Translations under genes and position numbers: made by a program
The notes under the pieces: model-generated
The model's input: the letters and a program-made list of their open reading frames with translations, nothing else
Databases searched by the model: none
What the model was told of the DNA's origin: nothing
Assembly (NCBI GenBank): GCA_029243145.1
Contig: JAQWSQ010000143.1
Coordinates: 1 to 64,000 of the forward strand
DNA: 64,000 nt
Source of the DNA: Planctomycetaceae bacterium
GTDB taxonomy: Bacteria; Planctomycetota; Planctomycetia; Planctomycetales; Planctomycetaceae
Direction: 5' to 3'
Shown: positions 1-64,000 of the stretch, piece after piece
Numbering within the stretch: position 1 is the first letter of the stretch
How the letters are laid out: each line of letters opens with the position of its first letter

Positions 1-1
1 G

Positions 2-1270
2 CCGGGTGATATCCATCCTGGCATTGTTCAGCACAAATTTTTCAGTGCAGCTCGCTACAACGGTATCCTTCTGAATATGTTCGGTTGGAAGTTCAGCGCA
101 ATGGATGACTTCGCAGGATCGGGCTTCACAAATCTCATCCCGCAGAAGATACGCTTGAAAATGTTCCAAAAAGGGATTGGAGGGTTCGATTTCATTAAGT
201 GGTCGCTTTGCGGTCTGATACGCCATGTCAGTCGTGGTGTTGAGCATGACTCTGGAATTTTGAAGCGGTTTGCGAAAGTCATCAATCGAGAGAAGATCAC
301 ACACCTCTTGCCAAATCTGTCAGTTTTTGGACCATTTTGTCACGCCGTCAAACCTTACGTGAATCATGAAATCAAATACCTGAATATCTTTCAGGGGTAT
401 GAAGTCTATTCAAACTACGCGGAGGATATTGGTCTTCGAGAAGATTTGTTCCGAGCTCTCGTTCAAGGTGCCAAGAATGCCGATTATCCCTCTCTCACAT
501 TCAGCCAGGATTATAAGAGCCGAGTGATGGATGACCTCGGTCTCTCTGATGAGGATTTAGCGTTCTTGCCAGCCTGTGTCGAGTTCCATGATTTAATGCC
601 CATGGATCAGGCAACGGAGTTGGTCCGTCACAAATTAGAAGGCTACCGAGACGACATCCCGATGGTGACCTATATGGGGCGACAAGACCCCGAAAAAGGT
701 ATCGACTTGTTGCTGTATGCGGCGAAGATTCTGCAAGATCGCGGCTTGGAATTTCAGCTTGCCATCTGTGGGACCACTGCCTGGGGGAGTTCTTACCGAG
801 AAGCCTGCTCTCGTATCGCCGATAATCTACGGTTGCCAATTTTGAAAGCCGGTTATCTCACGAATGACGAACGAACGGCATTGTATCGTGCCAGTCATAG
901 CATCATTTATCCTTCGATTCATCGAGAGCCATTTGGGATGGTTCCCGTGGAGGCGATGACTCAATCAACACCGGTTGTTGTCCCCGATATCGGAGGTGTC
1001 GCCGAATTGCCGTTTGCTGAAGGCTTACAGGCGGGATTGAATTTCAAATCGTGGGACAGTTCCGATTTGGCAGCTCAAATTGAGTTGTTATTGACCGACC
1101 AAGAATTGTACTCTCGCTTCACCGCACAGGCCCGAGACGTTGCAAAGCAATTCTCGGTTCAACGCGTGACTGATCTCGAACTGCAAATGATGGGGATTCT
1201 GGATAAGGCCATTAAGCCGCCCATTCATCTCCATATGCACACTTCACCGAGTCAAATCGAAGTTTCTTAA
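2..1270 (+). CDS. Glycosyltransferase family 4, 5'-truncated by window edge
   Basis: The reading frame is open from base 2, so the gene starts before the window; the first ATG at 77 is internal. The product is a GT4-type (GT-B fold) sugar transferase, expected to move a sugar from a nucleotide donor onto a glycan or lipid acceptor at the cytoplasmic side of the membrane. The C-terminal nucleotide-binding half is typical: GRQDPEKGIDLLLYAA opens it and EPFGMVPVEAM carries the E-x7-E signature, followed by PVVVPDIGGVAEL. The N-terminal acceptor half is less conserved (LPNLSVFGPFCHAV, YEVYSNYAEDIG). No membrane segment is seen. It ends 16 bases before the convergent FKBP gene. Family is clear; substrate is unknown. 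Confidence 0.85.
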   Translation, partial: PGDIHPGIVQHKFFSAARYNGILLNMFGWKFSAMDDFAGSGFTNLIPQKIRLKMFQKGIGGFDFIKWSLCGLIRHVSRGVEHDSGILKRFAKVINREKITHLLPNLSVFGPFCHAVKPYVNHEIKYLNIFQGYEVYSNYAEDIGLREDLFRALVQGAKNADYPSLTFSQDYKSRVMDDLGLSDEDLAFLPACVEFHDLMPMDQATELVRHKLEGYRDDIPMVTYMGRQDPEKGIDLLLYAAKILQDRGLEFQLAICGTTAWGSSYREACSRIADNLRLPILKAGYLTNDERTALYRASHSIIYPSIHREPFGMVPVEAMTQSTPVVVPDIGGVAELPFAEGLQAGLNFKSWDSSDLAAQIELLLTDQELYSRFTAQARDVAKQFSVQRVTDLELQMMGILDKAIKPPIHLHMHTSPSQIEVS

Positions 1271-1286
1271 GTTATTCAACGGGCCG

Positions 1287-1817
1287 TTAATACACTTCGT
1301 GCAGTTCGACAATGAAGTGCAGCGTTGCGAACGGCGGAACCGATGGTGGTGATCCTTGGGCTCCATATCCGAGGCTCGACGGGATCTCTAATTCGATCTT
1401 ACCACCCTCTGAAACGTACTGCATGCCTTCCGTCCAACCTTTGACGACGTCGCGCAACTTGAAGGAAATCGGCTTGCCACGCTTATAAGAAGAATCAAAG
1501 ACGCTGCCATCATCGAGCCAGCCTCGATAGCTGACTTGTACCTGATTATATTCCGTTGGTTTATTTCCATTCCCTTGTCGTAACACGCGATACTTCAACC
1601 CACTCGGTGTCTGCCGAAAATCTGATTCTGCCGCAGGACCATCCGGTCCTTCTTCCCGAAAACTGGCTTGAATCAAATCCGACTTGGAAGCCATCGGCAC
1701 CGAGGGTTCCGACTGCGAGAGACTCTGTGAACGAGATGAGCTACATCCCAAGCACACAACGCAACAGACCGCCGATAATAGAAATGCTGCCAGATGGTAG
1801 GTTTGGTATCGATACAT
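1287..1817 (-). CDS. FKBP-type peptidyl-prolyl isomerase, predicted lipoprotein
   Basis: 176 residues. Residues about 1-25 form a signal peptide ending in a lipobox (VCLGC), so the mature protein should be lipid-anchored at Cys25. After a Ser-rich linker, residues about 68-176 form a single FKBP domain: QVSYRGWLDDGSVFDSSY, VVKGWTEGMQYV, GGKIELEIPSSLGYG and PFATLHFIVELHEV match the fold and its proline-pocket aromatic residues. It should catalyse cis-trans isomerisation of Xaa-Pro bonds in exported proteins. It lacks the N-terminal dimerisation domain of FkpA/Mip. It is convergent with the upstream glycosyltransferase and co-directional with the downstream hydrolase gene. Confidence 0.9.
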   Translation of the reverse strand: MYRYQTYHLAAFLLSAVCCVVCLGCSSSRSQSLSQSEPSVPMASKSDLIQASFREEGPDGPAAESDFRQTPSGLKYRVLRQGNGNKPTEYNQVQVSYRGWLDDGSVFDSSYKRGKPISFKLRDVVKGWTEGMQYVSEGGKIELEIPSSLGYGAQGSPPSVPPFATLHFIVELHEVY

Positions 1818-1840
1818 TATTCAATCTCACTCAGGTCTGA

Positions 1841-2842
1841 TTAATTCAATACAGAAGGTGACGATGCCACGGGACCACGTTGACTTTCGAACATGGAAAA
1901 GTCGGCCCAGACAGGCAAGTGATCAGAAACTTTCAGAGCGTCTTCTTTCGAGAGCCCATACATTTTCATCAAATCCATGACACCCGATTGGCCCGTCATT
2001 TCGACCGTGTAGCGTCGGTCGAAGACAATGTTATCCATTTGCGACGTGCCGCGAGTGTTGGTGGTTTGACTGAGGACAACGGGTGTGATACCGGGAAGAT
2101 ACGCGAGACGCCCGAAATGATTCACATCGACATTCAAGTCTCCCAGCAGGATCGTGTCGTCTTCGCCGGCAGATTGTTGCACGACGGCAAAGACATCGGC
2201 CAAGGCATCGAGTTCGGTTTTGGTTTCGTCTGGGTCAGTGTGAATGTTGATCAGTCGAAATCCGAAGAGTTCACGCGAAGGAGGGCCGCGCACCCGGAAA
2301 TTGGCGATCAACGGCTCGCGATGCAATCGGTCGTGAGGGTCTTGAATCGTGTAGACAGAACCTTCGACGACTTCGATGATTTCTGAGTCGTAAACGAAGG
2401 CGTACTGTTCGGTACTCGTTGTTCGTCCAATACGATCACCCACGACGCCGCGATATTGTCGACCGGTTTGGTTGACCATCCTCAGGAAGTCGTCGAGATG
2501 GCCATCATCCTGAGTTCGGATTTCCTGAATGGCCAAGATGTCGAATTGTCTTGCGACATCCGCCAAGACGCCCATGACATCCGGTTTATCGAGTTTGCTT
2601 TTCCCAAAGACCTGAATATTAAATGTTCCCAGACGAATGGTCTGAGGCGCTTTGGGGATCGGGACCGCCGCCTCACGCTGCTCGACTTTCGGGCCGCTGA
2701 GATCAGACAACCAGTCCCAGACGCTACTCCGATCAAATTTCCCGTTGTAGAAACTGACCGCTCCGATTCCCAGAATGGCCAAGAATGCGATGATCGTTGA
2801 TAAGATACTTCTACTACCGGACTTACGCTTCTTTTTGGCCAT
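1841..2842 (-). CDS. Endonuclease/exonuclease/phosphatase (EEP) family protein, membrane-anchored
   Basis: About 333 residues from the ATG at 2842, chosen because AAAGGA lies about 11 bases upstream and the protein then begins with the basic MAKKKRKSG followed by one membrane segment (IIAFLAILGIGAVSFY), a typical signal anchor. The longer frame (to 2938) adds an unlikely leader. The catalytic EEP fold is shown by LGTFNIQVFG, the metal-binding LAIQEIR, LLGDLNVDV and the terminal SDHLPVWADF. These DNase I/sphingomyelinase-like enzymes hydrolyse phosphodiester bonds of nucleic acids or lipids with Mg2+. The anchor suggests it acts outside the cytoplasm; the substrate cannot be told. Confidence 0.85.
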   Translation of the reverse strand: MAKKKRKSGSRSILSTIIAFLAILGIGAVSFYNGKFDRSSVWDWLSDLSGPKVEQREAAVPIPKAPQTIRLGTFNIQVFGKSKLDKPDVMGVLADVARQFDILAIQEIRTQDDGHLDDFLRMVNQTGRQYRGVVGDRIGRTTSTEQYAFVYDSEIIEVVEGSVYTIQDPHDRLHREPLIANFRVRGPPSRELFGFRLINIHTDPDETKTELDALADVFAVVQQSAGEDDTILLGDLNVDVNHFGRLAYLPGITPVVLSQTTNTRGTSQMDNIVFDRRYTVEMTGQSGVMDLMKMYGLSKEDALKVSDHLPVWADFSMFESQRGPVASSPSVLN

Positions 2843-3037
2843 CGTGCCGAGAATCCTTTCTGCAGCGGCTGCAAATATTTTCTTGAGATTGACCCCAAGA
2901 TTAGAACATGAGCTGAAATCGGTCCAGATGAGTCCCAAGAATCTTTCTCAGTAGAGTTAAGGCTTGATTTTTGGTGTCCCACTCCTGAAGCTGGAGGCTG
3001 ATTCACCGAATTTGATACACACCACGGAGAAATGGAA

Positions 3038-3562
3038 ATGCGTGCTTCTTTGATTTTGGCGTTCACCGTTCTGGCTGTCGTTTCCTGTCTCTTGGGGACT
3101 GTGATGATGCCTCAAGCGACTGTTGGTGGAGAGAAAAACAACAGAGAAAAATCGACTCTCGACTTGGAAACTCAACCGGTGAATCTGGAAGACGACGGGG
3201 AATTGGTCCCTGTTGAAGAAGATATGCACGAATTCATGGAGTATGTCTTTCAACCAACCTACAAACGCCTGAAAGTCTCCATGGCAACGGCTCCTGCCGA
3301 CAACGCGGCTTGGAAAGCCATCAAAGCCGATTCACTCTCTTTGGCAGAAGCCGCCAACTTGATCATCATGCGTCCTCCCGGAGAAGATGTGAAAGACTGG
3401 AACAAGTACAGCGTCGATGTTCGCAACCACGGCAAAGAGTTCTACACCTCGGCCCGCGCAAAAGACTTTGCAGCCGCCACCAAGCATTACAAGGCGATGC
3501 TCAATAGCTGCAATGATTGTCACAAGCAATTCGAAGACGGCAAGCACATTCTATCGCCGTAA
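3038..3562 (+). CDS. Secreted c-type cytochrome, cytochrome c-prime-like
   Basis: 174 residues from the ATG at 3038, which lies 8 bases after GGAG; the ATG at 3032 sits too close to that site. A signal peptide (ASLILAFTVLAVVSCLL) is followed by an acidic linker and a helical domain that ends in one haem c motif, CNDCHKQF, about 15 residues from the C terminus. A single C-terminal CxxCH on a four-helix-type domain is the layout of cytochrome c-prime. It should be exported and matured by a cytochrome c system, serving electron transfer or gas binding. No redox partner is adjacent. The distal ligand cannot be assigned from sequence alone. Confidence 0.75.
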   Translation: MRASLILAFTVLAVVSCLLGTVMMPQATVGGEKNNREKSTLDLETQPVNLEDDGELVPVEEDMHEFMEYVFQPTYKRLKVSMATAPADNAAWKAIKADSLSLAEAANLIIMRPPGEDVKDWNKYSVDVRNHGKEFYTSARAKDFAAATKHYKAMLNSCNDCHKQFEDGKHILSP

Positions 3563-3611
3563 GAGTGGTTTTGAGCTTCCCCAGGAATCGTGGACGCAGG
3601 CGTCTTAGTCA

Positions 3612-4370
3612 GACACTCAACAGTCGTTTCAAGAGTTCAAGATGTCAAGATTATGCGGGACACTTGAAAAGGATCTTCCATACTCTTGGCCGATACTGTT
3701 CCATACCCTTGCCCCGGCATCTTCCATACTCTTGAGCAAGTTGATGGCTCACTTCGGTTTGCGTTGATTGCTTTGCTTTGAGTCGTTGCCGTTTTTTGTC
3801 GGTACGTACCTTCTACGTCACGTGAGATCGCCTCCTTTCTCGCGTTGCAGTGGTCGTCATTGTTGAACAGCCCACGCCGCTCGCGTGGCAGGGCTATGTT
3901 TTAGGATCGTGTTTTTCTGATAGCCCTGCGGCGCAAGCCGCGGGGGCCTGCGGGTTGCCATGACGTTCAAATTGCCAAAGATCGAATCGCCGTCAGGCGA
4001 ACAATGAACGCTAACTCTGGTATATCGGTGTTGGCAAGACGAGTTTGAGCGATCAACTTTTTGTCTCAAAGTCGCAGAGAGGCATAAGAAACGCGATGGA
4101 CGAAAGAGATCAGAGTCGTAGGTCGGGTTAGTCGAGCAAAGCGAGTCGTAGCCCGACAGCGAACTAAATCCGGAAGAGCAATCAGTTGAACCGCAGAGTT
4201 CGCTGAGGACGCGGAGAAGTGACATGATGTGTGGCTGGGGCTCTCGCAGGCGTGAAAAGAAGACTGAACTCTGAATTCCGATTCAGTCTTTGTATTTCGA
4301 GACGCATTCACAGCCCCAGATGAATGATATAGAATCACGCAGCGTCGCGGAGGCGCAGAGAAAAATACTC
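3612..4370. repeat. Long degenerate non-coding repeat, copy A
   Basis: A gene-free block starting about 50 bases after the cytochrome stop. It aligns over its length, with indels and many substitutions, to 53286-53965 in the same orientation. Near-identical islands include TGACGTTCAAATTGCCAAAG (from about 3960 and 53633), GGTCGTCATTGTTGAACA (about 3850 and 53527), GAGCAAGTTG (about 3733 and 53411) and AACCGCAGAGTTCGCTGAG (about 4190 and 53790). It ends in the motif GGAGGCGCAGAG. Short frames inside it have no recognisable product. Both copies begin just downstream of a plus-strand gene. Confidence 0.8.
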
Positions 4371-4734
4371 CATCGTAAGTGGGGATAGCGAATGCGTATT
4401 CCAGCTTTGCTGAATGGGATGACAATATTATTTAGCAGCCACAAAAATCACGAAGAGACACGAAAAGATGCTCTTTGTGAGTTTTTGTGTTTCTTGTGGC
4501 GATCAAAAAAAGCGGCCGTCGCGTCACGGTAGGCTGCCGAGTGATAGCCCAGAATGGTAAATGTTGGCCGGTGGAACCGGCCCTACTTGGCTGAGATCGT
4601 TCACATGCCCACACGAGCGAGGGCATGTCACCCGGCTGTGCTCATCTAACCCAACCCACTGAACTTATGAGGATACCCGCTACCTCTCTGCGCCATGACC
4701 ACCCGGTCGCAATATGTGTCTGTCTTAGAATCTA
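4371..4734. repeat. Gene-free block of short hairpin and repeat modules
   Basis: This continues the repeat block. It holds an imperfect inverted repeat around 4438-4500 (CACAAAAATCAC against GTGAGTTTTTGTG), a perfect GGCCGGT/ACCGGCC hairpin at 4566-4582, and a stretch at about 4604-4640 resembling modules at 13995-14035 and 53572-53612 (CATGCTC, a short loop, GAGAGC, then GGCACCCG). No coding frame is credible. It lies downstream of both flanking genes, so terminator roles are possible but not shown. Confidence 0.5.
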
Positions 4735-5829
4735 TTATGAGAGTCGAGTCAGCTTACTGATGCGACCGGTTTGCACCCATTCGGCCACGAAGATGTTGCC
4801 CTTGGCATCGAAGCAGGCATCGTGAGGGTGGACGAACTTGCCGGGCTGCCACTTCTTCTCGTCGCCACGAATACTGCGTCCATCTTTTGCCGTGACTCGT
4901 GCGACATCCTCTCCCAAGTGGGCGACCACTTTGTTGTTCTCATCCAGAATCGAGATGCGTGCGTGAAGTTCAGGGACGAGTAACTGTTTCTGATAGGTGT
5001 CAAGATTTGCCGGTAATCCGAACCCTTTGATGGTTTCCACGTATTTGCCGTCGAGGGTGACATACTGCAACGTATGATGAGCGCGGTCGGCAATCACGAT
5101 TTGTGCCTCTCGTCCCGGTCGATCATCGACCCAGATGCCGTGAGGTGTGGCGTATGTTCCTTCTCCGCTACCCGGTCCCCCAAAACTTGATTTGTAATTC
5201 CCATCTTTGTCATAACGATGGACGTAGAACGAGCCGTACCCGTCGACCAGGAAGAAATCTCCATCTGGTAAGAAGGCAAAGTTGGTCGGCAAGAAGCGAT
5301 CACGGCCCCAGACTTTCTTCGGGTCGCTGGCTTCTCCTTCGGCATAAACTCCCGATTTCATGGGTGCGAATTTCTGCCAGACGGTTTCACCTTCCAGCGT
5401 CAACTTGGCAAACGATTTGACCTGTTGATAAGCACAAACATAAAGAAATTCTTGTCCCTCCTCCTCGCGGACTTCAATGCCGTGTCCGCCTCCCTGAAAT
5501 TGATTCCCAAACGCACGCATGAATTTGCCGTCTTTATCGAAGACAAAAATGGATGGATGGTCTTTCTGATTGGCGCGACCTTCGTGAATCACGTAGAGAT
5601 TTTGTGCATTATCAACGGCGACATTGTGTGTCGTTTGCCAAGTGTATTTTTTGGGAAGCTCGGGCCAGGCGTGTTCCACCTGGTATTTGTAATCACCCTC
5701 GCCCATGATGATCTGGGAATCCGTCTTACTGGCAGAGAGAATCGCCGGGGCAGCAAATGTGACGGCGGCTCCAGCGGCAGATTGAGCGAGAAACTGACGA
5801 CGCGAGACGGAAGATTCGGAGCGGCTCAT
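4735..5829 (-). CDS. Tat-exported NHL/six-bladed beta-propeller protein
   Basis: 364 residues. The N terminus has a twin-arginine signal (SVSRRQFLAQSAAGAAV, then APAILSAS), so it should be exported folded. The rest consists of NHL/SMP-30-like repeats, each near FDKDGKFMRAFG, LPDGDFFLVDGYGSFYVHRYD and TPHGIWVDDRPG, the last of the form found in peptidyl-alpha-hydroxyglycine lyase-like and NHL proteins. HPHDACFDAKGNIFVAEW closes the last blade. Proteins of this build are common and highly paralogous in planctomycetes; the ligand or reaction is unknown. It lies about 90 bases downstream of aroC in the same direction. Confidence 0.8.
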   Translation of the reverse strand: MSRSESSVSRRQFLAQSAAGAAVTFAAPAILSASKTDSQIIMGEGDYKYQVEHAWPELPKKYTWQTTHNVAVDNAQNLYVIHEGRANQKDHPSIFVFDKDGKFMRAFGNQFQGGGHGIEVREEEGQEFLYVCAYQQVKSFAKLTLEGETVWQKFAPMKSGVYAEGEASDPKKVWGRDRFLPTNFAFLPDGDFFLVDGYGSFYVHRYDKDGNYKSSFGGPGSGEGTYATPHGIWVDDRPGREAQIVIADRAHHTLQYVTLDGKYVETIKGFGLPANLDTYQKQLLVPELHARISILDENNKVVAHLGEDVARVTAKDGRSIRGDEKKWQPGKFVHPHDACFDAKGNIFVAEWVQTGRISKLTRLS

Positions 5830-5922
5830 GGGATCTCTCTTTTCGAGGAATGATGGATACGAAGGTCGTGTTCCCGCAATTAGAGCAGGTCATCAACCGG
5901 CATTCAAAGAAAAAGGAGGTCG

Positions 5923-7080
5923 TTACTGAGCCGTATCGGGAGCAATTTTCCCGCACTGGGCTTTCCAGCGGAGCCAGTGATCGGCCAAGACAATCGCCAC
6001 CATTGCTTCGGCCATGGGAATGAATCGAGGTAGCAAACAGGGATCGTGACGACCTTTGGTTTTGATGGTGGTCTCTTCCCCGGCTCGCGTGACCGTTTGC
6101 TGTTCCATCGGTAAACTGCTGGTTGGTTTGACGGCTGCACGTAACACGATGGGCATTCCCGTTGTGATTCCCCCCAACATACCGCCGTGTCGATTCGTGG
6201 TCGTCTTCACACCGGTGACATCTTTTTGGATCACCGGCGAGTTAGTTACGTCGGGGGCAAACAAATCGTTGTGCTCGCTACCCGTCATCGTGGCACAGCC
6301 GAAACCGACGCCGTACTCGACTCCCAACACAGCCGGAAGTGAGAACAAAGCTTTGGCGAGATCGGCTTTGATTTTGTCGAAGACCGGTTCTCCCAAACCT
6401 GCGGGAACACCCGTCGCCACAATCTCACCCACGCCACCAATCGAGTTGCAGTCTTTACGGAGGTCATCGATCAAGGCGATCATTTTTCCCGCCGCCACAT
6501 AATCGGGGCAGCGAACAATATTGGGAGTCCCATCAGGCAGTTGCTCGACCATCTCGCGAGTGATGGCTGCCGGATCGGGAATGTCGGCCACGATGTTTCC
6601 GACTTGTGTCACATAGCCTTGAACGCTCGCTCCGCATTCTTGTTTCAGAATTTTGCTGGCGACGACTCCCGCAGCGACTCGAACGCCTGTTTCGCGTGCG
6701 CTGGAACGACCGCCACCGCGGTAATCGCGACGGCCATATTTGGCATCGAACGAGTAGTCGGCATGACCGGGACGATATTTGTCTTTGATGTCGGAGTAAT
6801 CGCTCGAACGCTGATCTTTGTTGGGAATAAAGATGGCCAGCGATGTTCCCGTGGTTTGATCCTCGAACATCCCGGAGAGAAACTGTGGAATGTCGGGTTC
6901 TTGCCGCTGAGTCGTAATCTTGCTTTGACCGGGACGACGGCGATCCAGCTCGACTTGAAGCTCTTCGATGGTGAGAGGAATGCCCGGCGGTACACCATCA
7001 ATGATTACAACATTTCCGGGACCATGACTCTCGCCGGCCGTCGTGATCCGAAATGCTTGTCCAAATGAATTCCCTGCCAT
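5923..7080 (-). CDS. aroC: Chorismate synthase
   Basis: 385 residues from the ATG at 7080 (MAGNSFGQAFRITTAGESHG); the frame extends to 7206 but that leader does not belong to the family. It catalyses the anti-1,4-elimination of phosphate from 5-enolpyruvylshikimate-3-phosphate to chorismate, last step of the shikimate pathway, in the cytoplasm with reduced FMN. Family signatures are present: GESHG near the N terminus, DRRRPGQ, DYRGGGRSSARET, GVEYGVGFGCATMTGSEHND and MLGGITTGMPI. Length is normal. No other aromatic-pathway gene is adjacent. Downstream, in the same direction, is the beta-propeller gene. Confidence 0.97.
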   Translation of the reverse strand: MAGNSFGQAFRITTAGESHGPGNVVIIDGVPPGIPLTIEELQVELDRRRPGQSKITTQRQEPDIPQFLSGMFEDQTTGTSLAIFIPNKDQRSSDYSDIKDKYRPGHADYSFDAKYGRRDYRGGGRSSARETGVRVAAGVVASKILKQECGASVQGYVTQVGNIVADIPDPAAITREMVEQLPDGTPNIVRCPDYVAAGKMIALIDDLRKDCNSIGGVGEIVATGVPAGLGEPVFDKIKADLAKALFSLPAVLGVEYGVGFGCATMTGSEHNDLFAPDVTNSPVIQKDVTGVKTTTNRHGGMLGGITTGMPIVLRAAVKPTSSLPMEQQTVTRAGEETTIKTKGRHDPCLLPRFIPMAEAMVAIVLADHWLRWKAQCGKIAPDTAQ

Positions 7081-7403
7081 GCAGACATTATATCGCTTGG
7101 ACCGGGGGCAGGACCACTCTGTTGAGCCGAGAGAACCACTTCTTCCACGAATCTTTTGAGTAGCCCGCAAGGATCTTGTAATCGTTACGATCTTCGGGGA
7201 GACCACGAAGATTCGGCTGGCCAGGCAGACGTTGTCAGACGATCAGACAATGATTCGGTGACTGGTTTGGCATAATCGGTTGAAGTGGGAAGCGAATCTG
7301 GGTTGGATGTGGTGGGCATGTCGGGCATTCGCGATGTTGAGCGATCTCGAAACTTTCGGCTGATCAGAATGCTACGCATTTCCCCCAATAACCCCCTCGA
7401 TTG
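7081..7403. other. Gene-free stretch upstream of aroC
   Basis: About 320 bases between aroC and the transposase remnant. It should hold the aroC promoter, but I see no clear -35/-10 pair. A short minus-strand frame here has no recognisable features. Confidence 0.4.
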
Positions 7404-7640
7404 CTAGGTTCGATAATGCGAGTAGACGGTTTGCCAAGTGGGGAAATCGTGGGGCAACATCCTCCAGGAACACCCTGTTGTCCAGCGATAATTGATGGCG
7501 TTGACCACTTCACGCAGTGAGTTTTCGCGCATTCTCCCTCGTTCCGCCTCACAGGGGAGTAACAAATCAATGGCATCCCACTGTGCTTGACTCATGTCAC
7601 TGGGGTAGGGAATTCTTCTTGTGTTGGTCATGTTTTGCAT
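7404..7640 (-). pseudogene. IS5-type transposase N-terminal remnant
   Basis: 78 residues equal to the N-terminal domain of IS5/IS1031-type transposases: [34 protein letters not shown] and [19 protein letters not shown] are family hallmarks. The frame stops after VYSHYRT, just where intact proteins continue into the second half of orfA and then the DDE catalytic domain. None of the catalytic region is found in any frame in the bases that follow. No terminal inverted repeats were recognised. It is therefore a truncated, inactive remnant. It marks the edge of a small accessory patch running to about 9.1 kb. Confidence 0.8.
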
Positions 7641-7700
7641 CAGAGACGGCTTTCAGAAAATGAAGGGAGAGGAGAGGATTTCATCAATATTTGAGGTGTT

Positions 7701-7871
7701 TCAGGTCCGTTCTTTTCCTCGCAGGCGTTGCATATCGTTCTTCATCCAACGCCGACAAAGTTCTGTCATGGGGATTTTCTGCTGGGCCGCTTCGAGACGA
7801 ATCGCTTTCCAGTCTGAGAGAGGAATAAAGATGGAGATCTGTTTTCTCAGTTCGTTATTCGGGTTTTCCAT
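7701..7871 (-). CDS. Small ribbon-helix-helix-like protein
   Basis: 56 residues, ATG at 7871 with AAAGGTG 7 bases upstream. After MENPNNELRK comes a predicted beta strand (QISIFIP), then two helices (LSDWKAIRLEAAQQ and MTELCRRWMKNDMQRL), which is the order and spacing of Arc/MetJ/CopG-type DNA-binding proteins. Such proteins act as dimers on operators and often serve as antitoxins or plasmid-type regulators. It follows the 98-residue gene by 58 bases in the same direction and may be cotranscribed with it. No toxin partner is recognisable. Fold assignment is by eye. Confidence 0.6.
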   Translation of the reverse strand: MENPNNELRKQISIFIPLSDWKAIRLEAAQQKIPMTELCRRWMKNDMQRLRGKERT

Positions 7872-7929
7872 GTAAAAGCACCTTTCTTGTGATTCTGGTG
7901 ACTCGGAAACTCATCGATGGGGAACATCA

Positions 7930-8226
7930 TCAGGCGGATTTACGTTTTGTCTGATTTCCTTTCTGCTTGGGCGGATTGAGCCAGTCGGCATCAGCAAGAT
8001 GTCCACGCCGATCTTCGCGAGCTTGATCGGAACCAGAAGTCGGGTTTTCAAGTTTGCCCGACCGTTTAGATCGTCTCGAAGGCCGAGTTTTGGCAGATTT
8101 ATCCCGTGCAGTGGGAGCGGAGAAAGCATCCAGAAAAAGATCATCCTCTTCGGTGAAATCTTCGGGTGCCGTATCGGGCCTTTGATGGGGATCTGCATCA
8201 AAGGAGAATCGGGTTTCGCGGACCAT
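7930..8226 (-). CDS. Hydrophilic 98-residue protein of unknown function
   Basis: Start chosen at 8226 because GGAGG lies about 9 bases upstream; an upstream in-frame ATG at 8286 lacks a site. The protein has an acidic segment (PEDFTEEDDLFLDAF), then a long basic, Ser/Arg-rich stretch and the end DADWLNPPKQKGNQTKRK, and looks largely disordered. I do not recognise it. It is divergent from the XRE regulator across a region with repeated GTTCA motifs and precedes the ribbon-helix-helix gene, so the three may form one regulated module. Confidence 0.5.
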   Translation of the reverse strand: MVRETRFSFDADPHQRPDTAPEDFTEEDDLFLDAFSAPTARDKSAKTRPSRRSKRSGKLENPTSGSDQAREDRRGHLADADWLNPPKQKGNQTKRKSA

Positions 8227-8286
8227 GTTGTTTGCCTCCGTCTTGGAAAGTCTGGGAAGTGTTCGTATGTGATTATGATTTGACAT

Positions 8287-8381
8287 TAACTGAACATAAT
8301 TATATACTAGGTTTGGTCAGGTTCAATAGCTTTGTTCAGAAATGTTCAGTACTTTGTGCAGTATTCTTGGGAGCGTTCATT
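8287..8381. promoter_or_regulatory. Divergent control region with reiterated GTTCA motifs
   Basis: Between the 98-residue gene and the XRE gene lie TGAACA (8291-8296) and GTTCA at 8321, 8334, 8344 and 8375, the inner ones as TGTTCAG. An AT-rich core (8297-8308, TAATTATATACT) could hold a -10 element. Repeated short motifs before a regulator gene usually mark its own operator. Two more GTTCA copies occur just after the gene (about 9053 and 9072). Confidence 0.5.
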
Positions 8382-9047
8382 ATGCCCGTATCGAGATCGC
8401 GAAAACCGGGAGAATTACCGGATGTGGAGCAGATCGCAAGGAGAATTCGTGCCTGTTGTATGGAGCGAGGCTGGGACGAAGTGGAGTTGGCACGCCGAGC
8501 CGATGTTTCGCGGACCACGCTCTATAATCTGCGTCACGCCAATAGCCGTCGTCCGAGGATCACGACGCTCACCAGTTTGGCGGAAGCTTTCGAGATGCCT
8601 TTGGAGCGTTTTCTCTGGGGAGAGCCTTCGTCGGCTTACATTGGATCTCTTGAGTTTACGGAAGGTTCAAATCGCTTTAATCGTAGGACAAATCAAGAAA
8701 TTCAAGCTGTGAATGATGCGCACCCTCATCTGTTTCAGCAGTGGACAGATCGGGAATGGGAAGAACTTTACAGCACCTTCGGCGTGGGGGGGGCACTGTC
8801 CCCGGAAGGTGTGTTAGACAGCGCGGGTGAAATCAATCAGGCTCGTGAAACTCGTCGGCAATTAAATATTGTCCTGGAAACACACCTCAAAGAAGTCGCT
8901 ACGCAAATGGTGGAGTCGCTCTATCGAATGGTCGTTCCCGAGGGAAATTTGGCGGTCGGGAAAGAGCTGAAAGCCTTGGTCACGGCCCATTTTGAGAAAC
9001 AGCAGGATGAGCCGGGTCATCAGATGAACGCGATTGATGATCAATAA
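8382..9047 (+). CDS. XRE-family HTH transcriptional regulator
   Basis: 221 residues from the ATG at 8382, with GGGAG 9 bases upstream; the longer frame from 8166 runs across the control region and is rejected. Residues about 10-75 form a Cro/C1-type helix-turn-helix: VEQIARRIRACCMERGW, DEVELARRADVSRTTLYNL and TLTSLAEAFEMPLERFLWG. The C-terminal 140 residues are unassigned and may be a dimerisation or ligand domain. It is divergent from the 98-residue gene and likely controls both, perhaps through GTTCA repeats. A run of eight G at 8786-8793 lies within the gene and could be a slippage or sequencing-error site. Confidence 0.8.
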   Translation: MPVSRSRKPGELPDVEQIARRIRACCMERGWDEVELARRADVSRTTLYNLRHANSRRPRITTLTSLAEAFEMPLERFLWGEPSSAYIGSLEFTEGSNRFNRRTNQEIQAVNDAHPHLFQQWTDREWEELYSTFGVGGALSPEGVLDSAGEINQARETRRQLNIVLETHLKEVATQMVESLYRMVVPEGNLAVGKELKALVTAHFEKQQDEPGHQMNAIDDQ

Positions 9048-9163
9048 TGTTCAATTTTTCTAACAAAACCGTTCAGAATCCTCAGCTTGGTTGCATTTTT
9101 GAAGATCCTGCCATTAAATGGACCTCTTAAAGGTGAGTTCCCGGCGAAGTTGTCGGGCGAGAT

Positions 9164-9187
9164 CGTTCTTTCGAGAGAACGGTTTTT
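9164..9187 (+). terminator. Possible terminator downstream of the XRE gene
   Basis: A six-base-pair stem CGTTCT/AGAACG (9164-9169 with 9176-9181) with a six-base loop is followed by GTTTTT. The stem is short, and it also sits in the leader of the next small gene, so it could be a leader hairpin instead. Confidence 0.45.
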
Positions 9188-9220
9188 GAGAGTTTATGTA
9201 TTTTGGAAAGGGATCCAAAG

Positions 9221-9385
9221 ATGAAACTTAATGTTCTGAAGAAATTTGCCGCTCTTGTGAGCGTAATTTGTGTCTCATTTGCTGCCGTTGGTTGTGCACC
9301 TCCTGCCGATGATGCAGCGACTGGTGGCGATGCCCCAGCCGCTGGTGCTGCCGATGAAGGCGAAGGCGGATCGGCAACCGAATAG
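9221..9385 (+). CDS. Small predicted lipoprotein
   Basis: 54 residues, ATG at 9221 preceded by GGAAAGGGATCC. The first 25 residues are a signal peptide with the lipobox FAAVGC; the mature part is a short Ala/Gly/Asp-rich acidic tail (from APPADDAATGG to the C-terminal GSATE), probably unstructured. Such tiny lipoproteins are common in planctomycete genomes and have no known role. It is followed 18 bases later by a strong terminator and so is probably transcribed alone. Confidence 0.65.
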   Translation: MKLNVLKKFAALVSVICVSFAAVGCAPPADDAATGGDAPAAGAADEGEGGSATE

Positions 9386-9403
9386 GTTCCGATTGACTAC
9401 CCG

Positions 9404-9439
9404 AAACGCTGCGGTTCATTGGCCGTAGCGTTTCTTTTT
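9404..9439 (+). terminator. Rho-independent terminator after the small lipoprotein
   Basis: AAACGCT-G-CGG pairs with CCG-T-AGCGTTT around the loop TTCATTGG, followed by CTTTTTG. The strong stem and T-tract end the small-lipoprotein transcript and separate it from rhaB. Confidence 0.8.
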
Positions 9440-9526
9440 GCGCGGTTTTCATCTTCCCACGGATCGCGTTATGATGTTTGACCTGTCAGCAATTGCGAAG
9501 CATGACCACACACTGAGAGCAATACG

Positions 9527-11008
9527 ATGACCGCGCGATGTTATCTGGGAGTTGATCTAGGCGCCTCGAGTGGCCGAGTCGTGGCAGGCTTATTTGACGG
9601 ACGCAAAATTGAACTCAAAGAATTGCACCGATTCAGCAATGGGCCCGTGAATGTTGGGGGCTCTCTCCGCTGGGATGTGCTTCAGCTTTGGTCGGGGATT
9701 CAGGACGGCCTCACAAAAGCCAAGCAGGAATTTGGTAGCGACATTGCTTCGGTTGGTGTCGATACGTGGGGTGTCGATTATGTGTTACTTTCAAAAACAG
9801 GGGAAATTCTCGGGCAACCCTATAACTATCGTGATTCCCGCACAGACGGGATGATGGAGAAAGCGTTTCAGCGTGTTCCCCGGGAAGAAATCTTCTCCAG
9901 CACGGGATTGCAGTTTATTCAGATCAATACTCTTTATCAGTTGATCGCCATGCAGCAAGCCAACCCTGAGTTGATGGAGTTGGCCGATCAGTTTTTGATG
10001 ATGCCCGATTTTTTCAACTGGTGTCTGTCGGGAAGTAAAGTTGTCGAGTTTACCAATGCGACCACGAGTCAATGTTACGACCCCGATACCCGCGATTGGT
10101 CGTACGATCTTCTCGGCAAATTTGATATCCCTACAGAAATGTTTGGGGAGGTCGTCGCACCGGGAACGAAGCTGGGACAACTTCGACAGGATGTTGCTGA
10201 ACGAACCGGATTACCGCGACTGGATGTGATTGCTCCCGCCACGCACGACACGGGTTCTGCCGTTGTGGCCGTGCCGACGGAGCTGACGGGATCGTCCAAT
10301 TGGGCTTACCTCAGTTCGGGAACGTATTCTCTGTTGGGTGTGGAAGTCCAGGAAGCCATTCTGTCACCAAGAGCCTTAGAGTTAAATGTGACCAACGAAG
10401 GAGGCGTGGATGGAACCTATCGACTTCTGAAAAACATTATGGGCTTATGGCTCATCACACAAATTCGTGAATCCATTCAACGAGCAGGCAGGACCATCGA
10501 CTATGGTCAATTGGTCCAGCGAGCGTCAGTGGCTGAACCCTTCCGCTCACTGATCAATCCTGATGACCCCAAGTTTTTAAATCCCTCTGACATGCCCACC
10601 GCGATTCGTGAATGGTGTCGTGAACATGGACAGCCTGAACCGGAAACGGAAGGGCAATTGGCTCGATGTGCCTTTGAAAGTTTGGCGCTGAAATATCGTG
10701 TGGTTCTCAACCAACTTGAAGAGTTGACCGGTACAGCGATTGAGGTCATTCACATTGTTGGCGGTGGTTCGCAGAACGAACTTCTGAATCAGTTTGCCGC
10801 AAATGCTTGCGGGCGACCGGTCATTGCCGGTCCTGTGGAAGGGACCGTGATGGGGAATGTTCTGGTTCAGGCACGTTCTTTCGGAGAGATTGGTTCACTG
10901 TCAGAGATTCGGGAAGTCGTGCATGATTCCGCGGCGATCAAACAGTACGAACCAACCGATCTCTCACGTTGGGACGAAGCCTCGGAACGTTTTGCTGAAT
11001 ACACATAA
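9527..11008 (+). CDS. rhaB: Rhamnulokinase (FGGY-family carbohydrate kinase)
   Basis: 493 residues. It should phosphorylate L-rhamnulose at C1 with ATP during L-rhamnose (and, by promiscuity, related deoxysugar) breakdown in the cytoplasm. The FGGY N-terminal domain shows [21 protein letters not shown] and [15 protein letters not shown]; the C-terminal domain has [32 protein letters not shown] and the ATP-site [13 protein letters not shown]. The order NVTNEGG...KNIMGLW is characteristic of RhaB rather than xylulo- or glycerol kinase. No rhaA, rhaD or rhaM lies nearby; ftsY follows 48 bases later. Confidence 0.92.
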
Positions 11009-11056
11009 GCTTTTTGTTGATTTTCTTTTGAGAGATACTCCAGGAATTGCGACTGT

Positions 11057-11998
11057 ATGGGACTTTTCGACCGCCTGAAAAAAGGCTTACAAAAAACACG
11101 TGACGTACTGCGAACCGATGTTCGAGACTTATTCAAACCGGGCGAGATCCTCGACGACGAAAAACTCGAACAGTTCGAAGCACGTTTGATTCAATCCGAT
11201 ATGGGAGTTACCGCGGCAACCGCCATCATCGAGGAGCTTCGCGAGCATCACGGCGGACGCACGGTAGATATCGACGGGATCTGGAAGACTGTCAGCGACA
11301 AGCTTCGCAGTCTGCTTGCCGGAGAAGGACAAAATCTCTGGGATGTTGAGGATCCGTTATCGCCTCTCAACATGCAGGAAGACGGTCCAACCGTGATTCT
11401 TGTCACCGGCGTCAACGGAGCCGGGAAAACCACCAGTATCGGGAAACTGGCCAACTACCTGCATAAAGCGGGCAAGAAAGTCGTTCTCGGGGCGGGAGAT
11501 ACCTTCCGGGCGGCAGCCGTGGAGCAGTTGACGTTATGGAGTGAAAGAATTGGTTGTGAAATAGTGACACAGCCGAGCGGCTCTGATCCCGCAAGTGTGG
11601 CTCATATCGCCTGTCAGCAAGGACTTGATCGGGGTGCCGATGTCATCATCATTGATACCGCCGGTCGTTTGCAGACACAAAAAAATCTGATGGATGAACT
11701 CGGCAAAATCCGCCGCGTGGTTGATAAGGTCATCCCCGGCGCACCGCACGAACGTTTGTTGGTTCTCGATGCCACCACCGGTCAAAATGGAATTTCCCAA
11801 GCGACCAACTTTTCTGATGCGGTCGATTGCACCGGGATAATTTTGGCGAAGTTGGACGGCACGGCGAAGGGTGGCGTCGTCGTGGCCATTCGGCAGAAGA
11901 TGGGGATACCGGTCAAATATGTCGGCGTCGGAGAGCAGATCGACGATCTGCAAATCTTTGACCCAACCTCGTTTGTCGATGCACTCCTCGAACAGTAA
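11057..11998 (+). CDS. ftsY: Signal recognition particle receptor FtsY
   Basis: 313 residues, an SRP GTPase of the NG type that docks ribosome-SRP complexes at the membrane. The four-helix N domain starts at residue 1 (GLFDRLKKGLQKT), so the acidic A domain of E. coli FtsY is absent, as in many bacteria. G motifs are complete: GVNGAGKTTSIGKLA, the insertion-box region DTFRAAAVEQL, DTAGRLQTQKNLMDEL, LDGTAKGG and the terminal VGEQIDDLQIFD. AGGAATTG lies upstream of the ATG. It lies between rhaB and hemL, all in one direction with short gaps. Confidence 0.96.
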   Translation: MGLFDRLKKGLQKTRDVLRTDVRDLFKPGEILDDEKLEQFEARLIQSDMGVTAATAIIEELREHHGGRTVDIDGIWKTVSDKLRSLLAGEGQNLWDVEDPLSPLNMQEDGPTVILVTGVNGAGKTTSIGKLANYLHKAGKKVVLGAGDTFRAAAVEQLTLWSERIGCEIVTQPSGSDPASVAHIACQQGLDRGADVIIIDTAGRLQTQKNLMDELGKIRRVVDKVIPGAPHERLLVLDATTGQNGISQATNFSDAVDCTGIILAKLDGTAKGGVVVAIRQKMGIPVKYVGVGEQIDDLQIFDPTSFVDALLEQ

Positions 11999-12020
11999 TC
12001 ATTGATAAGGCATAGTTTCG

Positions 12021-13313
12021 ATGACACTCAATCGCACCAAAAGTCAGGCACATTTCCAACGAGCTTCAAAGGTCATCCCCGGTGGTGTGAATTCCCCCGC
12101 ACGGGCCTTCGGTGCTGTCGGCGGAGAACCATTGATCATCGAACGGGGTGAGGGTGCGTATCTGCATGACATCGATGGTAATCAATTGATTGATTACATC
12201 GGTTCTTGGGGACCTCATATTCTTGGACATCGTGATCCCGACGTGATGGCTGCGATTGAAGGGGCTCTGAAAGTGGGGACCAGTTTTGGAGCACCCACGA
12301 CTCTCGAAACCGAGATGGCCGAATTGATTGTGGAAATCGTTCCCTCCATTGAAAAAGTTCGGATGGTCAACTCGGGGACGGAAGCGACCATGTCGGCTGT
12401 TCGTCTCGCACGCGGTCATACCGGACGCGATAAAATCATCAAATTTGCTGGCTGCTATCACGGGCATGTCGATTCGCTTCTTGTTCAGTCAGGCAGTGGT
12501 GCGTTGACCTTGGGAACGCCGTCCAGTCCCGGTATTCCCGGCGGTTGCACACAAGATACCATCGTGCTGGAATACAATAATCTCGACGAATGTCGAGAAG
12601 TCTTTGCACAAGAGGGAAAAAACATCGCCTGTCTCATTCTGGAACCGGTGGTCGGCAATATGGGATGTGTCATTCCGCAAGCGGGTTTTCTGGAAGGTCT
12701 TCGCGAACTGTGTACCGAATATGGAGCACTGCTCATCTTTGATGAAGTGATGACCGGTTTTCGCGTCGCTCTGGGAGGCGCTCAGGAGCGGTTTGGTGTT
12801 ACTCCCGACTTAACCACCTTGGGGAAAATTATTGGCGGCGGAATGCCGGTGGGAGCTTACGGCGGTAAAGCCGAAGTGATGGATTCGATCTCTCCCACAG
12901 GTCCCGTCTATCAAGCGGGAACCTTATCGGGAAATCCGGTGGCGATGGCAAGCGGACTAGCCATGCTGCGGAAGTTGAAAGCTACGAACCCTTATTCTGC
13001 ACTCGAAGAGATGACGAAAACTTTGGTGACCGGTCTCAATAACGCCGCCGAACAAGCCGGCCTGCCGCATTCCAGTTCTCAGGTCGGCAGCATGTTTACG
13101 CTCTTCTTCAATCCCGAAGAAGTGACCAGTTATACGGTCTCTGCCAAGAACAACACCGAGCGTTTCGCAAAATACTTTTGGGGCATGATGAATCGTGGCG
13201 TCTATCTGCCATGTAGCCAATATGAAGCGAACTTCGTCTCAGCCGTCCATACAAAAGAAGACATTGAAAAGACGATTGCCGCGGCGCATGAAGTCATGCA
13301 GGAAATTGCTTGA
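12021..13313 (+). CDS. hemL: Glutamate-1-semialdehyde 2,1-aminomutase
   Basis: 430 residues, a class-III PLP aminotransferase that converts glutamate-1-semialdehyde to 5-aminolevulinate in the C5 route to haem. Markers are [16 protein letters not shown] at the start, [18 protein letters not shown], the cofactor-binding [10 protein letters not shown], and the Schiff-base lysine in [18 protein letters not shown], then [17 protein letters not shown]. Length is normal for the family. AAGG lies 10 bases upstream of the ATG; the gap to ftsY is 22 bases, so they are probably cotranscribed. A repeat block follows. Confidence 0.96.
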
Positions 13314-13319
13314 GGTGCT

Positions 13320-14045
13320 GCGATCATTTTTTTGACGCAAAGACGCGGAGAGGCAGAAGAAACGCAAAGAGCTTCATCCTGTGATCGGGTGGCACTGGTC
13401 GGCTTGTCCGCCAGTGTGAGAATTTGTCTCACGCAGAGGCGCGGCGGTGCAGAGGTAAACAAAGAACACGCTCAAAACGGTGTACCGTCAGCCACAAGAG
13501 GCTCGCAGTTTTGTAGGTCAGGCTGTGCCTGATGAAAGAAAGAACTCACCACGAATGACTCGAATCAAACGAATGGGGGTTTCTCATACAATGTTGCAAA
13601 AACAGAATGGCTGGTGCTCCGTGAAACGGAAGCCCTCGGTCAATTGATCGTGAAGGAATTGACCGCGGATGTCGCAGATAAAAAAGGGTGGCACTGGTCA
13701 GCTTGTCCGCCAGTGTGGAAAAATACTCACGCAGAGACGCAGCGGCGCAGAGGAATACAAAGAACTCACCCGCACCTGGGTAGCCGCGATAGCTGAGCTA
13801 TCGCGGTTAATTGAAGTGGATAGTTCTGTTTACTCGTCAAACGGAGTGCCGTATAACAACAGACATCGTCGATTTCGGAGAACATTTAACTTCGCTAAGA
13901 CGCGCTCATCAGAAACAATGAATCTGATGAGTGAAGATCAGCGGTTATTAGTGTTCTTGAGATTGTTCACTTCGTGTGGACATCTCGGCGACGTGATTCG
14001 CATGCTCACGCAAGCGAGAGCTTGGCACCCGGCTCGATAAGTCAT
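13320..14045. repeat. Composite non-coding repeat block
   Basis: No credible gene lies here. An 85-base direct repeat occurs at about 13387-13475 and 13685-13770: GGTGGCACTGGTC, GCTTGTCCGCCAGTGTG, CTCACGCAGAG, CGCAGAGG and ACAAAGAAC in the same order. The motif ACGCAGAGRCGC also starts the block (13333) and recurs at about 4335 and 53938. A second hairpin is CTCATCAG/CTGATGAG (13905-13912 with 13924-13931). Near 13999 is the GCATGCTCACGC...GAGAGC...GGCACCCGG module shared with the other two blocks. Confidence 0.7.
13784..13806. repeat. Perfect 10-bp hairpin after a shared ACCTGGGTAGC flank
   Basis: CCGCGATAGC and GCTATCGCGG are exact reverse complements around a TGA loop. The flank AGAGGAATAC...CACCTGGGTAGC matches that of the hairpin at 53981-54003, although the stem sequences differ. 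There is no T-tract, so it is not a simple terminator. Confidence 0.7.
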
Positions 14046-14065
14046 ACAGAAAACTGAATAGCGAA

Positions 14066-15667
14066 TTACTTTTCGATTCGCTTCACCCGAAAGACGTGAT
14101 CGTGATTTTCTCGATCATCATCAATCGAGGTTCCGCCATCGTCTTTGAGGTTCTTACCGAGGCTGTAAATGATGGCTCCATCGTCATCGACACGGTACAC
14201 GAATGACTTCCCCGTGTAGGGGTCGTTGGGTAATTTCGAGAGATAGTCGGGGACCAGTTTGTTCAGTGAGGAAGGTAACTCATCGACTGATTTCTGATAC
14301 GCGGCGGTCGCGATACCAATCTCCGACAACAGCGTATATGCCTCACGTCTAGTTCCCGCGACATGTATCTGTTCCAACGCGGGCGAGAGCAGCCCCAAGA
14401 GGACTGTCGTCATCTGCTTATTACGTTGTTCGGGTGTGGCAAAGACGGAGAGGGCAAGGTTTGTGGGTGTGTTGACCTGTTGGTATGTCGTTTGAAGCTT
14501 CTCACTGAGTTCAGTCATTGCTGTCGAACGTTCAGTAAAATTATTGTGGGCCAGTGCGAGCTGTACTTGATCGTGATACTCATTGATGCCGATCAGTACG
14601 ACATTCCAATCGAGGCTGTTTTGAATAAACAGTGAAAGCAGTTTACTGACAACATCCGATCCGAATTCCACACCGAGAAGTACGAACAAATCGGCAGAAC
14701 CTTCCTCGGGGGTTAATTGAGAACTAGCCATGCGCTGGATGATGTCGAGTCCGAAACAACGCTCACCCTCAAAGGCTTTGGAAAAGTTGGCAAGAGGAGC
14801 TAATTTGGAAAGTTGAAGGGAGTAATCTTTGAGCAGATCGGCAGATATGCAATCGGCGTTTGCCAACTGCTTGTCTCCCCCGTGAGCCACACTTTCCAAC
14901 GCAATTCCCACGAGCATTTCGATGATTGTTGATCCTTGAGCGGTATGACGGGCCAAGCGATGGATGGCCAGAATGTCGCGGATCGCTTCTTCAGGTCGAT
15001 TTTCACCGAGAGCGAGCATGGCCCTCGCTGTGAGCATGCGGCTGATCTCACGATGTTGCTGAATATCGGGCAGCAGAAAGGTGAGCATGGCTTCTGTTTC
15101 TGAGCCACCGACCATGGGGCGATAGTAGTGGGGTTGTCTGGTGCCGGCGAGGACCGTACTTAACGGCTTCTCATTGCGAACCAGCCATTGCTTTATCAAG
15201 GGGGCTTCGTCTGAGGTCCAAGGACGTCCCATCGCCAAATCATATTGCATTCCTGTGGTGGAACTTTCGTCGAAGTTGATTTCGACTCCGGCTTCTTCTG
15301 CGATGACACCAAGACCGACGAGATACGGACCACCCTCAGCAAAAGGGTCGGTTCCCAATTCTTTCTTCATGCGTGTGAAAAATTCTGGAGAATCGAGAAA
15401 TTCTTTGCTCTGGCCGATGGCCTTCCAATAGAAAACCGCAGCGTTTGTCTCCGGCGTCACTCCCTGAGACTTCTGTTGATTGAGCCAACGAGAATAATCG
15501 ACGAGGCCGTTCTTCATCAGCGGACCCGTGATATAGGTGGTCTCTTTGGAGATACGAAAGGGGAGAGGCTTGTTTGCAGATTCGTTGGGTGTTTCTTGCG
15601 CATCGGAATCGGAAACATGAGAGATCATCAAGAAGGTGATCAGTAGAGAATTTGTGAGCAGTCGCAT
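14066..15667 (-). CDS. Large secreted protein of unknown function
   Basis: 533 residues from the ATG at 15667, where a signal peptide begins (MRLLTNSLLITFLMISHVSD, cleavage near SDAQE); GGGATC lies just upstream. The longer frame to 15808 has an implausible leader. The body is mainly helical, with segments rich in Leu/Ala (LLPDIQQHREISRMLTARAM, EEAIRDILAIHRLARHTA). The C terminus has KLPNDPYTGKSFVYR and DGAIIYSLGKNLKDDGG, a tail I associate with planctomycete secreted proteins containing pseudopilin-like C-terminal segments, from memory only. No enzyme motif was recognised. Function is unknown. Confidence 0.7.
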   Translation of the reverse strand: MRLLTNSLLITFLMISHVSDSDAQETPNESANKPLPFRISKETTYITGPLMKNGLVDYSRWLNQQKSQGVTPETNAAVFYWKAIGQSKEFLDSPEFFTRMKKELGTDPFAEGGPYLVGLGVIAEEAGVEINFDESSTTGMQYDLAMGRPWTSDEAPLIKQWLVRNEKPLSTVLAGTRQPHYYRPMVGGSETEAMLTFLLPDIQQHREISRMLTARAMLALGENRPEEAIRDILAIHRLARHTAQGSTIIEMLVGIALESVAHGGDKQLANADCISADLLKDYSLQLSKLAPLANFSKAFEGERCFGLDIIQRMASSQLTPEEGSADLFVLLGVEFGSDVVSKLLSLFIQNSLDWNVVLIGINEYHDQVQLALAHNNFTERSTAMTELSEKLQTTYQQVNTPTNLALSVFATPEQRNKQMTTVLLGLLSPALEQIHVAGTRREAYTLLSEIGIATAAYQKSVDELPSSLNKLVPDYLSKLPNDPYTGKSFVYRVDDDGAIIYSLGKNLKDDGGTSIDDDRENHDHVFRVKRIEK

Positions 15668-16064
15668 ACCGAGATCCCGTCGTGGAGGTTTGTGCTGAGG
15701 TGGAGAAACCACCTTCCTCATGATAACGGAGAAACTTGTAGAGCGGATCACAAAAAAAACGAGCTGTCGAGTAAAGCCGTTCACAGCAGTCGTTTGTGCA
15801 TAAAACATGCTGAGTTGTTCGGGGGACGATCATCGGGTCAAAGACCGGAAGGTGATGTGCGACGTCTCCAGCGGTCAATCGAACGACCCAAAACTCGCCA
15901 CCCCGAACGACTCAAGCATGGTGTTGACTAAACTTAGGTCACATTAGGCAAGAGGTCGGGAATTTTCCGGTTTTTTTGGAAAATTCCTACGGGGGACCGG
16001 GGAAAGTCCGTCAGGAAATCCTGTCAGCAGACTGATTGAGCGTACTCAAATCATTTGCTGGTTG
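15668..16064. other. Gene-free stretch with a perfect inverted repeat
   Basis: About 400 bases between two minus-strand genes. GGAATTTTCC (15959-15968) and GGAAAATTCC (15978-15987) form a 10-bp stem with a T-rich loop. Next to it is GGGGACCGGGGAAAGTCC, and near 16012 CAGGAAATCCTG. These may include the terminator of the giant gene, but no T-tract follows on the minus strand. The promoter of the secreted-protein gene should also lie here. Confidence 0.45.
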
Positions 16065-19000
16065 TTAATTGGCTGCCGGGCGATGTTTTTTGAGGTCTGC
16101 TATATAAGTCACCAAGCCGCACAACAGCACCAATAATCCGATCAGGATTAATTCCATGGGCAAGATGATGCAGAGGAGAATACCCACCGCGGCGAGTCCG
16201 TAACCGATCTCTCGTGGTGAGCAGTTCGTCCAGCGTCCCGAGAGAATGCCGCGAACAAACCCGATAGAGATACCAATCCAGAGCAAAATCCACAGAAGTC
16301 GTCTTCCACCCGAGAGTGAGTCTTCTGGTTTAATATTGAGTGCCAAGCGAGGTTCGCCACCCACCTTCGAGAAAGTGATCGGCTTGCCGAACGTGGGGAC
16401 ATCAAACTTCAGCGACATTCCCGTTGATTGAGAGGTGCCGAGAAGTTCTGTTTGTTGACTGCTCACTCCAACATCCATTCTACCAATAAGGCCAAATTTC
16501 TCCTGTTGGGATCCAGCATTCGAACCATTCAGATTCTCTAATAAAGAATTTCTCCCCCCATAAAACATCCCGCCACCTCCAAATCCTCCACTATTAGGAG
16601 CGGCTTGGACTTCGTTTTGGATTCTGGATTCGACGATGGACAAAGTGATTTCATTATTTCGTTTAAGCTCTTCTAGGGAAGGCGGTACTCCAAACGGATC
16701 GTTGAGTACGTCGATGAAATTCTGTTCGCGTTGGTTCTGCAATTGATTAGTAAACACGTCGCTCATTCGGCTTCGAGTCGAGCTAGATTGCTGATCACCC
16801 GATTGTCGACCAAACGAGCCCGATTGGTCTTTGTTCGAGAGCCGTTTTTTGAGCTGCTGTTGAGGTGCGGCTTGTTGTTTCTCTTTTGCGTTTGGTTTTG
16901 CCGCCGGTTTTGGGGACGACTTCTGCAAATCGAAGAAGAGTTCTACACTGTCGTCAGGCTGCCCATTTCCATTATGGTCGATGAATGTATTATTGCCGAT
17001 CAATGCCCCATTGGACGAACGCAGCACGCCTCCCTGTGATTGGGCATCGAGGGTGTCAAAGTTATCGAGGAGATAGTTGTAGGTGTCTTGTTGAATGGCT
17101 TGTTGCTGTGTTTCCAGATTTCGTTGCAAACGTCGCGTGTTCTCCTGGAGCACTCGCTGCTCTTCTTCCAGCTTTCCAGATATGCCCAACGACTTGCCTT
17201 TAGAGAAACTGAGATATTTCTCTTCACCACGCTTTTGAGACTCGATGCGACGATTTAATTGCTCGACATTGTAGAGGAGTTTTTGCTGCAACCCGGCTTC
17301 TTCGCCTTCTCCTGCGGAGGAGAGCATTAGATTAATCTCTTTGAGTTGGGTGACCTGTAAATCGACGAGGGCTTCTGTCGATTCTTGTGGACTGAGATTG
17401 GTCCGACCTAAATCATCGACAAGTTTCGCGTCGAGTGATTCTGGCAACCAAACGGTCCAAGCGGTTCGAGTGACGGGGATGCCAAACTGGGCACTCTCGC
17501 GAGTTGTTACGACGGAAGGAGCGGGAAGATCGATTTCATCTCCCCACGATTGTAGTCCGCGGACCAGATCACCTTCCGAAAGTCGTCCGGCGAGAATGAT
17601 TTCCACAAAGAACGACAGATCAGATTCACTCGTTTTGGGGAGCGGCAACAAAGTGACCGAGACTTCTCCCAGTTTTGTCACGACGGGACGGACGGGCTGT
17701 TCTTGAACCAATGTTGCCAACAGCCGGGCATCATCGGGCAGATGAAGTGCGAGAAATTGGCGGTTGGAATTTCTCACCAGATAAGAGGCTTTCGTCCGCC
17801 AACTTCCATCCTGTTCAAGAACGGTGGTGAGTTCGGCGAAGTTGATAATCGCGGCAGCGCCTCGTTTTTGTTCAAACGAACGAATCTTCCAGGAAGGAGG
17901 CGTACTCTCAGCCCGTACGCGAAATAATTCGGTCGCTTTTTCGACGAGTGTATTTTCGGGATTGATGGGAAGCTCGGACGTTTGAATGCGTTCGATGGCC
18001 GAATCTTCTTGAGCCGTGAGCTGGAACTGCGACTGATTGACCAAGGCCGCAAAATGACGTTGTCGATCCAGCAGGCTGAACTCTTCTTCCTCCTCGCCGT
18101 GAGGGAATTGCTCCACCGTTAACTGCGGAACCGTCAAGACGCCGTCGGCGGGAAGTGGCAATGTGGCAATGGGACTGACAAAATAGCCCTTTGCTTGCGG
18201 CTGCGTCAGGAATAATTTCCAGCGAACGCGACCATCATCGGTTAATTCGGACGTGTAACTTTGCAGCAGAGGAGCGTCGCTGAAATCGAGTTTGCCTGCC
18301 AACGACTCGGGAGTCGTGAAGACGAATCGATCACTGGTGGCCTGAGAGACATCCCATTTAATGGCCAACTGATAGATGACGGCAGAATCTGTCACGTTCA
18401 CAATGGCGACGGTGTCTGCTTTCAGTTGCGGCTTGGTTCTCTCAATGAGAAGTGCCAGGTAGCGGTCTAATATCTGGGTGGCTTCGAAGGCAAAATCGGG
18501 GATTCTGTTTTGCAGAGTTAATAACTCGGCAGGTAACTCGCGGGGATTGATGGCATTCCAGCCGTCAATTTCGTCAATGGAAAGCTGGTCGCTGCCGGTT
18601 TCCCAGATCGCCATTTGAGTTTTGTCTTGGCTCATTTCCAGCAACGTCGGCAGAATGACTTCGGCCAGTTCGTCCATCGGCTCTTTCCGCAGATATCCTT
18701 TCAAGGCAATTTCCAGTTTGCCAGAGAGCACACGCGGAAACTCGACAATCAGTAAACGGTCATCGTCGGCAGAAAACGTTTGATACCAATCCTGGAGTTC
18801 GGTCGCCTGGACATCGAGGACGACATAGTTTTCAGGCAACAGAACGGAAACTCGCGACCGGGGCGTGGCGGCCAAATCGATATGATATTTCGTGGCAACT
18901 TCAACCCGTGCAGATTTCACAACGAGGCCGTGACGAGTTTCTGCCGTTGCTGCCGGGTCTTTACGGATGATTGTTAACGGTAACTGGTAATCGTTGCGAG

Positions 19001-22000
19001 CATAGCGATAAGCGTATTGAACATTTTCTTTCAGGATCGGTTTGCGATTTGTCGCCGGGAATTGTGAAGATTCGAGTTGAGAGAGAAAATTGAATGTGCC
19101 GGGTCGGATTCGCAATTGTTCTTCGGCCAGTAAACCGATCAAACCTTTCTCGCCGGTCACTTGGAGCGGGATCAAATGTGGATAGTTCAATTCCAGCGGG
19201 TCATCCCCAAACTCGACCGCTTGAAACATGGTGAAATGAATTTTTGTTTCCGTCTCGACTTTGCGTCTCAAAAAGATTCTCAGCAGACGCTTGCCCTCTT
19301 CTTCGGCAAGTTCCCAGCCACCCACATCGAGACCGGTGATCGATTGCAATTCCCAGCCTTCGGGAAGCTGGAACAAAGTTTCTTCGATGCTGCCTTGAGG
19401 GATTGAGTACGCGGCTGATTGAATGAGGCTGAGCCCGGCATCCGTCGCATTGAGAGCCGACGTTGTGTCCACATGGACGATTCGGTCGAAGCCGGCTTCT
19501 TCTCGCGAAGGTGACCACGAGACTGTGATCGTGTCACTCGACGCCAAAGGCAACAGAATCGAATCCTGATCGTTTTCGCGGACTCTGCGGTAAGACGTGG
19601 TGGCACCGTTCACCTGCACCAATAAATTGTCGGCTGGTAGTTTGACCGTCAAACGGCCAATCGTGCCTTGCGTAAGTGGGACGGTGAATCGGCCTCCGGC
19701 TCCCGTTTGTTGATACGGAAGTCGAAACGCCAGATCGAGAAGATGTTGACCCTTGGTGGGCAATTCCACGCGATATCCAGAGCCTGCTTTTGTCTGAAAG
19801 GGAAGTAACGCGACCGGTTCTCTATTCAAAGTGGCCGTCTCCAACGCGACTCGATCCAGCGGGATGACCGCAGATTCTGCTTGTTCTGAGAACGATTGGA
19901 GTACGAATCGAGCGGTGACTTTGATCGTGGCGGCTTCTCCTTCGCCGTCAACTTCCGCTAAAAACGCCACCGATGAGACAGACGCTTCGGCGGGGAGATC
20001 GAGTCCGATGGGATTCTCGGGATGTGCGTGATTCCACAATTCCAGGTACTGTTTGCGATTCAAGAAAATCTTCTCGGCAGCAAGAGGGTCTTCGCCCGGT
20101 TTGTAAGGAACGATGACCGACCAATCTGTGGGACGCACGACGGGAGGAACTTTGGCGGGCATCACGTTTGCTTGGATCGGCGGTTGTGGTGCCTGATTCG
20201 GTGGTGCCGCTTCAACGCAATTCGTGATCGAGAAAGCGAGAAGTAACAATAATGTCGTCGTGACAGTTTTTGGTAGACAGCAACTCATCAATCGACAGCA
20301 CATTGGCAAGCAACAGCACGTCCAGCAACAGCCGACAATCCAGATGGTTGAGGCGAGCAGGCTACCAACCACAATCCCGTCCAGAATGAACAACCCGTAC
20401 GCGGGCCAGAAGGGCATGAGTGCCAGCGGGATTGTCAGCGTTAACACATGCAGCATCAGTCGTCGCCCTAGCGGACGCCTTCGCAGGACGTAAAAGATAA
20501 TCAGCGTGAGCGAGATCACTAGGGCAGTCAGTCCACTGGCCGATTGACGCCGCAAATACCTGATTCTTAGAGGTGACTCTGCGAAATCGGTTTGAGTTCC
20601 GTGGTAAGAAAAGTCTGAGACCCGATGATCGTCGGGAATTTGTAAGGCGACATCGACAGAGAGACGCGCTCCGGTCGCTTTAGTGTCATCCGAGTCACTT
20701 ACAATACCATCAGGGATCTGAATTGCTTCCGTCTGCGCCGTCTCGGCTTTTGCTTCTACCGGTGCGGCAAGTTGCGGCATTGCCTGTCGGGTCATGTGGG
20801 GAGGAGCGGGACGGGTGCGTCGTACTTCATCGGCCAGCATCAACTTAGGTTCTCGGGTTGCCTCCTCGGCGACCGATTCCGCAGCTTCCATGTCGCTCAT
20901 CGGTTCTTCATTGATGCCAAATTCCACGTTCGTGCCTGCGCTGAAAGCCGCTCCCCCATAACCAGAGCCTTCGCCACCATATTCTGCTCCGGCAGCCACC
21001 TCATATTCATCGTCGTCAGTGGCAATTCCCAACAAAATCTTAGTCTCCGGTTGAGCATTTGTAAGTACGAAAACAGCAAGGAAGCTAACACCAATTAACA
21101 GAAAAAATCCTAAAACAAGTAACGTCGATCCCAGACTTCGAGAACCCGTTCTGAGAACAAACCAGATCACGCCGAACATTCCAACCGCGGTGACTAATAC
21201 TCCCAAAACGCGGAAAAAATTAACGCGGGCAAATGAGCCCATCATGCGCGTTAACAAACTGTCTGGCTCGAACCGATGCTCGGATTGAAAAATCCCCGTC
21301 GAGTCCACAAACTCCAAACTCTCGGGAGAATAGACCCACCAATTAGAGGTGAGCACTTCCACCGCTTGCGCCTTGCCGTCTACTTCGATAGACAACCCGG
21401 GAGGCGATTGCTTGAGAACGCCTGAGCGTTCGAGGGCTTCTGATTGAGACTGGTAGACCATTTTCAGAACGCGGCTTGATCCCGCTTCTGCAGAGTTGAT
21501 GAGTGGAATCAGATGATGATCGTTCATGCCGCGGACTTCGATCGGTTCTCCGTCGAGTGTTGCCGACCAGAGATTTGAGTTCTCGGGGAGTTTGACAAGG
21601 AGATTTTGGACACCGGCGGCGGAGAAATTGATCACTGCTTCATGCTGCCAAGTTCCCGACTCACTGAGAATCGACGTGATTGACATTTCCTCGGCAATCG
21701 CCAAAGGGACGACCGTGCGATCAAATCGAACGGACGATAACTCGATGGAGTAATCGGGAGTGACGTATTGGTAGGCGGCAACGATTCGTTCTTGTGGCTG
21801 ATAGGCAATATTCGAGACGGGAATGTCTCCCGGATCGAGTTCTCGCAAGGGAGTGGCGGTTAAGCTGGAGGGTTTTACGGTCAAGTTTTGTTCTGGCCCC
21901 GCTTCAACGGCGACATAGCCGTACTGACGTTCCGCGTCATTCAATAACAACCGCGGCGCGAAGACCGAACTTTCTTCTTCGTCAATTGTTTCGGTGGTTT

Positions 22001-24158
22001 GCACGTAAACGGAAATGGTGCCGTAGAGCCTGCGGTCGAATGTCAGCTTCCAAGTGATTTCTCCCGCGTTGGGTGCCGAAGGAACCTGCTCGACGATGCG
22101 CTGCGGTCCACCGAACGTCACAAAACGTACGTTTTTGCCTGCCGACTCGGGAAGTTGAAAGGAGAGTTCGCGAACTCCTGAGCCTTCCACGGTCACATCG
22201 GCTTGCAAGTAGGAGCGAAGAGCGCGCGGATCTTTGCGAATGAGTGAGAGCATTCTTGCCGAAAGATGCGTGGGGCGTCGTCGAACGCTGAAGATACCGG
22301 TGAATTCGGTGTCCTGATATTCAAACGCCAAGCGTTTTTCATTGTCATCCAACAAGACGCGATTCAAACTAAAGAGTTCCACGGGGCGAACTTCATAATC
22401 GGAATGAGACGCGAGAAAATAACGCCCATCGAACAGGTTGACTTGAGGTAACGTCAACTGCGGCAATTCAATTTCGGTGGCTTCTTCATCTGGGTCGATG
22501 GTGGGAGGCCACGCATCGAGATCTTGAACGGCAATCAATCCCGCTTTCAGTTCTTGGCCGGGCATTAACGGTTGCGCAAGTTTCACGCGAAGTTGTCTGG
22601 TTCCGGCGGCTTCCGATTGATCTTCCCATTCTTGCGGTTGACCATTCAGGGTTAATGCCGTCGGTAGCCATTCTGCGGGAAGCTCAATTTGCAGTTCAAA
22701 CAAAGGAGCGTATCGGCAGGCCAAAGTGATGTCGGCTTGATACTGAATCGATTCGTATTGGAGTTCCAAGAGGTTTTGAATATTGGCGATGAGTTCGCGG
22801 TCTCGTGTTCTCATCAAGAGTTCGAGCGTGAAGTCTTGACGATAGAACTCGAAGACTTGCGGGCTGACACGATCAGGAATTTCTGCCACAAACTTAGGCA
22901 TCTGTTCGCGCGCAAACAGTTTGGCGCGTCGTAAGCCGTCTTGTGCTACAAATTGCAAACGGACGGCTGCCGGGTGAGTGATAATGACATGGCCGACATG
23001 AGAATCGACGTTTTTGATATTTAATTGAGGGACGGGCCATTCTTCATCGGGTGGCATTGAAAGAACGCCACGTAATTCAATCGTCTGCGACCCTGTCATC
23101 GGTTGACGATAATTGAGTGTCAGTAAGATTTGATCTTCGTCGTCCGGGTCTTCGTTCATCTCCCAGGAATCGAGACCTCCCGAAATGACGTCGGCAATTT
23201 CCAATTCCATGGGGACACTCAAGAAAATCTGATTGAGCGATTGTCCATAGAGTTGGAGCCGAGTAAGAGACCGCCAGCGAATCTCTCCCGGAACGGTGTC
23301 GACACCGATCAGGGAATTTGCGAAGACCAGCGAGTCGGTGGTCGCTTCTTTCTTGCGGTCGGTGATTTGCAGCATCAGCTTGTTCGCATTGCCAACCGGG
23401 AAGGAGTAGACGGCTTTTTCTTCAACGGCAGTGGGGCGTTCGAGAGATCGACCGGAAAGTATCAAATGTTTCCCGGCGGGAATTGAAATCGACATTGTGG
23501 CTGCCGGGCCTGACGGCAGATTGAAGGACGCGAGTTGATCGCTTCCCATGGCCGCCAGTCGAGAGACCAATTGCAACGTGAGTTGGAATTTTCCGGTTTG
23601 ATTATGGAAGAATCGAAGTTGTCCCTGATGATCTCGCCCGAGATTTGCAGGCTCATCTCCGAGTATCGCTGCTTCGATGGCTATGTTGTTGAAAAATAAC
23701 GGAATGGATTGCCAACCATTCGTGAATTGACGGAGATCGAGACGGGCCGTCACCAAGAGTGAGTGATCCTCAACCGTAGCCTCGTATTCAATTCCTGTGA
23801 GCACCAGATCAGCAGATTCTTTAGGCCTCACGGCTTGATTATCTTTTGCCAGAGTCCACAAAGCGTCGAATTCTGCGTTGTTCAGCAGGACACCCTGTTT
23901 ATCGCGATGCAATACCGATTGGAACTGGTCAATCGGGACATAAACACGCTCGGGATTCTCGGGGATTTTTTGCGCATTGGCCGAAGCAGAGCACAACGTC
24001 GTGACGAGCAATAGGCCAAACATCCGCCAGATCGCTCGTGGTTGTCGTATGAAATATGCTGTTGTCTGTTGAGGCATTTTCTTGATTCCACGTTTCGTGA
24101 AACAGTCATCCTTGTCCGACAGACTCTGTCGAACAACCGCATCAGGCTGGTCGTACAT
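16065..24158 (-). CDS. Giant membrane/secreted protein with two tandem beta-rich modules
   Basis: Up to 2697 residues. The ATG at 24158 overlaps the upstream stop as TAATG and has AAAGGA just before it, implying translational coupling; the ATG at 24077 (signal peptide from MPQQTTAYF) is the alternative. The first module begins near residue 69 (VYVPIDQFQSVL) and runs as beta-rich sequence to two TM segments at about 975-1030. A low-complexity linker follows, then TM segments and a cluster of nine cysteines in about 19 residues near 1276-1298. Next comes a signal-peptide-like LLLLLAFSITNCVEA, and a second module starts near 1340 (SVIVPYKPGEDPL). A coiled coil lies at about 2286-2370, a Gln/Ser/Gly-rich region follows, and TM segments end the protein. 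It looks like a fusion of two paralogues. Function is unknown. Confidence 0.75.
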   Translation of the reverse strand: MYDQPDAVVRQSLSDKDDCFTKRGIKKMPQQTTAYFIRQPRAIWRMFGLLLVTTLCSASANAQKIPENPERVYVPIDQFQSVLHRDKQGVLLNNAEFDALWTLAKDNQAVRPKESADLVLTGIEYEATVEDHSLLVTARLDLRQFTNGWQSIPLFFNNIAIEAAILGDEPANLGRDHQGQLRFFHNQTGKFQLTLQLVSRLAAMGSDQLASFNLPSGPAATMSISIPAGKHLILSGRSLERPTAVEEKAVYSFPVGNANKLMLQITDRKKEATTDSLVFANSLIGVDTVPGEIRWRSLTRLQLYGQSLNQIFLSVPMELEIADVISGGLDSWEMNEDPDDEDQILLTLNYRQPMTGSQTIELRGVLSMPPDEEWPVPQLNIKNVDSHVGHVIITHPAAVRLQFVAQDGLRRAKLFAREQMPKFVAEIPDRVSPQVFEFYRQDFTLELLMRTRDRELIANIQNLLELQYESIQYQADITLACRYAPLFELQIELPAEWLPTALTLNGQPQEWEDQSEAAGTRQLRVKLAQPLMPGQELKAGLIAVQDLDAWPPTIDPDEEATEIELPQLTLPQVNLFDGRYFLASHSDYEVRPVELFSLNRVLLDDNEKRLAFEYQDTEFTGIFSVRRRPTHLSARMLSLIRKDPRALRSYLQADVTVEGSGVRELSFQLPESAGKNVRFVTFGGPQRIVEQVPSAPNAGEITWKLTFDRRLYGTISVYVQTTETIDEEESSVFAPRLLLNDAERQYGYVAVEAGPEQNLTVKPSSLTATPLRELDPGDIPVSNIAYQPQERIVAAYQYVTPDYSIELSSVRFDRTVVPLAIAEEMSITSILSESGTWQHEAVINFSAAGVQNLLVKLPENSNLWSATLDGEPIEVRGMNDHHLIPLINSAEAGSSRVLKMVYQSQSEALERSGVLKQSPPGLSIEVDGKAQAVEVLTSNWWVYSPESLEFVDSTGIFQSEHRFEPDSLLTRMMGSFARVNFFRVLGVLVTAVGMFGVIWFVLRTGSRSLGSTLLVLGFFLLIGVSFLAVFVLTNAQPETKILLGIATDDDEYEVAAGAEYGGEGSGYGGAAFSAGTNVEFGINEEPMSDMEAAESVAEEATREPKLMLADEVRRTRPAPPHMTRQAMPQLAAPVEAKAETAQTEAIQIPDGIVSDSDDTKATGARLSVDVALQIPDDHRVSDFSYHGTQTDFAESPLRIRYLRRQSASGLTALVISLTLIIFYVLRRRPLGRRLMLHVLTLTIPLALMPFWPAYGLFILDGIVVGSLLASTIWIVGCCWTCCCLPMCCRLMSCCLPKTVTTTLLLLLAFSITNCVEAAPPNQAPQPPIQANVMPAKVPPVVRPTDWSVIVPYKPGEDPLAAEKIFLNRKQYLELWNHAHPENPIGLDLPAEASVSSVAFLAEVDGEGEAATIKVTARFVLQSFSEQAESAVIPLDRVALETATLNREPVALLPFQTKAGSGYRVELPTKGQHLLDLAFRLPYQQTGAGGRFTVPLTQGTIGRLTVKLPADNLLVQVNGATTSYRRVRENDQDSILLPLASSDTITVSWSPSREEAGFDRIVHVDTTSALNATDAGLSLIQSAAYSIPQGSIEETLFQLPEGWELQSITGLDVGGWELAEEEGKRLLRIFLRRKVETETKIHFTMFQAVEFGDDPLELNYPHLIPLQVTGEKGLIGLLAEEQLRIRPGTFNFLSQLESSQFPATNRKPILKENVQYAYRYARNDYQLPLTIIRKDPAATAETRHGLVVKSARVEVATKYHIDLAATPRSRVSVLLPENYVVLDVQATELQDWYQTFSADDDRLLIVEFPRVLSGKLEIALKGYLRKEPMDELAEVILPTLLEMSQDKTQMAIWETGSDQLSIDEIDGWNAINPRELPAELLTLQNRIPDFAFEATQILDRYLALLIERTKPQLKADTVAIVNVTDSAVIYQLAIKWDVSQATSDRFVFTTPESLAGKLDFSDAPLLQSYTSELTDDGRVRWKLFLTQPQAKGYFVSPIATLPLPADGVLTVPQLTVEQFPHGEEEEEFSLLDRQRHFAALVNQSQFQLTAQEDSAIERIQTSELPINPENTLVEKATELFRVRAESTPPSWKIRSFEQKRGAAAIINFAELTTVLEQDGSWRTKASYLVRNSNRQFLALHLPDDARLLATLVQEQPVRPVVTKLGEVSVTLLPLPKTSESDLSFFVEIILAGRLSEGDLVRGLQSWGDEIDLPAPSVVTTRESAQFGIPVTRTAWTVWLPESLDAKLVDDLGRTNLSPQESTEALVDLQVTQLKEINLMLSSAGEGEEAGLQQKLLYNVEQLNRRIESQKRGEEKYLSFSKGKSLGISGKLEEEQRVLQENTRRLQRNLETQQQAIQQDTYNYLLDNFDTLDAQSQGGVLRSSNGALIGNNTFIDHNGNGQPDDSVELFFDLQKSSPKPAAKPNAKEKQQAAPQQQLKKRLSNKDQSGSFGRQSGDQQSSSTRSRMSDVFTNQLQNQREQNFIDVLNDPFGVPPSLEELKRNNEITLSIVESRIQNEVQAAPNSGGFGGGGMFYGGRNSLLENLNGSNAGSQQEKFGLIGRMDVGVSSQQTELLGTSQSTGMSLKFDVPTFGKPITFSKVGGEPRLALNIKPEDSLSGGRRLLWILLWIGISIGFVRGILSGRWTNCSPREIGYGLAAVGILLCIILPMELILIGLLVLLCGLVTYIADLKKHRPAAN

Positions 24159-27100
24159 TAGGAGTCCTTTCCTGTGTCGTCGGTCGAATCACTCGGCGTC
24201 TCCGAAGTTTCCGGTGGGGACTTAATTTCGGCGGAACCTTCCTCGGTGATCGAGGATTTTTGCAGGCCGGGAAGCTTCGCTCTCCAATCTGTACCAAAGC
24301 AAGTTTGTATGCCCCACAAGACTCCCACGGCGAAAATGCCATAGCGAGCCGCGGCCAGAATGTGTGCGATCATGTCATCATCTTTGACGGCATAGATGGA
24401 CGTCAAGAAGACGAGAAGCAAAACCACACCGAGTCGGTTTTCCCAACTTGTGTTTTTCAACAACCACCCAATCACCAACAAAGTTGCCGAGAGGACCCAG
24501 ACCATGTAGTGCATTTCCCACCACGAGACTCGCGTGGAAGTGATGTTCCCCATTGTTTGGAAAGAGTAGCCGATTCCTTCGGCGGGGAATTCGATAGCTC
24601 CCGTGGGGACTTCTCGAATCCAGTCGTTCAGTTCGTCGGTCGTAATTTCGGGAGAGGTTGGGAATCCAAAGAGACCAGCCGAAATTCGTGTTTGTTGATC
24701 ATCATTGAACTGGGACGGCGTGCCGACCAGATGGAATTTATCCGGCACCCAAATTGCCAAGCGACACTGTTGGACGGCTGCCGTTCCTCCCTGACTGCCA
24801 ATCTGAGGGAATCCGAGTTGTAAAGTTCCCAGCGGACCTTTGAATTGTGGAGGGTTAATCGGCCATAAAAACTGAATCGTCAGAGTCAGTTCTTTTTCGG
24901 TGACGTTGGATCTCGATATGTTGACGTAATACGCATCATACTCATCGGTACTTTCTTCGTCTTCGGCTTGTTCGAGATCCACCCGTTTGCCATCCACTAA
25001 GACACTCAACGGGTCGGCGTTGACGGGAAGTTGTACGAGCAATCGTTGTCGCTCACTGGTGTTGATTAAATAGCGAGCACGATAGGTGGCTTGTGGATCA
25101 TATCCGACAGCAATTTCGACCAACGCTCGCGAAATGACTGTCTCCACCACGGATTCAATTTCATATTTCCGAGATCGGACGCTTAATGTGACGGGCTGCG
25201 TGAAATAACGATACGCCTGATCGCTGGCTCGTGCATCCATGGATAATTCGCGACGATCAATGGCTTCACTTCGCTCCGCGTCAATATCAGACGACACGGA
25301 CAAGGCACGATCTCGTGCGATACCGATTTCACCGACAGTTCTCACTAAAGCGATTTCGGTTCCGTCTTCGACATCCGTTAAAGCGGGCATCGCCTTCGGT
25401 AACGAGATTTCGATTTCAGAAAGTTGTTCGTCACCTTCCCGTGTCAGCGGAAGTTCGTACACAACATTGAAGATTTGTTCGCCCATGGCGTCTTGTGTCA
25501 GCTCGATGGTCCAGATGACCCAACCATCCACCGACTCTTCCGCGGCGGTTTGACTTTGGATCGATTGCCCGCCGCCGGAAGGAACATCAATGGTCACGAA
25601 TTCTTTGACTGCTTCGGGAACGGCAATTTGGAAGAATCGAACCGGAGCATGTTCGACCTGATAGCGAATGGATGACAGGATCGCTGCTTGATCTTCATTC
25701 ACTTCCAGATAAGTCTCCACGCGAGCGGAAAGACGAGTCGGTTTGCGAACGGTCCGAACAGTGACCGACAAAGGGCGAGATTGGTAAGACCAACTTGCAA
25801 TCAATCGAGTCGATCCGTTCCCCTGGTTGCCAACATTAACGGGGACATCGACGGGGACGACGCCGTTTGTCTCTTCTTCGACGGTGTCAATTTCCAACGA
25901 AGCCGGTGCATAGATCGAGATGATTCCCGTTTCCTGAAAGACGTTTTGTGGTTCTGGGACGGGGAGGGACAATTTTGCTTCAGTCGCATCTTCGAGATCA
26001 ATTCGACCTTTCAGAATCACCTGAACATGGCCCAGGCATTTTTCGTTAAAAGAGACGGTCATCACACCCGTAGCATCATCGATGGTGTATTCCCGCATAT
26101 TTTCTGTGGTGACCGATTCGATAGTGAGATCGGTGGGAAGTTTGATTTTCAGATCGAACACGCCTGCTCGATCAATCTGATAAGACAGACGCGAATGGAC
26201 GACCAGCGAGCTTTTCTGGAAAACATGATGGGTCTGATTTTGAACTTGCACCCTGGGTTGAACAGGTTGGACGCCACCAATCAAAGTGAAAACGGGGCTG
26301 TAAAACTTGTAATGAACTTGAGCCCGATTACGCACAGCTTGAGGAACCGACGGTCCATCCACGCGGATCAGTCCTTCTTGTTGCTCGACGATTAATCGTG
26401 TGCCGTCCGAATGTGCGATGGACAGTGTGCCGCTTTCACGGATCGCACCGCGTACCTGAATTCCGCTAACGAGGCCATCATCATCCGTTCCGGCCAGTGC
26501 AAAATTCTCTTCCGGAAGAGGTTGCTCAGTGTGGACCTCGAGGGCAAACTTCTTCGTGATGGCCTGTAAAAGTTTGATTGTGATGATCTTGGCATCGTCC
26601 GTTTCCTGGACGGTTTGACGTTGTACATTCACCGTGGGAGAAGAGACGCCCAGGATCCGATGAGTTTTGGGGACGAGAATCTGCAGTTCGGAAAGTTCTC
26701 CTCGCAGCACATCGACATCGAGAAGAGCTTCCGTATGCACCAATCCGTCAGCAAGAGTGACGACGGTCTGATTCTGAACGCTGGTCAATAGTTCCATTTG
26801 AGGCTTTGTGCTGGCTTTCGGAGTCCAGGAGATCTCCATCCGGTTGGTGGCACCCAAGTTGACTTTCACCTGTGAGACTTCGCCTTCCACTTCAACAGGA
26901 GTCACAATTGATTCCGGCTTGATGCTGATGGTTTGCTCGGCGGTGGGAACAGTAATCTCGGCAGTTGTGATTCCTGACAGAGGTGTTTCCAGAGTGATCG
27001 TTCGTTGATCGGGTGAAGATTGAATTTGGACTAAGAGTTCCAGTGAAAGTTGATACGTTCCTTTGCCGGGAAGTTGAACCAGGTAGGCACCATCTCCGGC

Positions 27101-27547
27101 CCCTCGAAAGAACGCCTCTTCATTGTCGAGAGTCGCCTTGCCGACGGAGGCTCCCTTGAAGGGAAGTTTAATGGCCGACCAACTCTCGCTGTTCGATTTG
27201 AGCGATAGCTCAACTTGAATTCGTGCGACTTCTTTTTCGACGGTGACTCGGTAATGGGATTTCGTGAGGACCGCTTGCGGGCTTTCTGGCCGATGATTTT
27301 CCAGCAACTTCATCAGCTTTTGGAGGTCGGCATAGGGCAGGATTGCTGCAGCCCCTTTTTGACCAAAAACTTCCTCTAATTTCTCATAGGGGATGAAAAT
27401 GGACGGAGAACTCTCCTTTTTGGCCTCTGATGGCCCCGCTTCGGTCGTTGGTTCGTCTTGCGCCATGAGTCGAGAGGCCGCGAATGGTAGTCCCGATAAA
27501 ATACACACGCTAACGATCGAATAGACCGTAACTTTAATAATAGACAT
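24158..27547 (-). CDS. Large secreted/membrane protein, paralogue of the giant protein modules
   Basis: 1129 residues. A signal peptide (VTVYSIVSVCILSGLPFAAS) precedes a start motif IFIPYEKLEEVF near residue 51, then SHYRVTVEKEVARIQVELSL and LPFKGASVGKATLDNEEAF. These match in order and spacing the starts of both modules of the downstream giant protein (VTARLDLRQF, IPLFFNNIAIEAAIL; VTARFVLQSF, IPLDRVALETATL). The body is predicted beta-rich throughout. At about 1005-1082 there are three TM segments (MVWVLSATLLVIGWLL, RLGVVLLLVFLTSIYAV, YGIFAVGVLWGIQT), then a short acidic Ser/Thr tail. Its stop overlaps the next start, so the two are coexpressed. I do not recognise a described family. Confidence 0.75.
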   Translation of the reverse strand: MSIIKVTVYSIVSVCILSGLPFAASRLMAQDEPTTEAGPSEAKKESSPSIFIPYEKLEEVFGQKGAAAILPYADLQKLMKLLENHRPESPQAVLTKSHYRVTVEKEVARIQVELSLKSNSESWSAIKLPFKGASVGKATLDNEEAFFRGAGDGAYLVQLPGKGTYQLSLELLVQIQSSPDQRTITLETPLSGITTAEITVPTAEQTISIKPESIVTPVEVEGEVSQVKVNLGATNRMEISWTPKASTKPQMELLTSVQNQTVVTLADGLVHTEALLDVDVLRGELSELQILVPKTHRILGVSSPTVNVQRQTVQETDDAKIITIKLLQAITKKFALEVHTEQPLPEENFALAGTDDDGLVSGIQVRGAIRESGTLSIAHSDGTRLIVEQQEGLIRVDGPSVPQAVRNRAQVHYKFYSPVFTLIGGVQPVQPRVQVQNQTHHVFQKSSLVVHSRLSYQIDRAGVFDLKIKLPTDLTIESVTTENMREYTIDDATGVMTVSFNEKCLGHVQVILKGRIDLEDATEAKLSLPVPEPQNVFQETGIISIYAPASLEIDTVEEETNGVVPVDVPVNVGNQGNGSTRLIASWSYQSRPLSVTVRTVRKPTRLSARVETYLEVNEDQAAILSSIRYQVEHAPVRFFQIAVPEAVKEFVTIDVPSGGGQSIQSQTAAEESVDGWVIWTIELTQDAMGEQIFNVVYELPLTREGDEQLSEIEISLPKAMPALTDVEDGTEIALVRTVGEIGIARDRALSVSSDIDAERSEAIDRRELSMDARASDQAYRYFTQPVTLSVRSRKYEIESVVETVISRALVEIAVGYDPQATYRARYLINTSERQRLLVQLPVNADPLSVLVDGKRVDLEQAEDEESTDEYDAYYVNISRSNVTEKELTLTIQFLWPINPPQFKGPLGTLQLGFPQIGSQGGTAAVQQCRLAIWVPDKFHLVGTPSQFNDDQQTRISAGLFGFPTSPEITTDELNDWIREVPTGAIEFPAEGIGYSFQTMGNITSTRVSWWEMHYMVWVLSATLLVIGWLLKNTSWENRLGVVLLLVFLTSIYAVKDDDMIAHILAAARYGIFAVGVLWGIQTCFGTDWRAKLPGLQKSSITEEGSAEIKSPPETSETPSDSTDDTGKDS

Positions 27548-27807
27548 GCTTTATGAGTCCTGTCCTTCAGTGTGCGGCAGAGTCTTCAAACCGTGTTCAT
27601 GATGTAATGACGCAGTTTGAGCGGCAGAAGTTGCCGAAAAGTATGATAATTCATAGATCCCTGAAATGTCAAAACAGGAAAAGATCACATTTAAAGTAGA
27701 ATAAGTCGTTTGAGATAGTCATGGCTGTTCAGCAAACACCCTGAATTACCTGGTCTTCCTAAAGCGACTCTGAGAGAAATGCCAATCTCGGCTTCTCAAT
27801 TCAGCCG

Positions 27808-28593
27808 ATGAAGATTTCACAGCACCCTCGCGCAGAGAATACGTTCATGAACTCGTCACATCAAACAGACGCACTTGACTCTTCTGTGGAGCAGGAACAG
27901 AGCGACGAAGAACCGCGCAAATCGTTCGGTTGGGGATGGTTGATCCTGGCGATGGGAATGTACGCGCTCGTCATTCTCTCACCCAAACTTGCACAGCAGG
28001 AAATCTTGCTAGCCGATTATCAGTCATTGCAGCAACAAATGTTGGCAGATAAGACGAGGCTCAATCGGCTTCATCAAGTCAAGCAATCCATTCGCAGCGA
28101 ACCAGAACTGGTGCGTCAAATATTGAACGGGCAAAAGTCTGTTCTCAGAGGGGATCGAGAAATTCTCCCCGATGCAATCACCCCAGCCGATCAGCTTGGT
28201 CAACAACCGTACGCAAACGCGGGTCTTCCGAGGCGACATCCCCATTGGTACGCACCGATTGTCATCTTCATTGGTGAGAACGAGACTGTGCGAGGGTTGG
28301 TTTTATGCGGTGTGATTGTCCTGATACTGATCACGTTTGTCTCCGTACCTCCTGCAGCATCGCAAGCCGAAGAAACAGAAAGTGATATCGAGGAGTCAGA
28401 AACTCACCCACGAACTCCTAATTTTCTCTCTCAGTTGAAACAGCGCTACGGAGAACAGCCATTGGAAGATGAGATCAACGTGGACCTCGAACTGCAATTG
28501 CTAGAACTGGCGAGTGAAGAGGATGAGTGGGAGACGGATGCATTACCAGTTGACGAAAATGAGGAAGAAGAATCCTCACTCAACCAAGTATGA
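27808..28593 (+). CDS. Two-TM coiled-coil membrane protein of unknown function
   Basis: 261 residues (an ATG at 27847 is an alternative start; neither has a strong ribosome site). Residues about 41-60 form a TM segment (WGWLILAMGMYALVILSP), followed by a heptad-rich stretch (LADYQSLQQQMLADKTRLNRL) ending in SEPELVRQILNGQ. A second TM segment (GLVLCGVIVLILITFVSV) lies near 170-188, then a strongly acidic C-terminal tail. TM plus short coiled coil plus a 'dPe..R.il' ending recalls FtsB/DivIC division proteins, but the resemblance is topological only. It is divergent from the large-protein pair and shares a 260-base intergenic region with it. Confidence 0.55.
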   Translation: MKISQHPRAENTFMNSSHQTDALDSSVEQEQSDEEPRKSFGWGWLILAMGMYALVILSPKLAQQEILLADYQSLQQQMLADKTRLNRLHQVKQSIRSEPELVRQILNGQKSVLRGDREILPDAITPADQLGQQPYANAGLPRRHPHWYAPIVIFIGENETVRGLVLCGVIVLILITFVSVPPAASQAEETESDIEESETHPRTPNFLSQLKQRYGEQPLEDEINVDLELQLLELASEEDEWETDALPVDENEEEESSLNQV

Positions 28594-28611
28594 GATCACC
28601 CATTGCGATTC

Positions 28612-29328
28612 TCAATTCTCTTTGCTTGTCTCGAGATAGGGAATCACTTCTGAAAAACTGTTGATCGTCCCGTCGTTTTTGGTCAGTGTGTTTTGAACCG
28701 TTGATTGAGACCGGTCAATCTGTAGTGCCGACAATCCAGCTTGTCGAGCAGAGAGCACGTCGTTCTCTTCATGATCTCCGATCATCAGCATCTGAGCGGG
28801 TCTGACGTTCAGTCGGTTCGCCAGCTCATTGTAAAAATTCAAAGAGGGCTTGCGGTATCCCAGCTCTGCAGATGCGAATGCGACATCAATCGGTGTGAGT
28901 TCCCGATGACCGGCACAAACATCATGCAGTCGGTGGTCAAAATTGGAGCCGATGGCTAGAGAATATCCGGCGAGTTTTAATTGCTGGAGGAGAGGAGCCA
29001 CGTCGGCAAAGACTTGCCAAGCTTCTGGTTTCGAAAAATGAGAGTGAACTTCTGCGAAACAAGCTTCCATCTCGATCACATCGTCGAGAACATGTTCGAC
29101 AATTTGTTTCCATCGAGCCAACTCGATCTGTTCATTGGAGAGATGTTTTTCACCCTCCGAGTTGGAAAACGATTGTTCGAACTGCTTGCCAAACCGTTCT
29201 CGAACCTCTTGAACAGTATATTGGCTTCCGAATGTGTTTCCGATTTGCCAATAGGCTTCAGCGACTGAGGGAACTGGTTCGATGAGTGTGCCGACGGCAT
29301 CAAAAACGATCCACAAGGGTTGAGTCAT
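28612..29328 (-). CDS. HAD-superfamily hydrolase lacking the second motif-I aspartate
   Basis: 238 residues from the ATG at 29328; the frame also opens at a GTG at 29373. The nucleophile motif is WIVFDAVGTLI, where the Asp two positions on is replaced by Val, as in HDHD3-like and dehalogenase-like branches. Motif II is AIGSNFDHRL, the Lys is in ELGYRKPSLNFY, and motif IV is MIGDHEENDVLSAR. The helical cap lies between motifs I and II. Loss of the acid/base Asp argues against an ordinary phosphatase mechanism, so a phosphatase label is not secure. It is convergent with the coiled-coil protein gene and downstream of csrA. Confidence 0.8.
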   Translation of the reverse strand: MTQPLWIVFDAVGTLIEPVPSVAEAYWQIGNTFGSQYTVQEVRERFGKQFEQSFSNSEGEKHLSNEQIELARWKQIVEHVLDDVIEMEACFAEVHSHFSKPEAWQVFADVAPLLQQLKLAGYSLAIGSNFDHRLHDVCAGHRELTPIDVAFASAELGYRKPSLNFYNELANRLNVRPAQMLMIGDHEENDVLSARQAGLSALQIDRSQSTVQNTLTKNDGTINSFSEVIPYLETSKEN

Positions 29329-29420
29329 ATTTCTCTGAATTCCGGGAGATGATTGAGTCGAGGTGATCTTCACTTATTATTACGACCAATCGAGAAATGA
29401 CGAGCTTCTATTCTGCGCAT

Positions 29421-29447
29421 AAAAAAAGAGCGGCACAAATGCCGCTC
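29421..29447 (-). terminator. Rho-independent terminator of csrA
   Basis: Read on the minus strand, GAGCGGCA/TGCCGCTC form a perfect 8-bp stem with a four-base loop, followed by seven T. It lies 30 bases after the csrA stop and insulates csrA from the HAD gene. Confidence 0.88.
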
Positions 29448-29476
29448 AACTCTGTTTTCATATTTTGTCGACTGAT

Positions 29477-29683
29477 TCAGTCTGTGGAGGCGTCGGGGTT
29501 TGCCGCCTCTTTTTGCGCAGATTCTTTTTGAATCAGGTCATAAATTTCTTCCCGATGCACGGAGACTTCGGGAGGGGCTTTAATTCCGAGGCGAACTTTA
29601 TCACCTCGAATGTCAACAATTGTCACGACGATGTGGTCACCAATGATGATGCTCTCGTCGCGCTGTCTAGAAAGTACAAGCAT
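29477..29683 (-). CDS. csrA: Carbon storage regulator CsrA (RsmA-type RNA-binding protein)
   Basis: 68 residues. This small dimeric protein binds GGA motifs in mRNA leaders and controls translation and stability of target messages. The family sequence is complete: [35 protein letters not shown] and [13 protein letters not shown], including the RNA-contacting Arg in VHREEIY. The C-terminal extension ([16 protein letters not shown]) is slightly longer than in E. coli. It is monocistronic, ending at a strong terminator. No FliW gene, the usual protein antagonist in many phyla, is visible in the window. Confidence 0.97.
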
Positions 29684-30235
29684 GAACGAACTCCTGTTTC
29701 GCTTTCCGCAGACGGGTCGTCAGCCTCGATGCCGGGACCATATCCCTGTCTCACGGATTGTTTTTGATGAAGGTAAGTAATGACTGCTTGGCAGCATTGA
29801 CTGCCTGCAAATGAATTCGGACTCGACTAGATCGCATGAGAGATACTCATGGTTTCTAAATCCCAGAAGTCCAGCAAACATTTGCCGTTGAAGTTACTCA
29901 ATCTTTTTTCGGATGAATTATTCATCAATGAAAATGGATAAGACACTATTCTTAAACAGATCAGACCGGCTCAATTCAGAACTGGTCGTTTCTGAAAATC
30001 CCTGAATAGCGACCAGCAAATGCTGGCTGAGCTTCTTCAGTTGGTAGGAGGTCGGGTATTCGATCAACGATAAAAAGCGGAGAGACTTTTTTAAGATCAA
30101 GTACGAGATGTTCTACCGTGATTGATTCATCGGCGTGAGAAGACGAAATCTCGTATGGCAAACGGGGAGATCCAGGAATTATTGGTGACCTATGCGACAC
30201 CTTGTCGATTATGACGACTTTGCGGATAGCCGTCC
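29684..30235. other. Gene-free stretch upstream of csrA
   Basis: About 550 bases. The csrA promoter must lie here, but I see no convincing -35/-10 pair. A 74-codon minus-strand frame at 29976-30200 with a GTG start (ending SGIFRNDQF) is possible but has no family resemblance and no clear ribosome site. Otherwise nothing is recognised. Confidence 0.4.
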
Positions 30236-30763
30236 TTAGTCACTTTCTTGTTCAACGGTCTCGGCGACAAATTGAAAATCGGGATCCATTCGTAATTGAT
30301 CGAAGTCGGTTTCCTCCGAAATCAGTTCTCGCAACTGAGGCTCCATCCGTAAAGAACGTCCCAGACATTCAATCGCTTTCGGTTTATCACCGACAAGTGA
30401 GAAATAGCAGGCCAAATTGTAGATGATAATTGGCTCTTCGGGATGATGTTGCTTGGCATTTTCGAGTGACTCAATCGCGCGCATCAGTCGGTCAATCCGT
30501 TTGTAGCACCAAGCCAAACCCAGGTGAGCTTGTAAGTTTCCGGGTTGAAGTAGGCTCGCCTTTTCAAAAAATGGGATGGCCTCATCAAATTGATCGAGAT
30601 CACGATGAGCTTCTGCGGTCAGCAACCAAGTATCAAACTCACAAAATTCGGGAGATTGGATTTTCCGGAGTTCACGCAGAGCGCATTCCGGCATCCTTAG
30701 AATCAGATAGCCACGCGCAGCATCAAGTCGACGATTGCGGTATTTCTGTTTTTCAATAGACAT
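30236..30763 (-). CDS. TPR-repeat protein
   Basis: 175 residues from the ATG at 30763 (MSIEKQKYRNRRLDAARGY). Four to five tetratricopeptide repeats are visible: RGYLILRMPECALRELRKI, TAEAHRDLDQFDEAIPFFEKA, LGLAWCYKRIDRLMRAIESL, and NLACYFSLVGDKPKAIECLG, each with the A/G-x-x-A spacing. It ends in a short acidic tail. No signal peptide is seen, so it is probably a cytoplasmic protein-interaction scaffold. It stands alone between two gene-poor stretches. Partner unknown. Confidence 0.8.
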   Translation of the reverse strand: MSIEKQKYRNRRLDAARGYLILRMPECALRELRKIQSPEFCEFDTWLLTAEAHRDLDQFDEAIPFFEKASLLQPGNLQAHLGLAWCYKRIDRLMRAIESLENAKQHHPEEPIIIYNLACYFSLVGDKPKAIECLGRSLRMEPQLRELISEETDFDQLRMDPDFQFVAETVEQESD

Positions 30764-31057
30764 AAATAAAGTCACCAAGCCAGGGGATTCAAGTGGTTTG
30801 GCACAACACAAAAGTCTGAACGATTATGTAACAGATCAAACGCTAACAGCCTTTTGAGGCAGCGTCCAGACGGGGATTTCACTGAATGTGGGGATGAGTG
30901 TGAAATCGAGGCCAAAATGATCTGACTCTGCTCGATTCAAGGCTCGTCTATATGATGTAGATCAATACGATACAAACAGTTAGGTATAGTTCTGGTGTCG
31001 ATGTGTTGTTTATTCATAACATGTTTATATAAAATGACTTTTAGATATAATCGTCAC
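30764..31057. other. Gene-free stretch upstream of the TPR gene
   Basis: About 290 AT-rich bases, ending in the tandem repeat. No gene or clear promoter was recognised. Confidence 0.35.
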
Positions 31058-31107
31058 TTCATCTAACGAACAGGTAGCTGGATTCATCTAACGAACAGGT
31101 AGCTGGA
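31058..31107. repeat. Tandem duplication of a 25-base unit
   Basis: The unit TTCATCTAACGAACAGGTAG plus CTGGA occurs twice back to back without a mismatch (31058-31082 and 31083-31107). The second copy runs directly into the left arm of the inverted repeat that follows. Confidence 0.95.
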
Positions 31108-31173
31108 TTCGCAAGAATTCAGACGAAATGCGGGGACAGCGTGGTCCTTCTGAATTCTTGCGAATCCAGTTAC
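31099..31173. repeat. 24-bp inverted repeat with a 27-base structured loop
   Basis: Left arm 31099-31122 pairs with right arm 31150-31173; 23 positions are Watson-Crick and one would be G:U in RNA. The loop contains a further short stem, GGAC/GTCC. There is no T-tract and no adjacent coding gene (nearest starts or stops about 300 bases away). Candidates are a structured RNA, a MITE-like element or a protein-binding cruciform. Confidence 0.9.
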
Positions 31174-31392
31174 GGGGAAGGTACAAACAACCGATCTCAC
31201 TCGACCTGCTGGAACGGAGCAACAACAAGATCAAGACATTGAAGCGAACTGCTTATGGAGATCGAAACGAAAGAGAATTCGAACCGAAACTTCTATCGCT
31301 CCGTCACATTGCATACACGTTCGTCGGAGGAACTGTTTTTCGGGCGATGACATATCCGTTAGTGCATCTACCTCAATTAACGCCCACCAATC

Positions 31393-31431
31393 GATAAAGC
31401 CCTGCAAAACTTTCATTCGCAGGGCTTTATC
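31393..31431 (-). terminator. Terminator downstream of the HtrA-type protease
   Basis: GATAAAGCCCTGC (31393-31405) and GCAGGGCTTTATC (31419-31431) are perfect 13-bp reverse complements with a 13-base loop. It lies 36 bases after the stop of the minus-strand protease gene. The symmetrical stem could work in both directions. Confidence 0.75.
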
Positions 31432-31466
31432 TGTGTCTCACCGCAAACTTCTTAAAAACGAACGTC

Positions 31467-32969
31467 TTATTGTCCCAGATAGATAATGCGAGAACCTTGT
31501 TGATTCCGAATCGTCAGGACAAGGCCATCAGCATTTTGGAGTTCTTTTAGGACATTCTTGAGAGTCGCCACTGAATCGATCTCTTTGCGTCCCACTTTGA
31601 GGATGACATCGCCTGCTTTCAGGCCGGCTGACGCAGCGATACTTCCATTTTCAACAGAGTCGATCAAAACTCCGGCATTGGGACTCAAACCCAACTGATC
31701 GGCGATCTCTGGTTTCAACACGCCCACACTGAGTCCCAGGTCGGAGAGTTCGGTTGACGCGCTGTCTTGGAAGTCCGCCACGGTGAGATCATTGGGGAGT
31801 TCTTCAATCGACACGGTGAGCAGTTTGGTTTGACCATCACGAATGATTTTCATCTGCTGACTCGAACCAATCGATGATCGCTCGACCACTCTTTGCAGAT
31901 CACTGGGTTGAGAAACTTTTTGCTGGGCGAACTCAAGAATGACATCGCCGACTTTCAAGCCCGCTTTCATGGCAGGTCCATCGGACTTGAGTTCAGTCAC
32001 CAAAGCGCCGGCGACTTTTTCGATTCCCAACTGATTGGCAATCGCGGCATTGACCTCTCGGATAAGGACACCCAGATAGGCACGTTTGACTTCACCATGC
32101 TCTTGCAATTGTTCCACGACCCACTTCGCAAGATTGACGGGAATCGCAAATCCAATCCCTTGATATCCGCCGCTCGTCGATGATATTGCGGTATTAATAC
32201 CGATCACTTCTCCCGCCAGATTGACAAGCGGTCCTCCACTATTTCCGGGATTGATGGCAGCATCTGTTTGTAGATATTCTTCCCGATCATTGATGCCGAT
32301 GACTCGCGACTTTCCACTGATAATTCCCGCAGTCACCGATTTCTGTAACCGGAACGGAGCCCCCACTGCGATGACCCAATCGCCGATGCTCATGGAATTG
32401 GAATCTCCTAATCGGGCGAAAGGCAGAATGCCAGCGTTTTCGATCTTCACAATGGCTAAATCGGTTTTGGGGTCAGCGGTCACTTCGGTGGCTTCAAATT
32501 CACGACCATCGTGCAATTTGACGACGACCTTCTCTCTATTCTGCACGACGTGATTGTTGGTGAGAATAATCCCGGAGGGATCAATGATGACACCGGAGCC
32601 CATGCCTTGTTGTCGTTGCTGAGGCGCTTGGTGTTGGCTGTCTGGCATGTTTTCAAAGAATCGTTTGGAGGACGGGTCTTTGCGTAATGCATCGGGAATT
32701 TGCTGTTGTCGAGTGCTGGCTGTGGGTTGTTCGACTTCTGTTTGAATGGTGACAACCGCGGGAAGTACACGACTCGATGCGGTTCGAAAGGCGTTCGACA
32801 GACCGTTTGCCTGCGTCAGATTTTGTAATTCAACTTCATTCAGTGGGGCAGGGCCACTGTCTATTATTTTGTTTTCCGCGTTTGCCAAGCCATTCCAGAC
32901 TCCGGCAGTGATAAGGGTGAGGCTGAGGGCGAACAGTGCCCCGAACGCCCACTTAGTTTGGTATTTCAT
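31467..32969 (-). CDS. HtrA/DegP-type serine protease with two PDZ domains
   Basis: 500 residues from the ATG at 32969, which has AGGAG 8 bases upstream. A signal peptide or anchor (WAFGALFALSLTLITAGVWN) precedes a trypsin-like domain. The triad is visible: His in LTNNHVVQ (about 138), Asp in KTDLAIVKI (about 170) and Ser in NPGNSGGPL (about 244). Two PDZ domains follow (GALVTELKSDGPAMKAGLKV and GVLIDSVENGSIAASAGLKA), the DegP/DegQ layout. It should degrade or refold misfolded envelope proteins. A Gln-rich loop (QAPQQRQQ) lies before the catalytic His. No adjacent sensor or anti-sigma gene suggests its control. Confidence 0.93.
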   Translation of the reverse strand: MKYQTKWAFGALFALSLTLITAGVWNGLANAENKIIDSGPAPLNEVELQNLTQANGLSNAFRTASSRVLPAVVTIQTEVEQPTASTRQQQIPDALRKDPSSKRFFENMPDSQHQAPQQRQQGMGSGVIIDPSGIILTNNHVVQNREKVVVKLHDGREFEATEVTADPKTDLAIVKIENAGILPFARLGDSNSMSIGDWVIAVGAPFRLQKSVTAGIISGKSRVIGINDREEYLQTDAAINPGNSGGPLVNLAGEVIGINTAISSTSGGYQGIGFAIPVNLAKWVVEQLQEHGEVKRAYLGVLIREVNAAIANQLGIEKVAGALVTELKSDGPAMKAGLKVGDVILEFAQQKVSQPSDLQRVVERSSIGSSQQMKIIRDGQTKLLTVSIEELPNDLTVADFQDSASTELSDLGLSVGVLKPEIADQLGLSPNAGVLIDSVENGSIAASAGLKAGDVILKVGRKEIDSVATLKNVLKELQNADGLVLTIRNQQGSRIIYLGQ

Positions 32970-33341
32970 AATGTTTGCTCCTGGTTGAAAGAGAGGAAAC
33001 CTGGCGTGTGAATTAAGAGTTTGCGTCGACATCTCTTCGACTACTTACGGTTTGTGTGTCGCGAGTGTTGGAACCGTGGTCGAAAAAAAATGTGAAGACA
33101 TCGATACCGGCTCTGTCGCAAATCCAAAGAGTCGTACCCGAGAAATTTTCTCAAATGAATTTTCTCGTTTTGGAATCGCTCTTTTCCAGGCGGGGAGCGT
33201 GACTGAAATTCAGTGAGCAAAAGAGTTTTCAAAGATGCGCACACTCAATCCCACAAGTCGGTTCAATGTCGGTGATTGTGTTGCCGACCGTAACGGCCCG
33301 TTGAAAACCTTCATTCTGCTGCGAATGATTTTCTGAAGCTG
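32970..33341. other. Gene-free stretch upstream of the protease gene
   Basis: About 370 bases. It includes an inverted repeat near 33136-33167 (GAGAAATTTTCTC followed by GAATTTTCTCG). The protease promoter should be here, but no consensus elements were found. Confidence 0.35.
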
Positions 33342-35042
33342 TCACACACCACTGAGCCAAAGTCCCACCGCGATCAGCATCAGTAACAAGGCAAATGAAT
33401 CGCGCCTACTCCAGCGGTCGCTTCGCGCATGTTTTCTCAAGAACCCCAACATCGCTCCGGTCGGGCAGCCGTATCGGCAATACGCCATCGGGACAAAGCA
33501 AGAGACGACCAAGCCAACGAGGGCAATCAGAATCGTCGCCACGCCCGCCACTCGAAACAGATACGCATCAAAAGGTTCAATGGCCGCGAGATTCAATGGC
33601 CAGGCAAGTTGGGATGAAATGACCACGAGAAGCAGCAGGGCAGCGGGGAGAAATGAGAGAGTTTGGCTGAGTTTTCGAGGAAGTGTTCGCGGTGAAAAGA
33701 AACGCCCCTTCACCAATTGCTGGACGGCTCCATGTGGGCAGAGTTGGTGGCAGTAAACCTGTTTGCGTGTTGTTAAAGGAATCATCAACGCCGCGACCGA
33801 GAGGGTCGAAAGACCGAAAGCCGACTTCCAGGGGAGGCCATGCTGTGCGGCTCCCGCCAAAAATGCTTGCGAGACCATGTCGCCATTCAAAAATCCCAGG
33901 TAAACAATCAGGCAAATCTGATAGCCAATTCGGATCGGTTTGATCCCTCGCAGCTTTGTGAATGCCAGCGTTAATCCCACGGCAAGAATCAGTAACGTGC
34001 CATAATCCCTGGGAGCGGGTGACCAGAATTGCGCACTTGTCGAAGTCGAAATATCGGGTTGATCTTTTGCATCGACGATGGCTTGTGCTGTGGCGACCAG
34101 TGAATCGGCAACTCCCAAGCTGGTCATTGTGGCTCCCGAGACTCCTTCCACCTGTTCTGCAATCAGGTCCAGGTCGCTGAGTTCTTCCGGCGTTTTTCCG
34201 TTCAGCGAATTTCGGAAATACTCATCTTCTCTCACATATCCCACATACGGATCGTTGTCATAACTGTCTCTCAACTGAAAGCCGAAAAGGTGGTCTTCGG
34301 CATCAAAAGCGAGCAAAACGTCTGTCGGTCCTTGATAGCCTGTGATGTAATCGGCGTGGGGAGAAGAGCGGACAACGTACCCCATCAACTCTTTTTGAGA
34401 GTTGAGAACTTCAATTTTGGGATCAGAGAATGAGAGTGAATCGGCGTCTGGGAACAATGGACGGACTTCTTCCAGAGTCACCTCCGCCAGAAATTTCAGG
34501 TTGGGAGGATTGCCTCCCAGGCGTTTTTGGAGACCCTGTTGGATGGCGATGCTGGTCAGGGTTGATCCGCTGACAGCGTCCACATTTTTCAGGTTTGCGG
34601 CTGTTTGACAGTTCATTCCGTTCCACGTGAAACGGAATCGAGAGTTGTTTTTGATGGCAGCCACATGCTCCCGCGTATCAGCACTCTCCAGAATCTTGGT
34701 TCCCAAGATGAGGTCATGGGAGTCAAACGCCAATAGGGTGTTTGTGGGTCCGGAGTACCCGACAATGCCATCACTGATGGGGCTCGTTTGTAAAACGTAG
34801 CCGAGGATTTCTCCCTCGCGGTCCCGCACGATCTGCGTTCCCGACTGGGGAGGATCGAGGGTGAGACCGGTCGGATAAAACTCGAGAACCTGTTTGATGT
34901 CGATGGGAATGGAGCCAGCCGGAACCTGCTCGGCGTCTCGTTTCGCATGGGCCGCATGAATGGCCAGAACGATTCCAGCAAACATCGCAGCACGGACGGT
35001 CTGCATGATCCAGACTCGCCACGTGTGCGACGTTTTCGTCAT
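33342..35042 (-). CDS. NosR-like membrane flavoprotein with two FMN-binding domains
   Basis: 566 residues from the ATG at 35042 (AGGAAACTAACAGG just upstream). A signal anchor is followed by two FMN-binding domains of the RnfG/NqrC/NosR type; the Ser/Thr-rich flavinylation motifs are VSGSTLTS and VSGATMTS, where FMN is attached through a Thr in relatives. Then come about six TM segments with two C-x3-CP motifs, CHQLCPHGA and CRYGCPTGA, as in NosR/NapH-type polyferredoxins. The protein probably moves electrons across the membrane. Two FMN domains in tandem are unusual, and no nosZ, nap or rnf gene is nearby. Two parS-like sites lie in or near this gene. Confidence 0.75.
   Translation of the reverse strand: MTKTSHTWRVWIMQTVRAAMFAGIVLAIHAAHAKRDAEQVPAGSIPIDIKQVLEFYPTGLTLDPPQSGTQIVRDREGEILGYVLQTSPISDGIVGYSGPTNTLLAFDSHDLILGTKILESADTREHVAAIKNNSRFRFTWNGMNCQTAANLKNVDAVSGSTLTSIAIQQGLQKRLGGNPPNLKFLAEVTLEEVRPLFPDADSLSFSDPKIEVLNSQKELMGYVVRSSPHADYITGYQGPTDVLLAFDAEDHLFGFQLRDSYDNDPYVGYVREDEYFRNSLNGKTPEELSDLDLIAEQVEGVSGATMTSLGVADSLVATAQAIVDAKDQPDISTSTSAQFWSPAPRDYGTLLILAVGLTLAFTKLRGIKPIRIGYQICLIVYLGFLNGDMVSQAFLAGAAQHGLPWKSAFGLSTLSVAALMIPLTTRKQVYCHQLCPHGAVQQLVKGRFFSPRTLPRKLSQTLSFLPAALLLLVVISSQLAWPLNLAAIEPFDAYLFRVAGVATILIALVGLVVSCFVPMAYCRYGCPTGAMLGFLRKHARSDRWSRRDSFALLLMLIAVGLWLSGV
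34619..34634. other. parS-like site inside the NosR-like gene
   Basis: CGTTCCACGTGAAACG keeps the 14-base core GTTYCACGTGAAAC of the bacterial parS consensus and differs only at the outermost bases. The palindrome extends outward as ATTCCGTT/AACGGAAT. Confidence 0.7.
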
Positions 35043-35075
35043 CCTGTTAGTTTCCTGAGTGGTCATCACGACAAG

Positions 35076-35393
35076 TCAGGAGGCTGCCTGAATCTGTCGC
35101 GACTTCTCCATGGCATCTTCGGCTTCCTGAATCTTCCCGCAGCGTTGGTAGATGACGGAAAGCTGAGTATAGGAGAAGGCATCATTGGGGACCAACTCGG
35201 TGACTTTCAGAGCATGCTTGATGGCATCCTCATTCTGTCCGAGCTTCTGCGAGTAGACCGCCAATGCCTGATGCGTAATCGAGTGTTCGGGATGTTCTTC
35301 GAGGATTGATTTCCACTGAGCGACGGCTCCTTCGATGTCACCCGCTTCTTTGAGCTTATGGGCTTCGTCATACTTTTCGTCTGCAACTGCCAT
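35076..35393 (-). CDS. Small TPR protein
   Basis: 105 residues from the ATG at 35393 (AAGGTG 6 bases upstream). Two to three tetratricopeptide repeats fill it: DEAHKLKEAGDIEGAVAQW, HQALAVYSQKLGQNEDAI and YTQLSVIYQRCGKIQEAEDA. No signal peptide. It lies 34 bases before the NosR-like gene start in the same direction, so the two are probably cotranscribed and the TPR protein may help assemble the redox protein, which is inference from position only. Confidence 0.78.
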   Translation of the reverse strand: MAVADEKYDEAHKLKEAGDIEGAVAQWKSILEEHPEHSITHQALAVYSQKLGQNEDAIKHALKVTELVPNDAFSYTQLSVIYQRCGKIQEAEDAMEKSRQIQAAS

Positions 35394-35435
35394 GGTGTCA
35401 CCTTCTGTCATTCTTTGATTCGGGTCTGCCCGGTC

Positions 35436-35451
35436 TGTTTCACGTGAAACA
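35436..35451. other. parS site, perfect consensus
   Basis: TGTTTCACGTGAAACA is an exact 16-base palindrome equal to the consensus bound by chromosomal ParB. It lies in the intergenic region between the TPR gene and the GT39-like gene. Confidence 0.9.
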
Positions 35452-35578
35452 GATTGGCCCCATCAATCAGGATTTCTCTTTTGATCTCCACCCGAGTATG
35501 ATCCTCTCAGGGGAAGAAACCCATTGTACGCCTCTTGCCCGTCGATCCAACTCTGACCGCACCTCTGATTTGAAACCG

Positions 35579-37249
35579 ATGACAAACGATCCTCCTCCAG
35601 ATGCTCACCATGACCAACCGGTCACCCATCGTGAACGATGGCTGGTGGCGGGAATTCTGGTTTTGGGGGCGGTTCTGCGACTGATGATGCCGGGTTCGTT
35701 TCACGTGGAACACTACGACGAAGGGGTCTATGCCTCGAACCGTTGGTTCACGCCGGAAGAGGGAGCACGGTTTCCAGATCGCCATTTGTATGCCCCTCCG
35801 CTCTGGCCGGCCGTCATGGAAATGTCGCAGTTGGCGTTGGGGACATCTGCTCTGGGGGTGATGTTACCGGGTGTCTTGTGCGGAGTGATCACCATTTGGC
35901 TGATCTGGCGATTGGTGAGGGAGTGGGTCGGAGCAGAAGTGGCTATCGTGATTGCCGGTCTCTTGGCGGTGAATGGATATCACATTATGTTCAGTCGAAC
36001 CGCGCTGACCGATGTGCCAGTCACCATGCTGATCGTCTGGGGAATCACTGCCGGGTGGAGAGCCATTTCCACAGAGCGTATTGGAATGGCGATCTGGGCC
36101 GGTATCCTGACAGGACTTGCCTGGTCAACCAAATACAATGGTTGGTATCCACTGGCAGTCACTGGTGCTGGGTTGTTGGCCGCGAATCTGTTTCACGTGA
36201 AACAGACCGGCGTTGCCTGGTCTCGCTGGAGGTGTTGGCTTGTCATGCTGATCACGGCAGCCTTGGTTTGGCTTCCCGCTTGGATCGATTTGCAAGACAA
36301 GGGAGGGTATGCCGCGGTTGCGCAAAACCACGCGGGTTACTTGGAAGGTTGGTCTTTCTGGCTGTCGAACTTTCGTCGGCAGTTTGAACATTTGAGGTGG
36401 TGGGATCTATTGTCCGTCTCGGTCCTCTGCCTCGCACTGGCTTTGTTTGGTCTAGGAGGTCGTTTGCTGGAACTGATCCAATCGGCCATGAAGCAGGAGA
36501 CTCTTACTCCCGAGATTCTCTCGGGTTGGATGGCACTGGCTTGGGTCTCGTCCTTGCTGTTGGTAACTCCTCTTTACCATCCCTATCCGCGTCTCGCACT
36601 CCCTCTGTTTCTCTCGTTGATCGTGGGGGCAGCTTTCGGAATTCAGAGATTGCGTAACAAACGGCAGCACGTGGTCACACACGACAAGCGAGTAGTTTCA
36701 CGTGAAACCACTCCGATCATGCGTGTTGTCGGTGTGGGGATTTGTTTCGCGGCATGCATTTTTTTGCTGGGAGCACCTTCCGGTGCAGGTAAGGGAACTC
36801 TGCCTTGGCAGGGGAGACTCTCAGCCGAAGAAGTTGCCGCACAGATTGTGGAGAGGTGTGCGAATGAATCACCAGAGAAGCAAGATTCTCCCCTCGCGTA
36901 TGTCATCTATGTCTACTCAGAACCGGCCATTTATTATCACCTGTGCCGACTCGCGCCCGAGAATGTCCTGATTTCACCGGTTGCCAATTTGGGTTTTCTG
37001 TCTCAGCCTCCCGCTCGGAAGCCGGTGGCTATTTATCTGGTGACGGGCCCTCATGCCGAGAGTAATGAATCCTATCAGGAACAATGGAAGAAGTCGGAAG
37101 GCCAGTTGCAACCGATTCAGACTTTTAATGTTGAATGCAGCGACTTGCTCTCGCTCAACTCCCACGCACCAAGTGAACTCTCGGAGTCTAATTCCGAATT
37201 TCCCACGATTCAATTCCATCTCTCAGTGGTGAGATCTTCTGTGCCGTGA
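35579..37249 (+). CDS. GT39/ArnT-like polytopic membrane glycosyltransferase
   Basis: About 556 residues from the ATG at 35579; the frame continues upstream with an ATG at 35498 and a GTG at 35444, none with a good ribosome site. The build is that of dolichol/undecaprenyl-phosphate-sugar dependent transferases (PMT_2 type): a first TM segment followed by the acidic pair in EHYDEGVYASNRWF, then about ten TM segments (for example VAIVIAGLLAVNGYHIMFSR and WLVMLITAALVWLPAW) and a soluble C-terminal domain. It should transfer a sugar to a lipid or protein on the outer face. Three parS-like sites lie inside this gene, constraining its codons. It precedes parB in the same direction. Confidence 0.82.
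   Translation: MTNDPPPDAHHDQPVTHRERWLVAGILVLGAVLRLMMPGSFHVEHYDEGVYASNRWFTPEEGARFPDRHLYAPPLWPAVMEMSQLALGTSALGVMLPGVLCGVITIWLIWRLVREWVGAEVAIVIAGLLAVNGYHIMFSRTALTDVPVTMLIVWGITAGWRAISTERIGMAIWAGILTGLAWSTKYNGWYPLAVTGAGLLAANLFHVKQTGVAWSRWRCWLVMLITAALVWLPAWIDLQDKGGYAAVAQNHAGYLEGWSFWLSNFRRQFEHLRWWDLLSVSVLCLALALFGLGGRLLELIQSAMKQETLTPEILSGWMALAWVSSLLLVTPLYHPYPRLALPLFLSLIVGAAFGIQRLRNKRQHVVTHDKRVVSRETTPIMRVVGVGICFAACIFLLGAPSGAGKGTLPWQGRLSAEEVAAQIVERCANESPEKQDSPLAYVIYVYSEPAIYYHLCRLAPENVLISPVANLGFLSQPPARKPVAIYLVTGPHAESNESYQEQWKKSEGQLQPIQTFNVECSDLLSLNSHAPSELSESNSEFPTIQFHLSVVRSSVP
35697..35712. other. parS-like site inside the GT39-like gene
   Basis: CGTTTCACGTGGAACA differs from the consensus TGTTYCACGTGRAACA only at the first base. 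It overlaps the codons of the conserved FHVEHYDEG motif. Confidence 0.8.
36189..36204. other. parS site, perfect consensus, inside the GT39-like gene
   Basis: TGTTTCACGTGAAACA, identical to the site at 35436-35451. Here it encodes LFHVKQT within a cytoplasmic or periplasmic loop. Confidence 0.9.
36694..36709. other. parS-like site inside the GT39-like gene
   Basis: AGTTTCACGTGAAACC has an intact 14-base core GTTTCACGTGAAAC, with only the outermost pair changed. It encodes VSRETT. Confidence 0.8.
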
Positions 37250-37389
37250 GCTGCGACTTCACAAGAGTTTGACGTGAAACGTGTTTTGTTGATCTTGCCT
37301 CATTTGTTGACGACTGCTAAAAGTCTCGAAAGACGAGGCTCGCTTTCTGCACTTGGGAGGAGCCAAAATATTCCGTAGCGAGAGAACTC

Positions 37390-38331
37390 ATGGACGAACA
37401 ACAAATCGATCAAAATGTGGATCAACAAGAACAGGCTCCGCGTCGCCGACTCGGTCGCGGCTTGAGTGCCCTGTTAGGTAACAATACTGGAGATAATCAT
37501 CAGTATGATGGAGGGCAACAAGGTCCCCAATCGACGGATGAAATTCATGTCGATCTGATTGAACGGAATCCTTTTCAGCCGCGCAAAGAATTTGCCGCTG
37601 ATGGTCTCCGCGAATTGTCGGAATCGATTCAGAAGCAGGGGGTCTTGCAGCCTCTCATTGTTAGGCCCTTCGAAGATCGATACCAACTCATCGCGGGGGA
37701 GCGTCGCTTGTTGGCTTCCAAACAAGCCGGGCGAGAAACGATCTCGTGTCGAGTGATTGAAGCCGACGATCAAACCGTTTGTGAAATTGCTATCGACGAA
37801 AATCTCAAACGACGAGACTTGAGCGTCCTCGAGAAGGCAGAAGCCTTTCAGGATTACATTGACCGTTTCGATTGTTCGCAAGAAGAGTTGGCCAATCGCC
37901 TGAGTCTTGATCGATCCACCATCAGTAATATGATCCGCTTATTGAGCCTCTGCGAAGACGCCAAGATCGCTTTGCGAGAAGAAAAAATCTCAGCCGGTCA
38001 CGCACGAGCCATCCTTTCGCTTGATGAACCCGGACAGCAGGCAATGTGTCAGCAGATTCAGAAAGAGTCTCTTTCGGTGCGTGCCACGGAAAAAAATGTC
38101 AAAGCTTCGCAGGCTGGAGACAACCCAGACGTCGTTCCGTTCCCCAAAGGCAACTCAGCGGCTCCCGGCAGAAGCAACCACATTGACTCCATCGAGCAAC
38201 AGTTATGCGAGCAATTTAGTGCGAAAGTGGTCATCAAATTGAAGACTGCCGACTCTGGACAAGTTGTCATTCCTTTCGCCACAAATGACGACTTTGAACG
38301 AATTTTGCAAACATTGAGACGTGTGGCCTGA
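37390..38331 (+). CDS. parB: Chromosome-partitioning protein ParB
   Basis: 313 residues. ParB is a CTP-dependent clamp that loads at parS and spreads to organise chromosome segregation with ParA. The N-terminal RRRLGRGLSALLG is typical. The CTPase part has ERNPFQPRKEF and the C-motif IAGERRLLAS (canonically GERRxRA; here Leu at the Arg position). ENLKRRDLSVLEKAEAF and the helix-turn-helix QEELANRLSLDRSTISNMIRLLSL bind parS, and the end VVIKLKTADSGQVVIPF is the dimerisation domain. Five parS-like sites lie 0.7-2.8 kb upstream. ParA is not adjacent or elsewhere in the window. A degenerate site (37266-37281) lies in its leader. Confidence 0.96.
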   Translation: MDEQQIDQNVDQQEQAPRRRLGRGLSALLGNNTGDNHQYDGGQQGPQSTDEIHVDLIERNPFQPRKEFAADGLRELSESIQKQGVLQPLIVRPFEDRYQLIAGERRLLASKQAGRETISCRVIEADDQTVCEIAIDENLKRRDLSVLEKAEAFQDYIDRFDCSQEELANRLSLDRSTISNMIRLLSLCEDAKIALREEKISAGHARAILSLDEPGQQAMCQQIQKESLSVRATEKNVKASQAGDNPDVVPFPKGNSAAPGRSNHIDSIEQQLCEQFSAKVVIKLKTADSGQVVIPFATNDDFERILQTLRRVA

Positions 38332-38432
38332 AGCGAAGAGAAAGATTCCTTCAACGAACGCCCTTTTGATCGTTGACGGCGTGAGCTTTCAGTCTTAGAC
38401 TGTGGCTCTTGAGTGAACGATTCACTCACCCT

Positions 38433-38507
38433 CGGGATGTAGCTCAGCCTGGCTAGAGCGCCTGCTTTGGGAGCTGGAAGTCGCAGGTTCGAATCCTGTC
38501 ATCCCGA
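38433..38507 (+). tRNA. tRNA-Pro (anticodon TGG)
   Basis: CGGGATG pairs with CATCCCG at the acceptor; the D arm is GCTC...GAGC, the T arm GCAGG-TTCGAAT-CCTGT. The anticodon loop is TTTGGGA, giving TGG, flanked by CCTGC and GCTGG, which leaves a T:T mismatch in the middle of the anticodon stem. CCA is not encoded. It lies between parB and the STAS gene. Confidence 0.93.
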
Positions 38508-38613
38508 CTTTGCCCCACGATTTTATTTTTATTGGCTATTGGCCAATCGCGTTTCATGAGAGCGAACCTTCTCTATGGGTTCACTCTTTAGCAGATCAGG
38601 GGAGAATCACTCC

Positions 38614-38949
38614 ATGTCATCTGGCTCAAAAGCGTTGGAGTTATATCAGGCCGGACCGCTCACCGTCATTGGTTTTTATGGCCGACAAATTCTCGAGGGG
38701 ATCACTCCTCTCGATTGTCGGACTGAACTCGAAAACATTATTAGCGACTATCACTGTCGCACAATTGCTTTTGATCTCACAGGCATGAGATTGCTCCCTT
38801 CCGGTATGCTGGGTCTCTTTGCATCCGTTAAGAAAACGGGAGTTGATATACTTTTGTATAATGCGGGCCGAGATGTTCGAGAAGTGCTTGAAGTCACCAA
38901 GCTGGACACAATGCTCGAGCTGTTCGAAGTCGATGTGACGACTGGTTGA
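38614..38949 (+). CDS. STAS-domain protein (anti-sigma factor antagonist-like)
   Basis: 112 residues from the ATG at 38614 with GGGGAG about 11 bases upstream. The STAS fold is visible: LTVIGFYGRQILEG, RTIAFDLTGMRLLPSGML and GVDILLYNAGRDVREVLEVT, with Ser in LLPSGML where SpoIIAA/RsbV are phosphorylated. Such proteins bind anti-sigma kinases and release sigma factors, or act as regulators in other partner-switch systems. No partner kinase (RsbW type) or phosphatase is adjacent. It may be cotranscribed with the serine hydrolase gene that starts 11 bases later. Confidence 0.8.
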   Translation: MSSGSKALELYQAGPLTVIGFYGRQILEGITPLDCRTELENIISDYHCRTIAFDLTGMRLLPSGMLGLFASVKKTGVDILLYNAGRDVREVLEVTKLDTMLELFEVDVTTG

Positions 38950-38959
38950 GAAAATTCCG

Positions 38960-40108
38960 ATGTCTGACTTCGCCGATTCGCTTGCCAAACATTCCCTCTG
39001 GGACCGGGCCATCAAAGTTTGCCAACAGTGGTCTCTCGATGATCGCATTCCTGCAATGTCACTCATGGTGGGGACGAAAAACGAATCGGCCGGTCCTTTC
39101 TGTTTTGGACGACGCCAACTGAATGATGCTCCGGTCGCCGATTCTCCTGATTCTGACGAGACGCTTTTTTTGATTGCTTCCATCACAAAGCCGATTCTGG
39201 CGATGGGCATTCTCCAATTGGTCGAGCAGGGAGAATTGTTGCTGGGAACCAAAGTGAGTGATCTGATTCCCGAGTTTGGTAGAGCCGGAACTTACGGGAT
39301 TACCATCCGTCATCTCCTCACCCATACATCGGGCCTTCCCGATATGCTCCCCGATAATCGTTCGTTGCGAGAAAATCATGCACCACTCTCTGATTTTGTC
39401 GCCCAAACATGCAGTGTTGATTTGGAGTTTCCGACAGGTCGTGATGCCTCTTACTCGAGCATGGGATTCACTCTATTAGGCGAAGTGATCCAGCGAGTCA
39501 CCGGGCAGACCACCGCCAGCTATTTGCAACAAAATTTGTTTGAGCCACTCGGAATGCACGATTCGGTCTTGGGTGCTCCTGCGGAATGGTATCAGGGCGA
39601 TTGTCCTAAAATTGAGCGTGTTGCCGAAAGCCGTATCCCGGCAGATTGGGATTTAGGAGCAGACTGGAATTGGAATAGTCGATATTGGCGAACACTGGGT
39701 GCTCCTTGGGGAGGTGTGATTTCATCCGCATCTGATTTGTCCCGCTTTGCCCGCATGATGCTTTGTGAAGGGGAATTGGACGGTCGGCGAGTTTTATCTC
39801 GACAATCCATCCGGGCGGCTATTTCCAATCAACTCGATGTTCTGAAGGATATCCCCGAGCAAACCCGCCGTTGCCGATCATGGGGATTGGGATGGAGACG
39901 CCATTGGCCCGCTCATTCGGCCAACTTTGGAGACTTGTTAAGCACGAGCAGTTTCGGACATTGGGGAGCCACGGGAACCGTCCTGTGGGTCGACCCAAAA
40001 ACCGAAATATGGGCCGTGATTCTGACGACGGAACCTCAAGAACCACGCGGAACTTTGCTCGCTCGGCTTTCAAACTTGGTCGCGGCAGCCGTGGGAGATA
40101 TTTCTTAG
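38960..40108 (+). CDS. Class C beta-lactamase-like serine hydrolase
   Basis: 382 residues without an evident signal peptide. The penicillin-binding fold is shown by the nucleophile motif SITKP in FLIASITKPILAMGIL, the second motif YSSMGFTLLGEVIQRVTG (Tyr-x-Ser) and the third-region FGHWGATGTVLWVDP near the C terminus. HLLTHTSGLPDMLP is typical of the EstB/CubicO-type family. These enzymes include esterases, peptidases and beta-lactamases; lack of an export signal argues against an antibiotic-resistance role. It lies 11 bases after the STAS gene. Confidence 0.85.
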   Translation: MSDFADSLAKHSLWDRAIKVCQQWSLDDRIPAMSLMVGTKNESAGPFCFGRRQLNDAPVADSPDSDETLFLIASITKPILAMGILQLVEQGELLLGTKVSDLIPEFGRAGTYGITIRHLLTHTSGLPDMLPDNRSLRENHAPLSDFVAQTCSVDLEFPTGRDASYSSMGFTLLGEVIQRVTGQTTASYLQQNLFEPLGMHDSVLGAPAEWYQGDCPKIERVAESRIPADWDLGADWNWNSRYWRTLGAPWGGVISSASDLSRFARMMLCEGELDGRRVLSRQSIRAAISNQLDVLKDIPEQTRRCRSWGLGWRRHWPAHSANFGDLLSTSSFGHWGATGTVLWVDPKTEIWAVILTTEPQEPRGTLLARLSNLVAAAVGDIS

Positions 40109-40578
40109 CAAAGTGTCTCACGCAGGTACCATCTTATTTGGCTGTTTGTAAATTCTTTGGGGCGATCATTTCTAGAACAAGTTGCAGTATTCCTTCTCTT
40201 TCCTGAAGCAGTTTCACGTTCTGTTCAGTCTTTCGTCGTTTTCGTTTCGTCATCAGACTCTCCTTTGGCCATCATCGGCCTGTTGACTCTCATAACAAAT
40301 GGATCAGATAATGGCGAGCACGCCACTCACATGCTTTTTCATCACAATACCTCTCATAACTCTCAGGAATGTCGCTTTCGCAAACAACATTGTTTACGCT
40401 ATGAGAGAATACGTGAGTTATCATAAACGAGGTGCCTGTAGGACGGATGAGGAGGTTCTACAATCCTCTTCAATAGTAAAACTACGCACATGGCGCAAAA
40501 ACTTATTATCGATAGCAGCACAGATATCTTGTTCGCGTAACAACCACTTCCAGGCCAACTCTTACGAAGTTATCTCTC
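40109..40578. other. Gene-free stretch
   Basis: About 470 bases. Two copies of CTCATAAC (about 40284 and 40353) occur and the AT content rises, but no gene, terminator or promoter is clear. The phosphodiesterase promoter should be here. Confidence 0.35.
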
Positions 40579-41898
40579 ATGAGCCAGCACGTTGCTTTAG
40601 TCTCCCTCCCCGGTTTGAGATCTCAAGATCTCGACTTGATGCCGAACCTCAAAGCTCTCGCGGATCGCGGTGGATCTCGTCCTCTCGTTCCCAGCTTCCC
40701 TGCCGTCACCTGTTCTGTGCAAGCGACGCTCACCACGGGAGTCACTCCCGACAAACACGGCATCACGGCGAACGGTTTTTTCTGGCGTGACAAACAGCAA
40801 GTCGAATTATGGACCGCGTGGAATGAGATTTTTGAAGCCCCGCAAGTGTGGGATATTCTGCATGAGAAAGATGAATCGATCACGTCGGCGGTCTGGTTTC
40901 CTCTGCACATCAAAGGCTGCGGCGGCGATTACATCTGCACCTTCGCCCCCATTCATAATCCCGATGGTTCGGAATCATTGTGGTGCTACACCAAACCGAC
41001 AGAGATGTATGGCGAATTGCGAGACACCTTTGGCCACTTTCCGCTGAAGCATTTCTGGGGACCACTCGCTAACATCAAATCGAGCGATTGGATCATCGAT
41101 TCGGGTATCCACGGTGCGAAGAAGCTGAAACCGAATTTCAGTTACGTCTATCTTCCACACCTTGATTATGCCGCTCAAAAATTTGGTCCAGACAGCGAAC
41201 AGGCTCTCGCTGCTGTCAAAGAGATCGACGCCGCTCTCGAACGGATGATTGCCGGATACGAAGAAGCACTCGGCGACGTGACCTGGTTGGTCGCCAGCGA
41301 ATATGTCATCACGGAAGTGGAGGGAGTCAGTTATCCGAATCGCAAATTGCGAGAAGCCGGTTTTCTGTCACTCGATACCGATGACGACGGCAAAGAAGTC
41401 CTCAATCCGGGTGCCTCGACCGCGTGGGCACTGGCCGATCATCAACTGGCTCACGTTTATGTGCAAAATGAAGCCGCCATTCATGGTGTCGCCGAACTCT
41501 TCCGCAACGATCCTGATGTCGAAAAAGTCTTGGTGGGAGCAGAACGAGCAGAATACAACCTCGATCATCCGCGCAGCGGTGAAGTCGTTTTAATCTCCAA
41601 ACCGGAGAAATGGTTCGCTTATTACTGGTGGCTCGATGATGCCGATGCCCCCGCGTTTGCTCACACGGTCGATATTCATCGCAAACCGGGATACGACCCA
41701 GTCGAAATGTTTTTCAACATGGAAACCAAGTCCACTCCGCTCGATGCAACACTCGTGAAGGGTTCGCACGGCTATCCCGCCGATGATCCGAGTCGGCACG
41801 GAGTGATTGTCTCTTCAAACGCCGGGTTATTGACTGATCGAGAATCGGTTGCCGACACCGATGTCACGCCGATGATCCTTTCGGTGTTCGGCTATTAA
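40579..41898 (+). CDS. Alkaline phosphatase-superfamily phosphodiesterase (NPP type)
   Basis: 439 residues, no signal peptide. Members of the type I phosphodiesterase/nucleotide pyrophosphatase family hydrolyse phosphodiesters or release phosphate using two divalent metal ions and a Thr nucleophile. The core motif is visible: [20 protein letters not shown], then [11 protein letters not shown]. Later metal-site segments are [25 protein letters not shown] and [15 protein letters not shown]. Related enzymes include phosphonoacetate hydrolases and phosphoglycerate mutase-like proteins; the substrate here is not clear. It is convergent with the DUF4159 protein gene, which ends 10 bases on. Confidence 0.85.
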
Positions 41899-41908
41899 CG
41901 GCTTCCGA

Positions 41909-44281
41909 TCAGCGAATGCTTGGTGATTGTTGTTGCGAATAGATCACGATATTCATGGCGATGTGGAGTGCATCTTCGGGTGAGTAGCCATTGCAGATGA
42001 GCGATGTTTGACGTTCGAGTGCACAGCTTAGATCATATTGACTGTAGATGACCGCCAGTCGTCCATCGATTTCGATCCCGTACAAAACTGGCTCCCCTTT
42101 TTGCGTGAGCGTTTTCAAAGGTTGACCGGGACGATTCACGGAAGGCAAGCGACGTGTGACCTGCCGAATATCGAAAGGCGTTTGCATCAGTTCGTGTTCA
42201 ACGGGAATACGCGTGAGCTTTTGATTGGGAAAGAGTTTTCCGATTTCCTTACGAAACGCGACATCAAATTGAGACGCACCGCAACAGGCATCTGCGAAGA
42301 GAACCCCATCTCGGTTGAGATATTTTCTTAACTGTTCTCGCTCTGCCTCGCTGAACGAAAACGATTGCCGACCGTGAATGTAGAGCATCGGAAAATTGAA
42401 GATGTTCTGATCACTGGGAACGAAATTTTTCTTGGTCGTCGAAACCGCACCCACTTGCTCGTTGAGAGCTTTCAACAAATTCCGTAATGCCATGGGGGCG
42501 GTATCCCATCCCCCTTCATGGCGTAATTTGGCAATTTGCAAGAACCCGCGTTCGATGGCTTCTAATGGGTTATCACTGCCAGCACGTTCCTGGCTTTCGA
42601 GTTTGTCGGCAGGTTCGCGCCCCGTGACGTATGCGACAATATTGGTCCCTAGTTTCATTTTCTGGTCAATCTTGAGACTGTTTTGCGGGGACCGACCGGG
42701 GGGATCGATTTGTGACCAATGATCCCAGAGGCAACCGATATCATCGGGTGAATAGATGATGGGCGTGCGACAACCAAAGTCGATGCCCCATAACTTATGT
42801 GCTTCGTCCGACAATAGAAACTCGCTGCGGTACACGGGATGGTCGGCAGTCAGCCGTTTGAACAGATTGGCTTCTTCGGGATACAACAGCTTCACAATAC
42901 GACGAAACCCATCATCAAACTCAGCCGATTGACAACCAGCCGCGGCGAGCAAAGTTCCTCCTTGATCGAGATATTGCCTCAACCGGCGAATATCATCGGG
43001 CGTGAGCTGCGGAGCACGATCACTGGCAAGATAAAGTATGGGCGACTGTACCAAGACCGAAAGCGCATTTTCATCGGTTAATTTCGGAAGTTCGAGAACT
43101 TGCCAAGTGAGTAGTTTGGGCCAACCATCCTGAGTCGAAATAAAATCCATCAGGTGATGAACGTCTCGGGGATGCTGATTCCAAAGGGATTCCGGGATTT
43201 CGGCCCCCGGACCTCCACCGAATTTCAGTTTGGAGATTACGACCGGCGACAGTCCCTTGGAAAGAAATAACATGGCAAAGGTTGTGGACAATATTTGATC
43301 GCCATCAAGTCCACCTTGTTGAGAACTCCAGAAACCTCGCCCCGATTGTCCTTTAATCAGGTATTCGGAACCGGCTCGATACCAATCATTGTTTTCACCA
43401 AAGAATCGTCGACCGCTCAATCGCCCGGCGCGTTCGAGTCCATAAAGGTAGTAAAACAGATAGTTACTCGATTTACCGGGATTAGAGCCGATAGAAAATT
43501 TCTTGGACAACCACTCGATACCACGAGAAATCACCTGGTTATCGTCTCGATCCTGACAACAATTAAAATTGTCGTCAGGGTCTCCTAGCATCGTTTCGCA
43601 GATGACAGAGGAGGCGATTCCCGCCACTGTCATGCTTCCCGAACTGGTGCCACTGCCCTGATATCCCCAGCCTCCATCAGAAGATTGCTTTGATTGCCAA
43701 TATCTCTGAGCATTGACCCAAGTCTCACGTTTGACGGGAACTCCATAATGGGCCGCCTCCCGCAAGGCGAGAACCGAATACTGGCTGTTACTTTCATCGG
43801 CAGCTCCACCTTGACCTCCCCCCAATCGATATGACCATCCTCCCACATTGGCTCCACTGACGACTTGTCCGTTTTCGATCAAGGAGGCAAGCCGGATGAT
43901 TCGATTACGATCCGTGTCTTGATCGGCTACCGCCAGCGCCATCAGCATCAGTGAAAGTTCATAGTTTTCGGAACGCCCGGTGATCCTGGGCCATTCTGCA
44001 GGCGGCAACGACCGCAAATAGCCAAGCCCTTTCTGAACCGAGACATCAGTCACCGGGACTTGCGAATTCAGCATTGCCATCAATGCCAGAGAGGTGATAC
44101 CGATGTGAAACTGATCCTTCTCAGATCCCCAATGACCATCACCTTGTTGTTGAGTTTTGAGATAGCGAACTCCGGCTTGCAGTGATCTCGCAACTTGGTC
44201 TCTGGTTAACTGCCCCTGAACAGGTTGACAGAAGAATGTGGTCAGACAGACCAAAGTGATCATATTTCGGCGTTGAAACAT
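41909..44281 (-). CDS. Secreted protein: terpenoid-cyclase-like toroid plus two DUF4159 domains
   Basis: 790 residues; GGAAGGA lies about 6 bases before the ATG at 44281, supporting this start. A signal peptide (MITLVCLTTFFCQPVQG) is followed by alpha/alpha-toroid repeats of the prenyltransferase/squalene-oxidase type (GVRYLKTQQQGDGHWG, YWQSKQSSDGGWGYQG, GRGFWSSQQGG) to about residue 330. Two DUF4159-type domains follow: PILYLASDRAPQLTPDD with LRQYLDQGGTLLAA, and PMLYIHGRQSFSFSEAE with LRKYLNRDGVLFADACCG. No catalytic acids of squalene cyclases (DxDD) were seen, so the toroid is probably a binding scaffold. The gene stands alone. Function unknown. Confidence 0.8.
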   Translation of the reverse strand: MFQRRNMITLVCLTTFFCQPVQGQLTRDQVARSLQAGVRYLKTQQQGDGHWGSEKDQFHIGITSLALMAMLNSQVPVTDVSVQKGLGYLRSLPPAEWPRITGRSENYELSLMLMALAVADQDTDRNRIIRLASLIENGQVVSGANVGGWSYRLGGGQGGAADESNSQYSVLALREAAHYGVPVKRETWVNAQRYWQSKQSSDGGWGYQGSGTSSGSMTVAGIASSVICETMLGDPDDNFNCCQDRDDNQVISRGIEWLSKKFSIGSNPGKSSNYLFYYLYGLERAGRLSGRRFFGENNDWYRAGSEYLIKGQSGRGFWSSQQGGLDGDQILSTTFAMLFLSKGLSPVVISKLKFGGGPGAEIPESLWNQHPRDVHHLMDFISTQDGWPKLLTWQVLELPKLTDENALSVLVQSPILYLASDRAPQLTPDDIRRLRQYLDQGGTLLAAAGCQSAEFDDGFRRIVKLLYPEEANLFKRLTADHPVYRSEFLLSDEAHKLWGIDFGCRTPIIYSPDDIGCLWDHWSQIDPPGRSPQNSLKIDQKMKLGTNIVAYVTGREPADKLESQERAGSDNPLEAIERGFLQIAKLRHEGGWDTAPMALRNLLKALNEQVGAVSTTKKNFVPSDQNIFNFPMLYIHGRQSFSFSEAEREQLRKYLNRDGVLFADACCGASQFDVAFRKEIGKLFPNQKLTRIPVEHELMQTPFDIRQVTRRLPSVNRPGQPLKTLTQKGEPVLYGIEIDGRLAVIYSQYDLSCALERQTSLICNGYSPEDALHIAMNIVIYSQQQSPSIR

Positions 44282-44473
44282 CGCGAATCCTTCCGGGAAA
44301 GCCGGGAATCGAGTAGAGATCCCACACCAACTCTCAGTATATCAATTCTCGTTGATTCAGACATCCCCAGCCGCTTGCCTGTGTTACCGCAAAGTGCTAC
44401 GTTGGAAGGTTCTTCCGTCGATTTGAATCGATGATTTTCGACCTTTCTGGCTCACACCTGCGGAACGAGACTC

Positions 44474-45718
44474 ATGCCCTTGCCCGATGAATCCCGAATT
44501 GTCATTACCGGGATCGGATTAACGGCCCCCAATGGAAATTCACTCACCGAATACCGCGAGAATTTGCTAGCGGGTAAATCGGGAGTCGTCCCGTTCGAAA
44601 CACGCTATATGCCTCCCACGGTGGCTGGAGTATGTGACTTTGAAGTCACCCGTCACCAAAAGCGAAAAGAAGCACGCCGAGGCACACGCGCTGGTCAGGT
44701 GGCCGTCTATTGTGCCAACGAAGCCGTCGTCGATTCCCAACTCGATTGGGAAAACACAGCCAAAAATCGCGTCGGTGTGTATCTCGGTATCACCGAGCAT
44801 GGCAATGTTGAGACCGAAAACGAGATCTACGAAATCACTCAGTTCGACTACGACACCAAAGTCTGGTCGCATCATCATAATCCGCGGACCGTTGCCAATA
44901 ATCCGGCTGGCGAAGTCACCATCAATATGAAGATCACCGGCCCGCACCTGACGGTTGGTGCGGCCTGTGCAGCCGGCAATGCCGGCTTCATCCAGGGAGT
45001 ACAAATGCTCCGTCTGAATGAAGTCGATGTCGCGATTTGTGGGGGAGTTTCGGAAAGTATTCATACCTTTGGAATTTTTGCCAGCTTCCAAAGCCAGGGG
45101 GCATTGGCCAAACATGACGATCCCACTCAAGCGTGTCGTCCTTTCGATGTGAATCGCAACGGAATCGTGGTTGCCGAAGGGGGAGGCATTTGTACGCTGG
45201 AGAGACTGTCTGATGCCAAGGCTCGCGGAGCTCGTATTTACGGTGAAATCGTCGGATACGGCATGAATTCCGACGCCACCGACTTTGTGCTGCCTTCTGC
45301 CGAAAGACAGGCCGAATGCCTGGAATTGGCCTTGGGAAGAGCAAATCTAACAGCCAGCGATATCGATATCGTCAGCTCTCATGCGACCGCGACGGAAATG
45401 GGAGATATTCAGGAAGCAAAAGCCTTACATACGGTGTTTGGAGACCGGGAATCGCTGGCCATCAACAATACAAAAAGCTTTATTGGCCATGCGATGGGAG
45501 CGGCCGGAGCCCTCGAATTACTGGGAAATCTTCCAGCCTTTGAAGATCGGGTCGCGCACGCTACAATCAACCTCACAGATCCTGACCCAAATATCGCCCT
45601 CAAACAACTGGTGGCTAACGAGCCTCGTGAACTACCAAAGGTCGATTACATCCTGAACAACTCGTTCGGAATGCTGGGCATTAATTCGGTGCTTATTGTA
45701 AAGCGTTACGAAGCATAA
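44474..45718 (+). CDS. Beta-ketoacyl-ACP synthase, FabF-like
   Basis: 414 residues. It condenses an acyl chain with malonyl-ACP. The thiolase-fold signature is complete: active-site Cys in GAACAAGNAGF (about residue 165), first His in SSHATATEMGD (about 302) and second His in KSFIGHAMGAAGALE (about 338); EVALCGG-type text appears as VDVAICGGVSES, and VVAEGGGICTLE and RPFDVNRNGIV are family positions. All three catalytic residues are kept, so it is not a chain-length-factor type. It is followed 42 bases on by an ACP gene and then by a phytoene-desaturase-like gene, suggesting a specialised lipid or polyene pathway rather than bulk fatty acid synthesis. Confidence 0.9.
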   Translation: MPLPDESRIVITGIGLTAPNGNSLTEYRENLLAGKSGVVPFETRYMPPTVAGVCDFEVTRHQKRKEARRGTRAGQVAVYCANEAVVDSQLDWENTAKNRVGVYLGITEHGNVETENEIYEITQFDYDTKVWSHHHNPRTVANNPAGEVTINMKITGPHLTVGAACAAGNAGFIQGVQMLRLNEVDVAICGGVSESIHTFGIFASFQSQGALAKHDDPTQACRPFDVNRNGIVVAEGGGICTLERLSDAKARGARIYGEIVGYGMNSDATDFVLPSAERQAECLELALGRANLTASDIDIVSSHATATEMGDIQEAKALHTVFGDRESLAINNTKSFIGHAMGAAGALELLGNLPAFEDRVAHATINLTDPDPNIALKQLVANEPRELPKVDYILNNSFGMLGINSVLIVKRYEA

Positions 45719-45760
45719 ACTTGCGAATAGTGGCGGAAAACTGATCCGTCGGAGAGACGA

Positions 45761-46024
45761 ATGAACGAAGAGCAGATTCGACTGGTGATCCTCGATATTC
45801 TGGACAAAATTGCGCCAGATGAAGACCTGACAGATCTTGATGACTCCCAGCCCTTCCGCGACCAGATGGAACTGGACAGCATGGATTTCCTCGATATCGT
45901 CATGGAATTGCGAAAGCGATACCGTGTTCAGATTCCGGAAGAGGATTACCAAAATCTCGTGACGATGGATAGCACCGTCACCTATCTCCTCCCTCTGCTC
46001 AAAGATGTCGAAAGCCCCGCATAA
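45761..46024 (+). CDS. Acyl carrier protein
   Basis: 87 residues, acidic and helical. The phosphopantetheine attachment Ser is in QMELDSMDFLDIVMEL (DSM replaces the usual DSL). VILDILDKIAPDEDLTDLDD forms helix I and the following loop, and DYQNLVTMDSTVTYLLPLL forms helices III-IV. It should carry intermediates for the adjacent ketosynthase. Divergence from a housekeeping ACP (DSM, extra N-terminal residues) supports a dedicated role. It ends 37 bases before the FAD-dependent oxidoreductase gene. Confidence 0.92.
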   Translation: MNEEQIRLVILDILDKIAPDEDLTDLDDSQPFRDQMELDSMDFLDIVMELRKRYRVQIPEEDYQNLVTMDSTVTYLLPLLKDVESPA

Positions 46025-46060
46025 TCGGGAGATCCTCTCACGAGTGATCAGTCCCGGCAC

Positions 46061-47464
46061 TTGGCGAGAACGGAAACCAAGCAGGTGCAATACGATACGA
46101 TCATCATCGGAGCCGGTCTTTCGGGGCTGGCGGCTGGCATTCGACTTGCATATTACGACCAAAAGGTTTGCTTGCTCGAACGGCACACGACAATCGGTGG
46201 TCTGAACTCTTTCTATCGGCTGCGACATCGAAATTATGATGTTGGCTTGCACGCCGTGACCAACTACGCGGAAAAAGGGGACCGCTCCAAACCGCTCAAC
46301 AAACTGCTGAGGCAACTGCGACTCTCCTGGGACGATTTCGCACTCTGTCCACAAATCGAGTCTTCAGTCGTCTTCCCGGACTGCACGTTACGGATGACGA
46401 ACGATTTTGAACTTCTCCGCTCTCAAGTCAGCGAAAGTTTTCCCGATCAAGCCGACGGCTTCAATCGGCTCGTCCAATCGATCGACGAATTTAATCCCTT
46501 CGCAGAGACCGAGGGATATCTGTCGGCCCGCGAACATGTTCGCAAATATCTGACAGATCCATTGCTCGAGAACATGCTGTTCTGCCCCATCCTGTTCTAT
46601 AGTTCTGCGACACCCAATGATCTCGACTTGCGACAATTCGTGATCATCTTTCGCAGTATTCTTCAGGAAGGCTTCAGCCGACCGCAGGAAGGGATCCGGC
46701 GAATTCTCCGAGTCCTCGTCAAGAAGTTTCGCGGCGAAGGGGGAGAATTGAAGCTGCGGACCGGTGTGAAGCGTATTTTGGAAAAAAATGGAGCCGCTTG
46801 CGGAGTCGAACTCGATAATGGCGAAATTCTGGAAGGGAAAAGAGTTCTCTCATCCGCCGGTTTAATCGAAACACAGAGGATGTGTGAGGAACCGTTCGTC
46901 GAAGAGAAAGCCGCCACCGGCGATATCTCGTTCGTCGAATCAATCTCGTCGCTCGATTGCGCTCCTGCAGATTTGGGACACCACGGCACGGTGGTCTTCT
47001 TTTCCAACCAAACTGACTTCCGCTACGAACGACCAAACACGCCGGTCGATTTACGCAGCGGGATTATCTGCTCGCCGAACAATTATCAGTTCGATGAACC
47101 GTTAGAAGAGAATAAAATCAACATCACGGCACTCGCCGATCACGAGTACTGGCTAAACATTGGCGATGAAGACATTTATCAGCAAGCCAAACAAGAATAC
47201 TCTCAGGCAATCATCGAAAACGCGATCAACATCGTGCCCGATTTTCGTGATCACATCATCGATCAAGATGTCTTTACTCCCCGAACCATCAAGAAGTTTA
47301 CCGGGCATCTCAATGGAGCCGTTTATGGTTCACCCACCAAACAACTCAGTGGAACAACTCCGCTCGACAATCTGTTTTTGTGTGGGACGGACCAGGGATT
47401 TTTGGGAATCATCGGAGCGATGTTGTCGGGTATCTCAATGGCCAATGCGCATTGCTTGAAGTAA
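46061..47464 (+). CDS. FAD-dependent oxidoreductase of the phytoene desaturase/CrtI type
   Basis: 467 residues. No ATG start is available: an in-frame stop lies at 46022, so the start is TTG 46061 or GTG 46085. The N-terminal dinucleotide fold is DTIIIGAGLSGLAAGIRLA; LNSFYRLRHRNYDVGLHAV follows as in carotenoid desaturase/isomerase and retinol-saturase-like proteins. The C-terminal FAD motif is NLFLCGTDQGFLGIIGAML. It should desaturate, saturate or isomerise a polyene or acyl chain at the membrane. With the ketosynthase and ACP just upstream, it may act on ACP-bound or derived lipid, which is inference. Confidence 0.85.
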   Translation: MARTETKQVQYDTIIIGAGLSGLAAGIRLAYYDQKVCLLERHTTIGGLNSFYRLRHRNYDVGLHAVTNYAEKGDRSKPLNKLLRQLRLSWDDFALCPQIESSVVFPDCTLRMTNDFELLRSQVSESFPDQADGFNRLVQSIDEFNPFAETEGYLSAREHVRKYLTDPLLENMLFCPILFYSSATPNDLDLRQFVIIFRSILQEGFSRPQEGIRRILRVLVKKFRGEGGELKLRTGVKRILEKNGAACGVELDNGEILEGKRVLSSAGLIETQRMCEEPFVEEKAATGDISFVESISSLDCAPADLGHHGTVVFFSNQTDFRYERPNTPVDLRSGIICSPNNYQFDEPLEENKINITALADHEYWLNIGDEDIYQQAKQEYSQAIIENAINIVPDFRDHIIDQDVFTPRTIKKFTGHLNGAVYGSPTKQLSGTTPLDNLFLCGTDQGFLGIIGAMLSGISMANAHCLK

Positions 47465-47499
47465 GTTTGACCACTGCAATTGTTCGATGTCGATACCCA

Positions 47500-48831
47500 T
47501 TATTCCTCTGCCGATTTCAAAATCAATGCGGTCCCCCAATTGGCGCGATCCTGAACATCTCCCTGATCGCCGAAATCAACGCGAAGTGTGAGCGTTTTTT
47601 TTGCTGTTAAGTCGATGCGAATCAATTGTGGTTTTTCGTCACCTCGGATGATTTCACTTTGATAAACGGATTTGTGATCGGTCAGCACCTCGAAGACAAC
47701 ACTTCCCGCTCCTTTCGTAACATCATCAACACCAATTTCTGACAGAAACCATTGATCGCTTTCTTCCAATGGCCAATGAATCTCAGTGCGAGAATGCATA
47801 CCGAGACCTGTCAGGTAGCCAGCCGTTTGCATTCTCATAGGAGTTCCCAACACATTCGCGTTGATTTGCCATTGAGGTACTTTGGAAAGAAATGGCGTAT
47901 AGATCACCTCTTGAGGTGTTCGCTCCGAGAGCGGTCTCCGGTTCTCGGTGAGTGAAAGAAACGAATCCACAGATTCTAATGGAATTTGCCAATCTCCAGA
48001 AAGTTCTGTCTTTAACAACAAGGCATTAAACTCAACCAATGTGACGGAACGTGACGTGACGCGGCTACCATCTCGAAGACTGACTAATGTTCTCTGAGAC
48101 TCGGATTTGGGGACGATCACTAAGTCGGGGTTGAAACGTAAAAGGGTGAGTTCGTGAAGAAGCAAGTCGCGAGGTCCAGAGTCCGTTTCCATCGTCAATG
48201 TCGTAGCAGAAAATCCGGAAAGCTCTCCCCGAATATTGTCACCGTTCGAGAGAGTCAATTGATCCTGCTGGAGTTCACTTTTATCGAGCATCGTTAACGG
48301 ATCGGACGTTGAAAAGCCTCCATCGAGCCGACTCCACTCGAGTTGAGTCACCGATTCCAACATGATTCTTAGAGGACGTGGGGGAGGATCATTCTTGTCT
48401 GATTCTTCCTTCAAAAGTACCGACGGTAGAAACGTGAGTTCTGTCTCGGAGAGATCCACCAGATGCCCCATGATGGAATCACCATTCGACATCGTCACCT
48501 TGCAGAGTTTTTCTGTCGTCGAATTTTCTGTGGGCGAATTGAATGCCAGGGGATAGGCAGGCGGAACCAGATGCTTCACAGAGAGCACATCGTCGGGAGC
48601 GAATCGACGTATTTTGTCTCCGCGCCCGAGCAACCAATGTGTACTTGTGACATTCAAATCTGCTGAAGCCAACTGCTCTCCCTTAATCGTCACGAGTTCC
48701 CAGATTTCCGCAGAAGGTAACTCGGCTGCGATAAAACTTGACGGCAGAGAAGCACAACACAGAAGCAGACACAGGAGAATTTTGGGAACAACATTAAACA
48801 TTGCTGAATCATCCAGAACCGGCATACGCAT
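47500..48831 (-). CDS. Secreted NPCBM-domain protein
   Basis: 443 residues when started at 48831, where ATG overlaps the upstream stop as TGATG; the ATG at 48801 just before the signal peptide is the alternative. The signal peptide is FNVVPKILLCLLLCCASLPS. The central part has repeated small beta units (VTMSNGDSIMGHLVDLSETE, LTLSNGDNIRGELSGFSATT, VSLRDGSRVTSRSVTL) that look like one motif repeated three times. The C-terminal 110 residues match an NPCBM/NEW2-type carbohydrate-binding domain: AGYLTGLGMHSRTEIHW, then WFLSEIGVDD and RVDFGDQGDVQDRANWG. It may bind an envelope or extracellular glycan. Ligand unknown. Confidence 0.75.
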   Translation of the reverse strand: MRMPVLDDSAMFNVVPKILLCLLLCCASLPSSFIAAELPSAEIWELVTIKGEQLASADLNVTSTHWLLGRGDKIRRFAPDDVLSVKHLVPPAYPLAFNSPTENSTTEKLCKVTMSNGDSIMGHLVDLSETELTFLPSVLLKEESDKNDPPPRPLRIMLESVTQLEWSRLDGGFSTSDPLTMLDKSELQQDQLTLSNGDNIRGELSGFSATTLTMETDSGPRDLLLHELTLLRFNPDLVIVPKSESQRTLVSLRDGSRVTSRSVTLVEFNALLLKTELSGDWQIPLESVDSFLSLTENRRPLSERTPQEVIYTPFLSKVPQWQINANVLGTPMRMQTAGYLTGLGMHSRTEIHWPLEESDQWFLSEIGVDDVTKGAGSVVFEVLTDHKSVYQSEIIRGDEKPQLIRIDLTAKKTLTLRVDFGDQGDVQDRANWGTALILKSAEE

Positions 48832-49523
48832 CAAAGACGCAATCCACCGTCGGTGAGAGTTTGTAAAGCCAATTCGCAAACATCGTCGGGAAGTCCCGCG
48901 GTTCGATAACTGGCAATGGCGTCCTTGATAGCATACTCAACCTGCTTTAAAGTGACAGTGCCGTTCTCATAGATCGCGTATGCCGCTCGGGGATCGAGAT
49001 TTCGTGGTTGGCCAACTGATCCCGGATTGACGACTGTCGTTCCATTGTCTAACTCCAGTAAATACGGTTGATGCGTGTGTCCAACACACACAAAATCGGC
49101 GTCGATATTTTTAAGACGTTGTTGCCAGTCCGCTTGTTTGGGACCAAGATATTCTTCCAGAGGATCGCGAGGTGTCCCATGCACGAGGTAAAATTGTTTG
49201 CCATCTAATTCGATAAATTGGGAGGTCGGCAATTGACTCAACCACTTCAGTTGGTCGTCACTCATCCTCTGCCAATGCAGCGGTCGAGTCGCGAATGCCA
49301 AGTGTCGAGGCCCGGGACCACCGCGAGGTCGGACTTTTTGACCGACTGCGTGATCGTGATTTCCACGAACACAGGCAGCCGCATTTTCCTGCACCCAGTC
49401 CACGACTTCCGAGGGATCGCAACCGTAGTCAACAACGTCCCCAGCACACAGGCACGCATCAAACTCCTCAGCCTCGAACACAGCCATATTGGAATGAATA
49501 TCGGAAATAATCAGAATTCGCAT
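48831..49523 (-). CDS. Metallophosphoesterase (YfcE/MJ0936-like)
   Basis: 230 residues, cytoplasmic. The calcineurin-like dimetal site is complete: LIISDIHSNMAVFE, CAGDVVDYGCDP, CVRGNHDHAV, YLVHGTPRD and CVGHTHQPYLLEL. NPGSVGQPRNLDPRAAYAI is the conserved block of the YfcE/MJ0936 group of small phosphodiesterases. The in vivo substrate of the group is generally unknown. The stop codon overlaps the start of the NPCBM gene, implying cotranscription, though no functional link is apparent. Confidence 0.9.
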   Translation of the reverse strand: MRILIISDIHSNMAVFEAEEFDACLCAGDVVDYGCDPSEVVDWVQENAAACVRGNHDHAVGQKVRPRGGPGPRHLAFATRPLHWQRMSDDQLKWLSQLPTSQFIELDGKQFYLVHGTPRDPLEEYLGPKQADWQQRLKNIDADFVCVGHTHQPYLLELDNGTTVVNPGSVGQPRNLDPRAAYAIYENGTVTLKQVEYAIKDAIASYRTAGLPDDVCELALQTLTDGGLRL

Positions 49524-49651
49524 GGTTTTTCACTATCCCAAAATGGCTGATTAATTGGCCATCCGACTCAATGATGTCATCTGTCCACAAAGATTCGCCT
49601 TGAAGCGAATCGGTAATCAGAGTGTAATGTTCCCAACTCAGGGGAAAACAT

Positions 49652-49951
49652 ATGGACCACTCCATCGAGAGTATGACACTACAGGATAAAGTCAAGAAAT
49701 CAGAAGTCCTCGTGCGCGAAATGATTGAACACTTAGAACTCGGATTTCTTCCTAAACTCAAGAATTTGCAGAAAATTTCTCGTGTGGGCAACAGTCAATC
49801 GCAGTTGGAAGATATTGCCGACTTGACGGTTCGCAACCATGTCGTGCAGGTGCTGGAATCAGAACAGTTTACAGAGAGTTTGTTCGAAAAACTGTCGGTA
49901 CTGACCAATGCCCTCGAAAAAGACATGAATGATGTATTGTACGGCAAGTAA
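49652..49951 (+). CDS. Small helical protein of unknown function
   Basis: 99 residues, ATG preceded by AGGGGAAAACAT. It is predicted all-helical without a signal peptide: DKVKKSEVLVREMIEHL, SQLEDIADLTVRNHVVQVLE and FEKLSVLTNALEKDMNDVL. I do not recognise the family. It stands alone between the divergent metallophosphoesterase gene and the kinase. A good ribosome site and clean frame support a real gene. Confidence 0.6.
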   Translation: MDHSIESMTLQDKVKKSEVLVREMIEHLELGFLPKLKNLQKISRVGNSQSQLEDIADLTVRNHVVQVLESEQFTESLFEKLSVLTNALEKDMNDVLYGK

Positions 49952-50054
49952 TATTGTCCCTTGAAGCAGCCCCTAAGCCCCATAATGATCCGCGCGCTGA
50001 GTTGTTCTTCCTGGCGAATCTCTGGATTTTTGCGTGCTAATCCTCCGCAAAAAG

Positions 50055-50264
50055 CTACAATAGAATTGTGTACGGTTTGTCTTTGACACAATCGATAAAC
50101 ACGGGCCTGTCATTTTCGTCGATCCTGGGAAATGTTCTTTTTTCTGCGGGATGGACGGAACCTAAGATGTCGATTAATCGTCTAGACTCCTGAACTTCCT
50201 GCAAATCTTGGACACTGGGAAACCATTTCTTCAGTCGTACAGGATATGTGGTCAGTACGCACAT
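50055..50264 (-). CDS. Possible small protein of unknown function
   Basis: 69 residues from the ATG at 50264, with AAGGGGAG about 9 bases upstream. It begins MCVLTTYPVRLKKWFP and ends DCVKDKPYTILL; no family recognised. The only support is the ribosome site and the otherwise empty interval. Its start is 30 bases from the preferred kinase start on the other strand, leaving little room for two promoters, so it may be spurious. Confidence 0.3.
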   Translation of the reverse strand: MCVLTTYPVRLKKWFPSVQDLQEVQESRRLIDILGSVHPAEKRTFPRIDENDRPVFIDCVKDKPYTILL

Positions 50265-50294
50265 CAATTTCATCTCCCCTTAACTGACTGCAAA

Positions 50295-53240
50295 ATGGCC
50301 GAATCGGGATCAACAGGTTCGACACCAATATCAGCGAGCGGACAGGCGTTTCCGTTCTCTAACGCCCCCCCCGTGCGCAAATCTCAAGAGACTGTCCTGA
50401 ATCCAGAAGGATGCCCACACTCCGGGACAACCGGGACGCCGCCAACCTTCGCACAGCCTAAGTCCGAAATTCATAGTTTATTGTTTCCCGACCTGTCTCA
50501 GCTTTCGCCAGGCGAGCTTCCCGATTCTCCCCACGGAGTGAAACTTGCGCACTTCGAGTTAGTGGACCGAATTGGTTCGGGCGGAATGGGCTCGGTGTTT
50601 CTGGCTCTCGATTTACAATTGCAAAGATACGTGGCTCTCAAGATTCTGGCTCCTTCTCAAGCCAGAGAACCATCCTCTATCCAGAGATTTCTCAACGAGG
50701 CACGAGCCGCTGCAAGGCTCGATTATGATGGGATTGCCCGTGTTCACTTTTATGGTGAGGACTGTGGGTTTCACTTCATTGCTTTTGAATATGTCACGGG
50801 AACAAACGCGCGAGATTTAATCAATCAACGTGGCCCCTTAAGCCCGGGTGATGCGATTAACTTCACTTTGCAGATTGCCCACGCACTCAAACACACTTCT
50901 GCGGCCGGAGTCGTTCATCGAGATATCAAACCCTCGAACATTATTGTCAATCCGGCAGGTCGCGCGAAACTGGTCGACTTGGGTCTCGCTCGTAAAGAGT
51001 CCTCTGAATCCATGGACGACCTAACGGTCGCTGGCACCACTCTGGGAACATTCGATTATATTTCCCCCGAGCAGGCACAGGATCCGCGAAATGTCGATGT
51101 GCGCAGTGATATCTATTCACTCGGATGCACGCTGTACCACATGCTCACGGGCGAACCTCCTTATCCCGAAGGAACGTTGGCCCAAAAACTTCTCGAACAC
51201 CAACAGACCTTCGTCCCCAATCCGACAGACATCAATCGAAGAATTGCCCCACAACTGGCTGCCGTCACGCAAAAGATGATGGCCAGCGATCCGAAGAAGC
51301 GATATCAATCTCCCGAATCGTTGATTCGAGATTTGCTGATGGTCGCCAGCGATCAAGGACTACGTGGGGTCACTCCTGAAGGCCTCGTCTGGTCGGACGG
51401 CTTAAAATCCAATGAACAACACTTTCTGGTCAAACACGCCGGGTGGATTGCTGCGGTCGCCGTGCTACTTGTCATCGTCTACTCATTAGATCGACTCGAC
51501 CAATCCCCATCCGACACAAGTCGGTCGATAGCAGGTTCGAACCAGGGTTCTAACGACGAGCTCGGAAACTCAGAGGTCGGCTCCAATTCTGATGAACAAA
51601 ATGCGCAACCATCCATTCCGTCCGATGAAACGGCGAATGAGCAACCAGAAAACAACCTGATCACGATGCAGGACAACCTGCCAGAAACGATCGGAGGATC
51701 ACTCCCCCGAGAGACACTTCCTGGAACTGGTGTGGGTAACATCCTGAATCTGCTCAATCCCGATGGCATCTTCAATCAACCCATTGTTGATAATCCCGAT
51801 ACTCCCGAACCTCTGATCGCCAGAAACTCCCCAGAAAACAATAATCCTGCAACCAACCAGACAGAGTCGGTCTTATCACCCCAAATCCCGCTAGCCCCAC
51901 CAGAAGTCGTCTCCCCCACGCCTAAGGTTCCTTCAGAGAATGCCGGCAACACGGCTGCTTCACTCCCTGATGAGCCTGAAACGTCACCGTTGATGAAACT
52001 TGAGTTGCCTGAGAGCCCCGTCATTCTCTGGGCAATGGGGGCCTCGGAACCTCAAGAATACAATACGCTGGAAGCGGCCTGCGCGAATGCTCGAAGTGGC
52101 AGCATCATCGAACTGCAATACAATGGTTTTTTGAAAGATCGTCTGGAAAAACCGATCACTATCAATAAGAACATTACCATTCGAGCCGCCAAAGACTTCC
52201 ACCCGGTGATTTCGTTTACCAGCCGACTTAATCCTGATCAATCCGACACGCGCATGATCACCATTCGGGAGGGATCGCTCAATCTGGTGAATGTCGACTT
52301 ACACCTGAATATTCAGCATGGTGTGACATACCCGACGCGGGAACACTGGACTCTCTTTTCCGTACAGGGATCGGATCAGTTAAGTTTGAAAAACGTGACT
52401 GCAACGATTCAAAATGAAGATCGTGAACCAGCGGCGATCATTGAATTCGTTCGTGGATTGGGCGACGAGTTGGAAAAGATGAAAATGAAAACAACCAGTT
52501 CCTCTTTGAATATCGATCCCTTTGTTCTCTCGATCCAAGACTCGGTCTTGCGAGGCGAATCTCACGCCCTGCTGATAAAAACCGCACGCCCCGGTCGCGT
52601 TCGTATCGAAAACAGTATGATTGCTGTTGAGAGTTCGCTCATCTTGAATGAAGGCTCGACCGATATGCCGGGGGAATCTAATCTGGTCGATCTCGAACTG
52701 AAACATTCGACTGTCGCCACAGGTTCTTCACCGTTTCGTTTTGCGAGTGGCGAAGCGCAGCGATTTTTGTTACCCATTTCGGTCACCAGCGAAAATTCTC
52801 TCTATGCCTTGAACCCTGCATTAGTCGCCCCGTTTGTCTCCATGACCGGAGCCACGAATCCGGCTGACTTCAGATCTCTTTTGAGTTGGTACGGTCGACG
52901 AAATTTCTATCACGGCTTTGAGGTGTTCTGGACGATTGCCGATGATTTCGGAAGCACAGAACTGACTGACCTCGACTTTGAAGACTGGGGCGACCATTGG
53001 TCGAATCGAGAAGGCACGTTTGAAGAAGCCGCCGTCGCAGGCTTAATTCAATGGACCAACAGTTGGGGGACAGGAGCTTCGATTTTCTCCAAAGTCATCC
53101 CTCAACAGTTACAGATGGAACAAGATTCTGATAACCAACAGAATCTATTAGCTTCAGATGGTTCCACTCTGGGAGCAAGTTTGGATCGGCTCCCCGCGCC
53201 TCCCAAATCTCTGACCTCTCCGCGACTTCCACTGGAATAG
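50295..53240 (+). CDS. Transmembrane serine/threonine protein kinase with beta-helix-like tail
   Basis: 981 residues from the ATG at 50295 (MAESGSTGSTPIS); an in-frame TTG at 50208 is possible and no start has a clear ribosome site. A Ser/Pro-rich leader precedes a Hanks-type kinase at about residues 80-370: GSGGMGSVF, the Lys of VALKIL, VHRDIKPSNIIV, DLGLA (DLG replaces DFG) and GTFDYISPEQAQDPRNVDV. A TM segment (WIAAVAVLLVIVYSL) lies near 381-399. The extracellular part has a disordered Asn/Pro/Ser-rich linker and a beta-helix-like stretch of about 573-853 (ANARSGSIIELQYNG, ITINKNITIRAAKDF, REGSLNLVNVDLHL). The tail may sense an envelope or extracellular ligand. Substrates unknown. Confidence 0.88.
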   Translation: MAESGSTGSTPISASGQAFPFSNAPPVRKSQETVLNPEGCPHSGTTGTPPTFAQPKSEIHSLLFPDLSQLSPGELPDSPHGVKLAHFELVDRIGSGGMGSVFLALDLQLQRYVALKILAPSQAREPSSIQRFLNEARAAARLDYDGIARVHFYGEDCGFHFIAFEYVTGTNARDLINQRGPLSPGDAINFTLQIAHALKHTSAAGVVHRDIKPSNIIVNPAGRAKLVDLGLARKESSESMDDLTVAGTTLGTFDYISPEQAQDPRNVDVRSDIYSLGCTLYHMLTGEPPYPEGTLAQKLLEHQQTFVPNPTDINRRIAPQLAAVTQKMMASDPKKRYQSPESLIRDLLMVASDQGLRGVTPEGLVWSDGLKSNEQHFLVKHAGWIAAVAVLLVIVYSLDRLDQSPSDTSRSIAGSNQGSNDELGNSEVGSNSDEQNAQPSIPSDETANEQPENNLITMQDNLPETIGGSLPRETLPGTGVGNILNLLNPDGIFNQPIVDNPDTPEPLIARNSPENNNPATNQTESVLSPQIPLAPPEVVSPTPKVPSENAGNTAASLPDEPETSPLMKLELPESPVILWAMGASEPQEYNTLEAACANARSGSIIELQYNGFLKDRLEKPITINKNITIRAAKDFHPVISFTSRLNPDQSDTRMITIREGSLNLVNVDLHLNIQHGVTYPTREHWTLFSVQGSDQLSLKNVTATIQNEDREPAAIIEFVRGLGDELEKMKMKTTSSSLNIDPFVLSIQDSVLRGESHALLIKTARPGRVRIENSMIAVESSLILNEGSTDMPGESNLVDLELKHSTVATGSSPFRFASGEAQRFLLPISVTSENSLYALNPALVAPFVSMTGATNPADFRSLLSWYGRRNFYHGFEVFWTIADDFGSTELTDLDFEDWGDHWSNREGTFEEAAVAGLIQWTNSWGTGASIFSKVIPQQLQMEQDSDNQQNLLASDGSTLGASLDRLPAPPKSLTSPRLPLE

Positions 53241-53285
53241 CCTCTGGACCAACCTGTGCTGAGTGTTGAGACGCCCTTCATTTCC

Positions 53286-53965
53286 GAACACTCAACACCC
53301 TTTTCAAGATGTCAAGATTCGGAGATTTGGGGACACACCTCGACCGAATCTTGACCAAATGTTGAATCAAATCTTCCCAAATCTTGATTCCGAATCTTCC
53401 ATACCCTTGAGCAAGTTGTTGGCTATCATCGGTTTACGCTGATTGCTTCACTTTGAAGAGATACTGCATTTTCTGTGAACGCATCTTCTACGCCACGCGA
53501 GATCGCTTCCTTTCTCACGTTGCAGCGGTCGTCATTGTTGAACACGTTAGTCGTTATTTGAGCCGCCAGCGCGCATGCTCACCCCGCTTTGCGGTGAGAG
53601 CATGGCACCCGACACTCATAAACGGGTTGTCATGACGTTCAAATTGCCAAAGATCGAGTCGCCTGTCGGCGAACCACGAACGCTAACTCTGGCAGATCAT
53701 CATCGGCAAGATCATTTTTGACGCTAAGTCGCGCAAAGGACGAAAGAGATCGTAGATGCGTTCGCAAGAACTTAGGGGTATATGCTTAAACCGCAGAGTT
53801 CGCTGAGAGCACGGAGAAATGACAAATTATGTTGCTGGGGCTCTCATAAGTGTGGAAAGAAGACGGAACTATGAATTGCCAAGCAGCCTTTGAGTTTCCA
53901 AACGCAAACATATCCCCAGGTGAAAGACTTTAAATCACGTAGAGGCGCAGAGGAAATAACTAACT
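53286..53965. repeat. Long degenerate non-coding repeat, copy B
   Basis: Starts about 45 bases after the kinase stop and aligns with 3612-4370 in the same orientation and order. It begins with ACACTCAACA and TTCAAGATGTCAAGATT as copy A does, and ends with the AGAGGCGCAGAGG motif. A run of partial direct repeats based on CTTCC..ATCTTGA (about 53315-53405) is specific to this copy. No credible coding frame. Confidence 0.8.
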
Positions 53966-54326
53966 CACACACCTGGGTAGCACCGATCACGCGTCTATCG
54001 GTGTGCGCGTTTTTCATAGCCCGATCTGCGCAAGCAGTCGGGATGGTTTCGATCAACATTGCGTTTTGAAATTGCTATTTGAGCCGTGAGCGAGTTAAGG
54101 AGCTTTGAGCCGCTGACGCAAGACAGTCGGGCCTTGGAAAGTTTTCTGAACCGCGGATCACGCGGATTTCCCGGATGAAATTGATCTGCCCACGCGACTG
54201 AGGACAGATCACCCCACCACCGACAAAATCTTCCCGTCCTCCTCCTCCGATCTTCGGGATTCGCTGGAGATCCATCTTCTGATGGTCCGAAATATATGGT
54301 TGACATATTTATAAAATACGGTAATT
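53966..54326. other. Gene-free stretch upstream of the Y-family polymerase
   Basis: It holds the hairpin at 53981-54003 and a short GCTTTGAGCCGCTGACGC segment, then an AT-rich 54290-54326 that contains TTGACA at 54300-54305, a possible -35 element whose -10 would overlap the start codon. No LexA-type box was recognised; planctomycete SOS boxes are not known to me. Confidence 0.4.
53981..54003. repeat. Hairpin after a shared ACCTGGGTAGC flank, second copy
   Basis: CACCGAT (53981-53987) pairs with ATCGGTG (53997-54003). Upstream flank AGAGGAAATAAC...CACACCTGGGTAG matches that of the hairpin at 13784-13806 though the stems differ in sequence. Confidence 0.6.
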
Positions 54327-55607
54327 ATGAACACTATGAAAACCGCATCTCCCATCGGTCATCTTGATTCTGATTGCTTCTACGTTTCCGCCGAACGGGT
54401 GCGATTTCCGTGCCTGCGCGGGATCCCCGTAGGAGTGCTCGGCAATCAAGGGGCTTGCGTCATCGCCAAGAGCTACGAACTCAAAGCGGCCGGCGTGAAG
54501 ACGGGGGTTCCGATTTGGGAGGCCCGGAAAATTTGCCCGGAAGCCGTTTTTGTGAAACGAGATTTTCGCTGGTACGAAGTCCTCAGTCGCAAGATGCTGG
54601 ATGTGCTGGCAGACGTTTCTCCATTGGTCGAGTATTACTCCATTGATGAAATGTTCTTCGATGCGAGCGAGTTACCCCGTGTCTTTGGCGGTTCAATGCG
54701 GGAAGCCGCCTTGCAACTCCAACAACGAATGTTGCAAGAGGTGGGAGTCCCTGTCTCCATTGGGATTGGTGAATCAAAAACGATGGCAAAGCTCGGCAGT
54801 GACACCTCCAAGCCGTTCGGAGTCCACGCACTGCACGAGCTGACCGACAAGCAACGGTTCGATTATCTGAGATCAATCCCCGTTGGCGAACTCTGCGGAG
54901 TTGGTAAACGATCCCAGGTCAAACTGGAACAACACCGAATTTTCAACTGCCTCGATTTCATTCGAGCGGACCGCAAATTCATTCAAAAGCTACTCACCAT
55001 CAAGGGAGAGGCGTTGTGGTACGAACTGCAAGGTGAGTCGATCAACAAGATCGCCACTTCCCGACCACCCCACAAAGCGATTTCACGCGGTGGAAGCTTG
55101 GGAGGAAAAACAGCCATCGCAAAACAACAACATGCCTGGGTCGTTCGCAATGTGGAGAGACTGATTGAAGCGATGGACTTTCATGGAGTGTTTGCCCGAA
55201 AGTTTTCCTTGAGCCTGGAACGTCCGAACGATTATGGCTGGGGAGGACACGTTGTGCTTTCTGAACCGACCAACTCATTCAAGCTGCTCTGTGCGGTCTT
55301 CCGCGAAATGCTGGACCGATCTGACAGCCGAGACAAAGCGATTAGCCATATGCACCTGATTGCCGAGAAGCTGAGCTATCGAAGCGAGATCCAGCGTACG
55401 CTGTTCGAGACCACTTATTCAACGCACGATGGCCGTCCGATTACCGAGTCTTCCATTGATCAACTCGCGACACTCAAGCAACAAATCAATCAAAAGGTCG
55501 GACGTTTTGCCATTCGCTCCGGTGAGACTTTGCATTTGCCCGAAATCTACGCCGACGAAACCAACGACTACGACATCTGCGACGTGCAGGGGAAAATGTG
55601 CTTCTGA
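54327..55607 (+). CDS. Y-family translesion DNA polymerase, UmuC-like
   Basis: 426 residues. Y-family polymerases copy past damaged bases. The palm is visible: first metal Asp in GHLDSDCFYVSAERVRFP (UmuC-like CFYVSAER), the catalytic pair in VEYYSIDEMFFD, and the helix-hairpin segment VSIGIGESKTMAKLGSDTSK. AGVKTGVPIWEARKICPE is the UmuC-type finger region. A C-terminal little-finger domain follows. No UmuD gene precedes it. The stop codon overlaps the start of the SRAP-like gene as TGATG, so the two are translationally coupled. The start is uncertain (54327 or ATG 54336); a TTGACA lies at 54300. Confidence 0.9.
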   Translation: MNTMKTASPIGHLDSDCFYVSAERVRFPCLRGIPVGVLGNQGACVIAKSYELKAAGVKTGVPIWEARKICPEAVFVKRDFRWYEVLSRKMLDVLADVSPLVEYYSIDEMFFDASELPRVFGGSMREAALQLQQRMLQEVGVPVSIGIGESKTMAKLGSDTSKPFGVHALHELTDKQRFDYLRSIPVGELCGVGKRSQVKLEQHRIFNCLDFIRADRKFIQKLLTIKGEALWYELQGESINKIATSRPPHKAISRGGSLGGKTAIAKQQHAWVVRNVERLIEAMDFHGVFARKFSLSLERPNDYGWGGHVVLSEPTNSFKLLCAVFREMLDRSDSRDKAISHMHLIAEKLSYRSEIQRTLFETTYSTHDGRPITESSIDQLATLKQQINQKVGRFAIRSGETLHLPEIYADETNDYDICDVQGKMCF

Positions 55608-56074
55608 TGTGTCAAGGAATTGCCCTCTCCCAATGTGAGATCCCCGAATCACTGATTGAACGATACGAGTTGAGTGAGCGGATCATTCGGCGTGGGGAAG
55701 GCGATATCGAGTTTCGGTTTTTGTTGGCCGAGCGTTTGCCCGTTCTTCCGCTTTGGCATGAAGGGCAATTCCTAATTTTGTCATGGGGAAATCGCGACCG
55801 ACATAACAAGTTACCGGTCTCGGCCTGGTGCTCTCAAGAAAGTCTGGAAGCCGGAGCGTGGCATCACTTGAGACCTCGGGAAGTCTTCATCCCGGCATCA
55901 TTCGCCTGGGATCGCGGTGTTTGGTATCAGGTGAGAGAGGGTCTCAAGGGGGTCGTCGTGACAGATTGTGAGCGCAAACAGCATGTGTATGTTCTCACCC
56001 AACCCGCCACACATTACTACGAGGTGATGACACGCAACAACCGGGAACCCGTGATGGTGGGTGAGACGATCTGA
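55607..56074 (+). CDS. Diverged SRAP-like (YedK/HMCES family) protein
   Basis: 155 residues from the ATG at 55607, overlapping the polymerase stop. The start MCQGIALSQ parallels MCGRFAQSQ of YedK, putting the catalytic Cys at position 2, where it bonds to abasic DNA in the family. Further parallels are LSWGNR (family: FWG), FIPASFAWDRG (family: ADGWFEW, here Ala for the catalytic Glu) and LTQPATHYYEVMTRNNREPV (family: ending HDRRP, here Asn for His). So Cys2 is kept but Glu and His are changed. It is shorter than usual (about 220 residues). Coupling to a translesion polymerase supports a role at damaged DNA, by inference. Assignment by eye. Confidence 0.5.
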   Translation: MCQGIALSQCEIPESLIERYELSERIIRRGEGDIEFRFLLAERLPVLPLWHEGQFLILSWGNRDRHNKLPVSAWCSQESLEAGAWHHLRPREVFIPASFAWDRGVWYQVREGLKGVVVTDCERKQHVYVLTQPATHYYEVMTRNNREPVMVGETI

Positions 56075-56267
56075 GAATGACAATTTGTGCGTAAAAAGTT
56101 TTTCGAGGCATAAATCTGAGCGATCAAGTTGCAAAGTTGATCGAGGAGAGGGACAGGTCACGGAGAAATAACCACCGCAAACAGGCTTCCCCAAAAGACA
56201 GGAAGCACGTCATCAAACAGGACCATTGTGGTCAAAGTTGGCAACTCGACCACGTATCCAAACAAAA

Positions 56268-56353
<86 letters not shown>

Positions 56354-56891
56354 GATCCGCGTACAAGACCGACACAATGTGTCGGACGAGGGTTCTCCCC
56401 GAAAACATAATTTTGCGGGAAGAAAAAGTCTACGAAATAGTATAACAAGCAGGATGTCTGGTTCAAGCAACTCGGAACTTGTCGCCAAAACTAGAGTGGT
56501 GTTTCGATTTTTGAGGGGGTTATACCGGTAGTTTGCGGTTTTGAAAATTCGATAAATATTGATTATCTTGCTAACCTGAATGCCACCCTTCCCTCCTTTG
56601 GAGGGTCACCAAGACCTCCTCGCGAGTAGCGAGGAGGAAGGCCTTGGTCGCAAGTGATGGTTTTTTTCTTTATTCAGGGCCGGGGTGAGGAGGGAATTAC
56701 GCTCAACTTTAATTGTGCCCTCAGTCCACACTGGGTTTTCAACGCCCGGCATCGTCGCAAACAAAGTTCCACTCCGCAACCCTAAAGCAGCACGGTTGTG
56801 ATGATCTTGTGGACTGCACGAATTCTCTGAAAACGGAAGTACCTAGAAATGATCTGTTCAAACCGTGAGGCGACCGAGTACAACAGAAAGC
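56354..56891. other. Gene-free stretch with hairpins
   Basis: About 540 bases between tRNA-Leu and the DUF2306 gene. It includes CCCTCC/GGAGGG (56591-56596 with 56600-56605) and a larger nested hairpin at 56608-56648: CCTCCTCGC/GCGAGGAGG inside ACCAAG/CTTGGT. No gene was recognised. The larger stem has no T-tract directly after it. Confidence 0.6.
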
Positions 56892-57551
56892 ATGCAGGTT
56901 ACCCTTTCTGATAACTCGATACGTCTGATTAAATGGCTCTCGGTTTTGCTGATCGCCAAGGTGATTTTGTTTGTGCTTTACGGTTATCGCGATTATTTCC
57001 CACCCAATTTCGAGGTTCCGTTTTTACTCGGTCGGCAGAATTATTTCTTTGGCAGTTATGCGTGGTCCTTTTACGCTCATCTCGCTTCGGGACCGACAAC
57101 ACTCGTTCTCGGGCTGATCCTCCTGAATGACCGTTTTCGAGGTCGCTATCCCCAATGGCATCGCATCATGGGACGCATTCAAGTTGCCATGATTTTGCTG
57201 GTGCTTGTGCCGAGCGGACTCTGGATGTCGTTTTATGCACTGACTGGCATGATTGCCGGAGTGGGATTTGCAACGTCAGCCATTGCGACGGGAGTGTGTG
57301 CGATTCTCGGTTGGCGAGCCGCAGTACGGAGAAAGTTCATCACCCATCGTCTGTGGATGTTGCGTTGTTTCGCGATTTTGTGCTCGGCGGTAGTCATCCG
57401 CATCATCGGTGGATTGGGGACTGTGTATGGCTGGGACGCGCCTTGGATTTATCAGGCGTCGGCATGGATCAGTTGGCTATTGCCTCTCGGTCTTGTCGAA
57501 GTCCATCGAAACATTCAGTGGGTCGAACCGTTGCCTCAATCCGATTCCTGA
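56892..57551 (+). CDS. DUF2306-type multi-TM membrane protein
   Basis: 219 residues from the ATG at 56892; a GTG at 56865 is an alternative. Five to six TM segments (LSVLLIAKVILFVLYGY, AHLASGPTTLVLGLILL, VAMILLVLVPSGLWMSF, AGVGFATSAIATGVCAILGW). Conserved His occur in WHRIMGRIQ and FITHRLWMLRCFA, which fits haem- or metal-binding proposals for the family. I recall such predicted membrane proteins as DUF2306. Its last 16 bases overlap the end of the convergent DUF1559 gene. Confidence 0.7.
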   Translation: MQVTLSDNSIRLIKWLSVLLIAKVILFVLYGYRDYFPPNFEVPFLLGRQNYFFGSYAWSFYAHLASGPTTLVLGLILLNDRFRGRYPQWHRIMGRIQVAMILLVLVPSGLWMSFYALTGMIAGVGFATSAIATGVCAILGWRAAVRRKFITHRLWMLRCFAILCSAVVIRIIGGLGTVYGWDAPWIYQASAWISWLLPLGLVEVHRNIQWVEPLPQSDS

Positions 57552-58300
57552 TTGTCTGAAGTTTCTGGGCGACTCAATGAGCTATCGGCTTCTTCGTAGG
57601 ATGCCAAATTTCGGCGTTCTTTCGCTGAAGTGTCAGCGGGAACGAATCGCACGGCACCATCGACCATCAAGCCATGTGTCCCCTCGGAGTGTTGAAACTC
57701 TGTTTCTTCGTTGAAGCCAAGGCTGACTTTTGCATCAATCACTTGAGGATCCATCCAATGGACGGCATGTTCCTCAGCAACTTCAATGACCATCAATGTC
57801 TCTGCATTATCGGGATTTGTTTCGAGTACCTTCGATTCGGTGGGTGTTAAAAAACTGTCATCTGTGATGAGAGCATGATATACGGTCAAAGACCGTTCGG
57901 TGGAGGGGCATCGATAGATTGGCAGAGTCTGAGCGAATGCTTCTGCATTGACGGGATCGTCCCACGGCTTGGTCAAATCAATAGTATCATAGAGGGGAGC
58001 TTGATCGACAAACGGCAGAATAAGTGTCCGCCAACTGTGCAACGGATTGCCTTGTGCATCCATAGTATAAGCGGGCGGGAATCCGCCGTATGTATCGTGG
58101 TAATTGTGCAGCGCCAATCCGATATGTTTGAGATTATTTTTGCAAGCGGAACGGCCTGAAGGTTTACTGATACTTCGAGCCACCGGTAGTAACAAAGCAA
58201 TCAGAATTCCAATCAGGATGATGATCACTGCAATCAGTTCCGGGATCGTGAAGCCGGTGTTGAGTCGAGGAGCTAGTTGTCTGATGCCTGTTTTTTTCAT
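57536..58300 (-). CDS. DUF1559-family prepilin-like protein
   Basis: 254 residues, AGGGG about 7 bases before the ATG. The N terminus is type IV prepilin-like: GFTIPELIAVIIILIGILIALLLP, in two pieces, with cleavage expected after Gly (normally FTLIE; here FTIPE). ACKNNLKHIGLALHNYHDTYGG with FPPAYTMDAQGNPLHSWRT is the DUF1559 signature, expanded in planctomycetes. It should be assembled or displayed via a pseudopilin pathway. The protein is a shorter member of the family, with no associated peptidase nearby. Convergent with the DUF2306 gene. Confidence 0.88.
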   Translation of the reverse strand: MKKTGIRQLAPRLNTGFTIPELIAVIIILIGILIALLLPVARSISKPSGRSACKNNLKHIGLALHNYHDTYGGFPPAYTMDAQGNPLHSWRTLILPFVDQAPLYDTIDLTKPWDDPVNAEAFAQTLPIYRCPSTERSLTVYHALITDDSFLTPTESKVLETNPDNAETLMVIEVAEEHAVHWMDPQVIDAKVSLGFNEETEFQHSEGTHGLMVDGAVRFVPADTSAKERRNLASYEEADSSLSRPETSDNQESD

Positions 58301-58516
58301 GACGCACCCCTTTGAGACAGAAGGGACAAAAGTTCATGCAGTATTTACAGTATAAAATGTTGGTTCGATGAGAGCAAAAATATTATTGGCTCGTCAATCT
58401 GCCCTTGGATTCTCGTGCTTGGACATCTTTAGTCTGGATCTTTGCGGTCTCGTCGAGGACAATAGAAGATTCTTCTAAACATTCTCAACGATTCTGCCAA
58501 ACGCAAGGGCTTACCT

Positions 58517-59485
58517 GTGCTTAATCTCTCGACACATTCGCTGAACCGAAGACAAGCCGTCAAAGGACTTGCCGCGATGGGGCTGGCGTTGGCTCTTCCT
58601 CATCGCGCGAAAAGTGCAACTGTTGAAAGCAAGAAGAACGCCGTCTCGTTCGGGTTCTCACTCTATGGGATGAAAGAGGTCGCGACGGCAGATGCTTATC
58701 GTATCCTCAAACGAATTGGGTACGACGCGGTCGAGTTAGTCTGTATGCCCGATTGGTCGACCGCTCCTGAGACTCTTTCCAAGTCAGATCGAGTTAAGCT
58801 CAAACAGGAATTGGAGGCTTCCGATCTTCAGCTTCCGGCACTTATGGAAAATCTGCCCTTACTGGTCTCTAAAGAACAACGACAAAAGCATCTCGACCGC
58901 ATCAAGGCGGCGGGAGAATTGGGACACGATCTAAGTCCCGAAAATCCACCAGTGATTGAGACCATCATGGGAGGCAAAGGGAAGGATTGGCCAGCGGTCA
59001 AAAATGAAATTGTCGATGAACTCGGACATTGGGCGAAAGCCGCCGAAGCATGTCAAACTATTGTTGCGGTGAAGCCTCATGTCTCGGGAGCCGTACATGC
59101 ACCAGAGCCGGCAGATTGGCTTGTCCGGCAGGTCAATAGCCCGTGGATTCGGCTCGCGTACGATTACAGTCATTATCAGATTGGGAATTACGATTTTGAA
59201 AAGTCTCTCGATCTGCTGTTGCCGAATTCGGTTTTTGTCCATGTTAAAGACAATCTCGGCAAGAATGGCAAGGTGCAGTTTGCGTTGCCGGGAGAAGGAG
59301 ACATCGATTACCCGACTTACTTCAAAGCCTTGGTGAATCATAAGTACCAAGGGACTGTGATGGTCGAAGTGAGTTCGCAGTTGTGGCGAAAAGAAGGTTA
59401 CGATCCCGTTGCTGCGGCGAAAGCGAGTTTCGAAAACTTGGAACCGATTTTAATCAAAACCGGCGTGTGGTGTGGAGGATGTTGA
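58517..59485 (+). CDS. Tat-exported sugar phosphate isomerase/epimerase-like protein
   Basis: 322 residues, GTG start with AAGGG 8 bases upstream. The N terminus has a twin-arginine motif (NRRQAVKGLAAMGLALAL). The rest is a TIM barrel of the AP-endonuclease-2/xylose-isomerase-like group: ILKRIGYDAVELV, VVAVKPHVSGAVHAPEP, RLAYDYSHYQIGN with candidate metal residues, then VHVKDN and FALPGEGDIDYPTYFKAL. It probably epimerises or isomerises sugars or related compounds outside the cytoplasm. It is followed by a HhH gene; a Tat-exported oxidoreductase lies about 700 bases on, and the two families often work together on exotic sugars. Confidence 0.82.
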   Translation: MLNLSTHSLNRRQAVKGLAAMGLALALPHRAKSATVESKKNAVSFGFSLYGMKEVATADAYRILKRIGYDAVELVCMPDWSTAPETLSKSDRVKLKQELEASDLQLPALMENLPLLVSKEQRQKHLDRIKAAGELGHDLSPENPPVIETIMGGKGKDWPAVKNEIVDELGHWAKAAEACQTIVAVKPHVSGAVHAPEPADWLVRQVNSPWIRLAYDYSHYQIGNYDFEKSLDLLLPNSVFVHVKDNLGKNGKVQFALPGEGDIDYPTYFKALVNHKYQGTVMVEVSSQLWRKEGYDPVAAAKASFENLEPILIKTGVWCGGC

Positions 59486-59605
59486 AGACGAGGATAAGAA
59501 GGTCGTAACGGCAAACGGGCAGACATTGAGGTCTTGTCTCCATTTTTTCCGATAGAAGAGTGACGCAGGAGGTCACTGACTCTTCTCAACATCGGATCAT
59601 TTCGC

Positions 59606-60094
59606 GTGCGTTTGAATTTTGACCTCATTGAAAAAACGACAAGGCCGCCGGGAGTTCGTCCCAAACGCCGAAAGTCCGACCGAGTATCGGTCGATGATGT
59701 CTGGTTCGATGTGCCTGATGAGGCTCTCGAAGAGGTCGAACCTGAGCCACAAACTTCTCTGGCGACGCAAAATGCGACTCTCTCATCGCGTCAATTGTTC
59801 TCTTTGTGGACCATCGCGATTATCGTCTCTGCGTTTTGCTATTTTGGAACCTCGGCTATTCAGAATGCTTCGAGCCGAGAAACGGAATTGACTCATCTAC
59901 AAATCAACGTCAATTCTGCGACACTGGATGAATTGCTGTTGCTCGAAGGGGTGGGGGAGTTGACGGCTGAAAAAATTCTTGCCGACCGTGAGATGAACGG
60001 TCCGTTTGCGACTCCTGATGACATTCAGCGAGTTTCGGGGATTGGTCCGAAAAAACTGGAAAAGTTGCGTTCTTTCGTACGTTGCAACGACTGA
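59606..60094 (+). CDS. ComEA-like helix-hairpin-helix protein
   Basis: 162 residues from GTG 59606 (TTG 59612 is an alternative). An N-terminal basic cytoplasmic segment (TRPPGVRPKRRKSDRVS) is followed by a TM segment (LWTIAIIVSAFCYFG), an extracellular linker and two helix-hairpin-helix motifs: INVNSATLDELLLLEGVG and DDIQRVSGIGPKKLEKL. This is ComEA architecture, which binds double-stranded DNA in competence. No other com gene is nearby, so a role in DNA uptake is only possible. Confidence 0.82.
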   Translation: MRLNFDLIEKTTRPPGVRPKRRKSDRVSVDDVWFDVPDEALEEVEPEPQTSLATQNATLSSRQLFSLWTIAIIVSAFCYFGTSAIQNASSRETELTHLQINVNSATLDELLLLEGVGELTAEKILADREMNGPFATPDDIQRVSGIGPKKLEKLRSFVRCND

Positions 60095-60203
60095 TTTCTG
60101 CCTCAGAACTTTTCGGATTATGGTTTCTTCACAGTCGGAAATCAGATACTCTTAAAGGTCCACATATTTTTCCCACCTGATACACCATTAAGAGGTGACA
60201 CCT

Positions 60204-61712
60204 ATGTCGAAGTTAACGAGACGGAGTTTTGTCAAAACCACGGCTGCCGGTACGGCAGCCACATTCGCAGCCCCGGCATTTCTGAAAGCCCAGGGAGCCA
60301 ACGAGAAAATCGGCATGGCTGTGGTGGGAGTTGGCGGACGCGGTCAAAGTCATATGTCCGCCTGGATGGGCGATTCACGCACACAAATCACATACATCGT
60401 CGATGTCGATGAAAAAATCGGCAACGCCCGTGCCGATACCATCGAAAAGAAGCAAGGCACACGACCGGTTCTCGTCAAAGATATGCGTGAAGCCTTCGAC
60501 GCCAAAGATGTCGATGCCATCAGCACGGCGACGCCAAACCATTGGCATGCTTTGACGGGCATCTGGGCCATGCAAGCGGGTAAAGACGCCTACGTCGAAA
60601 AGCCGGTTTGTCACAACATTGCCGAAGGGGCCGCGTTGGTCGCCGCCGCTCGCAAGTATAAAAAAATCTGTCAGGTGGGAACGCAGAGCCGATCATCGGT
60701 CGCGTTACACGAAGCCGTGAAATTCATTCGCGAAGGTGGCATCGGTGACGTGAACTTCGCTCGCGGTCTGTGTTACAAGCGTCGCGCATCGATTAGTGCG
60801 TTGGGTGATTATCCGATTCCCGATGAAGTGGACTTCAGCGTCTGGAGTGGACCGGCTCAATTCACCGACCCGCGTTTGACACGCAAACGCTTCCACTACG
60901 ATTGGCACTGGCAACGTGCTTACGGAAACGGCGACTTGGGTAACCAAGGACCTCATCAAACCGACATCGCGCGTTGGTTCCTCGGAGTCGACCGACATCC
61001 CGAAAACGTCTTCGCCTATGGTGGACGACTCGGGTATCAAGCCGAGAAGAAGAATCCCGATTACGTCGATGCGGGCGACACGCCCAACACGATTGTCTCG
61101 ATTTACGATTATGGTGATAAATCACTGACGTTTGAGACACGCGGTTTGAGCGTCGATAATTCGGACGATCAAGAGTTGAACAAGTTGTTTCAATCGTCCA
61201 AAGGCAATAAAATTGGCGTGGTTGCTTATGGCACCGACGGTTACATGGTTCAGAAAACCTACTCTCATTGCATCGCTTACGACAAGAATCTGGAAGTCAT
61301 CAAAGAGTTCAAAGGTGGCGGCGACCACTTCGGTAACTTCCTCGATGCAGTCGAAAGTCGTAACTATGAAGATTTGAACGCCGATGTGCTCGAAGGGCAT
61401 CGTTCGGCAGCCGTCAGTCACTTGGGTAATATCAGTTATTATCTGGGCGAAGACAACAAAGCCTCCGTTGATCAGGTCAAGGAAGTCCTTTCGGGAGTGA
61501 AGAGTCTCGATGACAACCTGGAAACGCTCAACCGAACGGTGATGCACCTCGAGAAAAATGGCGTCGATCTCGGCAAGTACCCTCTTTCATTAGGACCAAG
61601 CCTCGCGTTTGATCCGGTGAAGGAAATCTTCCCGAATTCACCGGAAGCGACCGAAATGTGTTCGCGGAATTATCGCACTGGTTTCGTCTGCCCAACCGCT
61701 GACGAAGTCTGA
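60204..61712 (+). CDS. Tat-exported Gfo/Idh/MocA-family oxidoreductase
   Basis: 502 residues from the ATG at 60204 with GAGGTG 6 bases upstream. A Tat signal (LTRRSFVKTTAAGTAA) precedes an NAD(P)-binding fold (KIGMAVVGVGGRGQSH) and the motif VEKPVCHN with the family Lys. NGDLGNQGPHQTDIARWFLG is typical of the large secreted planctomycete branch, and the substrate domain extends to the C terminus. It should oxidise a sugar or glycoside outside the cytoplasm, normally with tightly bound cofactor. The gene ends at a strong terminator. The substrate cannot be predicted. Confidence 0.88.
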   Translation: MSKLTRRSFVKTTAAGTAATFAAPAFLKAQGANEKIGMAVVGVGGRGQSHMSAWMGDSRTQITYIVDVDEKIGNARADTIEKKQGTRPVLVKDMREAFDAKDVDAISTATPNHWHALTGIWAMQAGKDAYVEKPVCHNIAEGAALVAAARKYKKICQVGTQSRSSVALHEAVKFIREGGIGDVNFARGLCYKRRASISALGDYPIPDEVDFSVWSGPAQFTDPRLTRKRFHYDWHWQRAYGNGDLGNQGPHQTDIARWFLGVDRHPENVFAYGGRLGYQAEKKNPDYVDAGDTPNTIVSIYDYGDKSLTFETRGLSVDNSDDQELNKLFQSSKGNKIGVVAYGTDGYMVQKTYSHCIAYDKNLEVIKEFKGGGDHFGNFLDAVESRNYEDLNADVLEGHRSAAVSHLGNISYYLGEDNKASVDQVKEVLSGVKSLDDNLETLNRTVMHLEKNGVDLGKYPLSLGPSLAFDPVKEIFPNSPEATEMCSRNYRTGFVCPTADEV

Positions 61713-61740
61713 TTGCGGCATGAGACACGTTAACAATTTC

Positions 61741-61777
61741 AACTCGCAGGTTTCAGATCGAGACCTGCGAGTTTTTT
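61741..61777 (+). terminator. Rho-independent terminator
   Basis: AACTCGCAGGT (61741-61751) pairs perfectly with ACCTGCGAGTT (61763-61773), followed by TTTT. It ends the oxidoreductase transcript before the molybdenum hydroxylase operon. Confidence 0.93.
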
Positions 61778-61878
61778 ATGGTCCCCACTTTCTGTAAAAC
61801 CTGTTGGGATCGAGATCAGACGGCGTTATACTGAGATTCCCGGAACTCGGGTCTGAAACAATTTTGAAAGGGAAAGCC

Positions 61879-62754
61879 TTGAAGGATTTCGATTACGCCG
61901 CACCAACCGCTTTGAATGAAGCGGTTTCGTTGCTCGCGCAACATAATGGCAGTGCAAAGATACTCGCCGGTGGAACCGACATCATCGTCCAACTGCGGGA
62001 AGGTCTCAAAGACGCCGACGTTGTTATCGATGTTAAAAAAATTCCCGAATTGACTCAACTGAGTTACTCCGCCGAGAGCGGACTCTCGATGGGAGCCTCG
62101 GTCCCCTGTTATCAGTTGTATGAGAATCCCGAGATCGTCGGTGCCTACGGCGCCCTAACCGATTCGGCACGCATTATTGGTGGTTGGCAAATTCAAAGCC
62201 GAGCTTCCGTCGGTGGAAACCTCTGCAACTCGTCTCCTGCCGCGGATAGTATTCCATCCTTGATAGCCAACAATGCGACAGCGCACATCGTTGGTCCAAA
62301 TGGGAGTCGCGAAGTTGCGGTGACAGAATTTTGCACGGCACCCGGCAAGAACGTGCTCGAATCGGGTGAACTGCTGGTGAAAATCACGCTCCCCGCTCGC
62401 GTCTCCAAATCTGCTTCGGCATATCTGCGGTTCATTCCCCGGAATGAGATGGACATAGCCGTCGCGGGTGTCGGTTCTTGGGTTAAGTTGTCTGAAGATG
62501 GCAACACAATCGAAGACGCTCGGATGGGATTGTGTGCTGTCTCGGCCACTCCACAATTCGCCGAAGAAGCGTCTGCATTTCTCAGAGGCAAACCGGCGAC
62601 TGACGAAACGTTCGCAGCAGCGGGAGAACTCGCCAAAAAAATCGCATCACCCATCGACGATATGAGAGGCACGGTTGAATATCGAATTCATCTCGTGGGT
62701 GTGCTCACCAAACGGACACTCAAAATCGCGTGTGAACGAGCGAGCGAAAATTGA
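61879..62754 (+). CDS. Molybdenum hydroxylase FAD-binding subunit (CoxM/XdhB-like)
   Basis: 291 residues from a TTG at 61879, chosen because GGGA lies 5 bases upstream and the protein then begins LKDFDYAAPT as relatives do; upstream in-frame GTG/ATG codons are less likely. The FAD domain shows ILAGGTDIIVQLREG and SVGGNLCNSSPAADSIPS. The C-terminal CO-dehydrogenase flavoprotein domain follows (RFIPRNEMDIAVAGVGSW). It passes electrons from the iron-sulphur subunit to an acceptor in xanthine-dehydrogenase-type enzymes. It is the first gene of a three-subunit operon. Confidence 0.9.
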   Translation: MKDFDYAAPTALNEAVSLLAQHNGSAKILAGGTDIIVQLREGLKDADVVIDVKKIPELTQLSYSAESGLSMGASVPCYQLYENPEIVGAYGALTDSARIIGGWQIQSRASVGGNLCNSSPAADSIPSLIANNATAHIVGPNGSREVAVTEFCTAPGKNVLESGELLVKITLPARVSKSASAYLRFIPRNEMDIAVAGVGSWVKLSEDGNTIEDARMGLCAVSATPQFAEEASAFLRGKPATDETFAAAGELAKKIASPIDDMRGTVEYRIHLVGVLTKRTLKIACERASEN

Positions 62755-62830
62755 GGTTAGGAAATTTCATTGCACTCGTGACTCCAAGTGTTATCAAGCA
62801 GTTAGACAATCACTAAAAAGGATACTTTCC

Positions 62831-63319
62831 ATGGCCAAAAAACAGGTCGTGACTTCAAATATTAACGGCGAAGAAGTGGAGTTTCTCTGCAAACCTCAGC
62901 AATCGTTGCTGGAAGTGTTGAGAGACGAACTCGATCTCACAGGTGCCAAAGAAGGTTGCAATAACGGCAACTGCGGTGCCTGTACCGTCATGCTCGACGG
63001 GCATCCCGTCAACAGTTGTCTCGTGTTGGCAGTTGAGGCGGAAGGTGCCGAGATCACCACTGTTGAATCGATTTCCCAGGGAGGTGAATTGCACCCGCTG
63101 CAACAATGCTTCCTCGAGGATGCGGCTCTTCAGTGTGGAATTTGCACTCCCGGATTTCTGGTCGCGGCAAAAGCACTCCTCGAAAAGAATCCCGACGCGA
63201 CCGAACACGAAATTCGCTTCAATCTCGCCAACAATCTCTGTCGCTGTACCGGTTATGACAAAATTGTCAAAGCGGTTCAGGACTGTCAAACACGCACGAA
63301 GGAGGCGGTTTCCCAATGA
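62831..63319 (+). CDS. Molybdenum hydroxylase [2Fe-2S] subunit (CoxS/XdhC-like)
   Basis: 162 residues from the ATG at 62831 with AAGGA 9 bases upstream; the longer frame overlaps the FAD gene. The plant-ferredoxin-type cluster is CNNGNCGACTVMLDG (with a further Cys in VNSCLVL), and the second cluster is QCGICTPGFLVAAKAL with NLCRCTGYDKIVKAV. It carries electrons from the Mo centre to FAD. Its last bases overlap the start of the large subunit as ATGA. Confidence 0.94.
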   Translation: MAKKQVVTSNINGEEVEFLCKPQQSLLEVLRDELDLTGAKEGCNNGNCGACTVMLDGHPVNSCLVLAVEAEGAEITTVESISQGGELHPLQQCFLEDAALQCGICTPGFLVAAKALLEKNPDATEHEIRFNLANNLCRCTGYDKIVKAVQDCQTRTKEAVSQ

Positions 63320-64000
63320 GTACTGAAACCCCTAAAGCAGAAGTCTACCTCGGAAAAACCGATTACAAAGTGATCGGCACACGTCCGATTCGTCACGATG
63401 GTGCCGACAAAGTGACCGGGAAGGCTATCTACACCGCCGACTTCAAATTGCCCGGCATGCTGCATGGAGCGATCCTGCGATCACCGCATCCACATGCCAA
63501 TATCAAATCGATCGACACCTCTGCGGCGGAAGCGATGGACGGTGTGATGGCGGTGATTACGGCTGCCGATATGCCGGGTCTCAAAGATAAGAATGCCAGC
63601 CTGGGAGAAGGCTCAGTCAATCTTCTCGACTTGGGGAGCAATGTGCTTGCTCACGGTAAAGTTTTATATCGCGGGCACGCAGTTGCGGCAGTCGCCGCAA
63701 AGAGTGTGCATATCGCTCAGGAAGCGCTCAAGCATATTGTCGTTGAGTACGAAGAGCTGCCCGCGGTGACTTGGGTACTCGATGCGATGAAGGACGACGC
63801 GCCGATTCTGCTTGATCGTGTCCGCACCGACGACATGGGAGAAATGTCGGAGTCCCCGACAAATATCTCCAAACACATTCGCTTCGAAAAGGGCAACATC
63901 GAAGACGGCTTCTCTCAATGCGACATCGTCATTGAGAAGGAATTCCGTACTGAAACCGTTCATCAAGGTTACATCGAGCCACATGCTTCGGTGGCATCGT
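63316..64000 (+). CDS. Molybdenum hydroxylase large subunit, truncated by window end
   Basis: 228 residues are visible; the gene runs off the end. ATG overlaps the preceding stop (ATGA), with AAGGAGG 10 bases upstream. It begins MSTETPKAEVYLGKTDYKV, then GTRPIRHDGADKVTGKAIYTAD, GMLHGAILRSPHPHANI and GHAVAAVAAKSVHIAQEALK, the N-terminal (a/b hammerhead) domain of xanthine dehydrogenase/CoxL-type molybdopterin subunits. The Mo-binding part is beyond the window, so the substrate (purine, aldehyde, CO or other) cannot be judged. Confidence 0.9.
   Translation, partial: MSTETPKAEVYLGKTDYKVIGTRPIRHDGADKVTGKAIYTADFKLPGMLHGAILRSPHPHANIKSIDTSAAEAMDGVMAVITAADMPGLKDKNASLGEGSVNLLDLGSNVLAHGKVLYRGHAVAAVAAKSVHIAQEALKHIVVEYEELPAVTWVLDAMKDDAPILLDRVRTDDMGEMSESPTNISKHIRFEKGNIEDGFSQCDIVIEKEFRTETVHQGYIEPHASVAS

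Follow-up and report, generated by a model that had tools for sequence, protein, structure and literature searches.

Introduction

Ribophorin I/Ost1 works beside the Sec translocon and the oligosaccharyltransferase, and is built of tandem beta-sandwich domains of one fold that lie on the extracytoplasmic side and are followed by a C-terminal transmembrane (TM) segment. The same single-domain fold is present in the N-terminal domain of M1 aminopeptidases and LTA4 hydrolase. BatD, a component of Bat/MoxR-VWA systems, is a membrane-anchored periplasmic protein of beta-sandwich type that is paired with a VWA protein, and large proteins made of tandem beta-sandwiches are often adhesins. The envelope of planctomycetes is unusual, with an enlarged and invaginated periplasm, and what shapes it is, to our knowledge, an open question. 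In the genomes of Planctomycetes, giant genes have been recognised as a size class (PMC5177795).

In this study, a stretch of 64,000 nucleotides from a Planctomycetaceae bacterium (contig JAQWSQ010000143.1), hereafter the window, was analysed with respect to two adjacent genes, A and B, which encode three related giant modules, A, B1 and B2. These modules resemble ribophorin I at the level of fold only. They differ from it in being bacterial, in showing no detected sequence similarity and in having about five predicted domains in each module and three modules in each cassette, and an oligosaccharyltransferase partner was not seen among the recurrent neighbours. Unlike M1 aminopeptidases, they form a tandem array with no catalytic domain and no HExxH motif. 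The A-B set shares with BatD the membrane anchor, the beta-sandwich and, in some loci, the pairing with a VWA protein, but no BatD Pfam match and no MoxR neighbour were seen. VWA proteins of YfbK type are neighbours in 11 loci; they are not homologues of A or B and are not adjacent to them in the genome of the window. Gene B exceeds the giant-gene threshold of 5 kb used in PMC5177795, where the size class is described, as far as that account of giant genes extends, without this family or architecture.

Results and Discussion

Both genes lie on the reverse strand. Gene A (24158..27547) encodes a protein of 1129 aa with an N-terminal hydrophobic segment, the ectodomain of module A, a juxtamembrane motif, three TM helices and a charged C-terminal tail, and gene B (16065..24158) encodes a protein of 2697 aa in which modules B1 and B2 are fused. 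The two ORFs were found where the preliminary description had placed them, adjacent and joined at a TAATG; this stop-start overlap was read in the sequence at 24156..24160 (reverse strand, ctcctaatgtacgac), one base being common to A and B. An overlap of −4 (ATGA type) was present in eight of 32 homologous A-B loci. Translation of B may in fact begin at Met28 (24077), as the signal-peptide-like stretch lies after this residue. By a contig scan with exact peptide patterns, which yielded near relatives only, close relatives were located on JAURQH010000063.1 (Planctomycetota) and JABURQ010000195.1 (Planctomycetaceae).

Elsewhere in the window, the gene downstream of B (14066-15808, 580 aa) carries a C-terminal stretch weakly similar to type II pseudopilins (TIGR01710, E 0.011, below the cut-off), and a protein of 790 aa encoded at 41909-44281 contains a DUF4159 domain (E 1e-69).

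The ectodomains of B1 (aa 61-960; 21279..23978, reverse strand; delimited from profile comparison and tree) and B2 (aa 1346-2240; 17439..20123, reverse strand; from profile comparison and model) were compared with that of A using alignments from 41 loci for A and from 32 loci each for B1 and B2. In profile comparisons with hhalign, the alignments spanned 869 columns for A and B1 (E 2e-53), 856 for A and B2 (E 1e-52) and 852 for B1 and B2 (E 9e-49), and the module pairs scored 433-465 versus 16-23 for controls with reversed or column-shuffled profiles. The similarity between A and B1 was detectable by plain sequence search (E 7e-17), and that of B2 required profiles. The opening of A reads IFIPYEKLEEVF...VARIQVELSLKSNSESWSAIKLPFKGASVGKATLDNEE, that of B1 RVYVPIDQFQSVL...LLVTARLDLRQFTNGWQSIPLFFNNIAIEAAILGDEP and that of B2 VIVPYKPGEDPL...IKVTARFVLQSFSEQAESAVIPLDRVALETATLNREP. 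The common opening noticed previously is therefore the start of a likeness that extends over about 850-870 columns per pair, with negative controls, and homology of the three ectodomains along their full length (about 870 residues), beyond the opening, was confirmed at the sequence level. Internal repeats of about 175 residues were also detected, residues 435-890 of A aligning with residues 257-696 (E 7e-14), and were similar in B1 and B2.

A quick tree of 132 modules, with long branches and an unsure deep order, was constructed, on which the labels A, B1 and B2 required seven changes versus 62 when shuffled. One group, of 42 A modules, was recovered with an SH-aLRT value of 97. A group of 34 B2 modules was recovered with a support of 100 and holds one row labelled B1, which occupies the second position in its protein. 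The lineage with two modules is placed near A. The clades of A, B1 and B2 are largely separate; the triplication thus predates the split, and the diversification, of many families.

The fold was modelled with AlphaFold2 for A (41 sequences, mean pLDDT 79, pTM 0.45) and B2 (32 sequences, pLDDT 83, pTM 0.35), the low pTM values meaning that the arrangement of the domains in the models is unreliable and that a straight rod is an assumption. Except for the membrane part and the tail, both models are all-beta, in agreement with the beta-rich ectodomains of the preliminary description. Domain 1 of A (aa 87-246; 26810..27289, reverse strand) is a beta-sandwich like the N-terminal domain of M1 aminopeptidases (4qhp, Z 13.6, rmsd 3.2 Å, 153 residues). 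Residues 430-798 of A (25154..26260, reverse strand) match, as two tandem domains, the ectodomain of ribophorin I (8pn9_E, Z 14.0, 318 residues), with an rmsd of 21 across both domains, the inter-domain angle differing; by Foldseek, A matched ribophorin I with E values of 4e-9 to 1.5e-8. In B2, residues 45-391 matched Ost1/ribophorin I (Z 12.7), and residues 391-562 and approximately 215-386 matched M1 N-domains (Z 11.7 and 10.8). The two models thus share the solved folds that they match, which, together with the profiles and the tree, upholds the earlier view that one module is present in three copies. The M1 N-domain fold is seen, at rmsd 3-4 Å over about 150 residues, in at least one domain from A and two from B2, and each module is predicted to be a tandem array of about five beta-sandwiches of the M1-aminopeptidase-N-terminal/ribophorin-I type (Z 11-14).

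Neither A nor B matched any Pfam or NCBIfam family at curated cut-offs, the sub-threshold matches being chance ones only; the BatD, alpha-2-macroglobulin and VIT families of Pfam were unmatched at threshold and ribophorin I was unmatched at E up to 1. Against PDB sequences, B gave no match at E up to 1, and the profiles of A and B2 gave nothing convincing. A description of the A/B family was not found in the open-access literature searched. The module, first presented as undescribed, is thus one for which neither a Pfam or NCBIfam family nor a paper was found, but the fold of its domains is known; as far as tested, no description appears to exist of its architecture, of the ancient triplication or of the operon link treated below.

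The M1 N-domain fold might suggest degenerate enzymes derived from M1 peptidases. Such an origin is of almost negligible probability, given that the aligned part comprises only the non-catalytic N domain, and the absence of HExxH from all 73 aligned proteins (41 of A and 32 of B) speaks against an enzyme reading of A and B.

Hydropathy, motif comparison and the models were used to locate the membrane segments, all on the reverse strand. Three hydrophobic helices are predicted at the end of A; in B, two helices follow B1, several lie in the stretch between the two modules, and another two close the protein. The TM helices of A (aa 1012-1084; 24296..24514; hydropathy and model) are preceded by the juxtamembrane motif G-x3-FPTeGxxYxYxxLGGxxxIxVxWW (aa 983-1010; 24518..24601; motif comparison). 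In B, a TM hairpin follows B1 (aa 984-1031; 21066..21209; hydropathy); the juxtamembrane motif of the B1 side (aa ~1163-1205) and the TM helices that connect to B2 (aa 1207-1311) are encoded at 20226..20672; and the motif GGLSLpfdiPTxGQxLxFSKVGGxPKLAL of B2 (aa ~2579-2610) and the terminal TM pair (2621-2678) at 16125..16424. A related juxtamembrane segment therefore stands before TM helices in all three modules, being clearest between A and B2 (FPTeG..Y.Y..LGG vs diPT.GQ.L.FSKVGG) and weaker in B1. The membrane anchoring of both proteins previously noted agrees with these predictions, and the hydropathy suggests that the rods would be anchored in the inner membrane with periplasmic ectodomains. 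In one of the 32 distant A proteins (locus L126), a LysM domain was detected within A (E 2e-8), which fits wall contact in that lineage.

Between B2 and its juxtamembrane motif, the model shows a helical, low-complexity tail (aa ~2260-2570; 16449..17381, reverse strand). In several relatives (e.g., L060, L054 and L073) the tail after B2 contains NNLKQIGLALHNYHE, as is typical of pilin-like proteins of the DUF1559 type, and PF07596 (DUF1559) matched five of 32 B members (best E 4e-6). In another B protein (L094), aa 2360-2453, near the end, gave a match similar to squalene-hopene-cyclase-C (E 1.7e-8).

To the envelope or secretion role initially suggested, this topology adds weight on the envelope side, which is likely; the one line of evidence for secretion is the likeness of fold to ribophorin I. 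A secretion or folding accessory, whose modules would, like ribophorin I, hold periplasmic proteins as they emerge, is in our opinion quite unlikely. Ribophorin I/Ost1 is indeed at the top of the structural matches of both models; however, the fold occurs in M1 peptidases too and therefore does not specify function, Pfam gave no ribophorin I match, and a recurrent Sec or glycosyltransferase neighbour was not found.

With regard to distribution, A was matched in 161 of the 170 genomes of the family of the window and B2 in 153 of the 170 at E up to 1e-20. The nine family genomes lacking any A match also lack B2, and further family genomes have weak A matches only and no B2; these weak matches could represent a second cassette. 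Across Planctomycetota, 83 of 292 sampled genomes were matched by the A profile. The phyletic range, a point raised in the preliminary description, is thus near-universal in the family of the window and recurrent in the sampled phylum. A search for the cassette in plasmids gave no match.

The order of the genes is also conserved. In all 32 family loci with both ORFs complete, A and B are neighbours and share one orientation. In L062 and L067, both fully covered, A is not followed by B, and a full B is located elsewhere in both genomes. Among 40 distant loci, most have A followed by a fused B, two (L095 and L099) have B1 and B2 as separate genes, and four (L121, L122, L127 and L128) have one two-module gene. 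Since some lineages encode B as two genes, the giant B is a gene fusion. A split B with an in-frame stop and a start close behind was also observed in L047, which may be an error, L095 and L099 being better evidence for the fusion.

The genome of the window has a second, divergent cassette on another contig (C113, locus L008), with proteins of 1110 and 2223 aa; the first part of its B aligns to B1 (E 7.5e-27) and the second to B2 (E 2e-16). Its ORFs, 8479-11811 and 11813-18484, follow the same three-module plan. By eye, an inositol-monophosphatase-like gene lies just upstream of this cassette, and likewise in L130.

An adhesin or other outer-surface protein would be in line with the frequency of adhesins among giants of tandem beta-sandwiches. 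Planctomycetes are, moreover, rich in giant genes, which in the account of PMC5177795 are mostly surface proteins or PKS/NRPS. The presence of multiple TM helices, both C-terminal and at the B1-B2 junction, suggests instead retention in the inner membrane, and a gene set kept almost one-to-one throughout the family is unlike a variable adhesin, so that we consider a location at the outer surface very improbable.

Concerning the gene neighbourhood, a gene for a large YfbK-type VWA protein, itself a membrane protein, is situated directly upstream of the cassette in 11 distant loci belonging to two clades of the tree. It is preceded by an ECF-type sigma gene, identified by homology search, in nine of the 11, a count that leaves out L101 and L127, where the VWA ORF reaches the end of the sequence. 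In nine loci, the VWA gene and the cassette are −4 to 57 nt apart. When five of the VWA proteins were scanned with Pfam, four had an N-terminal zinc finger similar to zf-HC2 (two above the cut-off), the fifth having none.

Sigma or VWA genes were absent from the upstream DNA of the two-module loci L123-L125, and ECF sigma and VWA genes are not adjacent to A-B in the window. PF12450 was unmatched in several complete family genomes that carry A, for which reason a VWA partner of the cassette is not obligatory, nor is the signalling link a general one. The survey of conserved neighbours called for at the outset thus yielded the upstream VWA gene in the 11 distant loci, but no general conserved neighbour of the cassette in the family of the window. 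Recurrent neighbours included no Sec, glycosyltransferase or oligosaccharyltransferase type and no MoxR ATPase.

Other observations were made around the cassettes. In the genome of the window, ECF sigma and VWA genes are found together on another contig (L135, 7380-10249), unlinked to the cassette. A few genera (L050, L057, L070, L071 and L072) have a codirectional gene for a ParA-type ATPase as the next gene upstream of A, and an ORF that by eye looks like an M1-type peptidase (L144, 4041-6263) is found upstream of a two-module cassette, at a distance of a few kb.

The tight sigma-VWA-A-B order in distant loci of the two clades could indicate a dedicated sensor, in which the rods would be the extracytoplasmic input of an ECF sigma/anti-sigma-VWA system and would have no structural role. 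We regard this as unlikely, as most of the family of the window retains the cassette without a sigma or VWA neighbour, several complete family genomes have no PF12450 protein, and the six large ectodomain modules in one genome, from two cassettes, would be much for a sensor.

The reading that we tentatively favour, at a likelihood somewhat short of even, is that the A-B set is a periplasmic scaffold or tether anchored in the inner membrane and able to be wired to an ECF system. It would consist of three paralogous rods, each of about five tandem beta-sandwiches of the M1-N/ribophorin-I type. The juxtamembrane beta motif and the TM helices would hold the rods in the inner membrane, and because of this anchoring they would project into the periplasm. 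One rod would be carried by A and two by B, joined through a membrane-spanning linker, and the genes would therefore supply a fixed set of A, B1 and B2. The three may assemble in one complex, which would form a long periplasmic tether from the inner membrane to the wall or outer layers, and a membrane VWA protein controlling an ECF sigma factor could sense the state of this complex. The VWA and ECF sigma genes are within the same apparent operon as the cassette in two lineages, other than that of the window.

Conclusions

In its fullest form, which is possible and rather doubtful in our view, the proposal is that Planctomycetota possess a previously unrecognised heteromeric inner-membrane complex of three M1-N-type rods, which would help to organise the enlarged periplasm and, in some lineages, would report its state via a VWA anti-sigma protein to an ECF sigma factor. 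The A-B set, which devotes about 11.5 kb to three giant modules, is a concrete candidate for envelope shaping that can be knocked out, and the operon link with a sigma factor in other families makes a signalling role directly testable.
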